From IMG/VR virus record IMGVR_UViG_3300042888_000791, positions 1 through 61,756 of that record: a stretch of 61,756 bases of DNA; one strand, given 5' to 3'. Positions within the stretch are counted from its first letter, which is position 1; every line of letters starts with the position of its first letter. Below are positions 1-61,756 of the stretch, piece by piece. The position numbers and the translations under genes were made by a program. The notes under the pieces are model-generated. The model made no database searches and was not told the DNA's origin. It saw only the letters and a program-made list of their open reading frames with translations. The DNA comes from a virus.

Positions 1-141
1 CACTTAGGTTTTGCTAAATCTCAAGGTATGTCAAGTGCTAACAAATTCCCAGGATACGAAATCTGGATGAAAGACAGATGTGATGTATTTATTGAAGATT
101 TATCTAGAACTGTGTTGATTGAGGAAATTCCACAATTCTAA
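1..141 (+). CDS. C-terminal end of probable major capsid protein (partial)
   Basis: Only the last 46 codons are present, in frame from base 1 to the TAA at 139-141; the N-terminus lies outside the window. The peptide contains GYEIWMKDRCDVFIEDLSRT and ends EEIPQF. Codon choice is richer in TAC, AAC and TTC than in most later genes, as expected for a very highly expressed protein. A strong hairpin terminator follows directly, and the next genes look like capsid-region genes. In crAss-like phages the major capsid gene stands at this place, upstream of the fibre and tail block. The assignment therefore rests on position, expression signs and a general resemblance of the tail; too little protein is present to see the HK97 fold. 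Confidence 0.6.
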   Translation, partial: HLGFAKSQGMSSANKFPGYEIWMKDRCDVFIEDLSRTVLIEEIPQF

Positions 142-153
142 TTATAAAAGATC

Positions 154-200
154 AAAAGAACCTAAGAAGCATCCCATAACGAACTGCTCTTAGGTCTTTT
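154..200 (+). terminator. Rho-independent terminator after the capsid gene
   Basis: AAAAGA-a-CCTAAGA-a-GCA (154-171) pairs with TGC-TCTTAGG-TCTTTT (185-200), giving a 16-bp stem with two single-base bulges and a 13-base loop. It is followed by a T-rich run at 210-220. It begins 13 bases after the stop codon of the probable capsid gene, so it should set the 3' end of that abundant transcript. Confidence 0.75.
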
Positions 201-257
201 CTTCAGAAATTTTTCTTTTTAATTCCTCTCCCTTCTTTAAGAAGAAATTTTTCAAAC

Positions 258-316
258 AGAGTGATGAATATTTGGGTTCTCCCAGTATAGCATTATCCAT
301 TCGATTGGTACACTCT
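258..316 (+). other. Possible structured leader in the gap before the next gene
   Basis: AGAGTG (258-263) can pair with CACTCT (311-316). Between them, TGGG-ttct-CCCA forms a small hairpin near 273-284 and a CCA/TGG pairing is possible near 297-307. That would make a closed, branched fold 50 bases upstream of the 322-codon gene. It has no poly-T tail, so it is not a simple terminator. The fold was found by eye only and may be chance. Confidence 0.2.
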
Positions 317-366
317 ACAAAATATAAACCAAAAACGAGAGTAACTTCTCAAAAACTAAACTAAAT

Positions 367-1335
367 ATGGGCAAATTAGGCAAAATCTCTACTATCAAAA
401 GAGAATTTAATAGTTCACAATTGCAAACAATGCAAAGTGAACTTTCAAGAAACAATATGACTAGAATTCCTGGTACAGGAGTTTTCAAATATCCTTATAA
501 AGAGATTGATGGTCAATATAGAACTGGATTAGATGTAAACGCTGGATACATTAAAAGAATTCAGGATCCTGTTGAAAAAGAACTAGAAATTGAAAGAGTT
601 AAAGCTCTTCGTGAAAAACTAGAATATGATCTTGGTGATATTGATTTAAGTCCTCGATCTAAGTTTTGGAACTATGGATTATCATTATCTACTGATGATG
701 TTACTCACGTACAACCTTACAAACTATTAGATGGAGATAATTATTTTGATCTTTCTATTCCTTTTCAAGAATTATCTTTTGCATGGTTAAGAGTTCATCC
801 AACTATTGCTTCTAGTTTTCAAGCATGGGAAAGAGGTGAATATCCTGCAGATACACAATATTATATTGTTGATGATGATATTGAAAATGAAATTGTATTT
901 AAGAAAAAACAATTGATTAATAAAGCAATTGTTAAATTCGACGATATGACTCCAGATAAGAAAAAGAAAATTGCCAGATTATTAGGCCTTCCTGTTACAG
1001 AAGATACTAAAGAAGAAGTTGTATATAACCAAGTGGATAACTTGTTAAAACAAACAGAATTCAAAAGTGGTAAACACTCAGGATTAAATCCTATTGAAGT
1101 ATTTAATAGGTTTGCTAATATGAAAGAAAATTTGCTACATATACAAGATTTAGTTAAACAAGCTATTGCACACTCAGTTTATAGAGCTAAACCTAATGGT
1201 AAGATTTATGAAGGAGATTTTGAAATTGCTGATAATGAATCAGAATTAATTAAATACTTGGCTGATGAAGATCACCAAGATGATTTAATTATTCTTGAAC
1301 AAAAACTAAAAGGTAAAAAACTAGCTTCTTTATAA
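367..1335 (+). CDS. Conserved crAss-like capsid-region protein, 322 aa
   Basis: A soluble, highly charged protein with no signal peptide or membrane segment. The N-terminus is basic and the centre (about residues 60-100) is Glu/Lys-rich and probably helical. The C-terminal part holds long helical stretches and ends in a Lys-rich tail. No catalytic motif is visible. It is the first gene after the capsid terminator, a place occupied in crAss-like phages by a conserved structural or assembly protein, so a role in head assembly or capsid interior is plausible but inferred. The start was chosen because it is the first ATG in the frame and is preceded by an A-rich stretch. A spurious antisense frame lies inside it and is ignored. 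Confidence 0.7.
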   Translation: MGKLGKISTIKREFNSSQLQTMQSELSRNNMTRIPGTGVFKYPYKEIDGQYRTGLDVNAGYIKRIQDPVEKELEIERVKALREKLEYDLGDIDLSPRSKFWNYGLSLSTDDVTHVQPYKLLDGDNYFDLSIPFQELSFAWLRVHPTIASSFQAWERGEYPADTQYYIVDDDIENEIVFKKKQLINKAIVKFDDMTPDKKKKIARLLGLPVTEDTKEEVVYNQVDNLLKQTEFKSGKHSGLNPIEVFNRFANMKENLLHIQDLVKQAIAHSVYRAKPNGKIYEGDFEIADNESELIKYLADEDHQDDLIILEQKLKGKKLASL

Positions 1336-1360
1336 GAGGCTAGTTTATAAAAAATAAAAT

Positions 1361-2092
1361 ATGATACAAGTAGATAGTTTATTATACAAGATTGACCAAA
1401 GATTGAATAAGCTATCAACTAATGAGCATCAACAAATCCAGCTTGAAGATAAAATTTTAGCTCTTAATGAGGCTCAGATTAAGTTGATAAAGCAAAAAGT
1501 TGATGGAATGAGTATTGCTAATGGTATGGGTATGGATGCTTTTAAAAAGCGTTATGAAGACCTTCAAAGTCTTGTAATGCCTTATAATAACCAACCATTA
1601 TCTTTATCAATAGATAATCCAGAATTAAATCAATGGAAAGCTAATATTCATTTACTTGAACCTAAGTATATGTTTTATATTGATAGTTATGTATTAGCTG
1701 ACAAAGGACGTTGTAAAGATAGAAAAATTTGGATTAATCGAGATCTTGCTAAACATGGTGATTTACAATTTATTTTAAATAATAAACATTATAAACCAAG
1801 TTTTGAATATCAAGAAACATTTAATTTCTTAGCATCAGATGAAATCAGTATATTTACTGATGGCACATTCACTCCTAAGACTATATGTATATCATATATG
1901 AGGTATCCGGATTACATTGATAAAGAAGGATATATTAAATTTGATGGAACACCATCAACAGATGTAAACTGTGAATTAGAGACTTATTTAGAAGATGAAT
2001 TGTTAGACTTAACAGTACAAAATCTAGCAATGTATACAGAAAATCAATCTGCTACACAAAGTGCTCAATACAGAATACAAACAAATGAATAA
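1361..2092 (+). CDS. Probable structural or connector-like protein, 243 aa
   Basis: Residues 1-60 are predicted helical and Gln/Lys-rich, suggesting a coiled coil. The middle is beta-rich with many aromatic residues. The last 45 residues form an acidic helix (LEDELLDLTVQNLAMYTENQ) followed by a polar tail. No enzyme motif is seen. It sits between the 322-aa gene and a Cys-rich capsid-region protein with short spacers and shares their transcript up to the terminator at 3283. The architecture is compatible with a head-completion, ring or adaptor protein, but I cannot name the family. The start has the usual A/T-rich context. Confidence 0.6.
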   Translation: MIQVDSLLYKIDQRLNKLSTNEHQQIQLEDKILALNEAQIKLIKQKVDGMSIANGMGMDAFKKRYEDLQSLVMPYNNQPLSLSIDNPELNQWKANIHLLEPKYMFYIDSYVLADKGRCKDRKIWINRDLAKHGDLQFILNNKHYKPSFEYQETFNFLASDEISIFTDGTFTPKTICISYMRYPDYIDKEGYIKFDGTPSTDVNCELETYLEDELLDLTVQNLAMYTENQSATQSAQYRIQTNE

Positions 2093-2118
2093 TTAATTAA
2101 TAATTAAATCTAAATAAA

Positions 2119-3258
2119 ATGGCAGATTTTTCTTTAACCACGCTCTTTGTAGTGCCAGCAAGCCAAACAGCTTTATCTGGTAGTGCTACTCAAGACCTTG
2201 CTCCTGGAATCGTAGGAGTTTATGACAATAATTATAGAGCTGTACCAGCGGGTACAACTATTTATGACGCAAGTGTAGGACCTTATTTCTATGTTGCACA
2301 AGGTAGATCAAGTAACTATTTACAAGGATCTAAACGTTCAGACAAAATTGCAGGATGTTCTCAAGCAGTAGCTTGTCAACCAAATGTAATTGAATGGTAT
2401 AAAGTAGTTGGTTGTCCAACTCCTGTTAACCAAATTACAGTAGTAAATAATTTTAATGTTCGTTGTGGTGACACATTAACTTTAACTTTACGTGCTCACT
2501 CTTCTTACATTGATACATTGTATTTTAATGGATTCACACGTTCAGTAACTGTACAAGCACCTTGTTGTGATTGTGGTGGTGATCCTTGTGATACTGTTGA
2601 TGATAATGCATTAATTAATCAATTGATTGCTAAGTTAACAGCTACAGCACCTGGAATTAATCCAGATAACATTTCATTTAACAACTTCTTTACATTTAAA
2701 AATGTAGGTGGTACTGCTTTATGGATTGAAGGAAAACCTTTAACTAAATATGGTCAACCATGTGATGTTGCTGCTTTCCCTTTTGAATTTGATAGATTGT
2801 GGTTTAATACATTTGTATACTCAGGACCTGCAACTACAGCTGACTTTATTGTTGCTGATAATTGTAACATTGTAGCAACAGCTGCAACTACTCAAACATC
2901 AAATTATGCTAGAGGTTTAGCAACTGAAATTACTCAATTAGAGAAAAATTTCTATAGCTACCAAACAGGATTTATGAAACATCTTTATAGAATGGCTGGA
3001 TACAATCAAGTATTCGATACATTTGTAGATGGAAGTAAAACTTATACTACTTATTACATTAAATTTAATGAATATGGTAGAGGTATTTATAACTTCGGGG
3101 ATTATATCTCTATGGATTCTACTGTTATTATTGCTGTACCTACTACAAGTACTGCTTTTATAACTGATCTTGAAAATACATTAGTTCCTGCTTTAGGTGC
3201 TGTTGTAAGTGATGGTGGTGTTTGTATTACTACAACAACTACTACAACTACAGCATAA
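2119..3258 (+). CDS. Cys-rich capsid-region structural protein with poly-Thr C-terminus, 379 aa
   Basis: A Thr/Val/Asn-rich, beta-looking protein without signal peptide. A cluster of cysteines (PCCDCGGDPCD, about residues 149-159) follows a beta domain containing TLTLTLRAHSSYIDTLYFNG. The C-terminal half ends in CITTTTTTTTA, so the stop comes one residue after eight threonines. Codon use (TAC, GGT, CAA, GTA) resembles the abundant capsid gene, and a strong terminator follows, both signs of high expression. Position and abundance signs suggest an auxiliary capsid or decoration protein; this is inference. The poly-Thr end matches the ends of four other proteins in the window. Confidence 0.55.
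   Translation: MADFSLTTLFVVPASQTALSGSATQDLAPGIVGVYDNNYRAVPAGTTIYDASVGPYFYVAQGRSSNYLQGSKRSDKIAGCSQAVACQPNVIEWYKVVGCPTPVNQITVVNNFNVRCGDTLTLTLRAHSSYIDTLYFNGFTRSVTVQAPCCDCGGDPCDTVDDNALINQLIAKLTATAPGINPDNISFNNFFTFKNVGGTALWIEGKPLTKYGQPCDVAAFPFEFDRLWFNTFVYSGPATTADFIVADNCNIVATAATTQTSNYARGLATEITQLEKNFYSYQTGFMKHLYRMAGYNQVFDTFVDGSKTYTTYYIKFNEYGRGIYNFGDYISMDSTVIIAVPTTSTAFITDLENTLVPALGAVVSDGGVCITTTTTTTTA
3229..3252 (+). repeat. Poly-Thr tract A (8 ACN codons) at C-terminus
   Basis: Eight consecutive ACT/ACA codons in frame, preceded by Cys-Ile and followed by Ala-stop. Confidence 0.9.
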
Positions 3259-3282
3259 TCTGAACAAAACTTAATAACTAAT

Positions 3283-3320
3283 AAAAAGGGAAAGGAGTAA
3301 GAATTCCTTTCCCTTTTTTT
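3283..3320 (+). terminator. Strong Rho-independent terminator ending the capsid block
   Basis: A perfect 14-bp stem AAAAAGGGAAAGGA (3283-3296) / TCCTTTCCCTTTTT (3305-3318) with an 8-base loop, running into T residues. It lies 25 bases after the 379-aa gene and 16 bases before the next start. It separates the capsid block from the fibre block. Confidence 0.9.
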
Positions 3321-3335
3321 ATTAAAACTAATAAC

Positions 3336-3899
3336 ATGCCAACATTAAAATTAGATTTTTTAGTAGTTCCTACATATAATACATTAACTCTTGGTATTAT
3401 TGATGCATCTACATATACAACAAATCCACCATCTGTAAATACTCCATGGATAGAAATTACTCCTCCAGGTTTTGATACAATAGGACTTGTATTCAGTGTT
3501 GATGAATATAATATTTTTACATCATCAAATTTAGGGCTTTCACCAGTAGGTGTTAATCAACCTCTTCCTGATGGTATATATCATATAAAATATTCAGTTA
3601 CACCTGCATATGAAAATTTTGTAGAAAAATCTATTATACGTACAGATAGACTTCAAGAAAGATTTGATGAAGCTTTTATGCGTTTAGATATGATGGAATG
3701 TGATAGTGCAATTAAAACACAAAGTAAAGTTGAATTAGATACAATTTATTATTTTATACAAGGAGCTATCGCAGCTGCTAATAATTGTGCAATAATTCAA
3801 TCAAGTAAATTATATGATCAAGCAAGTAGAATGTTAAATCATTTTATGAAGCATGACTGTGGATGTACAGGTAATAACTATATAAATAATTTCAAATAA
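3336..3899 (+). CDS. Small structural protein with helical C-terminal half, 187 aa
   Basis: Two parts are visible. Residues 1-90 are beta-rich with Pro/Thr turns (LDFLVVPTYNTLTLGIIDAS). Residues 98-175 are helical (DRLQERFDEAFMRLDMMECD, then a long Ala/Asn helix) and lead to the Cys-rich end DCGCTGNNY. No membrane segment or catalytic motif is seen. It is the first gene after the capsid-block terminator and is followed immediately by a Cys-rich 43-codon gene and an 88-codon gene, so these three probably work together. A small head- or appendage-attachment protein is the most likely role, inferred from context. The short distance to the terminator means transcription comes by read-through or from a promoter I cannot see. 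Confidence 0.6.
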   Translation: MPTLKLDFLVVPTYNTLTLGIIDASTYTTNPPSVNTPWIEITPPGFDTIGLVFSVDEYNIFTSSNLGLSPVGVNQPLPDGIYHIKYSVTPAYENFVEKSIIRTDRLQERFDEAFMRLDMMECDSAIKTQSKVELDTIYYFIQGAIAAANNCAIIQSSKLYDQASRMLNHFMKHDCGCTGNNYINNFK

Positions 3900-3900
3900 A

Positions 3901-4032
3901 ATGGCTAATTGTAGTAATTGTAATTCTAATGTTGGATGTTCATGCCAACTAGTAAATGGATTATGTGCAGCTTGTAGAGTTGCAGTTAACAAAGTACAAA
4001 ACTTTATAGAAACATGCTTACACCAAGATTAA
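3901..4032 (+). CDS. Tiny Cys-rich protein, 43 aa
   Basis: ATG at 3901 begins one base after the upstream TAA, and the reading frame ends with TAA at 4030-4032. The product starts MANCSNCNSNVGCSCQLVNG and continues with LCAACRVAVNKVQNF. It has eight cysteines in 43 residues, six in CxxC, CxC or similar spacing, and then a short helix. The density and spacing of cysteines suggest metal binding or disulfides. It overlaps the start of the next gene by 19 bases in another frame, implying translational coupling. The function is unknown; the neighbouring proteins share the Cys-rich character, which suggests a virion component. Confidence 0.5.
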   Translation: MANCSNCNSNVGCSCQLVNGLCAACRVAVNKVQNFIETCLHQD

Positions 4033-4280
4033 CAAATTGTCCTGAATGTGCAGATATTCCTACTATTATAGCAGAGATAGATTGCAAACTTTCTGAAATG
4101 AGTAATTCATTATATAACAATATAGTGTTTATGCTTAATAAATCATTTAATTCTGAAGTAATGTCTGACCTTTTAAAATATAAAAGGATATTAATGTTTA
4201 AAGTTTGTAACCCAAACTATGCAGGACATTTTACAGTGAATATGATTGCAAATAAAATCAAACTTTTAAAATTTAAATAA
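4014..4280 (+). CDS. Small uncharacterised protein, 88 aa
   Basis: Begins inside the end of the 43-codon gene and stops directly before the next ATG at 4281. The N-terminal part contains LTNCPECADIPTIIAEIDCK, a CxxC pair followed by an amphipathic helix; the rest is mostly helical and basic at the end (KIKLLKFK). No family is recognised. The tight packing with the Cys-rich upstream gene and the fibre gene downstream suggests a small connector or assembly factor for the appendages. Confidence 0.5.
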   Translation: MLTPRLTNCPECADIPTIIAEIDCKLSEMSNSLYNNIVFMLNKSFNSEVMSDLLKYKRILMFKVCNPNYAGHFTVNMIANKIKLLKFK

Positions 4281-5384
4281 ATGAGCTGTACTAATTGCTT
4301 TAATGGATGCACTGAAACTGTTTCAGATCAATGCATAAGATATACAGGAAACGATGTTCCTACACTTGGTATACAACATGGAGATACACTTCTTTCTGTT
4401 GAAAATTCTCTTACTACTTTTTTAGCTTCAACATTAACTGGAGCAGGTATAAAACCAGATATTCCAATTGAAAACTTCTGTACATTAGTTAAAAATTATC
4501 TTCCTACATGTACATCTTGTACAGGATTTACATTGAATGATGTATTAATTGCTGTTATACATGCAGCTTGTAATTTACAAGAACAAGTAGATGCAATTGA
4601 TGCTACACTTCTTGTATTAAATTCTGATTATACTTTACCAGTTGATTGTTTAACAGGTGTTACAAATTCTTCAGATACTCATGCTATTGTACAAGCTATT
4701 TTAACTAAACTATGTTCAGTTGATTCAGATTTAACATCATTAACTGCAGAACTTCATACATTATATTCAAGTAATGGTACTGAGTTAAATGCTCAGATTG
4801 CTGCTTATCTAGCTAGTATAGCACCTTCTTCATTGGTTAGTAATAAAATGATTCCTTATACTGCTATACCATTTTATCCTACACCTGCATTTTTAGCTGG
4901 TAAGTTTGATGGAACAGGTGCTGGTATTGGTGATTGGTTAAAAGTATACTTATGTAATGGACAAAATTTTACACCTGATTTAAGAGGTAATGTTCTTATT
5001 GGAGCAAACTCTATGGGCACAGGAGCATATAGTACTAGCAATACTGATACAAACCCTCCATATAGTAACCCTTATTATAATCAGGGTACATCTGCAGGAA
5101 CTAACACAGTTACATTAGGTTTAGGTCAAATACCTAGTCACAATCACGCTGGTTCTACTTCTACTGATACAGGGCATATTCATAATATATTTGCTAATGT
5201 AAATTATGGTACTGGAACCTCTGGTGTTAAATCAGGTACAGATTTCTTTATTCAAGGAGGAACGCATAGTTCTGATTCAAGCACTGCTAATATTAATTTA
5301 ACTATAGCTCAAGCAGGTGGTGGACAGGCACACTCTAATATACAACCTGTTTTAGGAGTTTTATATATAATGTATATACCTTAA
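4281..5384 (+). CDS. Fibre/appendage protein with tail-collar-like C-terminus, 367 aa
   Basis: The Cys-rich start (MSCTNCFNGC) is followed by an anchor-like segment, RYTGNDVPTLGIQHGDTLLS, that aligns with the N-termini of the next two genes. Residues 95-190 are helical and probably form a trimeric stalk. From about residue 190 the protein looks like a phage tail-collar fibre tip: a Pro/Phe-rich stretch, GDWLKVYLCNGQNFTPDLRG, then IPSHNHAG, a Ser/Thr/Gly-rich insert and the typical end QPVLGVLYIMYIP. Such tips bind host surface glycans or proteins. In this position it is probably a head- or neck-attached fibre. It is the only one of the three related fibres without a poly-Thr tract. Confidence 0.75.
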   Translation: MSCTNCFNGCTETVSDQCIRYTGNDVPTLGIQHGDTLLSVENSLTTFLASTLTGAGIKPDIPIENFCTLVKNYLPTCTSCTGFTLNDVLIAVIHAACNLQEQVDAIDATLLVLNSDYTLPVDCLTGVTNSSDTHAIVQAILTKLCSVDSDLTSLTAELHTLYSSNGTELNAQIAAYLASIAPSSLVSNKMIPYTAIPFYPTPAFLAGKFDGTGAGIGDWLKVYLCNGQNFTPDLRGNVLIGANSMGTGAYSTSNTDTNPPYSNPYYNQGTSAGTNTVTLGLGQIPSHNHAGSTSTDTGHIHNIFANVNYGTGTSGVKSGTDFFIQGGTHSSDSSTANINLTIAQAGGGQAHSNIQPVLGVLYIMYIP

Positions 5385-5388
5385 TAAT

Positions 5389-7044
5389 ATGTGGCCATTT
5401 TTACCAAAGAAATGTGATTGTAGTGAAACACCTACAAATTTAAGTATACCTTGTGATCCAACATTACAATCATCTGATGAATTTGTATATGATGGGCCAG
5501 ATTTGCCTTGTATAAATGTGCACCATAATGATACATTAACAACAGCATTACAAGAACTAGATTATTATTTATGTGGTAGATTATTTACTCAACAAGTTAT
5601 GTTTAATATTGAAACAAATATTACAGCATTTCCTGATTTTGTTACACTGATAAATAATGTTGTTTCTTGTGATACTATTCTTTCTTGTTTAACATCAAGC
5701 ACAACTACTTCAACAACATCATCATCAACTAGTACAACTACTACTACAACTACTTGTCATCATCCTAATCTAGTAATAAATGGAGAATTTGATACATCTT
5801 TAGTGTCATGGAATCAAACTATCTCTAATAGTTGGATATGGAGTGCTAATCATGGTGGAAGTGCTTTTTATAATGGACTAGATGAAAATTCTTTATTATA
5901 TCAATCTATACTTACACCAGGAATAACTTATGATGTATCATTTCATTTATGGTGTGATAGTCCTTGTGCAGTTCCTGTAAAAGTATTTGTTGGTACAACA
6001 GAATATGATATTACAGGCATAACAGGTGATGTAGATATTAATCTTATAATTACTTGTACTGGTAATACTTTATTTGGTATACAAGCTTATGACGCTTGTG
6101 GAGAACCTAATAATAGTATTTATATTAATAATGTAGTTGTAAGTGAGCATTGTCCACAATTTACTACTACTACAACTACCATCTTACAACAAAAAAATTT
6201 TGATATAACAGGAAATTGGAATCTTACCACTCCTCCAGTAGTAGATGCATTATCATTTAAAACATTTTTAGAAAGTGGATATGATGGAGATGATACTCAA
6301 AATGGATTCTCTGATGTAGTTATTACAGATTTTTCATTAATAGAAGGTAGATTAACATGTAATTTATTTGCTTTAGAAAATAGTAGTAATTTTAATTTAG
6401 CTTATCTTGAAATTACAGATGTATCTTTATTTGGTGATATTATAGGATTATCTAACATATCTCTTTATACAAATAATATAAATAATGTTAATGATACTAC
6501 ATGGCCAAATAGTATGACACAATTAGATTTATCTAATAATCAAATAGTAAATTTTAATCCAACTTTTCAATTACCCAACTCATTAAGTTCTTTATACTTA
6601 AATGGCAATCAAATAGTAACATTTAACCCATCAGTACCATTACCTAGTTCATTAAGTAATTTATTATTAAGTAATAATTTAATAGTAAATTTTAATCCAT
6701 CCATCCCTTTACCATCATTAACACAAATAGTATTATCCTATAATAATATAAGTACATTTAATCCTAGTATTTCTTTGCCTCTTAGTTTACAGGGTCTTGC
6801 TTTAACTGGTAATGCTATAAGTATATTTAATCCAACTATTGCATTACCTAATTCATTAAATTATTTAGGTTTAGAACAAAATCTTATGACTACTGCAGGG
6901 TATACAGCATCAGAACCATGGGCAAATGCTATGACTAATATACCAGGAAGAGGTAATATAGTATTTACTAGTAATACAAATTCTGTAACAGGTACAAATT
7001 TAGCAACTATATTACATTCTAAAGGTTGGTCTACAACCGGATAA
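5389..7044 (+). CDS. Modular fibre protein: anchor, lectin-like domain and leucine-rich repeats, 551 aa
   Basis: Residues 1-100 carry the shared anchor (FVYDGPDLPCINVHHNDTLT) and end SCLTSS. A Ser/Thr tract follows (105-122). Residues 123-255 look like a jelly-roll carbohydrate-binding domain (NLVINGEFDTSLVSWNQ, typical of galactose-binding-like folds). A second Thr run (259-264) leads to a C-terminal leucine-rich-repeat domain. From residue 372 there are five repeats of about 23 residues plus a partial one, each with a core like LPNSLSSLYLNGNQIVTFNP. The protein therefore joins two putative ligand-binding modules to a virion anchor. The fold names come from sequence pattern only. A host-surface binding role is inferred. 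Confidence 0.7.
   Translation: MWPFLPKKCDCSETPTNLSIPCDPTLQSSDEFVYDGPDLPCINVHHNDTLTTALQELDYYLCGRLFTQQVMFNIETNITAFPDFVTLINNVVSCDTILSCLTSSTTTSTTSSSTSTTTTTTTCHHPNLVINGEFDTSLVSWNQTISNSWIWSANHGGSAFYNGLDENSLLYQSILTPGITYDVSFHLWCDSPCAVPVKVFVGTTEYDITGITGDVDINLIITCTGNTLFGIQAYDACGEPNNSIYINNVVVSEHCPQFTTTTTTILQQKNFDITGNWNLTTPPVVDALSFKTFLESGYDGDDTQNGFSDVVITDFSLIEGRLTCNLFALENSSNFNLAYLEITDVSLFGDIIGLSNISLYTNNINNVNDTTWPNSMTQLDLSNNQIVNFNPTFQLPNSLSSLYLNGNQIVTFNPSVPLPSSLSNLLLSNNLIVNFNPSIPLPSLTQIVLSYNNISTFNPSISLPLSLQGLALTGNAISIFNPTIALPNSLNYLGLEQNLMTTAGYTASEPWANAMTNIPGRGNIVFTSNTNSVTGTNLATILHSKGWSTTG
5701..5754 (+). repeat. Ser/Thr tract B between anchor and lectin-like module
   Basis: Eighteen consecutive ACN/TCN/AGT codons in frame, ending in seven Thr and followed directly by Cys. 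A Cys lies four codons upstream of the first serine/threonine run. Confidence 0.9.
6163..6180 (+). repeat. Poly-Thr tract C between lectin-like and LRR modules
   Basis: Six consecutive ACT/ACA/ACC codons in frame after CPQF. It marks the boundary between the jelly-roll-like module and the leucine-rich-repeat part. Confidence 0.85.
6502..6888 (+). repeat. Leucine-rich repeat array in the fibre gene
   Basis: Five consecutive units of 22-23 residues beginning at residue 372 (W/L-P-x-S-L-x-x-L-x-L-x-x-N-x-I-x-x-F-N-P), plus a sixth degenerate unit. The phase is set by LPNSLSS, LPSSLSN, LPSLTQI, LPLSLQG and LPNSLNY. Confidence 0.85.
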
Positions 7045-7085
7045 TACTAATGACAAAATATTAATAAATTTTTTAAAATAAAAAT

Positions 7086-7862
7086 ATGTGCACAAATAAT
7101 TCAAATTGTACTAACTCAGATAATACTTGTGGATGTGGTATTTCAACAGATCAAGTATCCTATCAAGGGCCTACACTACCATGTGTAGAAATAAATAATT
7201 GTGATACTATGACTACTGTATTACAACAACTTAATAGTTATATATGTAGCGATGAATTAGTTCATACAATTATAAATAATATTATTACTAATATTAGTTT
7301 ATACCAACAATTTACTACTTTAGTAAACCAAACAGTAGATTGCGAAACTGTTTTAGCATGTAATAGTACAACTACTACTACAACACTTGCTCCTTGTGAA
7401 AGTTTTTCATTAAATAATACAGGAGAAACTCCAGTGGCTATAATTATTACTGATTGTATTACACACTTACAAGAAGCTATTATATTAAATCCAGGAAATA
7501 CAAATATTTGTGTTGTAACAAATAGTCCTTTAGTTGTACCAGGTACAGTTATTGCAATACCAAATGGCCCTTGTGGTACCACTACAACTACTAGTACAAG
7601 TTCAACAACTACTACTACCACTACAGCTATTCCATGTGAATGTTTAACTGCTATTAATGAAGATAGTATATCTCATACAATATCTTATACAGATTGTTTT
7701 GGTGTTTTTCTTGAAAATGATATAGATATTCCTCCTTATGAAACTATAAAATTCTGTGGATGTTGCGCATATTCAGATAGTAGTTTTGTAACAATCTCTA
7801 TAGGAGAAAATTGTATAGATCAAATATGCCCAACTACAACAACAACTACTACATTAATATAA
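7086..7862 (+). CDS. Modular appendage protein: anchor plus two small Cys-flanked domains, 258 aa
   Basis: Residues 1-95 contain a Cys-rich start (CTNNSNCTNSDNTCGCG) and the shared anchor (VSYQGPTLPCVEINNCDTMT). Three Thr tracts then divide the rest: one at about residues 95-100, one at 165-180 and one at the C-terminus. The two enclosed modules, about 65 residues each, are beta-rich, begin and end near cysteines (APCESFSL to NGPCG, and IPCECLTA to DQICP), and resemble each other in size and layout. The protein ends CPTTTTTTTLI. No catalytic motif is seen. It is the third fibre-like gene sharing the anchor and is probably displayed on the same virion site as its neighbours. Confidence 0.6.
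   Translation: MCTNNSNCTNSDNTCGCGISTDQVSYQGPTLPCVEINNCDTMTTVLQQLNSYICSDELVHTIINNIITNISLYQQFTTLVNQTVDCETVLACNSTTTTTTLAPCESFSLNNTGETPVAIIITDCITHLQEAIILNPGNTNICVVTNSPLVVPGTVIAIPNGPCGTTTTTSTSSTTTTTTTAIPCECLTAINEDSISHTISYTDCFGVFLENDIDIPPYETIKFCGCCAYSDSSFVTISIGENCIDQICPTTTTTTTLI
7368..7385 (+). repeat. Poly-Thr tract D
   Basis: Six in-frame ACT/ACA codons following CNS and followed by LAPC. Confidence 0.9.
7578..7625 (+). repeat. Thr/Ser tract E
   Basis: Sixteen in-frame Thr/Ser codons, mainly ACN, following CG and followed by AIPC. Confidence 0.9.
7833..7853 (+). repeat. Poly-Thr tract F at C-terminus
   Basis: Seven in-frame ACT/ACA codons after CP and followed by Leu-Ile-stop. Confidence 0.9.
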
Positions 7863-7872
7863 AACTAAACCA

Positions 7873-8121
7873 ATGACAGTATTAATAACTCTTTCAACAG
7901 CAGGTTCAGACTCTGGGCCATTTAATCTTTATTCAGATCTTGATGGATACACATCAGCATTTGAAACAAATGTAGCTAAAGTGGATCTATTAGCAGGGTA
8001 TCCTTCTGCATTAGTACCAGACTATACAGGCATAATTAGAATTATGTCTGATAATTCTTTATGTACTAATTATGTGGATATAATAATATCTGGTACCACA
8101 ACTACAACAACAACAATATAA
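7873..8121 (+). CDS. Orphan small module with poly-Thr C-terminus, 82 aa
   Basis: The whole protein is one beta-rich module (MTVLITLSTAGSDSGPFNLY) ending ISGTTTTTTTI. The module aligns with the first 75 or so residues of the 289-aa protein encoded at 17485, which has KAGPNAGPFNI at the same place. Here the module stops at a Thr tract; there it continues into a 200-residue domain. The gene starts 10 bases after its neighbour and is the last gene before a terminator. Function is unknown. It may be a detached adaptor module that is displayed alone, or a remnant left by recombination at the Thr tract. Confidence 0.6.
   Translation: MTVLITLSTAGSDSGPFNLYSDLDGYTSAFETNVAKVDLLAGYPSALVPDYTGIIRIMSDNSLCTNYVDIIISGTTTTTTTI
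8095..8115 (+). repeat. Poly-Thr tract G at C-terminus
   Basis: Seven in-frame ACC/ACA/ACT codons after Ser-Gly and followed by Ile-stop. Confidence 0.9.
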
Positions 8122-8123
8122 AT

Positions 8124-8153
8124 AAATCTTGTTTTGTTGGTTTTACAAGATTT
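8124..8153 (+). repeat. Hairpin upstream of the fibre-block terminator
   Basis: AAATCTTGT (8124-8132) pairs perfectly with ACAAGATTT (8145-8153) across a 12-base loop. It starts three bases after the stop codon and could protect the mRNA 3' end or form a tandem terminator with the next hairpin. Confidence 0.6.
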
Positions 8154-8154
8154 T

Positions 8155-8186
8155 CTCCCTAGGATTTTTCTAGGGAGTTTTTATTT
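8155..8186 (+). terminator. Rho-independent terminator ending the fibre block
   Basis: CTCCCTAG (8155-8162) pairs with CTAGGGAG (8170-8177) around a T-rich 7-base loop and is followed by TTTTTATTT. It closes the transcript of the fibre genes. Confidence 0.85.
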
Positions 8187-8188
8187 AT

Positions 8189-8232
8189 AATTATTTTAGT
8201 TATAAGTAATTACGGCAATAACTAAAATAATT
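8189..8232. promoter_or_regulatory. 15-bp perfect inverted repeat next to a promoter
   Basis: AATTATTTTAGTTAT (8189-8203) and ATAACTAAAATAATT (8218-8232) are exact inverted copies separated by 14 bases. The right arm ends on the presumed -33 element of the promoter at 8231-8264. This arrangement fits an operator for a dimeric regulator, or a hairpin; there is no T-run after it, so it is not a plain terminator. Confidence 0.45.
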
Positions 8233-8264
8233 TGTTTTATATAAAAACTATTAGCTATCTTTAC
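8231..8264 (+). promoter_or_regulatory. Predicted Bacteroidetes-type promoter for the tail module
   Basis: TTTG (8231-8234), 21 bases, then TATCTTTAC (8256-8264). This matches the Bacteroidetes primary-sigma pattern TTTG / TAnnTTTG except for A in place of the last G. It lies just after a terminator and 26 bases before the metallophosphoesterase start. Confidence 0.5.
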
Positions 8265-8289
8265 CTAGTTTTAACTAATATGAGTACAT

Positions 8290-9516
8290 ATGTCTGAAAG
8301 TAAAAATTTATTATTTCAATTAGAAAGTTTACTTTCTAGAAAAAAAAGTAAAAAGTATTATGCTAGTATACTAGAAATCACTGAATTAGAAGTAAATAAT
8401 TTACTTTTAGAATTAAAAAAAGAAAAAACTTTTACTACAGCTGAACCTGAAAAATTGTGTTCTACAAAAACTACAAAAGTAAATAATGAAAAAGGTACAA
8501 TTGAAAGTACAATAGTTATAAACTTTGAACCAAAAAATGATATTGAATTAGCTGAATTACATAAAATTGATTTAGATAAATACATTATAACTAACTATTG
8601 GTCTAAAATGTTACCAGGTGGAAAATTTACTTCATCTGTTTTTAGTAAAAGAAAACAAGCAGAAGATTATTCTCAAAAAGATTTTTCTAAATTTTTAGAA
8701 ACTTATATTCCTAATATTGTAGAAAAATATATTAAAACTTTAGATGCAACAAAGAAAAATGTAGATGTAGAAATATCTCTGTCAGATTTTCATTTAGCTA
8801 AAAGACATATTGATGGTGATAATAGTACAACAGAAAGAGCACTAAGATATTTTAATGTAGCACAAGAACTAATACATAAGGTAAGAGCTATATATAATAT
8901 AAACACTGTAGTACTTCCTATATCAAATGATTTCTTTCATACTGATAACTATCAAAACCAAACTACAAATGGTACACCACAAGATACTATAATGGACTAC
9001 TCACAAGAGTATGAATTAGGTTTTAGTATTCTTGTAGATACAATTAATATGCTTAGAGCTAATGCTCTTCATGTTAAAGTGGTATTAGTACAAGGTAATC
9101 ATGATAGAACTAAATCTTTTTATTTAGCACATGCATTGGATGTATTTTTTAAATCTGCAGTAGATGTAGATTTTATAAGAGAACATTCAGTTATTAAAGG
9201 ATTAACACTAGGTAATACATTTATTGGTTGGCACCATGGTAACTGTAAATTAGATGATCTTCCTTTATTATTTGCTACATCTACAGAATATAGTCAAGCA
9301 TTTGGTAATGCTAAATATAGAGAAATACATACAGGCGATAAACATCACTATATGGCTAAAGAATTAAAAGGAGTAAGAATACAACAAATGCCCAGTTTGT
9401 CTGGTGCAGATAGATGGCATTCAGATAATAATTTTGTTCACTCAGTAAGAGCTGCACTAGCATTAGTATATGATACTTATCTAGGTAAGGTAGCTGAGTT
9501 TGAATCTAGAATATAA
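8290..9516 (+). CDS. Calcineurin-like metallophosphoesterase, 408 aa
   Basis: The N-terminal 150 residues are Lys/Glu-rich; residues 15-45 look like a small helix-turn-helix (KKYYASILEITELEVNNLLL). From about residue 155 the metallophosphoesterase signature appears: SDFHLAK with D166 and H168, a variant second motif SNDFFHTDN, GNHDR at 269-273 and HTGDKHHY at 347-354. These should bind two metal ions. The second motif lacks the usual GDxxD wording, so activity needs testing. A phosphoesterase in the tail block is typical of crAss-like phages; its substrate is unknown. A five-codon upstream frame (8280-8297) overlaps its start. It is the first gene behind the promoter at 8231. Confidence 0.8.
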   Translation: MSESKNLLFQLESLLSRKKSKKYYASILEITELEVNNLLLELKKEKTFTTAEPEKLCSTKTTKVNNEKGTIESTIVINFEPKNDIELAELHKIDLDKYIITNYWSKMLPGGKFTSSVFSKRKQAEDYSQKDFSKFLETYIPNIVEKYIKTLDATKKNVDVEISLSDFHLAKRHIDGDNSTTERALRYFNVAQELIHKVRAIYNINTVVLPISNDFFHTDNYQNQTTNGTPQDTIMDYSQEYELGFSILVDTINMLRANALHVKVVLVQGNHDRTKSFYLAHALDVFFKSAVDVDFIREHSVIKGLTLGNTFIGWHHGNCKLDDLPLLFATSTEYSQAFGNAKYREIHTGDKHHYMAKELKGVRIQQMPSLSGADRWHSDNNFVHSVRAALALVYDTYLGKVAEFESRI

Positions 9517-9521
9517 ATAAT

Positions 9522-10247
9522 ATGGCAACAGGTAGAAAATTAGTAAGTGATGTTAGAAGTATGCATAAAATACTATCTACAGATTCTTTAATAACAGATA
9601 GAGCTATTCTTTCTGAAATTAGAATTAATTCTAATCTTTTAATTAAAAGAGAAACTAATCTTAGAAAACTTTGGGCTACTGATACATTGTTTACTACTAT
9701 CTCTTGTTTAGAAATGTGTGAAGTACCTATTTCAGAATGTTGTGATTATGTAGATGAATGTACAATAGCTAGAAGTAAAGAAAAAATTCCTCGTATAGCT
9801 GAAGGAAATTATCAATATGTAATACAAGGTGTATACCCAATTAATGCTTTAGGAGGTAAAGTAAATAAACTTAAAGAAATAACTGTTAATAGATATGCAA
9901 ATCTTTTAAAACTTCCTGTAATTAAAAAAGAAGCATATTACTGGATTTCAAATGGTTATCTTTATATAACTAATCCTTTATTACAATCTATTAGATTTGT
10001 AGCTTTTTTTGAAGAAGATGTACCTAATGAAATATTATATCCTGAATGTGGATGTGGTAAAGAATACACACTTGATGAAATTTGTATAAATCCTTTAGAT
10101 AAAGAATTTCCTGTTCCAGGATACTTAGAACAACAAGTATTACAACTTACTTCACAAAAATTATTATCTACTTATTTCAGATTAAAAACTGATTTGGCTG
10201 ATCAAGGAATTGATGGACAAGCACCTAATACAACACCAACAACATAA
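9522..10247 (+). CDS. Tail ring/connector-like structural protein, 241 aa
   Basis: A helical N-terminus (residues 1-60, basic) is followed by a Cys-rich segment (SCLEMCEVPISECCDYVDEC) and a beta domain with YQYVIQGVYPINALGG and YYWISNGYLYITNP. The C-terminus has another Cys cluster (PECGCGKEYTLDEICINP) and a final helix with a Thr/Pro tail. The mix of a helical N-terminus and a beta-barrel-like middle resembles ring or adaptor proteins of podovirus-like tails. It sits between the phosphoesterase and the IHF-like gene, where crAss-like phages encode ring proteins. The exact position in the tail is not known. Confidence 0.6.
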   Translation: MATGRKLVSDVRSMHKILSTDSLITDRAILSEIRINSNLLIKRETNLRKLWATDTLFTTISCLEMCEVPISECCDYVDECTIARSKEKIPRIAEGNYQYVIQGVYPINALGGKVNKLKEITVNRYANLLKLPVIKKEAYYWISNGYLYITNPLLQSIRFVAFFEEDVPNEILYPECGCGKEYTLDEICINPLDKEFPVPGYLEQQVLQLTSQKLLSTYFRLKTDLADQGIDGQAPNTTPTT

Positions 10248-10250
10248 ACT

Positions 10251-10736
10251 ATGGCAAGAGTTTTTGTAGAATGGAGAAGTGCTAGTAAAGAAAATTATAA
10301 TTTATTTTGTAAAAAATATCCTACAATAGAATTATCTTTTGATGAATGGCGTACTATTATTTATGAATTTAGTGAGTTATTTAAAGAATATATTTTAGAA
10401 ACAGGTGAAAAAGCAAAACTACCTTTTGGATTTGGAGAATTTTCTATAATAAAAAAGAAAAGAAGAAAAGTAAAAGTTAATCCAGAAGGAAAAGAATATA
10501 TCAATCTACCGGTGGATTGGCAAAAAACTAAAGAAAAAGGAAAAATTATATATAATTTTAATTACCATACAGAAGGATTTTTCTTTGGTTGGTATTGGTT
10601 TAAGCAAACAACTAGATTTAGACACTCTACTTTATGGTTTTTTAAACCATCTAGAACTACTTCAAGATTAATTAATCATTATATTAAAGCTGATAATAAA
10701 TACCAACACATTTATTGTGAGTGGAATATAAAATAA
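10251..10736 (+). CDS. IHF/HU-like protein of the tail module, 161 aa
   Basis: Residues 28-75 resemble the dimerisation part of HU/IHF proteins (SFDEWRTIIYEFSELFKEYI, then KLPFGFGEFSII followed by KKKRRKVK). The rest is longer than a normal 90-100-residue HU and carries an aromatic insertion (GFFFGWYWFKQTTRFRH) and KPSRTTSRLINHYIK at the end. An IHF-like gene between tail-ring genes is characteristic of crAss-like phages. It may bend DNA near the portal or serve as a structural part; the sequence does not decide. It is packed between neighbours with gaps of 3 and 7 bases. Confidence 0.7.
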   Translation: MARVFVEWRSASKENYNLFCKKYPTIELSFDEWRTIIYEFSELFKEYILETGEKAKLPFGFGEFSIIKKKRRKVKVNPEGKEYINLPVDWQKTKEKGKIIYNFNYHTEGFFFGWYWFKQTTRFRHSTLWFFKPSRTTSRLINHYIKADNKYQHIYCEWNIK

Positions 10737-10743
10737 AAACAAA

Positions 10744-11682
10744 ATGAGCTACTACTTTAAATACAATTTTATTAGTCCTGAACCTGTTTTCTCAACTGTT
10801 AAAGAAGAACTTAAAAGTTACTTTGATACAGGAGCAGTAGATGATTTAATGTTTCCTACTTATTTAGATAAATGTTTAAAAAAATTAGGAAGAACTACTT
10901 ATATAATAACTCCAGAAATATTATATATAGAAAACTTTGAAGCAAGATTACCTGATAACTTTTATGCTGTTAGAGAAGCTTGGATGTGTTCTGAAATTCC
11001 TTTAACATCTTATCAAGATGCTAATTCATTTTATTCACAAGCATCCTCTACTACAATACAAGTTTCTCCTTTAACTATAGGAGGAACACCTTGTAATAAT
11101 CCTAGTTGTCAAAATTCACAATGTGATGGAACATGTATGCCAGAATTAATACAAGCTGTATATAAAACTAATCATACTACACCAAGATCTTATAAAAGAG
11201 ATTACTTATTAAAACCAGGTAATATTTCTGCTAAGAAACATTGTGACATGGAATATAATAGAAATTTTATACCTAATGCATCTTCATTAGATTCATTTGA
11301 CATTAGAGATAATAAATTTGTAACTAATTTTAGAAATGGTGTTGTTCATATGTTAATGTATGCTACAGATTATGATGAGATTGGAAATCAAATGATTCCT
11401 GATAATTATCGTATTAGAGAGTATGTAGAAGCGTTCATTAAATACAAAGTATTTGAAATGTTATTTAATCAAATTAATGATGAAACATTTAATCAAATAG
11501 AAAAAAAATTAATGATGTATAAGCAAATGTCTGAAGAAGCATACATTATGGCAGATATAGAAATTAAAAAACAAGATGTATACCAAAAACAAAATAGAAT
11601 TAGAAAAGATTTAAATAGGTTTAATATGTACGAACTTAGAGATTCTAATTATAATCGTTATGGAAGACGTAGAAATAATTAA
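10744..11682 (+). CDS. Tail ring / head-tail adaptor-like protein, 312 aa
   Basis: The N-terminus (PEPVFSTVKEELKSYFDTGA) and the following helices resemble the gp4-like adaptor proteins of podoviruses, which form a helical ring under the portal. A Cys/Ser insertion (NNPSCQNSQCDGTCMPELI, about residues 117-136) interrupts a beta segment. The C-terminal part has long helices with QIEKKLMMYKQMSEEAYIMA, ending in an Arg/Asn-rich tail. It lies directly before the giant nozzle-like gene. The family is assigned from helix pattern and gene order, so which ring it forms is uncertain. Confidence 0.65.
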   Translation: MSYYFKYNFISPEPVFSTVKEELKSYFDTGAVDDLMFPTYLDKCLKKLGRTTYIITPEILYIENFEARLPDNFYAVREAWMCSEIPLTSYQDANSFYSQASSTTIQVSPLTIGGTPCNNPSCQNSQCDGTCMPELIQAVYKTNHTTPRSYKRDYLLKPGNISAKKHCDMEYNRNFIPNASSLDSFDIRDNKFVTNFRNGVVHMLMYATDYDEIGNQMIPDNYRIREYVEAFIKYKVFEMLFNQINDETFNQIEKKLMMYKQMSEEAYIMADIEIKKQDVYQKQNRIRKDLNRFNMYELRDSNYNRYGRRRNN

Positions 11683-11687
11683 TAATT

Positions 11688-14600
11688 ATGGCAGACGATA
11701 AGATAAATAAAATCAAAACCATTATAGATGGTGACAAAAGCAATATCAATTTAAATGATAATGTTGCTTCTACAGGTATGAATTTGGATAATTCTATTAA
11801 TCAAATTGCTAAAGGACAACTTACTTATGCTTTAAATGCTTCTGTTGAAAATTTTGATTCAAATTCCGTTAGTTACCAAAATGAACAAGGTAATGAGTTT
11901 TGTTTACAATTTCCACAAAATTATGTTTTGGTTGGAAACCATCTTATATCTGAAAAAAATAAACATATTTTCTTTATAACTAATCCTGTAACAGGTGATT
12001 CAGAAATAGGATATATGGATAATAACGATTGTATATATAGAACATTAACAAATGCTTTATGTTTAAATTTTAATATACAATATCCAATTCATAAAATAGT
12101 TCATAAAATAACTAATTGTAAAACTGAAATATATTGGACAGATGGGTACAACCCAAGAAGATATATGGATATTGAAAATGTCCCATATAAACTTTCTGAT
12201 TCTTCTACATTATGTGATCCTTTATTTACTAATATATTAGATTGTAATCAAATAAAATTACAACCTAATTTTACTATACCTGAACTTAATATAGTTGATA
12301 CTATAACAGGGGGTAATATAACTGCTGGTACTATTCAGTTTGCTATACAATATAGTGATGCACAAAGTAATCCATACACATCTTACTATTCAATAACTAA
12401 CCCTACTCCTATTGCAGATACATTTTTAACTACAGTTAATTTTAATTATTCTGTTGGTAAATCTATAGTTGTTGAAATTAATAATTTAGATATTACAGGA
12501 CAATTTCAATATTTTAATTTAGCTGTAATAAAAACAGTTAATGATATTACATCAACGGAATTAGTTGGTACATATTTTATTGATAATAGCACACAACAAA
12601 TAACTTATACAGGACAAAATGTAGATAACATTCGTTTATCTATAGGTGATATATTTGAAAAATATCCTTATTACGAAATAGCTAATGATTTAACAGCTGT
12701 ACAGGACGTTCTTGTATGGGATGGACTTACTTCTATAGATAGAATTAATTATCAATCTATAGCCTCTCAAATCACTTTACAATGGGAAACATATAAACTT
12801 CCTTCTACAGAAAACTACTCTAATGAATTAAATGCTACAAATCTTAGAAGTTACCTTCGTGATGAAGTGTATGCTTTTGAGGTAGTATTTTTATTAGCTA
12901 ATGGAAAACAAACTGATGGTTTTCATATACCAGGAAGAGTTGCTACATTATCCGATTTAGTATTAGTTGATTCTGCTACCAATGATGATTTTATTGGAGA
13001 ACCTTCTATTGGTACAACTAGTCCTTATTGGAAAATATATAATACTGCCACTGTAATTGGTAATGCAGTTGGGTTACCTATTGGTAATGCTACACCACAT
13101 GAATATGGTGAATTTGCTTATTGGGAATCTACAGAAAAATATCCATGTAATGTAAATATATGGGGAGATCTTGCTGATAAACCTATAAGACATCATAAAT
13201 TTCCTGATGTTGCTGTTAGCCCTATTTATGAGTCAGCATTATTTATAGGAACTGGTTTAAATAATATGGTAATGCAAAATGATGCAGTTTACCCTATTGG
13301 TGTAAAAATTGATTCAAGTCAAATTGAAAGTTTAATAAGATTTTCTAATTTAACACCAACTCAACAAGATGATATAGTTGGTTATAAAATAGTAAGAGGA
13401 GATAGATCAACTAATAGATCTATTGTAGCTAAAGGTATATTACGTAATGTAGGTAAATATACAAGAGAAGAAGAAGATTTTATTTATCCTAACTATCCTT
13501 ATAATGATCTTGAACCAGATCCTTTTATTAATGTAAGTAATAATGCTTGGAATCAATTAGCTGAACCATATAATATTTATGTTGTACAATTTAATGCGCC
13601 ACTTACAGCAGTAGTTAAAACATATTTAGAAATTGAATTTACAGACCCTAATACAAATAAAAAAGCTAAACATAAATTTACTACATTAGGTAAACAACTG
13701 TGGTGTTCTATAACTAGACCTATTGTTTTAGGCCCTGGAATAGTTAATAATATTTTTCAAACTAATCATGGTCCTGAATTTTATCCTAATAATATTGCTG
13801 TAATAGAACATGCAAATTATGATGTATATACAATGCGTCATAAAAATGGTCATGCTGGATTTAGAGCAGAATGGAATGATGCAATTGTTGGTACAACTAC
13901 TATTTGGGTTCCGGGAGCTTATGGAGAGGGTTATACTGATTATACTATACATGTTGAACCAGGTACAGTTCCTCAAAATATTAGTACCAAATGGGATGAT
14001 ATTACACATGTTTCTGATATTAGAGTAGAATCTTGTGCAACTGAAACGCCTTTACCTAGTATTGCTACAGATACTAATTTACCATATAGACAAATATTTA
14101 ATTCGCCAGAAACTTCTTTTGGGCAACCTTTTTTAGGAAATGTACTTAAATTAGAACAAGTAATGTATGGAGCTGGTAAAGCCCATTTTACTGAAGTGAG
14201 AAATAATGCTAAATATAGATTATTAACTGCTGAAGCACAAAAAGATGCTTTTAATAGTTCATATCAAATTGCTGCTGTTACACCACCTTTTAATCCTGTA
14301 GCTTTATTTTCAGCTTATCAAGCATATCTTACTATTTATATTAATGGTATTACTAGAAAAAATTATGCATATTCATTTAACTCTAGAGCTAACTATGATT
14401 ATAGTGCTTCTATTCCTAATGGATTAGGTATTAAGCAAAGACCTATTGATACTACAAGGTATTTAATACCCGGAATACAAAATGTTGGTGATACTATTAA
14501 TAATAGAAATATTAATATTAATAATTATCAAAGAGAAACTTCTGTATATATAAAAACTAAAGGAACAGATGGTACAATAAGTGCTTTACCTTTTCCTAGT

Positions 14601-17480
14601 AATAGTGTTAATATGCCAGCAAATATAACAGATAAATCTAGATTTACTATAAGTAACAAGGATGCCTGTTCAGTTCCTGCTAAAGAGCAAGATATAAGTG
14701 TTGTTTCTTATTATGCATCTATGAAAAATATATTTATAAACCAATGGGGTCAAATATATTCTTATAAAACTATTGATACAGGATTTCAACAAATATTTAA
14801 TTCTTTAAGTACAAAAAACAATGTAGTATTTGGAGGAGATACATTTATTTCTAGATTTGCATTTAAAACTAAATTACCTTTTTTTATTGATAATAGAGTT
14901 AATGGATTAGATGATTCAGATATATTTTATGATGAGTTGGGTAATATAGCTTATCCAAAATATTGGCACTCAGCTAGATCTATTTTAGAAAATTATGATA
15001 TAATGACTAACATTATTTCATATAAAGCTCATAACTTTGATTGTAAAAATAGTCAAGAACCTAAAGAAAATAATCCTGATAGAACATTCTATGATGGATA
15101 TTTCTATTTGTTTGCATATGGTATTCCTAACTTTTACTGTGAAAGTTCTTACAATACAGATCTTAGACAAGCATTTAATAATAGAGAAGGTGATTTTTGG
15201 CCTCATGTTAGTAATGGTATTCCAGACGATTGGTTACAAGAAAGTTTTGTAAGTATTCAAAATGATAATACATATAATTATAATGTAACTTATTCTAAAC
15301 AAAATAAAGAAAACTATTTTAGCCATCTTCCTTTTGATTGGGATAGTACATGTTATACAGTATATCCTTTTAGAGCTATTTATTCAAATGCACAGCAAAC
15401 AGATGTTGATAACAAAATAAATAATTGGTTAACTTATGGCCCATTATCCTATTTTGATTTTCCACAAAACTATGGTAAATTAATATCATTAGATGGTATA
15501 CAAAACAAAGCTGTATTAGCTAGGTTTGAAAATAAATCACTAATGTATGATAATCTATTAACTATAGATACAAGTAACCCACAAGCTGCTTATATGGGTA
15601 ATCCATTAATGTTTAGAAAATCTCCACCAATAGATTTTGCTGAAACAGATCTTGGATATGTAGGTAGCCAAAATAAATTATTATTAAAAATACCTAATGG
15701 ACAATTAACTATAGATGCTAAAAGAGGACAAATATTTTTAATAGAAGGAACACAAGCTACAGATCTTTCTGCATTTGGCAGTGGTATGAATAGATTTTTT
15801 ACAGACCATTTAGCTTTTGAGATTTTAAGATATTTTCCTACAGTGGATACTGATAACCATTTTAATGGTATTGGCTTACACGCTGTGTATGATAGTAAAT
15901 TTGATAGAATTATAATTACTAAATTAGATTATATACCTTTAGATAAAAATATAAAGTATTATACTACTACTAAAGAATTTTATTTAGAAGAAGAACAATC
16001 TAATGGTGTTATAATTAAAACACAAGTTTATCTATCAGATAAAGAATTTTTCTGTAATAAATCTTGGACAGTATCATTTAATATTAATACAAAAAGTTGG
16101 GTATCATTTCATAGTTACCTTCCTAATTTTTATATAGCAGAAAATAATTTCTTTTATTCCGGGCTTAATGGTTGTTGTACAGATATTGAAGGAAGTTTTG
16201 AAGCTATAGTTGGTGATACTAATAAACCTATTATGACAACTACAACTACAACCTTACTACCTGTAACTACTACTACTTCTACAACAATATTTATTGATTG
16301 TGAATTAAGTGGTAGAATATCAGCAACATATTGTAATATTGAAGGTAATGCTATTATAACAATTCCTCCACCACCTACTACAACTTTGTGTCAAAGGTCT
16401 GATAGTTTACCATCATTTTATTTAGTAACAGGGTATAATGTATATCCTGATCCAGCTATAGTATCTACAGGAAGTTATGAGGATGCTTGTAATGCAATGG
16501 CATTTTTATTACTTAATACATCTGATAATATAATTGTTGAATCTGATGGTGTAATGGCTACTTCTTTAAATGCAGGTAGTGTTATATATAAAATTAATGG
16601 TTCATTAGATTGTACATTACAAGATGATGGTTGGTATTTTACAGATGAAAGTTCTTCTACTAATACAGTATATCATATTGAAAGTGGTGTAATAACTGAA
16701 CTATTTAGTTGTAATTGTGATACTACAACAACTACAACTACTGCTATTCCTAATGTTTCTGAATGTTGTGGAACATTATTTGCATCAGGTGATAATATAT
16801 ATTATTATAATTCTATTGATATAACTATGAATTTATTAAATGTTCCTGGATATGTAGAATCTATAGGTATAGCAATGACAGCTAATTATTTATGGAGTTT
16901 AGATACTACTGGTATAAAACAATGGGATATAACATTAGCACCGTTTAGTGCTACTTATAATAGATTAATTACAATTCCTTTAAGTTTGTCTGTTAATAGT
17001 GGTATAGTTGCTAAAGATGAAAATACACTAATTACAGTAGACAATACAAATTCTCCTATAGAAGATATAGTTGAATTAAATATTACAGGTGTAACAGCAG
17101 TGGTAACAACTATGTTTAGTTTATTATATAATAGAACTACATTTAGAAATATGTTATATACAACAGATGGTAAATTAATTACAATTAATCAAGACATTAT
17201 CACTTTAGTTCATTATATAACACAATATGATTATAGTACTGGTGTAATGGAATATGATTCAAATATTGGAACATTCTCTCCAACATCAATATTTGAATGT
17301 GAATGTAGTTTATTTTTAACAGATGCAGCAGGAAAAATATATATATTTGATAGAACGGAACTAAGTACTATACTTGAAATAAATACACTTGGTGTTCCTG
17401 TATCTTATGCAACTCAAGTGGGAAGTTGCATTGTTAGCTCTTTAATTAATTCAACAACAACCACAACAACAACTCTTTAA
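11688..17480 (+). CDS. Tail nozzle/muzzle-like protein with poly-Thr cassettes, 1930 aa
   Basis: The first 1500 residues are a long beta-rich protein with early INQIAKGQLTYALNASVENF and many Tyr/Asn-rich strands. This is the size and character expected for the nozzle (P22 gp10-like) or muzzle of crAss-like phages. The core seems to end near residue 1505 (FHSYLPNFYIAENNFFYSGL, then NGCC). After this, Thr tracts separate several modules: a short Cys-flanked one, one of about 110 residues (1565-1675) and one of about 230 residues with propeller-like repeats (GTLFASGDNIYYYNSIDI onward). The protein ends INSTTTTTTTL. The next gene seems to continue the nozzle core, so the modules look inserted into an older, continuous protein. 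Confidence 0.65.
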   Translation: MADDKINKIKTIIDGDKSNINLNDNVASTGMNLDNSINQIAKGQLTYALNASVENFDSNSVSYQNEQGNEFCLQFPQNYVLVGNHLISEKNKHIFFITNPVTGDSEIGYMDNNDCIYRTLTNALCLNFNIQYPIHKIVHKITNCKTEIYWTDGYNPRRYMDIENVPYKLSDSSTLCDPLFTNILDCNQIKLQPNFTIPELNIVDTITGGNITAGTIQFAIQYSDAQSNPYTSYYSITNPTPIADTFLTTVNFNYSVGKSIVVEINNLDITGQFQYFNLAVIKTVNDITSTELVGTYFIDNSTQQITYTGQNVDNIRLSIGDIFEKYPYYEIANDLTAVQDVLVWDGLTSIDRINYQSIASQITLQWETYKLPSTENYSNELNATNLRSYLRDEVYAFEVVFLLANGKQTDGFHIPGRVATLSDLVLVDSATNDDFIGEPSIGTTSPYWKIYNTATVIGNAVGLPIGNATPHEYGEFAYWESTEKYPCNVNIWGDLADKPIRHHKFPDVAVSPIYESALFIGTGLNNMVMQNDAVYPIGVKIDSSQIESLIRFSNLTPTQQDDIVGYKIVRGDRSTNRSIVAKGILRNVGKYTREEEDFIYPNYPYNDLEPDPFINVSNNAWNQLAEPYNIYVVQFNAPLTAVVKTYLEIEFTDPNTNKKAKHKFTTLGKQLWCSITRPIVLGPGIVNNIFQTNHGPEFYPNNIAVIEHANYDVYTMRHKNGHAGFRAEWNDAIVGTTTIWVPGAYGEGYTDYTIHVEPGTVPQNISTKWDDITHVSDIRVESCATETPLPSIATDTNLPYRQIFNSPETSFGQPFLGNVLKLEQVMYGAGKAHFTEVRNNAKYRLLTAEAQKDAFNSSYQIAAVTPPFNPVALFSAYQAYLTIYINGITRKNYAYSFNSRANYDYSASIPNGLGIKQRPIDTTRYLIPGIQNVGDTINNRNININNYQRETSVYIKTKGTDGTISALPFPSNSVNMPANITDKSRFTISNKDACSVPAKEQDISVVSYYASMKNIFINQWGQIYSYKTIDTGFQQIFNSLSTKNNVVFGGDTFISRFAFKTKLPFFIDNRVNGLDDSDIFYDELGNIAYPKYWHSARSILENYDIMTNIISYKAHNFDCKNSQEPKENNPDRTFYDGYFYLFAYGIPNFYCESSYNTDLRQAFNNREGDFWPHVSNGIPDDWLQESFVSIQNDNTYNYNVTYSKQNKENYFSHLPFDWDSTCYTVYPFRAIYSNAQQTDVDNKINNWLTYGPLSYFDFPQNYGKLISLDGIQNKAVLARFENKSLMYDNLLTIDTSNPQAAYMGNPLMFRKSPPIDFAETDLGYVGSQNKLLLKIPNGQLTIDAKRGQIFLIEGTQATDLSAFGSGMNRFFTDHLAFEILRYFPTVDTDNHFNGIGLHAVYDSKFDRIIITKLDYIPLDKNIKYYTTTKEFYLEEEQSNGVIIKTQVYLSDKEFFCNKSWTVSFNINTKSWVSFHSYLPNFYIAENNFFYSGLNGCCTDIEGSFEAIVGDTNKPIMTTTTTTLLPVTTTTSTTIFIDCELSGRISATYCNIEGNAIITIPPPPTTTLCQRSDSLPSFYLVTGYNVYPDPAIVSTGSYEDACNAMAFLLLNTSDNIIVESDGVMATSLNAGSVIYKINGSLDCTLQDDGWYFTDESSSTNTVYHIESGVITELFSCNCDTTTTTTTAIPNVSECCGTLFASGDNIYYYNSIDITMNLLNVPGYVESIGIAMTANYLWSLDTTGIKQWDITLAPFSATYNRLITIPLSLSVNSGIVAKDENTLITVDNTNSPIEDIVELNITGVTAVVTTMFSLLYNRTTFRNMLYTTDGKLITINQDIITLVHYITQYDYSTGVMEYDSNIGTFSPTSIFECECSLFLTDAAGKIYIFDRTELSTILEINTLGVPVSYATQVGSCIVSSLINSTTTTTTTL
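16236..16286 (+). repeat. Thr tract H at the end of the nozzle core
   Basis: Six Thr codons, a four-residue spacer (LLPV), four Thr, one Ser and two Thr in frame, followed within five codons by Cys. Confidence 0.85.
16377..16385 (+). repeat. Short Pro/Thr tract I
   Basis: Three Thr codons after four prolines and before Leu-Cys. It is a short member of the tract family. Confidence 0.6.
16722..16742 (+). repeat. Poly-Thr tract J
   Basis: Seven in-frame ACT/ACA codons after CNCD and before AIPNVSECC. The AIP after the tract also follows tract E. Confidence 0.9.
17454..17474 (+). repeat. Poly-Thr tract K at C-terminus
   Basis: Seven in-frame ACA/ACC/ACT codons followed by Leu-stop. The +1 frame is open from 17446 through the start of the next gene. 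Confidence 0.9.
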
Positions 17481-17484
17481 TATT

Positions 17485-18354
17485 ATGGCAACTATTAATA
17501 TAGTAATTAGAATAACAAAAGCAGGACCTAATGCTGGCCCTTTTAATATAACCACAAATACAGGAGTGATATTAGATAGTAATGCTTCTGTAAGAAAACT
17601 TATAAGTGGCACTGTTTATACAATTGATGATAGTGTAAAAAGAATAATATTAGAATCCATAGGTAAATGTAAAATTACACAAAGTTTTTCTGTAGATTCT
17701 TATACAATAGTTGATTATTCTGAAGCTACTTTTACTCAAACTAAAACTGGATGTTTGTGGAGACACTTAACTGACATACAACAGTATAACTTTTTTTATG
17801 GAAATGTAGAACCTTATATTATTGAATATCCTTTTTCATATCAATATCAAGATGAAATTCTTCAAAATGTAAAAGATTATACTAAAGCGTATGAATATTT
17901 ATCTATACCAGATGGTGTATTTAATTATAATACTAAAGTGGAAACAAATAATAAATGGTTTAATAAAGCTATTTTATATAATGGACAACAATCATCTGGT
18001 TTATTAGAGTTGGTTGCAAAACCATTAAATAACTTACAAGCTTATAATAAATATCCTATATTTGCATCTGATAGTAAAACAATTACATTTACTAAAAGTG
18101 ATAATTTTTACCAATATAATACATTTTGGGCTTTACAAAAAAATTCACAAATTCCTTTATTTAATACAGGTTGTACAAGTTTATCATTTGATAAAGTAAT
18201 TAATGAAAGTAATATGGACTATTCTTCAAGAAGTTTTAAAAAAGCCCCACTAAGAGCTAAAGATCTTCGTATAAGACATATATTAGATAATTCATCATCA
18301 GTACATTTAGTAAGTCAATTTATCACTGCACCTACAATGAACTCTTACAAATAA
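17485..18354 (+). CDS. Probable detached C-terminal part of the nozzle protein, 289 aa
   Basis: Residues 1-80 are a beta module with KAGPNAGPFNI that also forms the whole 82-aa protein encoded at 7873. From residue 89 (GCLWRHLTDIQQYNFFYGNV) the sequence changes to aromatic beta strands with EPYIIEYPFSYQYQDEILQN and ends in a basic, charged segment. This second part looks like the closing part of a crAss-like nozzle protein and has no independent motif. The gene begins four bases after the stop of the 1930-aa gene. I infer that the ancestral nozzle was split here by insertion of Thr-tract modules; a comparison with relatives would settle it. Confidence 0.55.
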   Translation: MATINIVIRITKAGPNAGPFNITTNTGVILDSNASVRKLISGTVYTIDDSVKRIILESIGKCKITQSFSVDSYTIVDYSEATFTQTKTGCLWRHLTDIQQYNFFYGNVEPYIIEYPFSYQYQDEILQNVKDYTKAYEYLSIPDGVFNYNTKVETNNKWFNKAILYNGQQSSGLLELVAKPLNNLQAYNKYPIFASDSKTITFTKSDNFYQYNTFWALQKNSQIPLFNTGCTSLSFDKVINESNMDYSSRSFKKAPLRAKDLRIRHILDNSSSVHLVSQFITAPTMNSYK

Positions 18355-18358
18355 TAGT

Positions 18359-20620
18359 ATGAAAAATAAATGGTTAGATAATTACGGTGAAGAAGAGAAT
18401 TATAATGATTCTCAAACAACTGCTCCACAAGGATTTGATGGAGATGGATATAGCAATGTAGGACGTAATTATTCTCCTGCATGGGGAGGGCAGTTTCAAG
18501 AAGGAGGAGAAATTCCTCAAACTCAGAATGGAACAAAGAAACCTATATATGTATCATCAACAAATGATCCTAGATATAAAGCTTACCAAGATAGTTTAAA
18601 TTTGTATAATTATGGAAATAGAAATAAAAAATATGTAGGTGATTATTTAAATAGAAAGTTAGGAGAAAACCCATCACAACTTTTACATAAATTGGATGAT
18701 AATACAAGAAATAGTTTTAAAGATATTGCTTATCATGAACAAGTTGAAAATAAATTTAATAAAATAAAACCTATACATAAAACAAATATATATGCTTCTG
18801 CTCAAGGAATAAAGAATAATTTAATTTTTACTTTACCTTCTTGGAAAAAACCACAACAACAAGTAATAGTAAAACCTACTACAACTAAACCAATAACTAT
18901 TTCAAGTAAAACTACTCCAATAGTTGAAAGAGAACAATTAACTTCTTTACAACCAATGAGTGTAGGGTTACAAGATGTTAATCAACAAATAGGTAATCCT
19001 AATATTAACATTCCTATTCAAGCAAGAGTACCACAGTATTATAATATACAAGATACTAATAAACAAAACTTTGGAGGGGGTGATACATCTTACAGAACAG
19101 AAGATTTATCTAGTCTTAGAGAGCTTCCTAAAGAACAATGGGAAAGAAAGATAACACCTCAATATCAAATGGGTGGATCTGTTTACCCAGTTAATTATGT
19201 TCCTCAAGCACAAGATGGAGAAATAGTTGGAGATGCTGGTCAAGAAATAATAGATTATCTTCAAAGATATTCAAGATATACTAAAGGAATGCCAGGAATA
19301 GGTTCAGCAATTGGTATTACACAATCTTTAGCAAATGAAGAGGATATGAAAGCTTCAGATAAATTAGGTTTATTTCCTCATCCTTATATGCAAGCTGCTT
19401 CTTTAACTGCATTATATGCAGAAAAAGAAAAACAAAATTTAGAAGATTATGCAAAAAGACAATTAGAACATAACTCTTTTTCTAAATTATTAAAAGAAAA
19501 AACTAATAAACAATTAGTTAATGATAAAAAAGTAGATAACACTTATATACCAAAACCTAAAATAGAAAAAATAAAAACTAATATAAAACAAACTCCTTAT
19601 ATTGAACATAAAGATATTAATACAAAAGTTATTGATAATACATCTGTAAGTAGGTCTAGAAAAGGATTTCAAACAGGTGGTTCTATTCCAGGAGCTGTAG
19701 GATTTACATATGCACGTACAAAAGGTATTCCATCAGAAGGTCCATATGCAAAGAAGACCCTTCCTAGTGCACAGAATGGTGTAGATATGTATGGAACACC
19801 TATCACTGCAATTGAAAACCATAGATATGATATTGATAGAACTTACTATGATCCAAGAACAAATAAAATGAATCTTGGTGCTGATTATGCTATATCAGAT
19901 AATAAAAATAAAATAATAGCTCATGAAAACTATCATGCTAAACAACACAATGAAGGTAAAGATAATTTTGATATAGGACATAATACAGATAATAAGCAAT
20001 GGGCAGAAATGCAAAAACGTCCAGAGATGATGTCTACCCCTGAAGTTTGGAATAACTTTTATAATAGAAAAGGTATAGAGTCAGACATGATGATTAACAG
20101 AATAGCAGAGAATATTCCAGAATCACAGTTTTTCAGAAATGCTGCAGGAGATATAATATATAATAAAATAGTTGATTCAGCACAATATAAGGTTCCTTAT
20201 TCTTTTGAAGGAGAAGCAGAATATTATGAGAATACAGGAGAAGAGTTTCAGAATGGTGGAGAGATGAGATATTACCAAAATGGATTAGATTGGAAACCTA
20301 AGAGTATTAGTCAACAAGGTTCAGTTATAAAAGATGATAGAGGACAATGGGATCATCCAGGAGAGATAACAGAAATTAATTCTCCATATATAACCATGCA
20401 AGGAGTACCTTATCCTGTTCTTGGTATATCAGATACAGGAGATACACAAATGATGTATCCAGAAGAAGAATATGAATTTGATGGAAAGAAGGTTACAGAA
20501 TACCCTATGGCTCAAAATGGATTAAGACAAGAACAAAAAAGTTTACAAAATTTAGATAATTTAGTTAACTTTACAAATTACAATATAAAACAATCAGGAG
20601 GCTGGTTAGATACTTTATAA
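18359..20620 (+). CDS. Cargo-like virion protein with HExxH domain and QNG motifs, 753 aa
   Basis: Low-complexity Gln/Asn/Lys-rich segments alternate with short motifs such as QEGGEIPQTQNG, QMGGSVYP, PQAQDGEI, QTGGSIPG, SAQNGVDMYG, QNGGEMRYYQNG and MAQNG. Around residue 522 a metalloprotease-type motif appears (AHENYHAKQH; H522, E523, H526), with later acidic residues (IESDMMINR) that could supply a third ligand. Near the C-terminus is a block, VIKDDRGQWDHPGEITEI followed by SPYITMQGVPYPVLGISDTG, which I associate with crAss-like virion proteins. No signal peptide is present. It is the first of two related motif-rich genes after the tail genes, where crAss-like phages encode proteins packed inside the particle. 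Ejection with the DNA is inferred. Confidence 0.6.
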   Translation: MKNKWLDNYGEEENYNDSQTTAPQGFDGDGYSNVGRNYSPAWGGQFQEGGEIPQTQNGTKKPIYVSSTNDPRYKAYQDSLNLYNYGNRNKKYVGDYLNRKLGENPSQLLHKLDDNTRNSFKDIAYHEQVENKFNKIKPIHKTNIYASAQGIKNNLIFTLPSWKKPQQQVIVKPTTTKPITISSKTTPIVEREQLTSLQPMSVGLQDVNQQIGNPNINIPIQARVPQYYNIQDTNKQNFGGGDTSYRTEDLSSLRELPKEQWERKITPQYQMGGSVYPVNYVPQAQDGEIVGDAGQEIIDYLQRYSRYTKGMPGIGSAIGITQSLANEEDMKASDKLGLFPHPYMQAASLTALYAEKEKQNLEDYAKRQLEHNSFSKLLKEKTNKQLVNDKKVDNTYIPKPKIEKIKTNIKQTPYIEHKDINTKVIDNTSVSRSRKGFQTGGSIPGAVGFTYARTKGIPSEGPYAKKTLPSAQNGVDMYGTPITAIENHRYDIDRTYYDPRTNKMNLGADYAISDNKNKIIAHENYHAKQHNEGKDNFDIGHNTDNKQWAEMQKRPEMMSTPEVWNNFYNRKGIESDMMINRIAENIPESQFFRNAAGDIIYNKIVDSAQYKVPYSFEGEAEYYENTGEEFQNGGEMRYYQNGLDWKPKSISQQGSVIKDDRGQWDHPGEITEINSPYITMQGVPYPVLGISDTGDTQMMYPEEEYEFDGKKVTEYPMAQNGLRQEQKSLQNLDNLVNFTNYNIKQSGGWLDTL

Positions 20621-20622
20621 TT

Positions 20623-23600
20623 ATGAAAGCAAAAATGTTAAAAATAGCAGGAGTTAAAAGTGAGGCTGCCTTCTATAAAAAATTTCCAAGTCAAGAAGCA
20701 TTTATGAAAGTGCATGGTAAAGAGTTTAAAAAAGCTCAAACAGCCAATGCTATTGATAAAGCTCAACAAGGTTTTACACAAGGATTTGGCATGAATCCAC
20801 AATCTCAATATCAAAATACTTTTGCTTCTAGTAATAATTTTGTTCCGGGAAATTATAATCCAATTGACCCTACTATAAATACTAATAGTGGTTTTCAGAA
20901 TACAGATCCATTTGCTATGCAAAATATGGGTAATCAATGGGCAAAACAAAATCCATTACCACAACAAGGAACTGGTCAAATTTCTAATACTGTATTTGGT
21001 GAAAACAAAGCAGTAACAGGTGGATTGGGGGGAAAAGATTTTAAAGGTATGGGAGATGCTAGTGGAGCTATGTCTTATATGGGTTCAGCAATGGATATTG
21101 GAAAAGGAATTAGTATGATTAAAGGACAAAGAGAAGCTAAAAGACAAGCTAAACAAAATTCTTTAGTTACAGGTGTACAAGCTGATGCTGCTGAAAGTAG
21201 AGATGTAGATATTTCTAGACAACAGCATGATTATGCAACTAGACAAAGAAATGCTATGATGAGGCCTATTACAGGAGAAGAGTTATTTCCTGTTACAGGT
21301 GTAGGTACAAATGTACTTGCTCAAAATGGTTCTCAAGTGAGTGGTAATAATACAGAAATTCAAAATACATTTGATCCTTATGATATATATGATGATGGTG
21401 GTTATGAACCATTAAATGATTCAGAACAAAATAAAACTTATCAATCTGGTGGAGATATTGGGCAGTTTGAGCCTATGCTTACTTCCGCTAGTAATAAATA
21501 TATTAATCAGGGAGGAGAACCTGATGCAGGTTCTATGATTGGTGGAGGTATAGGTGGTGCAGCAGGTATGGCTATTGGTGGCCCTATGGGTGAAAAAATT
21601 GGTAAACTTGCAGGAAGTGCTATAGGTGGTCTTATTGATACAACTGATAGAGATATAAAAAAATTTAGTAATCAATCCACAACTAATATTAATAGAGTCA
21701 GTAATCAAGCTTTTGGTAAAGGTATTCATAGTCAAAATGCATCTTATATGGAAGATGGTGGTTATATACCCTTAGCTGAAGAGGGAAATGAAATTCAATA
21801 TGATACTAAACATAGTATTGTGGATTTACTAGCATCTAAAGATGAAGCTAATGATTATACTTCTAGAAAAAAACTTGCTACATCTTTAGGTATTAAAAAT
21901 TATAGAGGATCTGCAGAACAAAATATTCAATTAATGAATATGGTTAATCATCCTAATAAAAAACTCACAGCAACTGCTAAAAGTCCTGCAAAAGAAAAAA
22001 CAGTTACACCTATCTCAAAAGATAAAAGTGTAATTCGTGTTATACCACCAGCAAAAGGTAAACAAGAATACCCTAATAAATTTTTTAATGATGACATTAA
22101 TAGATCACAGTTTAAAGATAAACCTTATAAAAGTCTTAAACAAAATCCAGTTAATCTTATAGATAATAAATTCTTTAATGCTGATATTAATAGAAAAGAA
22201 TTTAAAACTAATCCATATGAAGACCCTAGACATTTACAATCTGGAATGATAACTGACAAAGGAACTAATATGTCCCATGTTATTGAAAATGGAAAAATAG
22301 TTAAATCATTTCCTGTACTTACTGGACAAAGTAGAGATTGGAATCAAAACAATTATCCAATGAAATATCTTGATAAGCACCCTGAAAAAAGATCTACACC
22401 AACAGGTACATATATGATGGGACCAAATCCTAATATATATAGTGAACCAGGATTTAATTTAAATCCCATAAATGCATTTGGGCATCCAGCTGCAAAAGCT
22501 GAGAATACAGCTGTACACATTACGTATCCTCCGGAGTATGCTAAAAGAAATCCTTTATATTCTCAAACAGCAGATAAAAGAAATGCATCTTTTGGTTGTA
22601 CAAATTGTAGAAAACCAGATTTAAAAGATATTGTTGAAAGATATCCTAAAGGGGATACAGCTATATACATAGATAGTAGAAAAAAATATGATGATAGTTT
22701 TATTAAAAAATTTCAAAAACAAGATGGGGGGTATGTAAGCAATGATTGGACTCCACAAGTAATAGCTAAGTTTGGTGACCATACTGCAGAAGATTATTAT
22801 GACTATGCTCATGAGTATGATACATTAAGAGCTGGAGGAAGTGTTAAAGGAGATTATGAACCAATAAGTGAAAGAGGTATGGAAACTGCTGCTTTAGGTG
22901 GTAGTGTAAAAACATTGTGGGGTGGAGAAGTAAAATCTATTTCTCATAATCCTTATATGCCTAATTCAGGAGAAACAGTTAACTTTTATGGTCAATCTCA
23001 TGATGATGGTGGTATAGGTGTTAAATATGGTGAAGGTGGAGAATCACAACAAGGTGAACAAGCTAGTGTTGAAGTGGAAAGAGGGGAACCTTCTTTTGAA
23101 ATGACAGATCCTAATACAGGTAAACCTACATTAAATGTTTTAGGTGATAGAAAAGTACATGCTAGCTTTGCTAAGCAATTAGGAGATCCTGATTTAATTA
23201 AAATTGCTGAGCAATACGATGGTAAGAAATTTAAAAATATTGGCTTAGAATTATCTAAAAAAGAAAATAAGTATACTTCAATGATAGATAAAGCTACACA
23301 AGAATTAAATGATTTTAAACCAAAAACACAAGTTGATAAATTTAAATTAAATGCTTTAGAAAAAACCATTGAAGCTGCTCATCAAAATCTTAAACAAATT
23401 GCGGGTACTAAAATGACTCTTACACATTTTCAAAATGCTATTAATGATACAGCTGATGAGTTGTCAGAAAATTTAGGTAAAGATATTAGCTCTGGTAATC
23501 TTAATAAAGGAAAAGTTATGTTTGGAAAAGACAAAGGACAAATTGCTAAATATGGTGCTTCAATTGGTAAAGCACAAGGAGGGGATAAATTAAAAGGTAA

Positions 23601-24792
23601 TATAGATCCTAATATAGTTTATGGTCATCAGCCAGTATTAGAAGGAAACTTACCTTATACAGATATAGGGATTTCTAATACTAATCCTATGTTTAAAGAT
23701 AAAGAATCTTATTCAAAATATAAAGAATCTGTAGATAAAGCTTATGCTGATCCAGAAACTTCTAAAAAATTAATAAATTATTTTCAAAATTATACAGGGC
23801 CAGGTTGGCAAAATGTTAGAGCACAATTAAATAAAGGAAAATCTTTTGAAGACCAAGTAAATATTGCACATACATTAGCAACAGATAGTTTACCAGGAGC
23901 GTATCATGTTGATGTTGATCAGTTTAAATCAACCCCAACAGTTACTACTGCACCAACAACAACCGCAGCTCCGGGTAAAGTGTATGATGTTAAAGCAAAT
24001 CAAAGAAATCCATATATTGATTTTGGAAATCAAGCTCTTAAATATTTTAGACCAAGTGATGCTGAAGGATTAGATCCACAAGAACTAACAGGTGAAATGT
24101 ATGCTTTATCTAATAATCAAGTAGAACCTGTAAGAGCACAATTTTATCACCCAGAATTAGATGTTCCTTATGATATTTCATTACAAGATCAAATGAATGA
24201 AATAACAGCACAAACAAGAGGTGCACAAAGAATGGCAGGTTATAATCCAGCTGCACAAGCTGCTATTGCTCAGCAAGCATATGAACCAATTAACAGAGTA
24301 AAAGGAGAACAGTTTAGACTTAATCAAGCTAAAAAAGATCAAGTATATTCTGGTAATAGAGCTACATTAAATGATGCTCAATTTAAAAATTTAGGAATAG
24401 GTGATACACAATACACTAGACAAGAAGCAGCTAAGAGTAATACTAAAGCAATTAACCAAGCAGCACTTAGTTCTATATCAAGTAAATATCTTCAAAATAA
24501 ATTAGAGAATAGAACTTTAAAAACAAATGAAAATATGTATAATTACAGATTTGGTAAAGATTTTATTGCTGATAATTATAATGGAGTAGCTCAATTTAAT
24601 ATGCCTACTATATATAATAAAGAAGATAAGTCCGCTAATATGCTTCCTGTGTATGGTGCTAATGGTAAAATAACAGGGTTTAAACAAATCGATGAAGATA
24701 TTAAACCTATTGAAGAAACTAAACCTGCTAAAAATGGAAAAACTATTAAATCAAAAAATGGTTCTATAGTTAGTGCATACAGAAAACTATAA
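20623..24792 (+). CDS. Cargo-like virion protein with L,D-transpeptidase-like domain, 1389 aa
   Basis: Starts two bases after the previous gene. Residues 305-345 form a glycine-zipper segment (GGGIGGAAGMAIGGPMGEKI). Residues about 535-680 look like a YkuD-type L,D-transpeptidase: STPTGTYMMGPNP, then AVHITYP with H632, and NASFGCTNCRKPD with C659, matching the H...S-x-G-C catalytic pattern. Later come FYGQSHDDGGIGV and VEVERGEPSFEM, then helical coiled regions and a TPTVTTAPTTTAAP linker. GG/QNG motifs recur, and the C-terminus is Lys/Asn/Gly-rich. A peptidoglycan-acting role during entry is likely, inferred from the domain and gene position. The Gly-zipper may insert into membrane. Confidence 0.65.
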   Translation: MKAKMLKIAGVKSEAAFYKKFPSQEAFMKVHGKEFKKAQTANAIDKAQQGFTQGFGMNPQSQYQNTFASSNNFVPGNYNPIDPTINTNSGFQNTDPFAMQNMGNQWAKQNPLPQQGTGQISNTVFGENKAVTGGLGGKDFKGMGDASGAMSYMGSAMDIGKGISMIKGQREAKRQAKQNSLVTGVQADAAESRDVDISRQQHDYATRQRNAMMRPITGEELFPVTGVGTNVLAQNGSQVSGNNTEIQNTFDPYDIYDDGGYEPLNDSEQNKTYQSGGDIGQFEPMLTSASNKYINQGGEPDAGSMIGGGIGGAAGMAIGGPMGEKIGKLAGSAIGGLIDTTDRDIKKFSNQSTTNINRVSNQAFGKGIHSQNASYMEDGGYIPLAEEGNEIQYDTKHSIVDLLASKDEANDYTSRKKLATSLGIKNYRGSAEQNIQLMNMVNHPNKKLTATAKSPAKEKTVTPISKDKSVIRVIPPAKGKQEYPNKFFNDDINRSQFKDKPYKSLKQNPVNLIDNKFFNADINRKEFKTNPYEDPRHLQSGMITDKGTNMSHVIENGKIVKSFPVLTGQSRDWNQNNYPMKYLDKHPEKRSTPTGTYMMGPNPNIYSEPGFNLNPINAFGHPAAKAENTAVHITYPPEYAKRNPLYSQTADKRNASFGCTNCRKPDLKDIVERYPKGDTAIYIDSRKKYDDSFIKKFQKQDGGYVSNDWTPQVIAKFGDHTAEDYYDYAHEYDTLRAGGSVKGDYEPISERGMETAALGGSVKTLWGGEVKSISHNPYMPNSGETVNFYGQSHDDGGIGVKYGEGGESQQGEQASVEVERGEPSFEMTDPNTGKPTLNVLGDRKVHASFAKQLGDPDLIKIAEQYDGKKFKNIGLELSKKENKYTSMIDKATQELNDFKPKTQVDKFKLNALEKTIEAAHQNLKQIAGTKMTLTHFQNAINDTADELSENLGKDISSGNLNKGKVMFGKDKGQIAKYGASIGKAQGGDKLKGNIDPNIVYGHQPVLEGNLPYTDIGISNTNPMFKDKESYSKYKESVDKAYADPETSKKLINYFQNYTGPGWQNVRAQLNKGKSFEDQVNIAHTLATDSLPGAYHVDVDQFKSTPTVTTAPTTTAAPGKVYDVKANQRNPYIDFGNQALKYFRPSDAEGLDPQELTGEMYALSNNQVEPVRAQFYHPELDVPYDISLQDQMNEITAQTRGAQRMAGYNPAAQAAIAQQAYEPINRVKGEQFRLNQAKKDQVYSGNRATLNDAQFKNLGIGDTQYTRQEAAKSNTKAINQAALSSISSKYLQNKLENRTLKTNENMYNYRFGKDFIADNYNGVAQFNMPTIYNKEDKSANMLPVYGANGKITGFKQIDEDIKPIEETKPAKNGKTIKSKNGSIVSAYRKL

Positions 24793-24831
24793 CAATTTTA
24801 ATTATAACGAATTAACTAATTGCATTATGTA

Positions 24832-24865
24832 TTTAGGAAGATATAATAATTTCCATTACATTTGC
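24832..24865 (+). promoter_or_regulatory. Predicted promoter before the large virion-protein genes
   Basis: TTTA (24832-24835), 21 bases, then TACATTTGC (24857-24865), an exact match to the Bacteroidetes -7 pattern TAnnTTTGC. It sits 16 bases upstream of the 875-aa gene in an otherwise empty 88-base gap, one of the few gaps in this gene-dense stretch. Confidence 0.65.
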
Positions 24866-24880
24866 TAATAAATATATGCT

Positions 24881-27508
24881 ATGGCAAGTTTTACAGATAA
24901 CACACAAGCATTATCAACTTTTAATCCTTATATTCAGCAACTTCCTGTTGAAGCTATAGTTAAAGTTGGTATGGCTAAACAACAACAATATGATGAAGGT
25001 ATTCAAAAAATACAAACTAATATTGATAACATTGCAGGTCTTGATGTAATAAGAGATGTAGATAAAGCATATTTGCAATCTAAAATAAATGAATTAGGTA
25101 GTAATTTAAAAGTAGTTGGAGCTGGAGATTTTTCAGACTTCCAACTTGTCAATTCTGTAAATGGTATGACAAACCAAATTGCTAAAGATTCTAATGTTCA
25201 AGAAGCTGTTGGATCTACAGCTAGAGTTAGAAAAGAACAAGCTAATTTAGAAACAGCTAGAAAAGCTGGAAAATCTTCTGTACAAAATGAAGCATATTTT
25301 AATAAAGATTTAAATAAATGGGTTAATAGTTCTAATTTAAAAGAAGGGTATAATGGTAGATATATTGAATATACTGATATAGATAAAAAACTTAGAGAGG
25401 TTGCTGATAAAGTTCATGAACTAGATAATTCTATAGACATACCTTTTAAAAGAGATAGTGCTGGTAATATATTAAAAGGATCAGATGGTAAACCAATGAT
25501 CGATGATGCTATGCTTAGTATCTCTACTAAAGGTAAACCAGCATCAAAACTATTAGCTAACTTTTATAGTTCATTAAATGAAAATGATCAACAACAATTA
25601 CATATAGATTCTTGGTATCATTATAGAGGAGCAACAGCAGATACATTTAAAACTGATGCTACTAAAAATTATCAAGATAATAAAAAAATATTATCAGATA
25701 GTCTTGTTACAATGAGTACAGAAATACTAACAAATTCTAAATTATCTTCTGTTGATAAAAGTAAAATAGAAGCACAAATAAATGATGTTAATACAAGATT
25801 ATATGATGGTAGTCTTGAAAAAGAACTTAATACACAATTAGAACAAATAGGAACTGATCAAGATGCTGATTCTTATAAGTATAAATTATACACGCAAAAA
25901 TATTTAACTAAACTTGCTAATGATACTTCGTATGAAAGTATTAAACAAGAATATAAAAACAATCCTTATTTTCAAGCAGACATGCAAAAAAAAGATTTAC
26001 AGTTTAAATATGATAATGCTCGTAGAGAACAAATGAATTCAGATAGAGCCTTTGGATGGGACCAAACAAAATTCTATACATTACAGGCTGAAAAAATGGA
26101 AAAAGCTGCTTTAGATGCACAAACAAAAAATGGTAGTCAAGCTATTGGGCAAGCAGGTAGAATTTCTTCTAATGTTAATCCACCATCTATGCTTGATATA
26201 GATAAAGAAACTACCGGTATTAAAAATGATATAAATAAATTAACAAGTACATATGCTCCTACTATTGTAGATGGTAGATTAAAAGATAATAAACAAAGAG
26301 CTACATATTTAAATTATCTTTCTACACAATATGCAACTAATCCAGGATTTTTATCAAAGATAAAAGATGCTAATTTAAAAGAGTACTTAGAAAAAAGAAG
26401 AAGTCTTGAAATACAACTTGGACAAAAACAAAATCTTGGAATAGCAGCTAGTGGAGCTTCTAAAAAATATGATGTACAATTAGATGATTTGTTCAAATCT
26501 ACAGTTGGAATTAATAATACTCAAGGTAAACAATTACATACTGCAAAAGATTTATTTACATTAAGTAAAGATATTGAAAAGTTTTATAAAACAACTGAAG
26601 GAGGTGTAAGTCCAACAACAGGTGCATCAGCAAGTACTACTACTTTTGATACGCATGCATTATATGCAAAATATAAAGGAACTAATAAAGAGGCTATAGT
26701 TAGGGCATACATTAAACATTATAATGGGGATGCTATGAATAGTTCTGAAAAAATATTATTTGATAGAACACAACAAATAAAATTTAAATTTGATAATTCT
26801 GCTCGGGATATTTTAAAACAAAAATTAAAATTTCAATCTGATTATTTAGCACAAAGAATGCCTGAAAGACAAACAATTGTAGGATCTTTAAATAAAGATA
26901 ATAAAGTTGATATGAGGCATATCAATGCTTTAATTGTAGACAAACGTAATGAGTTTGCTAATGGAGGTATTGATGTTGATAGTAAAAAAGATTATAATCC
27001 TGATACTATAGATGAATTAATGAAATCTAAAAATGCTGGATATACAATTGAAAAACATTATGATGGATCTGCTAATGTAATAGTTAGTTCTGGTTCTCAA
27101 AGACAAATTATAAAATTAAATAGTAATGAGCTTGGTGCATACTTTCCAAACTATGCAAAAAATAGTCCAGTTAATGAAATTAAATATGCTGTGTTAGCTT
27201 CTCCAAAGCATACAACTAATTTACAAGGAGGCCATGATGCATCTAATGCTGTTAATGCTAGATATAGTGGATATGATTTACCTAATCTTGGTAAAACATT
27301 AGCACCATTAGTAAGATATGATATAGAGGGTAGTCCATTTAATGATGGATCTGGTAATGATAAATACCAAGTTAGAATGTATGTTAATGATAATGGACAC
27401 TGGAAAACAGATGTTATAACAGATTATGTTACAGATGCTGGTTTACCTATGGTATTTGAAAAAATAGGACCAGCAACAGTACAAGATTTTTTAAGTAGAA
27501 CAAAATAA
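24881..27508 (+). CDS. Helical internal virion protein, 875 aa
   Basis: The protein is almost wholly helical and rich in Lys, Gln, Asp and Asn. It begins with ALSTFNPYIQQLPVEAIVKV and has long coiled-coil-like stretches (about residues 30-130 and 255-390). No signal peptide, membrane segment or catalytic motif is seen. The last 120 residues are more beta-like (YQVRMYVNDNGHWKTDVITD). Such a protein directly before the giant RNA-polymerase gene fits an internal scaffold or ejected protein of podovirus-like phages. It is transcribed from the promoter just upstream and precedes the giant gene by 11 bases. Confidence 0.65.
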   Translation: MASFTDNTQALSTFNPYIQQLPVEAIVKVGMAKQQQYDEGIQKIQTNIDNIAGLDVIRDVDKAYLQSKINELGSNLKVVGAGDFSDFQLVNSVNGMTNQIAKDSNVQEAVGSTARVRKEQANLETARKAGKSSVQNEAYFNKDLNKWVNSSNLKEGYNGRYIEYTDIDKKLREVADKVHELDNSIDIPFKRDSAGNILKGSDGKPMIDDAMLSISTKGKPASKLLANFYSSLNENDQQQLHIDSWYHYRGATADTFKTDATKNYQDNKKILSDSLVTMSTEILTNSKLSSVDKSKIEAQINDVNTRLYDGSLEKELNTQLEQIGTDQDADSYKYKLYTQKYLTKLANDTSYESIKQEYKNNPYFQADMQKKDLQFKYDNARREQMNSDRAFGWDQTKFYTLQAEKMEKAALDAQTKNGSQAIGQAGRISSNVNPPSMLDIDKETTGIKNDINKLTSTYAPTIVDGRLKDNKQRATYLNYLSTQYATNPGFLSKIKDANLKEYLEKRRSLEIQLGQKQNLGIAASGASKKYDVQLDDLFKSTVGINNTQGKQLHTAKDLFTLSKDIEKFYKTTEGGVSPTTGASASTTTFDTHALYAKYKGTNKEAIVRAYIKHYNGDAMNSSEKILFDRTQQIKFKFDNSARDILKQKLKFQSDYLAQRMPERQTIVGSLNKDNKVDMRHINALIVDKRNEFANGGIDVDSKKDYNPDTIDELMKSKNAGYTIEKHYDGSANVIVSSGSQRQIIKLNSNELGAYFPNYAKNSPVNEIKYAVLASPKHTTNLQGGHDASNAVNARYSGYDLPNLGKTLAPLVRYDIEGSPFNDGSGNDKYQVRMYVNDNGHWKTDVITDYVTDAGLPMVFEKIGPATVQDFLSRTK

Positions 27509-27519
27509 AACCACAAAAT

Positions 27520-30500
27520 ATGCCAATATTTGATAATGAACTTGTAGGTAATCCAACTGAAGGATTAACACCTTATTTTCAACCTAAAGGAGAGCTTGCT
27601 TCCCCACATACAACTGATGTAAATACATCTATGTACTTTGGGCATACACCAGAACAAAATGTTACTTATAAAGGAGGGTTTACATTAGATCAATTATCTG
27701 AAATATCATCTGTACCCAATAAAGCTACTTTTGATTCTCCGTTTCAAATGATTCCTAAAAGTGAATTACTTGCAAACAAAAGATATGGTATGTATGAAAG
27801 AGATAAAGATCTTGAAAACATATACAGTGTTAATCAATCTTGGGGTGCACAGCTAGGTAATGGTATACTTAAAATGGGAGCAACTGCTGCAGGTACATTT
27901 GCACAAGGATTTGCTACTCTTCCTAATACTATTTCTGCAATTAAAAATGGACAATTAAAAGACTTATCAAATCCAGATGGATATGAATCAGATATTGATA
28001 CTTGGTTAAAAAATATTGAAGACACTCTTCCTAACTATTATAGTAGACATGAAAAAGAACATCCTTTTTTAGCTGCTATTCCTGGATTTGCAGGAAGTGC
28101 TAATTTTTGGGGTGATAAAGTAATTAAAAATATAGGGTTTACTGTAGGTGCTATTGGTAGTGCAGTTGCACAAGATGCTCTTGTTGGTTTAGCTACAGAA
28201 GGAATTGGAGAGATACCTTTAATAGGTGCTCAAATTAGTAAAGCTGCTTTATATTTAAACAAAATATTTTCAGCTGAAACCAAAGTGGGTAGAGTATTAG
28301 GAGCTACAGAAAAAGGATTACTTACTAGAACACTTGAAGCAGCTAGTATAGAAGGTTTATCAGGTGAAGCTTTATTAACAACTAGACAATTAGCTGCATC
28401 AGCATCATTAGCTAAAATTACAGATGCAGGAAGATATTACCTTAATCTTTATGGTTCTGCTAGAACAGAAGCTGCTATTGAAGCAAGAGATGGTTATAGA
28501 CAAATTAAAGAAGAATTAACAAATCAATACAAGTTAGATAATTATGGTACTGACCCAAGTATTGAAGATACACAAGTAATAGAACAATACGCTACAGATG
28601 CTATGAATACTAGGTTTGGTATTAACATGGCTATACTTACTGTATCTAATGCTATTCAATTTGATAATATGCTAAAACCTTTTTCTACAGCTAGTACAAA
28701 AGGTTTAACTAGTAGTCTTGTACAGGATGTACAAAAAGCTGGAAAAATTGGACTTAAAGAAGGTTCGTTAGATACTTTTGAAAAACAAATACCAAAAACT
28801 TTTAGAGGTAAAGTATGGTCTTCAGTTAAACCAACTATTCCTCTTGTTTTATCAGAAGGTATATATGAAGAAGGTGGACAGTATGCTGCTGAAAGAGGAA
28901 CATATGATTACTATACAAGAAAATATAAAAATCCTACTACAGGAAAAAATAAACAAACTTGGGACAGTGTAGATGAAATTATAAATTCTACAGTGAAAGG
29001 TTTAAAAGATCAGTTTAGTACTACAGAGGGGCTTGAAAATATGTTTATTGGTGCTTTGTCTTCTATTATTACAGGAGGATTAATGAGTAAAGTAGATACT
29101 ATAAAAGGGCAAGGAAAAGACAAACGTCTTCAATCTTCAATTAATTTATTAAATAACAATGGTTTAACTGGTATTTTGCAAAATAAATATGGGGACACTA
29201 TTGATGCTGTTGGTATTGCTAAAGATATGAAAGAAGCTGCTTCTAGTGGTAATATATTTCAATATAAAAATTTACAACATAAAGCATTTTTTAATTTTGT
29301 AAACTCACGTATTCCTTCAGGATTACATGAAACAACAATTATGCAATTAGAAATGCTAAAAGAATTAGATAAAGATCAATTTGAAAAAATGTTTGGAATT
29401 GATTTTAGCACATCTAATAAATCTACCGTGAATGAATATGTAGATGCTTTAGTTTCTAAAGCTAATAGTATTAAATCTTCTGTAGATGCTTTAGATGCTA
29501 CATTTAAAAATCCTTATAAACAAGTTACAGATCCTAAAACAGATGAAGATCATTTAGAAAATTATAAGTTTAATACATTTAATATGTGGAAAACTGATTT
29601 ACTATTTGATTCTAGTATAGCCGTAGACTCAAATAATAGACTAGATTCTATTGAGAAAAATTCAATGAAAATTAATTCTTTTCTTAATAATGATGTATTA
29701 GCTAAACTTACAAAAAAAGAATCTTTACAAACACTAGCTACTACATATGAAGAAAATGCTAATAGATTACAAAATACTATTACAGATTTAACTTCAGCTG
29801 AAGATAGAAAAAATATTAAACAACAAATGAAAACTTTCAGAACTTATTCTGAAAGAATAAATTTAGATTTAAAAGATGAAGAACGTAGTCCAGAATTATT
29901 TAATTCATTACTTAATTTTGAATTAAATAATCAAGATAGTTCTAAAGATGCAATTGTAGGATTTGAACACGCTTCAACATTAATGACTAATGGTGTAGAT
30001 GTTAATAATATTAAAGAAGCTAAAAGAAAAGCTGCTCTTAATTTTGAATATTTAGCTACTGAAAAAGGTTTTGATAAATATTTTGAACAACAAAAACAAA
30101 TAGCTAAAGATCATGCTGAAACTATTGATATAGATCATGAAGTTGTTCCAGATACTCCTATATTTATTAATAAAGATAAAGAACAAGAACCAGTAGAACT
30201 TAATAGAGAATATGAAATAAAAGCTACTAAAAGAGCTACAGTTAAAAAATTAGCTGAAGATAGATTCCAAGTTACACACCCAGATGGAACTTTTACATAT
30301 CATACTACTAGAGATCTTGCTAATGAGTCTGCTAAAGAAATAACAGATGAAAACACTAACTTATCTAAAGTTAAAGTATTGGCTATTAATTCTGATGGTA
30401 CACTTAAAGTGGAAGATAAAAATGGTGATATAATTAATATTGACCCAAATAGATTAAAAGGATATAGAAGAATACTTACAGATCAAGAAAAACTTCAAAA

Positions 30501-33500
30501 AGATAAAGAGCAAATTAAAAAACAACAAATTGCTATTAGTAAAAAATCTGGTAATATACCTACTCCTGATACATCTTTAATAGATACTAAAGAACCACCA
30601 TTAAAAGATAAAACTAAGTTATTTACTTCTACTACAACAGAATCAGAAACATGGGATAAAGCTAAAGATTCAGCACCTCATGTAACTAGATCAAGAGCTT
30701 TTTTAAATAAAGTAAAAAAGTTTAATAAAAAAATAGGTAAAGTGAAAGCTATTTTAGTTACATCTAAAATGGAAAAAGCTTTAGGTCTTGAAGGATTAGC
30801 AGCTATGTCATATGGTACAAATGATATGTCTGATGTTAATCATATACAGAAAGGGTTTGTAGCAGCAGTATTTACTGTACAAGATAAAACAGGTATTTAC
30901 TTTGTAGATGAAGATGGAAATAAATTAAGTAAAGTTCGTGAACAAGTAGATTTGAATAAAGTAATTTTTCAAACTATGCCTACAACATCTTTAACAAATT
31001 CTAAAGGGTTTCCTAAAAATAGATCTGATCAAAAAGTAGAAGCAGCAGCTTATGCAAAAGGATGGGGAATATTTAGAGAAAAACTATTTACACTTGATGG
31101 TACACAGAAACCAAAACCAATGGAATTTTCAGTATCAAGAGGACTTGCTAAAGTTAATTCTGGTACTAGAGAAAGAAACCAAGTTGGAGGAATACTTATA
31201 GATGAAAATAAAATAGCTACACAAGAGGGACTTATAGTAATACCTACTACAGGAACTATAGCACACAACAATGAAGCTGTTGGTTTTCCTAATGGTGTGC
31301 CTGTATTACAATATGCAGACACATTAGAAGCTTTAAATAATAGAAAATTTACAAACACAGAAGCTAAAACAATATTTGAAGTAATTAAAGCATTAGCTGA
31401 TGAAGTGGTAAAACAATCTTCAAGTAACCAAGCTATAGAATTTAACAAAGAATATACATCATTTTTACAAAATATATTATATTGGAAATTAGGCGCTACA
31501 GAATCTGATAATCAAATTAGAATTAATGAAGAAACTCTTTCTCTTGAATTAGGTAAAAAAACTTATTCATTTGCTGAAATAGCTAATTTTGAAAAAGATA
31601 TTATAGATCAATTATCAAAAGCTTATATAAGTGTTAATAACAATACACTTACTAATAACTTTGCTGATGAATTTACAGAATTTATGTTTATTGGTAATAA
31701 ATTAATTCCTATTACATGGGAAAATTATCAAGTATATTTATTAGGCAGTAAATACCCAAATGGTTCTACAAGAAAAGCTGAAGAAACTCCATTAGTAACA
31801 GCTGTTGCTAAACCATCAGATTCAGTACCATATACACATATTGCAAAATATGCTACATTAGAAGGTATTGAGTTTCCTATTGACGCTGTTACACCAGCAC
31901 CTAAACAAACTCCAGTTACACCACCAAGCGCAGCAGGTAAATTTGTATTAGATGGTGTTACACAAAATAAATTAGATATAATAGGATTTGGGGAAATTAC
32001 TTTTACAGCTAAAGAAGGTGAAGAGCCTCAATTTGATACAACTAGTGAGGAATATATGAATGTTGGTATGAAACTTTTTGATTCAAGTAATTCTTATAGA
32101 TTAAAACAAGGTCAACCAGAAGTTAAATTGGAAGAATTAGTAGGAACTATAAAAGAATTTGTTACTAATTCTATTAAAAAAGCAATTGAAGTACAAAAAA
32201 TACCAACACCTACTACATATAATTTAGAAGGTACTGCTCCTAATACATATACTATACCTAATTTTGGTACAGTTACATTTACAGTGGTGGAAGGAGAAAA
32301 CCCTAAATTTGATGAAGATGCTGAATTTAAAAAAGTTCAGCAAAAATTTATTGATGCTGTTAATAAAACTAAACCAGGCACACCTAAAGCTAAAGCTATA
32401 GATATGGCCAATGCTGCTATATTAGCATTAGTAAATAAAGAAATAGGTAATACAGTTATACCACAACCAGCAGTTAATAAACCTAAACCAGGTTCTACAA
32501 TTGCACCTAGTGATGATTTTAGACTTGTTGGTCTTGAGGATAAAGATGTAATGACTGAAGAAGAAATTCAATTATTCAAAGAATGGATGAATGAAAATCT
32601 TCCTTTTATTCCTTATGAAATATTAGAACAAATTATTACTACTAACACTGGTGATAAAGCTTGGGGTGTATTTGAAAATAATGTAGCTAAGTTTGTTAAA
32701 GGTGGTCTTAAAGGTACTGAGTATCATGAAGTTATGGAAGCTATTTGGAATGGTATGCTTTCACCTGAAGAACGTAATAATATAATAGAAGATGAACGAT
32801 CTACCGGTGGTACATTTGTAGATAGAGTTACGGGTAAAACATATGAATATGCAGATGCTCCAGAACAAATATTGAAAGAAAGAATCATGGATGATTTTTC
32901 TGATTATAGACTTGGTAAATTACCAGCTAGATCATTAGGAGAAAGAATACAAAGATTCTTTAGAGCTATATTAGATTTCTTTAGTTCATTTGTTTCTAAC
33001 CCATCTTTAAAAGAACAATTGTTTAAAGAAGTTAATTCTGGTAAATTTAAAGAAAGAACTTTAAATGATTCTACTATAAGTAATTTAGCAGAATATAGAG
33101 CTGCAGGTGAACTGTCAGAACAACAAACTAATAATATTGTTCAAGATATGACAGCAAGAGCAGCTGGTATATTATTTAGTGAAGGTAATTTGGATTTATT
33201 ATACTCTCCTGATAGAATTACTAGCCAGGAAATGTTTAATAGAATTGAAGAAAGATATGCTTCTGAAGGAAGACTTTCTTTAATATCTGATAATGCTTGG
33301 AAAGAGTTAAAAGAAAAAACAAAAAATAAATTACGTACACTTGGTGTTGGTTTTGATACTAATGATCAAGTGAGTATTAATGATGAAGAAGCTAATAAGA
33401 ATGATTATGCTCCAGAACCTTTTTCAGTAGATTGGAAAAAGAATTCTACAGGCCCAGTTAAATTTACTTTAGCAACATTATTTGAAGCAGTTGCTTCAAA

Positions 33501-36500
33501 TCAAGAAGATAGTGTAGCACTGGAATTACCTAAAGCATCATTATCTGAATCAATAATAGATGGTGTTAAAATACAAGGATATAAATTATTAAACTTTAGT
33601 AGAACATTTGCTACTGTATTAGATAAACTTTCTAATACAACCAATGTTTCTAATGCTGTTGATAAATTAGCTAAGTTAGCTGAGTATGATGCTAACTATG
33701 TTAGACTTTTTGCTAGAGTATCTAAACAAACAAATCCTAAAATAGGTATTAGTAGAACTATTCCTTTTAGTGATTTTGATCATAATGACTGGAGATTTTT
33801 TATTCAGTTTATGCAAACATTTACTAAACAAAAACCTGAAGCATTAATACAATATGTTTCAGCTGAAGGAACATATACAGGTCCTGCTAATTTATATACA
33901 GCAATTAAAACAACTCAAAATAATTGGATTGAAAATATAAAAACACTTGCTGCTACACCAGGTAATTTAGTAACTAGATCTGGTAATGTATATCAAATTA
34001 AAAGTTTTCAAGGTAGAATAGATCAAGACCAATCAGGAAAATGGAGAGCTATATCTCCTTATGGTGATATTACATATCATAAATCAGAAAAAGAAGCTAC
34101 TGAAGAAGCTAAAGATTTAAGTATTAAAATTAGATCAGGAAAAGACCAAGTTAAATTCTTATCTGAATTAGGTATTGAGTTTCCATATGATGTATATACT
34201 AAATTAAAAGCTAGTCAAAAAAATATATTTGTACAACAAGTTACATCTATATATACATACTTTGGTGAAAATAATGACCTTATGAGTCTTTCTGGTAAAA
34301 CATTAAAAATTAATGGTCCTCTTTCTAAATTAGCTGAATTACTTAATAAAGTAACAAATCCTAATCAAGATTCTACATATTTTGGTGTAGAAGGTCAAAG
34401 AATAGGTGCATTTGCAGAAAACAATGCTCCATCATTATTTGAGAATATGTTTAATGAAGTGGATACATTAGAAGAACTTTTAAAAGCAAGACCAGAATTA
34501 AATGACCTTTATTCTAATGGTAGTCAAGTTCTTAAAAAAGGAGGATTGTTTTTTGATAAAGAGGGTAATAGAATTAAAACTATGAAAGTATCTTATATTC
34601 AAGGTACTAAATTAGCAGATGATAATAAAGGAATTGCTACATCTAATTTAACATTAGGTGCTAGATTTACACAAGAAATAAATCAAAACTTAGATGGTAA
34701 CTATTATATAATTATTCCTGCAGATGGATCTACAGAGTGGATGATGAACCTTGGTAATAACATTGAATTAAAAACTATTAACTCAGCAAAATCTTGGTCA
34801 CAAATTCACACAGTATTTAAAGGATATTTGAATGATGATGTTGCTTTAGCTCTTGATTATAAAAATAGAGAAAAATTAAATAATATTGGATCAGGTCAAA
34901 GAATAGCAAAACTTCAAAAAGAATTTGATATTCTATATGACAAAAAAGATAAAACAGTTTCAGAAAAGAAAAGACAAAATGAAATATCTGAAGAGATATT
35001 TAAATTAGTGGATAAATCTAAACAACTTAGATTCTTTAAAGAAATTTTATTTGATAAACAATTAAATAAAATTAATGAAATGATTGATGAAAATCAATCT
35101 CAAGAAGAAATTGAAAAGTATATTACTAGTGAAACAAAAAATATTAATAAAGCTATTACAGAATATATTAATAATACAGTTGAAAGAACAAAAGAAATTC
35201 TTCTTGAAAATAATGAAATTACAATGCAAGTAAAAAAAGATGTTATAACTTATAGTTATGATAATCTTGATATGACTGCACTTAATAAATCATTAGGTAA
35301 AAATGCTTTAAACAATAAAAAATTAACTGAAAGTAATGTTAATGATATTTTGATATATGTTAATGTTAACTATATTATTAATAATATTGAATACCATAAA
35401 GTGTTATTTGGTGATCCATTTCAATTTGCTATTAAAAAAGATGGTTCTTTAGATGAACCAAAACGTATTAAATCATTTTTATCTCCAAGAAGAACTACTT
35501 TTGATACTCCAGAGTATAATACTTTTTTAAATGATGAAATGAATAATGTTAATGGTATCCAATTAAAACCCGGAGATCCAGGATACCATCAATATAAGTC
35601 TTATACTAATACATTAACAGTTAAAGATATTAATATAGTGGGTAGTCTTGCTAATTTGGTAGAAGCTTATGCTGGAACTAATGAAGCAGATGCTATGTCT
35701 TGGTTAATGGATAATACATACAAAGAAGTTAAATTAAAAAATGGTCAATGGAGTGAAGAAGCAGAGGATTTCCACCAATGGCAAATGGCTTTTACAAGAC
35801 AAAATTTACCTGGCTATAAATATTCTTCAACAGAATTAGAAAAATTAGATAGAGAATTAGTTTCTAAAAAATCACCAAAACATACACTAGAAATTTTAAA
35901 ACCAATTGTTACAGGTAATAAATATAATAAAGACCAATTTGATCTTGTTTTAGATAAGTTTTCTCAAATGCCTATTTACTATAGTATGGTAAAAGGTACT
36001 AATATGGAAAAACTTTATATTCAAATGATGAAACAAGGTATGGGTTATGCTATTGTAGAATCTGGAAGAAAAATTGGGGCTGAAGAAATGCACTCTTTAT
36101 ATAATGAAGATGGTACATTTAATGAAGAAGCTTTTAATAATAAAGTACAAATTCCATGGAAAGCATATGGTATTCAAGTGGAAACAACCACAGAAGGTGA
36201 AAAAGTACAAACAAGAGGTTCCCAGCTTACTAAAATGGCTAGTATGGATTTATTTGATAATGGTATAGCTACTAGTGTTAAAGCTCAACAAGAGTATGAA
36301 AGAAATACTAATTTATTAAATTTAATGCATGAAAATGCATATAATGAATTACTTATTAAATTAGGTATTACTGAAGAAGATGGTGATTATACAATGGAAA
36401 ATGGCAAGTCTGTATCTGAGACTTTGATGCATGAAATGATGCGTAGAGAACTTTCTGATAATGCTATTGATACAATTGCACTTAATGAAGAAAATCAATT

Positions 36501-39500
36501 CTTAATTCCATTTGAAGCATCTCCTTCCTATATACAAATAAGAAGTATTATATACTCAATGATTGCTAAATCACTTACTTCTCCCAAAGTAGCAGGTGGT
36601 GCGCATGTACAGGTTCCTATTACTATGTTTGAAAAAGCATCCGAAGGAAGAAGTCTTATGAATAAAAATAAAAAAGGTGTTTGGGAAAAAATTAGTAAAG
36701 ATAAATATAAAACTCTTACAGCTGAAGAAAAATCTAAAGTGTTATTAGGCGATGATACACTTAAATTTTATGTAGATGAAGACGGTAAACGTTATTGTGA
36801 AATAATGGTTCCTCATTGGTTTAAAACTAAGTTTGGTAATATGACTGATGAAGAAATATTAAATTACTTAAATACTGAAGAAGGTTCTAAAATATTATCT
36901 GGTATTGGATTTAGAATACCTACACAATCACTTTCTTCTGTTGAAGTATTTAAAGTGAAAGGATTTCTTCCACAATACATGGGAGCAACTGTTGTAGTGC
37001 CTTCTGAGATAACAACTAAAGCGGGATCTGACTTTGATATTGATAAGTTAAATATGTACCTTAAATCAGTTTATACTGATGTTAATGGTAATGTTAGATT
37101 AGTTACATATAAAGGTTCTGAACAACAAACTAAAGATTTTTATGCACAAGTATTTGAAAATACAATTCAAAAAGAAATTAATACAATTACAAAGTATGAT
37201 GAATTTAGAACAATTTTATTTTCAATATTTGATACATTAGAAAGTCTTAATACTAATCTTTCAGAAAACCAACAAGATTTTTATTATGCTCATGGTAATA
37301 TGATTGATAATATTATTTTACAAGCTGATAATGAAGATATGTTACCTTCTGAATACATGCTAAATCAAATAAGTACTTTAGCAGGTAAGGAAGGGATATT
37401 AAATGCTAAATTATTATCCACAACATTAAAAGATAAATTTGTAAAAGAGATGTATAAAAAATCTCTTGAAAATGAATATTATGATTCATTAGAAAAATTA
37501 CTTACACTTCCTGAAAACTTTTCTAAATTAATAGCACCAGTAGGTGATGCTGGTTTAAAAGCTTTAGCTAAGCGTTTAGATGATTTACAAGGGTATAATG
37601 AAACAAGTGTTAAAAATAGATTGTTAGATAGAAATTATATGACAAATTTAAGACACTCATTTGTTGTAGCTAAAAAATGGGTAGGGGTAGCAGCTGTTAA
37701 TATTACTAATTTATCATTAAAACAAAAAAGTAAAATATATATTGATCCTACTAGATTTGAAAGTTTATCTAAAGAAGATAAAAGATTTATTGGAGATGGT
37801 ACAATATTATTAGACCATAATACAGTAGAAATAAATGGTGTAGATTATATTTCTTTATCCGGTACTACAGTAAAAGATAGTGACGAATTAATTTCTAGTA
37901 GATATTCTGGATATGCAACAGCATTTGTGGATGTAGCTAAAGATCCATTTATTATGAAAATTATTAAATCTGATTTAGTTATTGGTACATTTATGTTTTT
38001 AGAAAACATTGGTGCTGGTGAACAAGCAGCTTTCTTTTTAAACCAACCTATTATACAAGAGTATTTAAAACTATTAGATGCTAAAAGTTCAAGATGGTTA
38101 TTTACTAGAAAAAATATTACAGCTGTAAGAGAAAAGTTTCCAACTACAATTGAATTAATAAATTCTGTTGGTATTGATAAAACTAATTTTGAAAAAAATA
38201 TTACAGATTATTATACACCAGATAATAAATTAAGTGAAGCAAGAAATGCTGAACAACAACTAATATTAGAAGAGTTTTTAAAATATGCTAAAATGGCTGA
38301 GTTTAATTTTAAATTTACTCAAGCTACTAATTATGATACTACTAGATTTGGTAGTGGAGATGAATTTACAAGAAAACAATTAAGAACAGCAGAAGCATTT
38401 TCAAGTAATATTATATCCTCTACAAATAAAATTATGGATAATACTTTTATAGGTGTACAAGAAAACCTTTTAGGAAAATCTATGCAAGCTATGGGTGCTA
38501 TCTTTAAACTAGAAGAAGATCAATTTAGAGTGATAACAAATGCTGTATTAAAATCTTATGGGTTAAATAGCTTTATTGGTGCAGATGCATTTAATAAAAT
38601 AGCTTTACAAGTTAAATCTTCTTTCTTAGACTATATTATACAAACTAAAGTGGGTCTTAATAAAGATATTGAAGCACTTCTTGTTGATGAGTCAACTTCA
38701 GTAGCAAGTAGATTAGAACAAGCTAAAAAAGACTATCCTAATTTAGAAATTATTAGAGATTTACAAGTAGTATCTAGTGATAGAGTGGGTGGGGCAAAAA
38801 GTATTAAACTTAATGTTAATACTAAAGATGCTTATGATGAAAATCTTTATACTGGTTATATGAGAGAAATGAGAGATTATGATGAAAACTTAAAATCTCT
38901 TTATAATGATATTGTACATCTTTCTATATTACAAGGTACATACCAATCTCCTATATCTATTAAAAATATTATTCCAATAGAAGATTACAGTAGAATTGTA
39001 GAACCTATTATTACACCACTTGTAGCTGATGGAGATCTTGAAGCATTTACACAAGGTATGTTCCAAAGAAATAATTTTAAAAATACAGATATATTTCCAC
39101 AATTTCAACCTGCATTTTATGAAACTAATAATGAACCTATAATTGATCAATATTTTAATGAAACATATACATATTCCTCTCCAGCATTTATGAAAATTGA
39201 ATCTTTAGCAATAACACCTAATCAAAGAAAAGTTATGTTATTAGATGTTGAAAAAGATGCATTTAGTATAAACAATGAATTTCTTTCTGTACCTAGAGTA
39301 ATTAGAAATAAATGGAATGGAGATATTGATTTTATAACAGGTCAAACTATTCATCCAGCAGATTATTCTATGAGAAAAGCTAAAGGAGATCTTTCATTAA
39401 AAGATGTATTTGGTTACCAAAAAGTTAGACTTGATTCTGGAGAACCTCTTATTTATTATAAAAAAATAATAAAAGATGGAATAGTTACATATAAAGAACA

Positions 39501-41448
39501 ACATGTTTATAAATTAATTAATTTATATGGTGAAGGGCAACTAGCAACTGAACATTATCCAGATTTTAAAAAATCTGTATTAAATAATGGTACAAGAAAA
39601 ATAGATAATGAAATTCCTAATGCTGAACTTATTAATCATTTTGGTGGTGCAAATCCTTTAGCTGAAAATATAGTTACAGAAGAGCAATTACTTACTGAAC
39701 CAGTAAAAGAAAAACCTTCTATATTTGATTTAAGAAATGTTCCTTTAGATTATACAGAAGGACAAAGAGTAGCATTAAATGATGTAGCTAATATGATTGA
39801 TAGTAATAAACAAAACTATTACTTATTAGCTGGATATGCAGGTACAGGTAAAACAACTCTTACAGAAAATATTGCTAAATATGCACAGGAAAGTGGTAGA
39901 ACTGTTTCTATTCTAGCACCTACTAATAAAGCTGCTAAAGTGTTAAATGATAAATTAAAATCAACAGGTGTTAGTGCCAATGCACAAACAATACATAAAG
40001 CAATTTATGGTGAACCTAATGAATTTGGTGAATGGGTACCAACTGCTCCTCTTAAAAATTCTGTTATAATTGTTGATGAATCTTCTATGATTGATAAAAA
40101 TGTCATGAATGATTTATTAAATAATACTAAAGGAAATAATATTGTTATTTTTATGGGTGATGGTTTTCAATTAGAACAAATTGGTGAAGATTCAAAATTA
40201 TTTACATCACTTGAAAACAAATCTCCATTTGAAAATGAATATGGTGTAAAACTTTATGGCTCTACACAATTAACTGAAGTAAAAAGACAATCATTAGATT
40301 CAGATATATTAAAAGTGGCTACATTACAAAGAACAGATAATAAATCTTATATACCATCTGAAACTGTAGGAGATTTTAAAGTGGCTAAATCTAGAGATGA
40401 ATTTTTAGAAGACTATAGAGAGTCTATTAGAAATAATGATAATTCTGTAATGGTTGTAGCTACAAATGAAGAAAGAATAGCAATGAATAAAATTGCTAGA
40501 ATAGTAAAATTTGGTCCTGATAGAAATGTATTAGAAAATGGTGAAGTATTAATAGCTATTGCTAACTCAACAGATTATTCTAATTCTGAAATATTTAAAG
40601 CTGATACAGTAAGAGATGATTCTACTAAACACACATTAACCTTTACAACTCCTCAAGGAAAAGTAGAAACTTACGATATGTATTTTTCTTATATAGTAGG
40701 AGAAGATGGTATTGAAAGAAAAGTGTTTCATTTTCCAAATGTAGCAAGAGCTAGTATGTATCATGCCCAAGTATTAGATGCTATTAAAAATAGTGATGAA
40801 GCTTTATATGATGAATTAAATAATGACCAAGATATAATTTTTAGTAAAAAAGGAATAGCAAAACTTTCTCCTGCTATTGTTATAGCTACTTATGGGTATG
40901 CTATAACAGGGCATAAATCACAAGGTTCACAATGGGATAAAGTTTTTGTAAATCAAAACTATGTAGCCCCAAGTTGGAATGGTGCTAGATGGTTTTATAC
41001 AGCTATAACAAGAGCAGCACAACAAGTTGAAGTTATGCCTACAGCAAACAATACAAGAATTTCTCCAGAAGAAATTAATAAAAGAATTGATAGTATTGCA
41101 GAAGAGTCAACTCCTATAGAAGAAGTACAAACTGAAGAACCAAAACTTCAAGATAGACAAATACAAGTGGAACAATTTAAAATCACTATTAAACCTGATG
41201 GAAAAATGTTTTATGATAATGGTAAAGAGGTAACAGATCAAACTACTATTAATAAAGTAAATGTAAGAAAAGAATTACAAGATGGAACTTTAAGAACTTC
41301 TATATACAATAAAGCAAATTATTTTGTACTTTTGGATGGTAAAATTGTAGGAAGTGGTAAAACTAATCTTGGAAAAGAAAGCATCACTGATCCTAAAATT
41401 AAAGAAGCAATATTGGCTAAGGCTGTAACTTATAAAAAAGAATGTTAA
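27520..41448 (+). CDS. Giant virion protein: crAss-like RNA polymerase fused to SF1 helicase, 4642 aa
   Basis: One uninterrupted frame. The N-terminal 260 residues contain hydrophobic, Gly/Ala-rich segments (GILKMGATAAGTFAQGFA and FWGDKVIKNIGFTVGAIGSA). A degenerate zincin-like motif lies at H1736-E1737 (GTEYHEVMEAIW). Two similar beta-helical domains stand in tandem at about 1475-1555 and 1566-1650. SDFDIDKLNMY (D3171, D3173, D3175) is the DxDxD catalytic motif of the two-barrel RNA polymerases, as in crAss-like phage phi14:2 gp66. Residues about 4074-4510 are an SF1B (RecD/Dda-like) helicase: Walker A GYAGTGKTT (4106-4114), Walker B VDESSM (D4186), GDGFQL, TGHKSQG and YTAITRA. It is probably packaged and injected to start early transcription. 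Confidence 0.85.
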   Translation: MPIFDNELVGNPTEGLTPYFQPKGELASPHTTDVNTSMYFGHTPEQNVTYKGGFTLDQLSEISSVPNKATFDSPFQMIPKSELLANKRYGMYERDKDLENIYSVNQSWGAQLGNGILKMGATAAGTFAQGFATLPNTISAIKNGQLKDLSNPDGYESDIDTWLKNIEDTLPNYYSRHEKEHPFLAAIPGFAGSANFWGDKVIKNIGFTVGAIGSAVAQDALVGLATEGIGEIPLIGAQISKAALYLNKIFSAETKVGRVLGATEKGLLTRTLEAASIEGLSGEALLTTRQLAASASLAKITDAGRYYLNLYGSARTEAAIEARDGYRQIKEELTNQYKLDNYGTDPSIEDTQVIEQYATDAMNTRFGINMAILTVSNAIQFDNMLKPFSTASTKGLTSSLVQDVQKAGKIGLKEGSLDTFEKQIPKTFRGKVWSSVKPTIPLVLSEGIYEEGGQYAAERGTYDYYTRKYKNPTTGKNKQTWDSVDEIINSTVKGLKDQFSTTEGLENMFIGALSSIITGGLMSKVDTIKGQGKDKRLQSSINLLNNNGLTGILQNKYGDTIDAVGIAKDMKEAASSGNIFQYKNLQHKAFFNFVNSRIPSGLHETTIMQLEMLKELDKDQFEKMFGIDFSTSNKSTVNEYVDALVSKANSIKSSVDALDATFKNPYKQVTDPKTDEDHLENYKFNTFNMWKTDLLFDSSIAVDSNNRLDSIEKNSMKINSFLNNDVLAKLTKKESLQTLATTYEENANRLQNTITDLTSAEDRKNIKQQMKTFRTYSERINLDLKDEERSPELFNSLLNFELNNQDSSKDAIVGFEHASTLMTNGVDVNNIKEAKRKAALNFEYLATEKGFDKYFEQQKQIAKDHAETIDIDHEVVPDTPIFINKDKEQEPVELNREYEIKATKRATVKKLAEDRFQVTHPDGTFTYHTTRDLANESAKEITDENTNLSKVKVLAINSDGTLKVEDKNGDIINIDPNRLKGYRRILTDQEKLQKDKEQIKKQQIAISKKSGNIPTPDTSLIDTKEPPLKDKTKLFTSTTTESETWDKAKDSAPHVTRSRAFLNKVKKFNKKIGKVKAILVTSKMEKALGLEGLAAMSYGTNDMSDVNHIQKGFVAAVFTVQDKTGIYFVDEDGNKLSKVREQVDLNKVIFQTMPTTSLTNSKGFPKNRSDQKVEAAAYAKGWGIFREKLFTLDGTQKPKPMEFSVSRGLAKVNSGTRERNQVGGILIDENKIATQEGLIVIPTTGTIAHNNEAVGFPNGVPVLQYADTLEALNNRKFTNTEAKTIFEVIKALADEVVKQSSSNQAIEFNKEYTSFLQNILYWKLGATESDNQIRINEETLSLELGKKTYSFAEIANFEKDIIDQLSKAYISVNNNTLTNNFADEFTEFMFIGNKLIPITWENYQVYLLGSKYPNGSTRKAEETPLVTAVAKPSDSVPYTHIAKYATLEGIEFPIDAVTPAPKQTPVTPPSAAGKFVLDGVTQNKLDIIGFGEITFTAKEGEEPQFDTTSEEYMNVGMKLFDSSNSYRLKQGQPEVKLEELVGTIKEFVTNSIKKAIEVQKIPTPTTYNLEGTAPNTYTIPNFGTVTFTVVEGENPKFDEDAEFKKVQQKFIDAVNKTKPGTPKAKAIDMANAAILALVNKEIGNTVIPQPAVNKPKPGSTIAPSDDFRLVGLEDKDVMTEEEIQLFKEWMNENLPFIPYEILEQIITTNTGDKAWGVFENNVAKFVKGGLKGTEYHEVMEAIWNGMLSPEERNNIIEDERSTGGTFVDRVTGKTYEYADAPEQILKERIMDDFSDYRLGKLPARSLGERIQRFFRAILDFFSSFVSNPSLKEQLFKEVNSGKFKERTLNDSTISNLAEYRAAGELSEQQTNNIVQDMTARAAGILFSEGNLDLLYSPDRITSQEMFNRIEERYASEGRLSLISDNAWKELKEKTKNKLRTLGVGFDTNDQVSINDEEANKNDYAPEPFSVDWKKNSTGPVKFTLATLFEAVASNQEDSVALELPKASLSESIIDGVKIQGYKLLNFSRTFATVLDKLSNTTNVSNAVDKLAKLAEYDANYVRLFARVSKQTNPKIGISRTIPFSDFDHNDWRFFIQFMQTFTKQKPEALIQYVSAEGTYTGPANLYTAIKTTQNNWIENIKTLAATPGNLVTRSGNVYQIKSFQGRIDQDQSGKWRAISPYGDITYHKSEKEATEEAKDLSIKIRSGKDQVKFLSELGIEFPYDVYTKLKASQKNIFVQQVTSIYTYFGENNDLMSLSGKTLKINGPLSKLAELLNKVTNPNQDSTYFGVEGQRIGAFAENNAPSLFENMFNEVDTLEELLKARPELNDLYSNGSQVLKKGGLFFDKEGNRIKTMKVSYIQGTKLADDNKGIATSNLTLGARFTQEINQNLDGNYYIIIPADGSTEWMMNLGNNIELKTINSAKSWSQIHTVFKGYLNDDVALALDYKNREKLNNIGSGQRIAKLQKEFDILYDKKDKTVSEKKRQNEISEEIFKLVDKSKQLRFFKEILFDKQLNKINEMIDENQSQEEIEKYITSETKNINKAITEYINNTVERTKEILLENNEITMQVKKDVITYSYDNLDMTALNKSLGKNALNNKKLTESNVNDILIYVNVNYIINNIEYHKVLFGDPFQFAIKKDGSLDEPKRIKSFLSPRRTTFDTPEYNTFLNDEMNNVNGIQLKPGDPGYHQYKSYTNTLTVKDINIVGSLANLVEAYAGTNEADAMSWLMDNTYKEVKLKNGQWSEEAEDFHQWQMAFTRQNLPGYKYSSTELEKLDRELVSKKSPKHTLEILKPIVTGNKYNKDQFDLVLDKFSQMPIYYSMVKGTNMEKLYIQMMKQGMGYAIVESGRKIGAEEMHSLYNEDGTFNEEAFNNKVQIPWKAYGIQVETTTEGEKVQTRGSQLTKMASMDLFDNGIATSVKAQQEYERNTNLLNLMHENAYNELLIKLGITEEDGDYTMENGKSVSETLMHEMMRRELSDNAIDTIALNEENQFLIPFEASPSYIQIRSIIYSMIAKSLTSPKVAGGAHVQVPITMFEKASEGRSLMNKNKKGVWEKISKDKYKTLTAEEKSKVLLGDDTLKFYVDEDGKRYCEIMVPHWFKTKFGNMTDEEILNYLNTEEGSKILSGIGFRIPTQSLSSVEVFKVKGFLPQYMGATVVVPSEITTKAGSDFDIDKLNMYLKSVYTDVNGNVRLVTYKGSEQQTKDFYAQVFENTIQKEINTITKYDEFRTILFSIFDTLESLNTNLSENQQDFYYAHGNMIDNIILQADNEDMLPSEYMLNQISTLAGKEGILNAKLLSTTLKDKFVKEMYKKSLENEYYDSLEKLLTLPENFSKLIAPVGDAGLKALAKRLDDLQGYNETSVKNRLLDRNYMTNLRHSFVVAKKWVGVAAVNITNLSLKQKSKIYIDPTRFESLSKEDKRFIGDGTILLDHNTVEINGVDYISLSGTTVKDSDELISSRYSGYATAFVDVAKDPFIMKIIKSDLVIGTFMFLENIGAGEQAAFFLNQPIIQEYLKLLDAKSSRWLFTRKNITAVREKFPTTIELINSVGIDKTNFEKNITDYYTPDNKLSEARNAEQQLILEEFLKYAKMAEFNFKFTQATNYDTTRFGSGDEFTRKQLRTAEAFSSNIISSTNKIMDNTFIGVQENLLGKSMQAMGAIFKLEEDQFRVITNAVLKSYGLNSFIGADAFNKIALQVKSSFLDYIIQTKVGLNKDIEALLVDESTSVASRLEQAKKDYPNLEIIRDLQVVSSDRVGGAKSIKLNVNTKDAYDENLYTGYMREMRDYDENLKSLYNDIVHLSILQGTYQSPISIKNIIPIEDYSRIVEPIITPLVADGDLEAFTQGMFQRNNFKNTDIFPQFQPAFYETNNEPIIDQYFNETYTYSSPAFMKIESLAITPNQRKVMLLDVEKDAFSINNEFLSVPRVIRNKWNGDIDFITGQTIHPADYSMRKAKGDLSLKDVFGYQKVRLDSGEPLIYYKKIIKDGIVTYKEQHVYKLINLYGEGQLATEHYPDFKKSVLNNGTRKIDNEIPNAELINHFGGANPLAENIVTEEQLLTEPVKEKPSIFDLRNVPLDYTEGQRVALNDVANMIDSNKQNYYLLAGYAGTGKTTLTENIAKYAQESGRTVSILAPTNKAAKVLNDKLKSTGVSANAQTIHKAIYGEPNEFGEWVPTAPLKNSVIIVDESSMIDKNVMNDLLNNTKGNNIVIFMGDGFQLEQIGEDSKLFTSLENKSPFENEYGVKLYGSTQLTEVKRQSLDSDILKVATLQRTDNKSYIPSETVGDFKVAKSRDEFLEDYRESIRNNDNSVMVVATNEERIAMNKIARIVKFGPDRNVLENGEVLIAIANSTDYSNSEIFKADTVRDDSTKHTLTFTTPQGKVETYDMYFSYIVGEDGIERKVFHFPNVARASMYHAQVLDAIKNSDEALYDELNNDQDIIFSKKGIAKLSPAIVIATYGYAITGHKSQGSQWDKVFVNQNYVAPSWNGARWFYTAITRAAQQVEVMPTANNTRISPEEINKRIDSIAEESTPIEEVQTEEPKLQDRQIQVEQFKITIKPDGKMFYDNGKEVTDQTTINKVNVRKELQDGTLRTSIYNKANYFVLLDGKIVGSGKTNLGKESITDPKIKEAILAKAVTYKKEC

Positions 41449-41449
41449 G

Positions 41450-44400
41450 ATGGCATGTATTTTAGAAATTAAAAAGACAATTAATGAAAGTATAGATAAA
41501 CAGCTTCCTTACAGAGAAGTTGTTATGTCTGACAAAGCAGCAAAAAGTATTAGTCAAAGTTTAAATCTTCTTTGGAATTCTGCTATAACAAGAATTGCTC
41601 AATATTCTTCTCAAGGAGGATATAGAGTAATAGTTAATTCTATAGAAGATGCTGCACAAAAAGAATTAAAAAAACAACAAGAAGCAGAAAAACTTTTTGA
41701 AAGAGATCTTGCATTTTTTAACGGAGATGAAGCTTTATTAGAACAAGAAAATCCTAAAGAAACATTTTATCAAAAAAATCAAACAATTTCTTCTGAGGGT
41801 AAAATAGCTTCTGAAAAAACTATTAGAGATTTGGCAGCAAGAATGTCTGATAGAATTGGTATGCCTTTTAAAATAGAATCTGATAGAACTAAAGAATACA
41901 AAGGTAAAATTGAAAATGGTGTAGCTTATGTTAATTTAGCTTATGCTACATTAGACACACCTATACATGAAATATTAGGACATCCTATTATTAGAGCTAT
42001 TAGAGATAGTGTTGATGAAAGAGGGGACAATGTATTATATCAAAATCTATTAAAAGAGCTTGAATACGGTGTAGGTGGAGAAGTGTTAGATAGGATTAAA
42101 AAAGATTACGTAAATAAACCAATAACTGAATCTAGTTATACAGGAGATGGTAGTGATTTTGAAAGTTGGAAAAAGAGTAATGTTGGAAAAGATAGTAGAT
42201 TTAAATATTCTTTAAAAGAACAACAAGAAGAAGCTCTTGTAGAACTTCTTGGTATGATGACAGCAGATAAACTTGATAATGTTAAAGATGGTAAATTAAT
42301 TTCTTTATTAAAAAGACTTCTTAAAGAAATAAAACAAGTTATTAAATCTCTTATTAAACAAAGAGAAGTGGAGATAGAAAATCTTCCTGATAATTTAACT
42401 ATTAATGATTTATCAAATCTATTAGCATATTCTAATAGTAAACTTATACTTCCAGGATATGAAGTAGAATATACTACTCCTGATAATATGAAGTTTAAAA
42501 CTTATCAAGAAGCTAGTAATCACATTAGTGAATTAGCTAAAAGCACTGAAGAGATTGATTTAAGTAATTTTACTCCAGTTAACAAATGGAGAGTAACAGG
42601 CATAAGCTGGGGTTATAACCAAGATGGTTCTGTAGAACAAAATGGTTATATAAATGAAGAATTTGACACTAAAGAAAAAGCAGAAGACTTTTATAGTCGG
42701 ATGAATAATACAAAATATGCAGGAGAGTTAACAATAAATAAAGCAAATTCTTTACCACAATCTTTTATAGATAAAAATAAAGAATACGAACAATCTAAAG
42801 AGATTGTAGAAGAATGGAAAAAAGTAAATAACATTCAATATAACCCTGAAGAAATATATTCAAGAGGACAAGAATTTAGTTCTGTAGTTGGAGCTTATTC
42901 TGATTTTGATGTAAATCTTATGATGCAGAATCTTCTGCAACATATTGAAGATAATGAAAAAGCTGGAGGTAAATTTGCTATATCTGCTTACACTAAACCT
43001 GTAGATAAAACTATAGGACATTTAGAAGGTGGAGGAGGTAAAATTAAGTTTAAAATTTATCCTAAATCTGAGGATATTTTGTGGGCAGCTAATACAGATG
43101 TTTATTCTGGTTCAGTATGGGATGCTTCTGAAAAAGTAAATAAAGATAAACAATCTGAATTATTAGGGGTTAGTTATACAAAATATCCTTCTATAAGAAA
43201 CATTAATGCAGTGCAGTCAAATCTTGCTTCTATTGTAGATGATTTAGCTCATCATCATAATGAATTAGGTATTGTTTTAACAGGTAATAACTTTAGACTT
43301 GAATATGATGAGGATATACCTTATCAAACTAAAAAAATTATTGATGGTATTAATTCTATTCTTGATCAGAAGTATGGTAAATTAGTTAAACCTGAGATTA
43401 AAAAAACTGATGTTTGGAATGTCTTTAGAGATAAAGAATATAAACAATCTTTTAATACAGAGAAAGATGCTGAAGAATTTATTAAAAAACAAAATGTACC
43501 TTATTTACACTCTATAAAAAAAGAAGTTTTAGGTGTTAAACCAACTCAAACTAATGAAAATACTACACACATTAATACAATTAAACAAAATGCTGGTTTA
43601 GTATCTTTATCATTTAATGAACAAGAAAAAGCAGTTTTAGAAAAAGTTGGTAATGTATTCTATCAAGATGGTATTAAAGTAGAAATTATTGAAGGTGACA
43701 ACAATAATCCAAAAAAAGTATATTTAAATGGTGTTGATACACCTTTATACAAAGAAGATTATGTTAATTTATTAACTGAAAAATATAAAGAATTATTTCC
43801 TTTTCCAAAAAAAGAATTTACAAATCAAGCTTTAATTAACACTAAAATAGCTAAACTTAAAGAAGTGGCTAAAGCACAACCAAGAAGCTTAATTAGAAGT
43901 GAAGTTATTGAACAACGTAAAGATTATACTAGAGGACAACAAACTTGGGATCCTGATTTTGAAGAATTGCCATTTCAAAAAATACCTTCTAAACTTAATG
44001 AATCTAAAACTATTAGTTCAATAGCCAGTAAAGAAACTATTGCTAAAGTTAAAGACTTTTTAAAACGTATAGGTGTTGATATAAGCTCAGCAAAAGAAAT
44101 AATAGTAAATGGTAAAAGAATAGATGCAAATGCTATAGCTAATATAACACAAGCTTTAATACAAGTTGTAGAGGGTAAAGAAGCACAATCTTTACCAGAA
44201 GAAGCTATGCACTTTGCTGTAGAAATTCTTGAACAGACTAATCCTAAATTATTTAATCAACTATTAAAAGAAATAGGTAATTATGCTTTATATAGTGAAG
44301 TGTTATCTGAGTATGCTAAAGATCCTAATTATCAAACTAAAGAAGGTAAACCTGACATTAGAAAGATTAAAAAAGAAGCTATAGGTAAAGTGTTAGCAGA

Positions 44401-47400
44401 AACAATTATTAAACAAGCAGAAGATATAAATGAAAAACCAGAATTGTTAACTAAAGTTAATTCTTGGTGGAGTCAAATATTAGATTATTTAAAAGGCTTA
44501 TTTAGTCAAAGTGGTTTTGATAAAGTTGCTATGGATATTCTTTCTGGAAAAAATATAGGGACAGCTGCAGATATAATAGCAGAAGAAGGTTCTGTATATT
44601 TACAAAAATCTAAACAAGATGATATTTATGATAGTATAAAAGAACTAGGAGAAACAATTACACCCACAAATGAAGGTTATTCTATAGATGGTAAACCTAT
44701 TAAACGTAGAGTATCTGATATAGTAAAAGATTGGTATGATAGAAAATTTACAAACAAGTCTTTAGTAGCTAGTGATTATGAAAAAGCTGTTAATGATTTA
44801 AAAGCTGAAAAAGGAACTGCTGGGCATGCTGCATTTGAATATGCTTTTGATTTATTTGTAGATGCTGATGGTTATTTAAGAGAAGATGAATTACCAGGTA
44901 CAGATTATGAAATTAAAAACCCTAATTTTCCTTTAGATTTTTATTTAATATTAAAAGAAAATCTTAGACAACGTCTTAATTCTTTTCCTAAAGATAATGG
45001 TGGTACAAGATTTATGGCTGAAGCTAGAATATATGATGCTAAAAGAGATCTTGCAGGTACAGTGGATTTTTTAGCTATTACTCCTGAAGGAAAAGTAAGT
45101 ATATTAGATTGGAAGTTTATGGATCTTAATATAGAAAAATATACAGATATTCCTTGGTATAAAGTAAATGCATGGAATACACAAATGGAACAATATAAAC
45201 TTATCATTGGAACAGTATATGGTGTTAAACCGGAAAACTTTGAACAAACAATGATGATTCCTATTAAAGCTATCTACACACAAGGTAATCCTAAGGAAGG
45301 TATTATGCCTAGACTTGATGGTATTAATATAGGTGATGTTAATATTAAAAATATTGAAGAGGATTATTTAATTCCTGTTGGATTAAAAGAACAATCTACA
45401 GGCATTAAAAAAGTAGATGATTTATTAGAAAAATTAAATGCTATTTACAAAAAACTGTCTGATCAAAAAGTTACAGAAGAAACTAAAACAGCAAAAGCTG
45501 AACAATTAAATGCTTTGTTTTCTGCTATTAGACAATTACAGATGAAACAAAATGTTATTCCATTAATTAATCAGGCTAAAATATTAAATAAACAAATTGA
45601 AAATCTTTTTGCACAACATGAAACAGAATTTAAAGATAAAGAAATAAATGATTTTAAAGATAATGAAATTGAAGATTTTACAAAAAAAATTGAAACTTTA
45701 AGAGAAGCTATAGAAGTATATTTAAATCTAGACCTTGAACTTAAATTTTTATTTGAAGGTGAACAAACTACTGAAGACAAAGAATTAAAACAAGATCTTA
45801 GAGATGTTGTAGATAATGCTAGAGATTATTATGATAGGTTAAAAACACTAGATGAAGAATTTACTGTTAAATTTATAGGTGGTACATCTACTGCAGAAAA
45901 AGTAGTTAAAGGTCTTGCAAGAATGTTCGGTACTACAGCAACTATTCAATTAGAAAGTCTTTCTGCTTTATATAAAAAAGCTAATAAAGCTTTTGGTTTA
46001 GCTGGTATGGATACCAGTACAGAGATTAAACGTCTTTCTGATTTAAAAGATGCATACCAAACATGGGCATTATCTAATGGTTTAACAATAAAAAATCAAT
46101 TTAATATTCTTAAAAAAGAAGATACAAATGAACTTATAGATGAATTTAATCCTGAGTTTTATTCTCAGTTAAAAGAAAAAATAGCTTTAAAAGATTTTTC
46201 TTGGATTAGAGCTAATATTGATATTCCTGGTTATAGAGAATTTTTAAAAAAGAAAAAAGAAGAAGAATATGATAGAATTGACTCTAAACTTAGAGTAGGT
46301 ACAGAAGAACAAATAGCTAATGAAATAAAAAGAGAAACATTTAAAGCTGAACAGTTATATAATACTAATGAACCAGAATCGGTTGGTTGGTTATTATATG
46401 ATGATATATCTAAGTATCCTAAAAGAGCAACATGGGAGTCTGATCAATGGAAAACTCTTAATAAAGATGAAAACAAACCCGCTCTTGATTTTTATAATTA
46501 TATTAGAGAGCGAAATGACTATTATAGATCTATAGGGTATATTCATGCTAAACAAGCTAGAATTTTTCTTCCTTGGGTAAGAAAAGGCCTTGCTGAAAAA
46601 ATGATTTTTGGTGGTAAAATAACTATAGGAGAACAGTTTTTAAGAAATATATCTGTAGATGAAGGTGATACAGGTTATGGCCAAATAGACCCTTTAAATG
46701 GACAACCTATTGATACTATTCCTATTTATTTAACAAGAAAATTAGAAGGAGAAGTATCTACTGACCTTTTTAAAACTATGGCAATGTATAATGAATTTGC
46801 AATTAAATTTAAATATTTATCAGAAATTGAAGGACAAGGTAGAGCATTAATACGTCTTGAAAAAAACAAAAAAGCTATTGCTACTTCTATGTTTAGTAAA
46901 ACTGAATATAAAAATAATGTATTACAATTTAATCCAGATAATAGTCAAAATACTAAACTTGTTGCATCAATGGTTAAAGCTATTATATACCAACAAAAAT
47001 ACGTACAAAATGAAACTTTTGATCAATTATTAGGAAATCTAGGAAGCTATGGTGAAAAAATAAATGCTAAACTTGGTAGAAAAATATTTCCAGAAGATTT
47101 AAAAGATAGACAAGTTAGTATTAATAAAGTGATTACTCAAATGAATAATACCTTTCAATTAAATGCTTTAGGTCTTAATGTTCTTTCTTCTCTTTCCAAT
47201 TTATTTGGTGGTAAAACACAATCATTTATTAATTCTGGCAAATGGTTTACTAAACAAGATTTTATAGCTACAGAACAATGGTTAGCTGCAGGTAAAATGG
47301 GAGGAAATGATAGACAAAAATCATTAGCAGCTATGGATTATTTTATGCCTTTTATTGCAGATTATAATAAACAAGCAATGCAAAAACTATCACTATCAAA

Positions 47401-48559
47401 ACTTAATGATCAAGCTGTTCAAGAATACTTAATGGTAATGATGAGAAAAAGTGAGGAATTTGTACAAACAACAAACTTCTTTAGTTTTTTAAGAAATTCA
47501 ATTATACAAGATGGTAATATTATAAATACAAGAGAGTATTTAAAATCTACAGATGAATACAAAGATTTTTATGCTGGTTCTCAAGAAGAAAGAACTACTA
47601 GAGCAGCTAAATTTGAAGCAGATGTAAAAGATTTAAATGCTAAACAAGGGGTAATGGCTTTAAGTACAGTAGTAAATGGTGAATTTGTAATCCCTGGAAT
47701 AGAAAGAAAATCAGATTCAGTTCTTGAATTAAGAAGAAAAGTACAAAGTTTTACAGCTGATGCATTAGGATCAATGGGTGAAGATAATAAACGCCTAATG
47801 AACATGACTGTTTATGGTAACTCTATGATGTTATTTAAAAATTGGATTCCTAGGCTTGTAGATGTACGTATGGGTAATTTAAAATATAATTCTGCTTCTG
47901 ACGCTTATGAATGGGGTAGAACTAGAATGATAGCTAGAATATTTTCAGAAGATTTACTTGGAGCTATTGGTAATTTAAAAAATTCTTTACTGGGTAATGA
48001 TAAAGGTATAGATTTTCTTAGACAACTTTATGAAAAAAAGAAAAATGATTATGAAGCTGATACTAATAAAGAATTAAAAATGACCGAAAGTGAGTTTATA
48101 GATCTTACTAAACAAAATATTAAAAATCAATTATTTGATTTATTAGCATTAGCAACAATGTGGTCATTATATTTAGGATTAAAAGCTTTAGCTCCCGATG
48201 ATGATGAAGATCCTGCAGTTAAAAATCAATATAAATTTTTACTAAAAGCAACTGATAAATTTAAAGATGAATTACAATATTTTTATGATCCAACAAGTAT
48301 ATCACAATTAGTAGGTAAAGGTATATTTCCTTCTTTAGCATTATTAGAAAATTATGCAAAAATTATAAAAAACTTTATGATTGAAAATTATGCTATTGTT
48401 TCTGGTAACGAAAAATTAGAACAAAAAAATTATGTTATTAAATATTTAATGAAAACTTTTCCATTATCTAGTCAAGCTGCTAGTTTAATGCCTTTATTTT
48501 ATCCTGCATTAGCAAAAGATCTTGGTATTAAAGCACAGTCTCATTACAATATTAGATAA
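41450..48559 (+). CDS. Giant virion protein with PD-(D/E)XK nuclease-like domain, 2369 aa
   Basis: Starts one base after the polymerase gene. Near the N-terminus is a zincin-like motif PIHEILGHP (H173-E174, H178) and near residue 917 a degenerate one, LPEEAMHFAVEIL. Residues about 1090-1280 show a RecB/Cas4-type nuclease layout: GTAGHAAFEY (H1126), MAEARIY (E1191), GTVDFL (D1206), ILDWKFM (D1220, K1222) and QMEQYK (Q1245, Y1249). The C-terminal 1000 residues are mainly helical, with a hydrophobic segment near 2228-2248 followed by DDDED, and end in SHYNIR. Its place after the RNA-polymerase gene implies it is a second giant internal protein. Cutting host DNA or trimming entering DNA are possible roles, both inferred. 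Confidence 0.7.
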   Translation: MACILEIKKTINESIDKQLPYREVVMSDKAAKSISQSLNLLWNSAITRIAQYSSQGGYRVIVNSIEDAAQKELKKQQEAEKLFERDLAFFNGDEALLEQENPKETFYQKNQTISSEGKIASEKTIRDLAARMSDRIGMPFKIESDRTKEYKGKIENGVAYVNLAYATLDTPIHEILGHPIIRAIRDSVDERGDNVLYQNLLKELEYGVGGEVLDRIKKDYVNKPITESSYTGDGSDFESWKKSNVGKDSRFKYSLKEQQEEALVELLGMMTADKLDNVKDGKLISLLKRLLKEIKQVIKSLIKQREVEIENLPDNLTINDLSNLLAYSNSKLILPGYEVEYTTPDNMKFKTYQEASNHISELAKSTEEIDLSNFTPVNKWRVTGISWGYNQDGSVEQNGYINEEFDTKEKAEDFYSRMNNTKYAGELTINKANSLPQSFIDKNKEYEQSKEIVEEWKKVNNIQYNPEEIYSRGQEFSSVVGAYSDFDVNLMMQNLLQHIEDNEKAGGKFAISAYTKPVDKTIGHLEGGGGKIKFKIYPKSEDILWAANTDVYSGSVWDASEKVNKDKQSELLGVSYTKYPSIRNINAVQSNLASIVDDLAHHHNELGIVLTGNNFRLEYDEDIPYQTKKIIDGINSILDQKYGKLVKPEIKKTDVWNVFRDKEYKQSFNTEKDAEEFIKKQNVPYLHSIKKEVLGVKPTQTNENTTHINTIKQNAGLVSLSFNEQEKAVLEKVGNVFYQDGIKVEIIEGDNNNPKKVYLNGVDTPLYKEDYVNLLTEKYKELFPFPKKEFTNQALINTKIAKLKEVAKAQPRSLIRSEVIEQRKDYTRGQQTWDPDFEELPFQKIPSKLNESKTISSIASKETIAKVKDFLKRIGVDISSAKEIIVNGKRIDANAIANITQALIQVVEGKEAQSLPEEAMHFAVEILEQTNPKLFNQLLKEIGNYALYSEVLSEYAKDPNYQTKEGKPDIRKIKKEAIGKVLAETIIKQAEDINEKPELLTKVNSWWSQILDYLKGLFSQSGFDKVAMDILSGKNIGTAADIIAEEGSVYLQKSKQDDIYDSIKELGETITPTNEGYSIDGKPIKRRVSDIVKDWYDRKFTNKSLVASDYEKAVNDLKAEKGTAGHAAFEYAFDLFVDADGYLREDELPGTDYEIKNPNFPLDFYLILKENLRQRLNSFPKDNGGTRFMAEARIYDAKRDLAGTVDFLAITPEGKVSILDWKFMDLNIEKYTDIPWYKVNAWNTQMEQYKLIIGTVYGVKPENFEQTMMIPIKAIYTQGNPKEGIMPRLDGINIGDVNIKNIEEDYLIPVGLKEQSTGIKKVDDLLEKLNAIYKKLSDQKVTEETKTAKAEQLNALFSAIRQLQMKQNVIPLINQAKILNKQIENLFAQHETEFKDKEINDFKDNEIEDFTKKIETLREAIEVYLNLDLELKFLFEGEQTTEDKELKQDLRDVVDNARDYYDRLKTLDEEFTVKFIGGTSTAEKVVKGLARMFGTTATIQLESLSALYKKANKAFGLAGMDTSTEIKRLSDLKDAYQTWALSNGLTIKNQFNILKKEDTNELIDEFNPEFYSQLKEKIALKDFSWIRANIDIPGYREFLKKKKEEEYDRIDSKLRVGTEEQIANEIKRETFKAEQLYNTNEPESVGWLLYDDISKYPKRATWESDQWKTLNKDENKPALDFYNYIRERNDYYRSIGYIHAKQARIFLPWVRKGLAEKMIFGGKITIGEQFLRNISVDEGDTGYGQIDPLNGQPIDTIPIYLTRKLEGEVSTDLFKTMAMYNEFAIKFKYLSEIEGQGRALIRLEKNKKAIATSMFSKTEYKNNVLQFNPDNSQNTKLVASMVKAIIYQQKYVQNETFDQLLGNLGSYGEKINAKLGRKIFPEDLKDRQVSINKVITQMNNTFQLNALGLNVLSSLSNLFGGKTQSFINSGKWFTKQDFIATEQWLAAGKMGGNDRQKSLAAMDYFMPFIADYNKQAMQKLSLSKLNDQAVQEYLMVMMRKSEEFVQTTNFFSFLRNSIIQDGNIINTREYLKSTDEYKDFYAGSQEERTTRAAKFEADVKDLNAKQGVMALSTVVNGEFVIPGIERKSDSVLELRRKVQSFTADALGSMGEDNKRLMNMTVYGNSMMLFKNWIPRLVDVRMGNLKYNSASDAYEWGRTRMIARIFSEDLLGAIGNLKNSLLGNDKGIDFLRQLYEKKKNDYEADTNKELKMTESEFIDLTKQNIKNQLFDLLALATMWSLYLGLKALAPDDDEDPAVKNQYKFLLKATDKFKDELQYFYDPTSISQLVGKGIFPSLALLENYAKIIKNFMIENYAIVSGNEKLEQKNYVIKYLMKTFPLSSQAASLMPLFYPALAKDLGIKAQSHYNIR

Positions 48560-48583
48560 TAAGTAAAAAAGTTAATAAAATAA

Positions 48584-48640
48584 ATAATGTTTATGCTATA
48601 TTATGTATAAAAAGTTGTATATGATTTAGCATAACATTAT
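48584..48640. repeat. Inverted repeat overlapping the lysis-module promoter
   Basis: ATAATGTTTATGCT (48584-48597) and AGCATAACATTAT (48628-48640) are inverted copies with one extra T in the left arm, 30 bases apart. The right arm begins at the last base of the presumed -33 element of the promoter at 48625. It could be an operator pair or a hairpin after the giant gene. Confidence 0.45.
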
Positions 48641-48658
48641 ATAATACCATATATTTGT
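48625..48658 (+). promoter_or_regulatory. Predicted promoter of the lysis module
   Basis: TTTA (48625-48628), 21 bases, then TATATTTGT (48650-48658), an exact TAnnTTTGY. It lies 58 bases upstream of the first lysis gene. The spacing and TTTA wording equal those of the promoter at 24832. Confidence 0.6.
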
Positions 48659-48715
48659 TGTTTCTATAGGGAGTAGAAATTTAACTTTAAACATAATTTA
48701 CAAAATATTACAAAA

Positions 48716-49009
48716 ATGAGTGATACTTCCCACAGCCAACCTAAAGTTGTTAGTGCAATTAAAGAATATTTAGCACCTTTATTATTATCTATTGTTGGTT
48801 TATTTATATGGAGAGATATATCTGAGATGCGTGCAGATGTTAAGCTTTTATTAGTTCAACAAAGTGTAGATAGAGTAAAGATAGAAAATATGGAAGGGGA
48901 TATTGCAATGCTTAAAGGCAGTGTATATCAAAATAGTAATCAAAAAATAGTAAATTATTCTTATAAAACTCAACCAGCTAAAAAAGAAGATGAGATTGAA
49001 ATTCAATAG
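48716..49009 (+). CDS. Small membrane protein with coiled coil, lysis module, 97 aa
   Basis: One hydrophobic segment (YLAPLLLSIVGLFIW, about residues 18-32) is followed by a heptad-rich stretch (residues 35-70, with IENMEGDIAMLKGSV) and a charged tail. The arrangement, one membrane helix and a soluble coil, resembles haemolysin XhlA-type and other lysis accessory proteins. It lies directly upstream of a holin-like gene, a spanin-like gene and a peptidase, so a part in lysis is likely. The start was chosen because it is the first ATG after the promoter. Confidence 0.55.
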   Translation: MSDTSHSQPKVVSAIKEYLAPLLLSIVGLFIWRDISEMRADVKLLLVQQSVDRVKIENMEGDIAMLKGSVYQNSNQKIVNYSYKTQPAKKEDEIEIQ

Positions 49010-49013
49010 TGCA

Positions 49014-49187
49014 ATGAAAAATTGGAAAACAACTTTAACTGGAATTATATTAGCTATATTATTAGCTGTACAACCTTTAGCTGATGGTGTTATAGATTTT
49101 AAAAAAGATTGGTTTAAGTTTTTAATAGCAATCGGTATTGCTATTTTTGGTTTTTTTGCAAAAGATACTAACACTCAAGATAAATAG
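49014..49187 (+). CDS. Holin-like protein, 57 aa
   Basis: Starting at the ATG at 49014, four bases after the upstream stop, gives MKNWKTTLTGIILAILLAVQ. An earlier ATG at 48990 in the same frame would add eight residues but overlap the previous gene. Two hydrophobic helices (about residues 8-25 and 34-50) are joined by a short charged turn (DGVIDFKKDWFK), and the tail is hydrophilic. The N-terminal NWKTTLxGI pattern is common in small phage holins. Size, topology and neighbours all fit a holin that opens the inner membrane. Confidence 0.65.
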   Translation: MKNWKTTLTGIILAILLAVQPLADGVIDFKKDWFKFLIAIGIAIFGFFAKDTNTQDK

Positions 49188-49189
49188 TT

Positions 49190-49816
49190 ATGAATAAAGA
49201 AAACATTAAAAAATGGTTTACAGGAATTATAATTATAATATTAGCTTTTATTATTTTTTTACAAAGATCTTGTCAAAATAACCATATAATTAATCCTCCT
49301 ATATCTGTAGTAAAAATAGATACTATATGGAAAATTAAAACAGACACTATCATTAAAACTGTAAAAGAGATAAGCGTAATACATATGCCTGTTCCTTCTG
49401 ACCCACAATATCACCCTACTAACGATATAGATACTTGTAAAGCAAGATTTAATAGATTACTTACAGATATGCTTACTAAAAGAGTTTATGCTGATACACT
49501 AAAGCTAGATAGTCTTGGTACCATCACTATCATTGATACGGTGTTTATGAATAAACTTGGAAAAAGAATTAAGATATATGATTATAAAATACCATTTGTA
49601 ACTAAAACTGTTACCATAACAAAACAAGCTGACCCAAAAAGACAATTATATATTGGTGGTAACTTATTTGGTGATAAAACTAAATTACAATCACTTACTC
49701 CTGGGATTCTTTATAAAACTAAAAAAGACCATATATACCAAGCTAATATAGGTATTAATTTTGATGGTACTATAACGTATGGTGCTGGTATGTATTGGAA
49801 AATCAAATTAAAATAA
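49190..49816 (+). CDS. Spanin-like membrane protein with beta-rich end, 208 aa
   Basis: A basic start is followed by one membrane helix (about residues 10-25, FTGIIIIILAFIIFL), then QRSCQNN and a periplasm-like domain rich in Thr, Ile and Lys (KIDTIWKIKTDTIIKTVKEI). The last 60 residues alternate polar and hydrophobic positions with Gly and aromatic residues (LYIGGNLFGDKTKLQSLTPG, ending GAGMYWKIKLK), as in outer-membrane beta strands. Such a protein could link the inner and outer membranes during lysis, like an Rz-type spanin. I see no separate lipoprotein partner nested in it. It sits between the holin-like gene and the peptidase. Confidence 0.5.
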   Translation: MNKENIKKWFTGIIIIILAFIIFLQRSCQNNHIINPPISVVKIDTIWKIKTDTIIKTVKEISVIHMPVPSDPQYHPTNDIDTCKARFNRLLTDMLTKRVYADTLKLDSLGTITIIDTVFMNKLGKRIKIYDYKIPFVTKTVTITKQADPKRQLYIGGNLFGDKTKLQSLTPGILYKTKKDHIYQANIGINFDGTITYGAGMYWKIKLK

Positions 49817-49822
49817 TAAACC

Positions 49823-50284
49823 ATGGATAAATCAACATTAGATAGAATAAACTTACTACATCCTTCTGTGAGAGAAGAAATGAAAGTTATAGTTAATGAA
49901 TGTAATAAAGCATTAACTGGGAAATCTCAAGTTAGAATAGCACAAGGATTAAGAACATTTGCTGAACAAGATGCTTTATATGCTAAAAGACCAAAAGTAA
50001 CTAATGCTAAAGGAGGTCAATCTGTACATAATTATGGATTCGCTATAGATATTGTTTTAATCATAAATGGAAAGGAAGCTTCTTGGGATACTCATAAAGA
50101 TTGGGATAATGATGGGATAGCAGATTGGGATGAATGCGTAAAAGTATTTGCTAAACACGGATGGAGCTGGGGAGGAAATTGGGCGAGTTTTAAAGATATG
50201 CCTCATTTTGATAAAATAGGTTTTAACAATTGGAGAATATTACAAACCAAACCTAGAGATAAAGCTGGGTATATAATTATATAA
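49823..50284 (+). CDS. M15-family peptidase (endolysin) with EF-hand loop, 153 aa
   Basis: A D-Ala-D-Ala carboxypeptidase/L-Ala-D-Glu endopeptidase of the VanY/M15 type. The zinc motif SVHNYGFAID gives H69 and D76, and MPHFD gives the third ligand, H128. The conserved GWSWGGNW lies before it, and RIAQGLRTFAEQDALYAK is the usual substrate-side helix. Residues 93-104 (DWDNDGIADWDE) are a complete EF-hand calcium loop (D at 1, 3, 5 and 9, E at 12). Calcium control is known for the phage T5 endolysin of this family. It lacks a signal peptide, so it should depend on the holin. The full length is typical of single-domain phage M15 lysins. Confidence 0.9.
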   Translation: MDKSTLDRINLLHPSVREEMKVIVNECNKALTGKSQVRIAQGLRTFAEQDALYAKRPKVTNAKGGQSVHNYGFAIDIVLIINGKEASWDTHKDWDNDGIADWDECVKVFAKHGWSWGGNWASFKDMPHFDKIGFNNWRILQTKPRDKAGYIII

Positions 50285-50286
50285 TA

Positions 50287-50424
50287 ATGGCAAAACCAAC
50301 AAACACATCAGAAAAACTTGTTAAAGTAAAAATTAAAAGAAAAGGTGTACACAGTAAATCTAAAACTTCTAAATTAAAAGGAAGTAAGTTATATAAAAAA
50401 GCTTACAATTCTCAAGGTAAATAA
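50287..50424 (+). CDS. Very basic small protein, 45 aa
   Basis: ATG at 50287 lies two bases after the lysin stop, and the frame ends at the TAA of 50422-50424. The product begins MAKPTNTSEKLVKVKIKRKG and continues VHSKSKTSKLKGSKLYKKAY, ending NSQGK: over one third Lys/Arg, with no hydrophobic segment. I recall similar short KxKxKGVHSKxKxSKxK proteins in many Bacteroidetes phages; this needs checking. Its place after the lysis genes and before the fibre block is compact, with gaps of 2 and 3 bases. DNA condensation or packaging is possible because of the charge, but unproven. Confidence 0.65.
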   Translation: MAKPTNTSEKLVKVKIKRKGVHSKSKTSKLKGSKLYKKAYNSQGK

Positions 50425-50427
50425 TAT

Positions 50428-50730
50428 ATGGAAGTAATATATCAAGGTCATGTCGCAACTGATGGTAGTACAAAAATAACTTGTACCACTACATCATTGG
50501 TTATAAATGAGATTATAATTAATAATCCAGATAATAACTATAATATTACAATGAATAGGTATATGACAGGAGATGGTATACATCTTATTCCTATATATGA
50601 ATTTGCTTTAGATCTTGGTGATACAGTAAGAGATACTGAAGGCTATACATTAAAAAAAAGTAATTATTTACAACTAATAACTAATGTAATAGGTACAACT
50701 TATTATATTAGTGCAATAGAAACAGATTAA
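50428..50730 (+). CDS. Small beta-rich protein before the fibre gene, 100 aa
   Basis: The protein is a single beta-rich domain (YQGHVATDGSTKITCTTTSL, ending GTTYYISAIETD) without signal or membrane segment. Alternating Ile/Asn/Tyr strands suggest an immunoglobulin- or jelly-roll-like fold. Its stop TAA overlaps the ATG of the next, fibre-like gene (TAATG), which implies translational coupling and a joint role in the same appendage. No family is recognised. Confidence 0.55.
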   Translation: MEVIYQGHVATDGSTKITCTTTSLVINEIIINNPDNNYNITMNRYMTGDGIHLIPIYEFALDLGDTVRDTEGYTLKKSNYLQLITNVIGTTYYISAIETD

Positions 50731-52670
50731 TGTTACAGATATATAATAAATATGGTCAGTTAAAAGTTGTATCTTCTACATCTAGTACAGGAGTTTCTTC
50801 TGTATCTGGTGTAGCACCTATTACTTCAACAGGAGGATCTAATCCAATAGTTAGTACATCAATTCATACTAATAAACTTATTGGTAGAGGATCAGCAAGT
50901 ACAGGAGTAATGGAAGAAATTACTATTGGTGCTGGGCTAGCTTTAACAGGAACTGTTCTTAATGTTATAAGTCCTGTAATTCCTCATGCTCTTACAAAAA
51001 CAAATGATACAAATGTAACTATCACTTTAGGAGGAACACCAAGCACATCTTTATTACAAGATGTATCTTTAACTTTAGGGTGGACAGGTACATTAGCAGA
51101 TTCAAGAATATCAAGTGCTTCTATATGGAATGGTAAACAAGATGTTATTTCTTTAACTACTTTAGGAACATCTGGTGCAGCTACATTTATTTCTAATGTA
51201 TTAAACATACCTCAATATACAGACATATATACTGGTACTGTTACATCTGTGGCAGCTCTTACATTAGGTACTGTTGGTACAGATTTATCTTCTAGTGTAG
51301 CAAACAGCACAACAACTCCTGTAATAACATTAAATGTTCCTACAGCAAGTGCAACAAATAGAGGAGCTTTAAGTTCTACAGATTGGACAACATTTAACAA
51401 TAAACAAAATGCAATAGTATATACACCAGCAAATGAAGACGGTACAATTCTCTACCACTCTGTTAAATGGTTTACACCTACTTCAACTGTTAGTTCAAGT
51501 GGTACAACAGTTACGAGTATAGGCACTCAGTTTACTTCTATAATGGTAGGAGCGAAATTAACCATAAGTGGAGAAAGTAGAATTATCACTGCTTTTATAA
51601 ACAGTACAAATGTAACGGTTGCAAGTGCTTATTCACAAAATTATAGTGGTATTGCTGCCGGAAGTTGGGGTGTTTATAGTAAAGCATATTCTATAGCACC
51701 AGCAGATAATCCTAATTACTTTGGTGGTTATATTATATCAGATTATAGAAATACTATGTTACTTAGAGCAAATTATGATAGAACCGAATTTGGTTTAAGA
51801 ATTGCTGATACTTTAAATAATGTTGCATTTAATCCAACAAATAATAATGCTTTTCAGTTAGGTGGTAATAAAACTTTTCAATTTTTCCCAACAGCTGCAT
51901 CAAATGCATTAAATGGTACAGCAGATTTAGGTATAAGAAGAAATTCAGCAGGAATATTAGAAATATACGACGGAATTACAGCCACAGGTTTAGAAGCAAA
52001 TAGACGTGATTTACTAGTAAGAAATATATTTGGGAGTAAATTACTAATAGGTACAACAGTTGATAATGGCTCACTTTCAAATATACAAGGGAGTGTTACA
52101 GCAGCAAGTTTAATAGCAAGAGGTCAGTATTTAGCACCAACTTTAACTGCAAGTGCAAATAACGATGTATTAGTTGGTTTAGATATTGCTTCGTCTTTTA
52201 CGTTAGGAGGTTTTACGAATGTAGGACAATATCATTTAAGAATTGCCTCACCACCCACTAATGGGTATAGTATTTTTTTAGGTGGTAATGCTTCGATAAA
52301 TGGTTCCAATCAAATGAACCTATATCGGAATGGCGCAACTGTATTTGGGTCAAGTAGTGTAGAAACTAACGTAAGTACAAGTTCTCCAAATGTTCCATTA
52401 AAATTTACATTATCTTCTGGAGCACTTGAATTTGGGAGATTTTTTGCTACAACAGGAAACTTTATAGTACAAAACGGAGGAACTTTTACAGACATATCCA
52501 GTGCAAGGCTTCAAGTAAATAGCACGACACAAGGCTTCTTGCCTCCTAGAATGACAAACGCACAAAGAATAGCTATTGTTTCACCTGCAATAGGGTTAAT
52601 GGTGTATTGTACAGATACAGTTGAAGGAGTGTATGTTAACAAGTCAATAGGATGGACCTTTATAGGATAA
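50730..52670 (+). CDS. Tail fibre-like protein, 646 aa
   Basis: A long Ser/Thr/Gly/Ala-rich, beta-strand-dominated sequence typical of trimeric phage fibres. The N-terminal 200 residues are Thr-rich repeats (VSSVSGVAPITSTGGSNPIV; NKLIGRGSASTG; RISSASIWNGKQD), with the NGKQD/NNKQNA stalk pattern seen in fibre shafts. The middle (residues 230-480) has beta-helix-like strands. The C-terminus (SSARLQVNSTTQGFLPPRMT, then IGLMVYCTDTVEGVYV and GWTFIG) is a tip found in many Bacteroidetes phage fibres. The tip probably contacts the host. It is coupled to the 100-aa gene and followed by a small helper-like gene. Confidence 0.75.
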   Translation: MLQIYNKYGQLKVVSSTSSTGVSSVSGVAPITSTGGSNPIVSTSIHTNKLIGRGSASTGVMEEITIGAGLALTGTVLNVISPVIPHALTKTNDTNVTITLGGTPSTSLLQDVSLTLGWTGTLADSRISSASIWNGKQDVISLTTLGTSGAATFISNVLNIPQYTDIYTGTVTSVAALTLGTVGTDLSSSVANSTTTPVITLNVPTASATNRGALSSTDWTTFNNKQNAIVYTPANEDGTILYHSVKWFTPTSTVSSSGTTVTSIGTQFTSIMVGAKLTISGESRIITAFINSTNVTVASAYSQNYSGIAAGSWGVYSKAYSIAPADNPNYFGGYIISDYRNTMLLRANYDRTEFGLRIADTLNNVAFNPTNNNAFQLGGNKTFQFFPTAASNALNGTADLGIRRNSAGILEIYDGITATGLEANRRDLLVRNIFGSKLLIGTTVDNGSLSNIQGSVTAASLIARGQYLAPTLTASANNDVLVGLDIASSFTLGGFTNVGQYHLRIASPPTNGYSIFLGGNASINGSNQMNLYRNGATVFGSSSVETNVSTSSPNVPLKFTLSSGALEFGRFFATTGNFIVQNGGTFTDISSARLQVNSTTQGFLPPRMTNAQRIAIVSPAIGLMVYCTDTVEGVYVNKSIGWTFIG

Positions 52671-52686
52671 TAAAAAACAAAAACAA

Positions 52687-52986
52687 ATGATAAATTATAC
52701 TTGGAAATTTAATGCTTTTGATTGTACGCCTGATAAAGTAGTAACTTCAATACATTGGAGATACAAAGGAGTAAATGAAAATAACACTTCTTATGAAACT
52801 TATGGAGTAATAGGAGTTGGATTACCTGACTATGAAAATTTTACAGATTTTGAAAATTTAACTTATGAACAAGTTTGTAGTTGGATAGAAAATTTAGTTG
52901 ATGTAGAAATAATGCAAAATAATATATCTGAACAAATAGCACTTTTAGAACAACCAAAAACTATAACTTTAAATCCACCTTTTTAA
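52687..52986 (+). CDS. Conserved small phage protein of the MIxYTW type, 99 aa
   Basis: The N-terminal pattern (MINYTWKFNAFDCTPDKVVT, then IHWRYKG) and later GVIGVGLPDYENFTDFENLT with a helix containing EQVCSWIENLVD match a small protein found near tail-fibre genes in many marine and Bacteroidetes phages (DUF7936-like, from memory). Its function is not established; fibre assembly or chaperone roles are guesses. It is acidic, has no membrane segment and ends in a Pro-rich tail. It closes the first fibre transcript before a promoter-like element. Confidence 0.6.
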   Translation: MINYTWKFNAFDCTPDKVVTSIHWRYKGVNENNTSYETYGVIGVGLPDYENFTDFENLTYEQVCSWIENLVDVEIMQNNISEQIALLEQPKTITLNPPF

Positions 52987-53033
52987 TATTAAAAAATATT
53001 AAAAATATATAAGTAAAACAAAATAATTATTAA

Positions 53034-53042
53034 TACATTTGT
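53034..53042 (+). promoter_or_regulatory. Promoter -7 element before the second fibre block
   Basis: TACATTTGT exactly fits TAnnTTTGY, 20 bases upstream of the next ATG and within the only gap (76 bases) of this region. No good TTTG stands 20-21 bases upstream, so the call rests on the -7 element alone. Confidence 0.4.
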
Positions 53043-53062
53043 ATAATTAAAATAAAAACATT

Positions 53063-53620
53063 ATGGCAATACCCTCAAAACAAATCGGATGGAGCAATGA
53101 ATCAAACCTATTATGGCAAGTTGCTAAAGAAATAGAATATTTAACTAGAGCAACTACTAATGTAACGGTAACAAATACTATTGCAAATCCTGTACCTGTT
53201 TCTGGTCCTCTAACAGATACACAATTAAGAGCCACCCCTGTACCAATATCTCCAAGACCAAATACTACTGGTTCTAATGGAACTACACCTTATAAATTAA
53301 CATCTTTAGCTAGTACTAATGCTAATGTAGTTAAAGCTAGTGGAGGTAACTTATATTCTATTGTAGCTATCGGACTTACATCTACTGTGAGATATTTAAA
53401 ATTCTATAATAAAGCATCTGCTCCTACTGTTGGAACTGATATACCTGTTATGACTATTCCAGTTCCAGCTAACTTACAAGGTGCTGGTATTGCTATTCCG
53501 TTTTCTATGGGAGTTAATTTTTCTTTAGGAATTGCTATTGCTATAACAAGTGGTGTTGCTGATACAGACACTGGTGTTATTGGTGCTGGAGATGTAGTTA
53601 TAAACTTAACCTATGCTTAA
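53063..53620 (+). CDS. Virion surface beta-domain protein, 185 aa
   Basis: The N-terminal 40 residues are helical (SNESNLLWQVAKEIEYLTRA) and look like an anchor. A Pro/Val/Thr-rich stalk follows. Residues about 85-185 form a beta domain (KASGGNLYSIVAIGLTSTVR, YLKFYNKASAPTVGTDIPVM, and SLGIAIAITSGVADTDTGVI), a pattern common in phage decoration or fibre proteins. No enzyme motif is seen. It is the first gene after the -7 promoter element and leads the run of fibre-like genes, so it is probably an appendage or decoration protein. Confidence 0.65.
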   Translation: MAIPSKQIGWSNESNLLWQVAKEIEYLTRATTNVTVTNTIANPVPVSGPLTDTQLRATPVPISPRPNTTGSNGTTPYKLTSLASTNANVVKASGGNLYSIVAIGLTSTVRYLKFYNKASAPTVGTDIPVMTIPVPANLQGAGIAIPFSMGVNFSLGIAIAITSGVADTDTGVIGAGDVVINLTYA

Positions 53621-53622
53621 TT

Positions 53623-53778
53623 ATGTTAACATTATTAAATTGTGGTCAAGGACAACAAAATACAATTAGTGTATTTGCTTTAATTGAAGCTTTTAAAATA
53701 AGAGTATTTGGACTTACTGGTACATATTCAGCAGAGGCTTGTCAAACAGCCACATTGAACGCTTTAAACAATATATAA
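53623..53778 (+). CDS. Small protein between fibre genes, 51 aa
   Basis: ATG at 53623 is two bases after the upstream stop. The frame ends at 53776-53778, directly touching the next ATG at 53779. The product begins MLTLLNCGQGQQNTISVFAL and ends in a helix with AEACQTATLNALNNI. It is neutral to slightly hydrophobic and has two cysteines. No family is recognised. The zero-base spacing to the large fibre gene suggests coupled translation and perhaps an assembly role. Confidence 0.5.
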   Translation: MLTLLNCGQGQQNTISVFALIEAFKIRVFGLTGTYSAEACQTATLNALNNI

Positions 53779-55605
53779 ATGAGTTTATTATCACAAGCAT
53801 CTTTAGTGATGACACCAAATGCTATTAAGGAGAGCAAAATCTATTCTATTATACCTACTAATGGTAATGGAGATGCAGATTTTACAAGAGGCACACTTGC
53901 AAGTAGTACATTAAGTGGTGCTAATGGATTAATTGAACTTGTTCCTTATAATTTATTATTAGTTAGTGAACGATTTAATGATGGAAATTGGATAAAACAA
54001 GGCATTGCTACAGTAATTCCAAATGCTATAAATTCTCCAAATTTAACTCTAACTGCTGATAAAATAGTTGAAGATACAACTAATGCTAATCATAGAGTTT
54101 ACCAAACAACTCCTGCTTTTACAACAGCAATTACAGTTACTTTTTCTATTTATGCAAAAGCTGGAGAAAGAAATTGGATGCGTTTAGGTATTTTTGATGG
54201 AACATCAAAATATTGTTTTTTTGATTTAACAAATGGAACTATAGGAACATCTTCAGGGTTGATTTCTCAATCAATTACATTAGCTAATAATGGTTGGTAT
54301 AGATGTACTATTACTGCTGATGTAATTGCCGTTAATGTTCAATCACAAATTTATTTAGCTTTAAGTAATGGTGGTTTTGGGTATTTAGGAGATGGAACAA
54401 GTGGATTATATTTATGGGGCGCACAAACAGTTCAAGGTTCTGTACCAAAAGATTACTTTTTCACAACAGATAGATTGAATGTTCCAAGATTAAACTATGA
54501 AAGTTATGGAGGTTGTCCAAGTATTTTGTTAGAACCTCAAAGAACAAATTTATTATTAAATAGTGTTTGGGCTGGTGGAGGTACTATTCCTACGAGTTGG
54601 ACTGCTAATTTTGTAACTGGAACATCAACTCCTATTGCAAGTATAAAAAATCCAAATGTAACTGCTTATAGGTTTGTTACTACTTCTGCTCAAAGACAAG
54701 AATTTTTTCAAAATTTTTCATTTAGTTCTACACCTACAAATTCAATAACTTGTTTTAGCGTTTATGTAGAATCAGTTACTACTGCAATTATTGTTTCTCA
54801 ACTTATAAGAATAAATCCAACAGGTGCTGGAGCTGGAACAACTGTGTTTTTAAAAAACAATGTAGTAATAGCTAGTGGAACAAATATAGAAGCTGGAAAT
54901 ACTTATTCAATTCAATACACTGTTACAACATCAGATACTTTTCAATTTAGAGTGGGTAGTGGTGTTAGTAGTACTGTGGCTGGTAACTTTGTAATATCAA
55001 TGCCTCAAGTTGAACAAGGATTATTCGCAAGAACAGCTTATAGCACTTCATTTATACCAACTACAACTGGTAGTGTAACAAGAAATGCTGATGTGTTTAC
55101 AAGAAATAATTTATATGCAAATGGAATAATTACAGATATAGGTGGCACTTGGTTTTTAGAAATTAATAATAATTTAAGTTTAATTAGAGATGGTACTTTA
55201 CCTTCGGGAATATCTTTAGATGTAAATCCAGCTTTTTTTGATGATGGGTTTCTTATAAGAAATAATTTTAATGGTACTTCTGTAAGATTAGGAATTGAAG
55301 TAAGACAAGGAGGTAGTATTGTTACTTCTTATTCAACACAAGAAAATACAGTAAAAATTGGAATAAAATGGACTGGTTCTAATTTTGTTGGTTATGTAAA
55401 TGGTATTGCACAAATAGCTGGTTCATTTACACCTATACAAATGAACTATCTTACTGCAAAGGCAGATGATGTTCCAAAGTATATAAAATCAATGATGTTT
55501 TTTCCACTTCCATTAAGTAATTCAGAAATGGTTGCTTTAACATCATCAACTAATTATATATCATACGAAAATATGGCAATTAACTTAAACTACGTAATAC
55601 AATAA
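53779..55605 (+). CDS. Adhesin-like fibre with tandem carbohydrate-binding-like domains, 608 aa
   Basis: Residues about 55-225 form a jelly-roll-type domain: LLLVSERFNDGNWIKQG, TFSIYAKAGERNWMRLGIFD, NNGWYRCTITADV and SGLYLWGAQTVQGS. This is the layout of carbohydrate-binding modules in phage appendages. A second similar domain follows (LEPQRTNLLLNSVWAGGGTI onward). From residue about 420 a third region (FIPTTTGSVTRNADVFTRNN, then GGTWFLEINNNLSLIRDGT and IEVRQGGSIV) has a concanavalin-like character. The last part closely resembles the C-terminus of the next gene. A role in binding host or environmental glycans is inferred. Confidence 0.7.
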   Translation: MSLLSQASLVMTPNAIKESKIYSIIPTNGNGDADFTRGTLASSTLSGANGLIELVPYNLLLVSERFNDGNWIKQGIATVIPNAINSPNLTLTADKIVEDTTNANHRVYQTTPAFTTAITVTFSIYAKAGERNWMRLGIFDGTSKYCFFDLTNGTIGTSSGLISQSITLANNGWYRCTITADVIAVNVQSQIYLALSNGGFGYLGDGTSGLYLWGAQTVQGSVPKDYFFTTDRLNVPRLNYESYGGCPSILLEPQRTNLLLNSVWAGGGTIPTSWTANFVTGTSTPIASIKNPNVTAYRFVTTSAQRQEFFQNFSFSSTPTNSITCFSVYVESVTTAIIVSQLIRINPTGAGAGTTVFLKNNVVIASGTNIEAGNTYSIQYTVTTSDTFQFRVGSGVSSTVAGNFVISMPQVEQGLFARTAYSTSFIPTTTGSVTRNADVFTRNNLYANGIITDIGGTWFLEINNNLSLIRDGTLPSGISLDVNPAFFDDGFLIRNNFNGTSVRLGIEVRQGGSIVTSYSTQENTVKIGIKWTGSNFVGYVNGIAQIAGSFTPIQMNYLTAKADDVPKYIKSMMFFPLPLSNSEMVALTSSTNYISYENMAINLNYVIQ

Positions 55606-55609
55606 TAAA

Positions 55610-56860
55610 ATGGCAGACGCAAGTTTACAAATAGGAAATGGCAATTGGGCAGTAAAGACTTCTCTCTTATTAGGGTATAACATTGTTTCTAATCGTTATA
55701 ACCCAATAGAAATTGGTGTAACAAGAGAAACAACAGGTTCAAGAACAAATCAAGCTGGAATTATTGATTATAAAGATAATAACATAGCAAGGATAAATTA
55801 TGAAGGAGGAGTTGGTAGTTTATTGTTAGAACCACAAAGGACTAATTTAGTTTTACAGAGTGAAGCATTTGATACAGTTAGTTGGACTAAAATTGCAACA
55901 ACTATAACTGCTGATTCTATTGTTTCTCCAAGTGGAATTCAAAATGCTGATACAATTATAGCTAATGGAGTAAGTGGTTTTCATTATATATATAATTCTG
56001 CAACTGTTTCATCTGGAATAACATACAGTATTAGTGTATACGCAAAAAAAGGTACAAATAATTTTATACAATTAGCTGGAGGAACTATAGTTTATGGAAA
56101 TAATTTTTATGCAAATTTTGACTTAAACAATGGTTTAGTAGGTACTGTAGGTTCAACTGCAACCGCAAGTATTAAGTCAGTTGGGAATGGTTGGTATAGA
56201 TGTGTAATTACTGGGAATACAATATCAAATATTATAAATGATGCTTTTGCTGTTATAGGGATAGTATCATCAGCAACATCTGTAAGAGCTGAAGCAAATA
56301 TTTTAACAACAAATATATATCTTTGGGGCGCACAAATTGAACAAGGAGCTTATCCAACTTCATACATCCCAACTACTACTACAGCATTAACAAGAAACGC
56401 AGATACATTTACAAGAAATAACATTTACACAAATGGACTTATAACAAGTGCAGGTGGTACTTGGTTTGTTGAATTGAATAATAATCTTAATTTAATTAGG
56501 GATAACGGTTTAGGTTTTTTTTTAGACACTTCATCATCAGGAATTACAAATGGATTTATTATAAGAAGTAATACTGCTCTTTCATCAAGGCTAGTAGTTG
56601 AAGTTAGACAAGGTGGAAGTATAATTTCGACTACTGATGTATTGACTAATACGGTAAAAATAGCTATAAAATGGGATGGAACTTTAGCTAATGTATATGT
56701 GAATGGAGTAATAAGATTAACTAATATTCCTTTTACAACTACTTTGATGGAATTTTTAAATACAAATTCTTCAATTGGTATGCCTTATTACATAAAATCA
56801 ACAATGCTATTCCCTACTCCTTTAACTAATACAGAAATGATTAATTTAACAACTTTATAA
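55610..56860 (+). CDS. Paralogous adhesin-like fibre, 416 aa
   Basis: Aligns with the previous protein over most of its length but has one jelly-roll unit fewer: LLLEPQRTNLVLQSEAFDTV, SISVYAKKGTNNFIQLAGG, NGWYRCVITGN, NIYLWGAQIEQGAYP, then FTRNNIYTNGLITSAGGTWF and VEVRQGGSII. The shared C-terminal part makes the pair a tandem duplication that has since diverged. Alanine and other codons use more GCA/ACA than the large genes upstream, which may point to more recent arrival. It begins four bases after its neighbour. Glycan binding is inferred from the domain type. Confidence 0.7.
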   Translation: MADASLQIGNGNWAVKTSLLLGYNIVSNRYNPIEIGVTRETTGSRTNQAGIIDYKDNNIARINYEGGVGSLLLEPQRTNLVLQSEAFDTVSWTKIATTITADSIVSPSGIQNADTIIANGVSGFHYIYNSATVSSGITYSISVYAKKGTNNFIQLAGGTIVYGNNFYANFDLNNGLVGTVGSTATASIKSVGNGWYRCVITGNTISNIINDAFAVIGIVSSATSVRAEANILTTNIYLWGAQIEQGAYPTSYIPTTTTALTRNADTFTRNNIYTNGLITSAGGTWFVELNNNLNLIRDNGLGFFLDTSSSGITNGFIIRSNTALSSRLVVEVRQGGSIISTTDVLTNTVKIAIKWDGTLANVYVNGVIRLTNIPFTTTLMEFLNTNSSIGMPYYIKSTMLFPTPLTNTEMINLTTL

Positions 56861-56861
56861 A

Positions 56862-57149
56862 ATGATTTACAAACTTAAATACGCAGACAAAAAAACTGCA
56901 ATATCTGATTTACTAGACAAAGGAGTTTATGTAATGCAAACAATTGATGAAGAAGAAGTCCTATCTTTCGGAGAGGGTATTCACGCAATTGTAGAACTTG
57001 GTAAAATTGTTATTAACCAACCTACCGAAGAAATTAAGCCTATATTTGCAGAGGGGTATCATTACGATGTTATGTCTGAACAAGAAATTGATTTTAAAGA
57101 GAATGAAATAATAGTTAACAACCCAAAGCACGGATTTTTAGGGCATTAA
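56862..57149 (+). CDS. Small acidic protein downstream of the fibres, 95 aa
   Basis: Alternating strands and helices (KLKYADKKTAISDLLDKGVY, then FGEGIHAIVELGKIVINQPT) with an acidic middle and the end NPKHGFLGH. The fold seems compact and soluble. It starts one base after the adhesin stop. Similar small genes follow phage fibre genes and sometimes encode assembly helpers, but I do not recognise the family. Confidence 0.55.
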   Translation: MIYKLKYADKKTAISDLLDKGVYVMQTIDEEEVLSFGEGIHAIVELGKIVINQPTEEIKPIFAEGYHYDVMSEQEIDFKENEIIVNNPKHGFLGH

Positions 57150-57179
57150 ATAAAAACAAAATTAAAACCAAACTACATT

Positions 57180-58196
57180 ATGAAAGAATTAAAGTTTATC
57201 CAAGCTTGCCCAAGCGACATTTATTATACATGGCAAGTAAATCTTTGGATGGAAAGTCTTAAAGAAATAGGACATTCAGACAAAGCAATTAATTTAATTT
57301 TTACTCCTAAAGGTAGAGAAAATAGAGATAAATGGAAACAAGTAGAAAACTTATATCCAGAAGCTGAATTTTACTTTTATGAAGATGAAGACCAATTAAG
57401 TAAATTAATAGGAATATATATTCCTGTGCTTAGACCATATGTTCTTTGGAAACATTTTAAATTACACCCAGAATTAAGTGAAAAAGCTATTTTCTACTGT
57501 GATTCTGACATTTTGTTTATGAAAGATTTTAATGTAGATCAATTCTTAAATGATGATATTAATTATTTATCAAACACAAATAGTTATATTAATGCTAAGT
57601 ATTTTGATAGTAAAATTAATCAAGTGTTACCAGAAAAACTAGAAGAATATAAAACTAGAGACATTCTTGCAGAAATAGCAAGTGTTATAGGTATAAGTAG
57701 AGAAGTTTGTGAGACTAATAATGATCATTCAGGAGGAGCACAATATTTATTAAAAAATGTAGATGGTGCTTTTTGGAGTAAAGTGATGAATGATTGTATT
57801 CTTATAAGAACTTATTTACTAAAAATAAACAGAGAGTTTTTTAAAGATGAAAATTCAGGATTTCAAAGTTGGTGTGCTGATATGTGGGCTGTTTTATGGA
57901 ATATTTGGTTAAGAGATCAAGAAACAAAAGTGGTTCCTGAATTAAATTTTGCTTGGGCCACAGATCCAATAATAAAATTAGATACACATACCATCTTTCA
58001 TAATGCAGGAATAGTTTCTGAAACAGGAAATGGTTATCCAGCTTTTTATAAAGGCAAATATCATATGGGAACAGATCCTACAAAAGATTCTTACTTAGAT
58101 GTTATTCTTAATAATGAAATATCACAAAAGTTTTGTACGTGGTTTTATGCCACTAAATTAAATGAAATTAAAAATAAATATAAATTAAATTATTAA
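57180..58196 (+). CDS. Glycosyltransferase-like protein (GT-A type), 338 aa
   Basis: The N-terminal half has the alternating strand/helix pattern of a nucleotide-sugar binding fold, with KFIQACPSDIYYTWQVNLWM at the start and the metal-binding DxD motif in IFYCDSDILFMKDF (D108, D110). Later conserved-looking parts are NNDHSGGAQYLLKNVDGAFW, WCADMWAVLWNIWL and a C-terminal HTIFHNAG, which resemble acceptor-side and closing motifs of GT8-like transferases. No membrane segment is present. It stands among fibre genes, so it might decorate virion proteins or host glycans. The donor and acceptor are unknown. Confidence 0.65.
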   Translation: MKELKFIQACPSDIYYTWQVNLWMESLKEIGHSDKAINLIFTPKGRENRDKWKQVENLYPEAEFYFYEDEDQLSKLIGIYIPVLRPYVLWKHFKLHPELSEKAIFYCDSDILFMKDFNVDQFLNDDINYLSNTNSYINAKYFDSKINQVLPEKLEEYKTRDILAEIASVIGISREVCETNNDHSGGAQYLLKNVDGAFWSKVMNDCILIRTYLLKINREFFKDENSGFQSWCADMWAVLWNIWLRDQETKVVPELNFAWATDPIIKLDTHTIFHNAGIVSETGNGYPAFYKGKYHMGTDPTKDSYLDVILNNEISQKFCTWFYATKLNEIKNKYKLNY

Positions 58197-58214
58197 TAAA
58201 TAAATATAAATATT

Positions 58215-58625
58215 ATGACACCAAACAAACGTGACTTAAAAGCGTATTCTCGCTTTGATGGAACTGGAAGAATAGTTCCAGGAAGTACTGTACTTAGACG
58301 TAACAAACCTAGAGTAGGTAAATGGATTGAAATGCAAACATATGAATGTTGTAATGATGTTACATTGTTATATACTGTTTCTTCCCCAACAATTACTGAT
58401 GTATCAGTAAGACTTTTCTGTAATGGTACAGAAATAAATTACTTATATACAGCTAGTGATTCAACTACTATTGCATCATTGATTAATATATTAAATAATA
58501 CATTTAATGTATTAGGAGTATTTACAAATCCTAGTGGTAACATTATTCAATTAGTAATGTCTGGAGCACAAAAAGCAGCATTATGTCCTGTAGGTACATT
58601 AACTTTTACTGTTATAGCTGATTAA
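58215..58625 (+). CDS. Small two-part protein (RFDGTGRIV module), 136 aa
   Basis: Residues 1-46 are a compact module with RFDGTGRIVPGSTVLRRNKP and WIEMQTYECCN. Residues 47-136 are a beta-rich domain (VSVRLFCNGTEINYLYTASD, ending GTLTFTVIAD). The first module recurs in the next gene, where it is followed by threonines instead. The module therefore appears to be an anchor with exchangeable C-terminal parts. The function is unknown; the neighbouring genes encode fibres and a glycosyltransferase-like protein. Confidence 0.6.
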   Translation: MTPNKRDLKAYSRFDGTGRIVPGSTVLRRNKPRVGKWIEMQTYECCNDVTLLYTVSSPTITDVSVRLFCNGTEINYLYTASDSTTIASLINILNNTFNVLGVFTNPSGNIIQLVMSGAQKAALCPVGTLTFTVIAD

Positions 58626-58634
58626 AACAAATAT

Positions 58635-58811
58635 ATGTCAAATACAACAACTTTAAAAGCTTTTGTTAGATTTGATGGGTCTGGACGTATAGTTGCAGGA
58701 AGCTTAATTCTTAGAAAGAATAAGCCAAAAATAGGTAGGTGGAAAGAGATTACAACATATGAGTGTTGTAATCCTACCACTACCACCACCACTACAGAAC
58801 ATTTATTGTAA
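58635..58811 (+). CDS. Truncated paralogue of the RFDGxGRIV module with poly-Thr end, 58 aa
   Basis: ATG at 58635, TAA at 58809-58811. The first 45 residues repeat the upstream module (AFVRFDGSGRIVAGSLILRK, then WKEITTYECCN), and then P, seven threonines and EHLL-stop follow. The domain found after TYECCN in the upstream protein is missing. This is the clearest case in the window of a module directly terminated by a Thr tract. It may be an acceptor left open for exchange or a short displayed peptide. The frame is not broken and the upstream spacing of nine bases is normal, so I treat it as a real gene. Confidence 0.6.
   Translation: MSNTTTLKAFVRFDGSGRIVAGSLILRKNKPKIGRWKEITTYECCNPTTTTTTTEHLL
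58776..58796 (+). repeat. Poly-Thr tract L near C-terminus
   Basis: Seven in-frame ACC/ACT/ACA codons after CCNP and before EHLL-stop. Confidence 0.9.
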
Positions 58812-58835
58812 TAACTGATATAAAAAATAAACAAA

Positions 58836-59255
58836 ATGGCATTAAAATCCCTATTTCCTGAAGAAATGATGGAATCAAAAGGAAGTTCTAGCCTTACACT
58901 AGAAAGCATAGCAGGAAAGCTAACATACTTCCATGAACAATTACATTTATTACATTGGCAAACTAGTTCATATGCAGAGCACCAAGCTCTTGGTGGATTA
59001 TATGATTATGTACATGATTTTAAAGATGAAGTGGTAGAAAAAATAATGGGTTATACAGGAAAAAAACCTAGAGCTTTTAAAATAGAACCTCTATCTGATA
59101 ATGCAGATTGTAAAGGTGTAGTAGTAGCATTAATATCTTTTGCTAGCCAACTAGAAGAATTTGCAGAAGCTAATAATATGCCAGATATTGAAAATATTTC
59201 TCAATCATTATCTGGAGAAGCAGCTAAAACTAAATTTTTATTAACATTATCATAA
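58836..59255 (+). CDS. Ferritin-like small protein, 139 aa
   Basis: An all-helical protein. The helix KLTYFHEQLHLLHWQTSSYA followed by EHQALGGLYDYVHDFKDEVV carries the H...HW...EH...D spacing typical of Dps/ferritin-like four-helix bundles that bind metal. Similar small proteins occur in many phages (DUF5856-like, from memory). The last helix ends AAKTKFLLTLS. Possible roles are protection of DNA from iron-driven oxidation or a structural function; the sequence alone does not decide. It sits between the truncated module gene and a 95-codon gene whose ATG follows its stop directly. Confidence 0.65.
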   Translation: MALKSLFPEEMMESKGSSSLTLESIAGKLTYFHEQLHLLHWQTSSYAEHQALGGLYDYVHDFKDEVVEKIMGYTGKKPRAFKIEPLSDNADCKGVVVALISFASQLEEFAEANNMPDIENISQSLSGEAAKTKFLLTLS

Positions 59256-59543
59256 ATGCTAATAAATAAAAGATTTTTTCCTAAAATAATGTTAGATAAT
59301 GATATTATTTATTTAGCTCACTTAGAGGGAGTAATAGATTCTGTTGATGAGTTATCTAGTATGGAAATTACTAAAAATAATGAATCTTATAGATTTAGGC
59401 TAGCACCTAGTCTTCCTAAATATATACCAATGCTTTTAGAAGAAATACTAAAGTTGCATAATTTATTTAGAATCAAACTTGATCTCAGTAAATCAATAAA
59501 AACTTCTGGAACAATTGTATTTGAAATAAATTTAAACAAATAA
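59256..59543 (+). CDS. Small uncharacterised protein, 95 aa
   Basis: Begins at the base after the ferritin-like gene's stop. The N-terminus has MLINKRFFPKIMLDNDIIYL, the middle is helical (LAPSLPKYIPMLLEEILKLH), and it ends in a beta strand (SGTIVFEINLNK). Basic and soluble, with no motif recognised. Zero-base spacing suggests it is co-translated with the ferritin-like protein. Confidence 0.5.
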   Translation: MLINKRFFPKIMLDNDIIYLAHLEGVIDSVDELSSMEITKNNESYRFRLAPSLPKYIPMLLEEILKLHNLFRIKLDLSKSIKTSGTIVFEINLNK

Positions 59544-59547
59544 TATT

Positions 59548-60363
59548 ATGCCTACATTTATAAAAACAGGGTTTTGGGAAAAAACTCAAAAAGGATTTGA
59601 TCATTGGTTAAATCTTGATTTATTCGTAGCACAAGCTGTGCCTACACCAAATTTACAACAAGTAACTGATACTGGATATATTACTACTACTGCTATCACT
59701 GTAGCAGCATTAAATTTAACAGACGTTAGTGCACCAGCATTAAAAGGATCTTTAGTATATAATAATCATATTTTAAATTTCTATAATGAAAATTCTGAAA
59801 GTATTACTACTGTAGATTCTGTTAATAGAATAAATGCTTTAGGGTTTGCTTCTGCATTAAATAATACTGGACAAGATGTAAATGCTTTTGGTGCTACAGC
59901 AGCTCAAGATAATAATGCAAATAATGTAAATGCTTTTGGAAGTGTTGCATGTGCCACTAATCAAGGAAATGATGTAAATGGTTTTGGTAATGGATCAGCT
60001 TACAATAATGTAGGAAGTAGTTTAAATGCTTTAGGAAATTCAGCTGCAAATATTAATAGTGGAAATTATGTAAATGCTTTAGGTAATAATTCAGCATATA
60101 ATAATACAGGAAATGATGTAAACGCATTTGGAAATACAGCTGCTTATAATAATGCAGGAGATAATGTAAATGCTTTTGGAAATGGAGCAGGAAATGATAA
60201 CTTACTTAGTGGTCAAACTATTTTTTCTAATGCATCTATACCAACTTATGCTGATCGTACTGCTGCAGCTTTAGCTATAACTATATTTGAAGGTGCTTCT
60301 CCTGGTTGTACTTATTTATACTATGATTTATCAAGAAATTATATATCAGCAATTATAACATAA
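59548..60363 (+). CDS. Beta-roll fibre with seven 16-residue repeats, 271 aa
   Basis: Residues 1-30 (MPTFIKTGFWEKTQKGFDHW, then LNLDLFV) are an anchor shared with the next gene. Residues 96-207 contain seven exact-length repeats of 16 residues such as NAFGNTAAYNNAGDNV, plus a partial eighth. The N-A-x-G wording is that of the left-handed beta-roll in YadA-type head domains, which trimerises. The C-terminal 50 residues (ITIFEGASPGCTYLYYDLSR) form a separate cap. It is probably a trimeric virion fibre. Function as an adhesin is inferred. Confidence 0.7.
   Translation: MPTFIKTGFWEKTQKGFDHWLNLDLFVAQAVPTPNLQQVTDTGYITTTAITVAALNLTDVSAPALKGSLVYNNHILNFYNENSESITTVDSVNRINALGFASALNNTGQDVNAFGATAAQDNNANNVNAFGSVACATNQGNDVNGFGNGSAYNNVGSSLNALGNSAANINSGNYVNALGNNSAYNNTGNDVNAFGNTAAYNNAGDNVNAFGNGAGNDNLLSGQTIFSNASIPTYADRTAAALAITIFEGASPGCTYLYYDLSRNYISAIIT
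59833..60192 (+). repeat. 48-base repeats encoding a beta-roll
   Basis: Seven in-frame units of 48 bases (59833-60168) and half of an eighth. The protein unit is N-A/G-F/L-G followed by 12 polar/small residues ending in V or L. Confidence 0.9.
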
Positions 60364-60373
60364 ATAATTAAAT

Positions 60374-61333
60374 ATGGCAACATTTATTAAAGCAGGTTTT
60401 TGGGAACAATTATGTAAACCTTGTACAGGATACAAGGGATGGCTTAATTTAGATAAGTTTGTAAAAGATATTGCAGGAGAAGGTATAGTGGGTCCACAAG
60501 GACCCCAAGGACCTCAGGGTGTTCAAGGAATGCAAGGAGTACAAGGAGATACTGGTCCACAAGGAACAGCTGGAAATTCTGTAACAATATTAGGATCAGT
60601 TGCTGATTATGCAGCTTTTTTAGCTGGTCCTGGTAGTTCTCCTGGAGCTAATATAGGTGATGCATGGATTTTATTATCTGATGGATCACTAATGAGTTGG
60701 AATGGTACAGTTTGGTTTGATGCAGGAGATATAAAAGGACCTCCTGGTGACCAAGGTCCACAAGGAGAACAAGGTGTGCAAGGTGTACAGGGAATACAAG
60801 GTGTGCAAGGACCAACAGGTCTTACTGGATTATTTGCTCAAACTGCTGATGGAGGTCCTGTAACTGCTACAACAGTAGAAACAACAATAATAGGCCCTGG
60901 GGTAGGTACATTAACTGTACCTGCAAATGGATTTCAAATAGGAGATAGTTTTGCATGTGCATTAGATGGTATAATCACTTGTTTAGGTTCAGCAACATTA
61001 CATGTGCGTGTTAGAACATTAGCTGGAGTGCTTTTAGCTGATACAGGTATAATTGCTATGGAAGCTACAACTAATAAGTCTTGGTTAATAAATTTATATT
61101 TTACAATAAGAACATTAGGAGGAGCAGGTGTTGCATCAATATCATCAGGAGGATTGTTTTCTTATATTAAAAATTCAGGAACTAATTTTGAAGGATATGT
61201 ATTAAGCACACTTAATAATACAACATTTAATACAACTATTGACAATACACTCGTAGTTACTATGCAATGGAATACCACAAGCGCAGGTAATTCAATTCTT
61301 TCAAGAAACTTTACGCTTACAAAATTATATTAA
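60374..61333 (+). CDS. Collagen-like fibre protein, 319 aa
   Basis: The N-terminal anchor ([13 protein letters not shown], then [10 protein letters not shown]) matches the previous gene. Two collagen-like runs of G-x-Q/x triplets follow at about residues 37-69 ([20 protein letters not shown]) and 118-152 ([20 protein letters not shown]). A globular insert between them has [20 protein letters not shown], a phage tail-type pattern. The C-terminal 165 residues form a beta-jelly-roll-like tip. Collagen triplets trimerise in phage fibres, so this should be a trimeric fibre using the same docking site as the beta-roll protein. Confidence 0.75.
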
Positions 61334-61335
61334 AA

Positions 61336-61368
61336 TTTGTATATATAAAAAATAATATATACTTTTAC
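61336..61368 (+). promoter_or_regulatory. Predicted promoter for the distal genes
   Basis: TTTG (61336-61339), 20 bases, then TACTTTTAC (61360-61368). The -7 element has the same TTTA variant as the promoter at 8256. The spacer contains the inverted pair GTATATAT/ATATATAC. It lies 29 bases before the next ATG. Confidence 0.45.
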
Positions 61369-61397
61369 TGTTAATTTTTAAAAAACCAATTTACATT

Positions 61398-61628
61398 ATG
61401 GCACAGTATGACCCAAACAAAAAATGGACGTGGACTCCTGAAGACAAATTTGAACTTTCAGGAAAAGATTTTGGATTAATTCTAAATACATTTAGAGCTA
61501 TCTTAGGTAAACCAGAAGCACAAGAAATATTATTAGCTCAACAAGCTTCTAATGTATTAGAAGGTGTATTAGCTGCATCAGTTGAAGCTGGAGTAGCAAA
61601 AGAAGTGATAGAAGAAATACCTTCATAA
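61398..61628 (+). CDS. Small acidic helical protein, 76 aa
   Basis: Starts MAQYDPNKKWTWTPEDKFEL and continues with SGKDFGLILNTFRAIL, then an Ala/Glu-rich helix to the end. No membrane segment. The aromatic start and helical body are seen in small phage proteins encoded near structural modules, but I cannot name the family. It has its own promoter-like sequence upstream. Confidence 0.6.
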   Translation: MAQYDPNKKWTWTPEDKFELSGKDFGLILNTFRAILGKPEAQEILLAQQASNVLEGVLAASVEAGVAKEVIEEIPS

Positions 61629-61636
61629 ATTAACAT

Positions 61637-61661
61637 AGCTGTTGGGAGATGAATAACAGCT
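61637..61661 (+). repeat. Small hairpin between the last two genes
   Basis: AGCTGTT (61637-61643) pairs with AACAGCT (61655-61661), with an 11-base loop. No T-run follows, so it is at best a weak terminator or an mRNA-stability element. Confidence 0.35.
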
Positions 61662-61685
61662 TACCTTAAACAAAAGCTCTTCTCT

Positions 61686-61756
61686 ATGAGAATATATGAA
61701 CCAAAGAATAAAATAGATGTTATAACGCCAAAGGGAGATGGCTCAATCATGTTTAT
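61686..61756 (+). CDS. N-terminal start of a small conserved-looking gene (partial)
   Basis: ATG at 61686 opens a frame that runs to the window end (23 codons): MRIYEPKNKIDVITPKGDGS, then IMF. The wording suggests a folded small protein. I have seen similar starts in phage structural regions but cannot name the family. A longer sequence is needed to confirm the gene. Confidence 0.5.
   Translation, partial: MRIYEPKNKIDVITPKGDGSIMF

Follow-up and report, generated by a model that had tools for sequence, protein, structure and literature searches.

Genome and gene context

The stretch of DNA analysed here in full, called the window, comprises the 61,756 bases of a virus record and comes from a crAss-like phage (Crassvirales). 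Searches with Pfam place tail ring protein 2 at 9522-10247 (CrAss_Ring_2, E 2.3e-19) and tail ring protein 1 at 10744-11682 (CrAss_Ring_1, E 4.3e-8), followed by a 1930-aa ORF (11688-17480) whose product shows homology to the muzzle protein annotated in csAssE-Sib (27.9% identity, E 2e-58). A search of the phage collection found no near-DNA match of the window. Amid the virion gene block lies a gene of the Calcineurin-like DNA exonuclease family (PHROG 704, 8290-9516), while further downstream the window encodes a 1389-aa protein containing a YkuD L,D-transpeptidase domain (20623-24792) and a VanY/M15 peptidase ORF (49823-50284).

Poly-threonine tracts in the window

Several proteins of this phage carry uninterrupted runs of threonine, and all of these genes are on the forward (+) strand. 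The first is a 379-aa protein from the virion-gene region (2119-3258) that ends in a T8 tract (3229-3252), behind which follow only Ala and the stop codon. ORF 5389-7044 is built of an N-terminal anchor, a 136-aa module and a leucine-rich-repeat module; a Thr/Ser tract ending in T7 (5692-5754) joins the anchor to the 136-aa module, and a T6 tract (6163-6180) joins the latter to the leucine-rich repeats. Its neighbour, ORF 7086-7862, consists of an anchor and two beta modules of 60-70 aa (A and B) with tracts between and behind them: S-T6 between anchor and module A (7365-7385), a Thr/Ser tract ending in T7 between modules A and B (7578-7625), and T7 as C-terminal tail (7833-7853). The 82-aa product of ORF 7873-8121 is an anchor only, with T7 at its end (8095-8115). 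In the muzzle-like tail protein (11688-17480) the tracts bound variable modules at the C-terminal end: a double tract, T6-LLPV-T4ST2, with its two runs 4 residues apart, stands close to where the conserved muzzle-like body ends (16236-16286), T7 forms an inter-module joint (16722-16742), and S-T7 forms the tail (17451-17474). The last tract is a T7 (58776-58796) near the C terminus of a 58-aa protein (58635-58811), which then closes with EHLL and stop, and whose gene lies near a predicted glycosyltransferase gene described below. ORFs 58215-58625 and 58635-58811 are tandem paralogues with a common N-terminal part of 40 aa (68% identical), and the first 45 residues of the shorter protein match the longer; past the shared TYECCN one paralogue enters a 90-aa domain and the other runs into T7 and stop.

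The original prediction had listed twelve in-frame ACN tracts and read them as joints between modules. The tracts are found where they had been placed, with the exception of the site at 16377, which holds TTT only and was dropped, and joints do exist; five tracts (3229, 7833, 8095, 17451 and 58776), however, stand one to four residues before a stop codon and are C-terminal tails, not joints. As to the modules themselves, the leucine-rich repeats could be assigned (PF13855), whereas the lectin-like and propeller-like folds that had also been suggested were not confirmed by Pfam in the window modules, for which a fold search of the PDB gave no significant match.

The 19,807 coding residues of the window contain 11 Thr runs of at least six, whereas shuffling of the residues within each protein (2000 trials) yields 0.021 on average and never more than 1. 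The (ACN)6 pattern has 20 forward and 0 reverse matches in the window (1 for the backwards control), and the tracts are all on the coding strand and all in one codon phase, as had been noted from the start. A cysteine within six residues accompanies 9 of 11 joints in the window (31% expected), and the same holds in relatives for 376 of 516 joints (29% expected), which bears out the earlier observation that most tracts have a Cys nearby.

Length, spelling and disorder of the tracts

For comparison we collected from IMG/VR 80 relatives of the muzzle-like protein with their flanks, on contigs that are often partial. Together with the window they provide 238 distinct ORFs with Thr runs, on the coding strand in every case. 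The lengths of pure Thr runs in this set are distributed as follows: T4 170, T5 135, T6 100, T7 314, T8 66 and T9 3, with none longer than nine. (Contigs retrieved by the (ACN)7 pattern also peak at T7, but that peak is biased by the search threshold and was left out.) A frequent arrangement of the runs is a T7-x-x-P repeat that returns every ten or eleven residues. Long Ser/Thr arrays, whose length differs between close relatives, tend toward Ser-Ser-T7 endings.

At the DNA level, 294 distinct T7 tracts use 240 different spellings, while 263 would be expected with independent codons. An almost random spelling combined with a length peak at seven indicates selection on the peptide and its length and not on a DNA site; a DNA recombination motif inside the tracts was considered and rejected, the codon order being almost random. 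The share of ACC in T7 tracts (relatives L009-L088 plus the window) is 17-22% at positions 1-6 and 4.8% at position 7, the share among Thr codons elsewhere being 4.7%. In the AlphaFold2 model of ORF 7086-7862 the two modules, at residues of about 102-162 and 181-249, are ordered for the most part, while pLDDT drops below 50 in the tracts, including the one between modules A and B.

Exchange of modules at the tracts

When 284 tract proteins were divided at the tracts, 637 modules resulted, which fall into 139 similarity clusters (by single linkage, so that the largest may be merged). Among the non-first clusters with at least two members, 18 of 49 follow anchors of two or more kinds. Two of the relatives' modules match the Pfam families Fib_succ_major and Lcl_C; the Fib_succ_major modules occur behind four different anchor genes and always in last position (for example L013 2008-3030, L016 944 and L051 5593).

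Homology between these proteins tends to stop at the tracts. With the tracts masked, 3909 of 5066 protein pairs with a common N terminus lose homology no more than 12 residues from a tract (29% expected), and so do 830 of 1497 pairs of the muzzle-like protein (55%, against 5.7% expected), these pairs not being independent since related sequences are counted repeatedly. For DNA homology at 80% or more, 20.8% of 610 distinct ends are found at most 40 nt from a tract, compared to 6.1% for shifted tracts and 9.5% for the highest of 300 shifts; when only ends within tract-bearing genes are considered, the figures are 47.6% and 16.9%. The breakpoints concern whole modules and not point changes.

The window and its relative L010 share 90.8% DNA homology over 7370-7853 only, a stretch bounded by the first (7365-7385) and third (7833-7853) tracts of ORF 7086-7862, while the anchors that precede this stretch are just 34% identical; the module that comes next in L010 is located in another gene of the window (5389-7044). 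L012 and L013 belong to phages that are 99.7% identical and differ by one Fib_succ_major-type module, with more than 99.6% identity on both sides of it. Here the 5' break lies inside a tract and the 3' break beyond the stop codon, a pattern repeated in L038 and L039, which means that gain or loss of modules also runs from tract to gene end and not only from tract to tract. In this respect the original prediction needs amending, since these two pairs are the most recent events and a tract is not simply a place of crossover with another tract. Alignment with relatives nevertheless revealed the same modules with different neighbours and a breakpoint at the Thr tract, in protein and DNA alike, instead of a constant order of modules uninterrupted at the tracts, and these sequence comparisons support the proposed domain shuffling.

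A predicted glycosyltransferase

Encoded close to the 58-aa tract protein, the 338-aa product of ORF 57180-58196 (+) belongs to PHROG 4417, a family without assigned function. Pfam and NCBIfam returned no match for it, GT8-type glycosyltransferase models included, and a sequence search of solved structures gave nothing relevant. The AlphaFold2 model is confident (pLDDT 93.6, pTM 0.91), and its best solved matches in Foldseek are glycogenin, UGGT, XXYLT1 and alpha-1,3-galactosyltransferase/GTB, all of them sugar-nucleotide enzymes of the GT-A fold, at TM-scores of only about 0.55. Many viral library matches of the protein are annotated as glycosyltransferase, and the two aspartates of the metal-binding D-x-D motif (D108 and D110) are invariant across 28 homologues. 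Judging from predicted fold and motif, the protein probably is a GT-A-fold glycosyltransferase.

A single tblastn search (E <= 1e-5) found homologues of this family in 74 phage records. Chromosomes of Sphingobacteriales (L203, L206-L209 and L211-L213) encode longer homologues of 480-830 aa, one of which carries an extra Glyco_transf_7C domain; these are mostly without Thr tracts nearby, so PHROG 4417 is not tied to poly-Thr everywhere.

Association of the enzyme family with poly-threonine

In 78 of 79 IMG/VR loci a Thr/Ser tract lies no more than 1.5 kb from the enzyme gene, usually in short ORFs adjoining the gene. Among muzzle relatives on contigs of at least 80 kb the enzyme is present in all 13, and the enzyme and (ACN)7 are both absent from the four outgroup phages Leptolyngbya Lbo-JY46, Cellulophaga phi4:1, csAssE-Sib and Flavobacterium Fpv3. 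Since co-occurrence within the crAss-like group could go back to one ancestral event, independent lineages weigh more. Prophages of Firmicutes (GTDB) have poly-Thr tails on genes near the enzyme in 30 of 30 loci, the tailed proteins including Phage_capsid and Phage_TTP_1 members. Known phages have poly-Thr tracts near the enzyme in nine of 11 records (phiFL2A, vipetofem, 1706, MA9V-3, PMBT8, DH5, R9.1, CHPC836 and LT985578); the remaining two are Tybeckvirus phages with TTVAP/TTVKP repeats in the gene directly upstream (L548 4386-4979 and L171 2422-2979), a sequence pattern that suggests a variant acceptor.

A case-control comparison was made with 38 homologues of one tail-tube protein from Lactobacillales genomes, the enzyme being scored within the fetched stretch. 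A Thr tail is present in 5 of 5 homologues with the enzyme and in 0 of 33 without it (Fisher 2e-6, or about 1e-4 if the three near-identical positives among the five are counted once); the tail-free controls are mostly distant homologues, one of them being 47% identical and ending in FGEPKEDDTP. Viral contigs chosen by a Thr-frame (ACN)7 contain PHROG 4417 in 10 of 50 cases, those chosen by poly-Asp in 0 of 50. The other 40 Thr-tract contigs, many of them fragments, show that Thr runs also exist without this enzyme. Five environmental viral contigs (L263, L283, L302, L313 and L326) have Thr-run linkers and no PHROG 4417 where it was searched for, and some Thr-run contigs may use other glycosyltransferases. 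Searches of open-licence literature found no report tying poly-threonine to a phage or to a glycosyltransferase.

Interpretation

These data make it quite likely, in our judgement, that the runs are peptide tags, most probably O-glycosylated by the phage's own GT-A enzyme, which double as places of module exchange. A tag of about seven Thr would sit in the disordered linkers and tails of virion proteins, the enzyme encoded at 57180-58196 would O-glycosylate it inside the infected cell, and the virion would thereby obtain sugar-coated linkers and tails that may serve stability, protease resistance or shielding. Modules flanked by runs in the same frame could then be gained, lost or exchanged without damage to fold or frame. 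If the run is the acceptor of the enzyme, this would explain the free tails, the length near seven, the free choice of codons, and the fact that tails track the enzyme; linkers that are disordered and sugar-coated would offer natural places of exchange between folded modules, which would explain the breakpoints at the tracts. Domain shuffling and a shared O-glycan linker had originally been offered as two separate readings. They fit together, and the second now draws support from a predicted GT-A glycosyltransferase in the same window whose family accompanies poly-Thr tails in unrelated phages.

We also lean, with distinctly less assurance, towards a broader view in which this is a portable system: the PHROG 4417 enzyme would read about six to seven Thr as its acceptor, enzyme and tags would have travelled together among phages of Bacteroidota and Firmicutes, the tags becoming joints for exchanging modules of surface proteins in crAss-like phages.

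The alternative that fares best, although we consider it unlikely, is that the tracts are unmodified flexible linkers that tolerate shuffling, while the glycosyltransferase acts elsewhere, for example on host surface glycans. Folded modules separated by tracts that are disordered in the model, and breakpoints at those tracts, are what such linkers would produce as well. They would leave unexplained, however, why free C-terminal tails with nothing behind them exist, why lengths peak at seven and stop at nine, and why unrelated capsid and tail-tube proteins of Firmicutes phages bear tails only with the enzyme family adjacent. It is a good deal less probable that something other than this enzyme, such as a host glycosylation system or a virion partner, acts on the tag first by modifying or recognising it, the enzyme only extending or editing the sugar. 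Initiation of O-glycosylation by PHROG 4417 is indeed presumptive, and tracts without the enzyme occur, but tail-tube tails come and go with the enzyme gene across hosts, which speaks for the enzyme itself as the relevant partner. We give very little credence to the tracts being DNA recombination sites, site-specific or repeat-driven, with the Thr peptide as a by-product: the clustering of breakpoints (20.8% of 610 no farther than 40 nt from a tract, where 6.1% would be expected) and the single phase of the tracts would agree with it, but the 240 spellings in 294 T7 tracts (263 if random) share no common motif, each of the two recent empty/filled pairs has its 5' break alone within a tract, and many tracts are tails of proteins that show no module. 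Neutral repeats arising by replication slippage of ACN codons, to which the variable length of the longer Ser/Thr arrays among close relatives might point, are the least credible of all, since slippage predicts falling lengths and uniform codons where we see a peak at seven, none above nine in the group, and mixed ACT/ACA/ACC.

Tagging of this kind would give a testable function to the unannotated PHROG 4417, a family found in many phages, and, if true, a simple rule by which a T6-T8 tail or linker predicts which virion proteins are glycosylated. As glycans on the virion can protect phages against antibodies, such a rule would matter for phage therapy and for the way crAss-like phages of gut and aquatic environments present themselves. 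Decoration of a Thr run by one enzyme would, if real, be a useful tool for glycoengineering, and a tag that doubles as a swap joint would account for the in-frame reshuffling of surface modules.

Comparison with known systems

The virions of mycobacteriophages such as Che8, Corndog and Myrna are glycosylated by phage-encoded glycosyltransferases (Freeman et al. 2023, as described in PMC12619734 and PMC12363180); the same two articles report that capsid and tail-tube subunits carry the glycans at their C termini, and that such decoration can protect phages against antibodies. The window shares with them a phage-encoded glycosyltransferase, here predicted from fold and motif; in the Firmicutes relatives it is these two kinds of protein that bear poly-Thr tails, as candidate acceptors. 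Unlike in mycobacteriophages, the tags of the window double as inter-module joints, and the enzyme has no homologue in Mycobacterium phages by tblastn at E <= 1e-5; the Che8 capsid and tail proteins that were checked have no poly-Thr tail. In function the proposed system of the window resembles mycobacteriophage virion glycosylation, of which it may or may not be a member. Neither threonine nor glycosylation comes up in the main text of the article describing the phi-crAss001 structure (PMC10172136).

With GT-A enzymes of the GT8/GT24/GT6 kind (glycogenin, UGGT, alpha-1,3-GalT) the window protein has the predicted fold and the D-x-D motif in common, but it differs from them in lacking any Pfam or NCBIfam match and in its TM-score of about 0.55. 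Thr/Ser-rich O-glycosylated linkers are found in bacterial multi-domain enzymes and in eukaryotic mucins. The disordered Thr-rich stretches between folded domains in the window look much the same, with glycans that are presumed here; what sets them apart is that they are viral, that the run length is near seven, and that the enzyme gene lies next to or near the acceptor genes. Collagen-like repeats serve as exchange points in phage tail fibres and likewise are low-complexity repeats at which modules are exchanged in frame, but they consist of Gly-X-Y, whereas the window has poly-Thr of quantised length with a tie to a glycosyltransferase. The window also encodes a tail-fibre-like protein with collagen repeats of its own (PF01391, 60374-61333), which is separate from the poly-Thr proteins.
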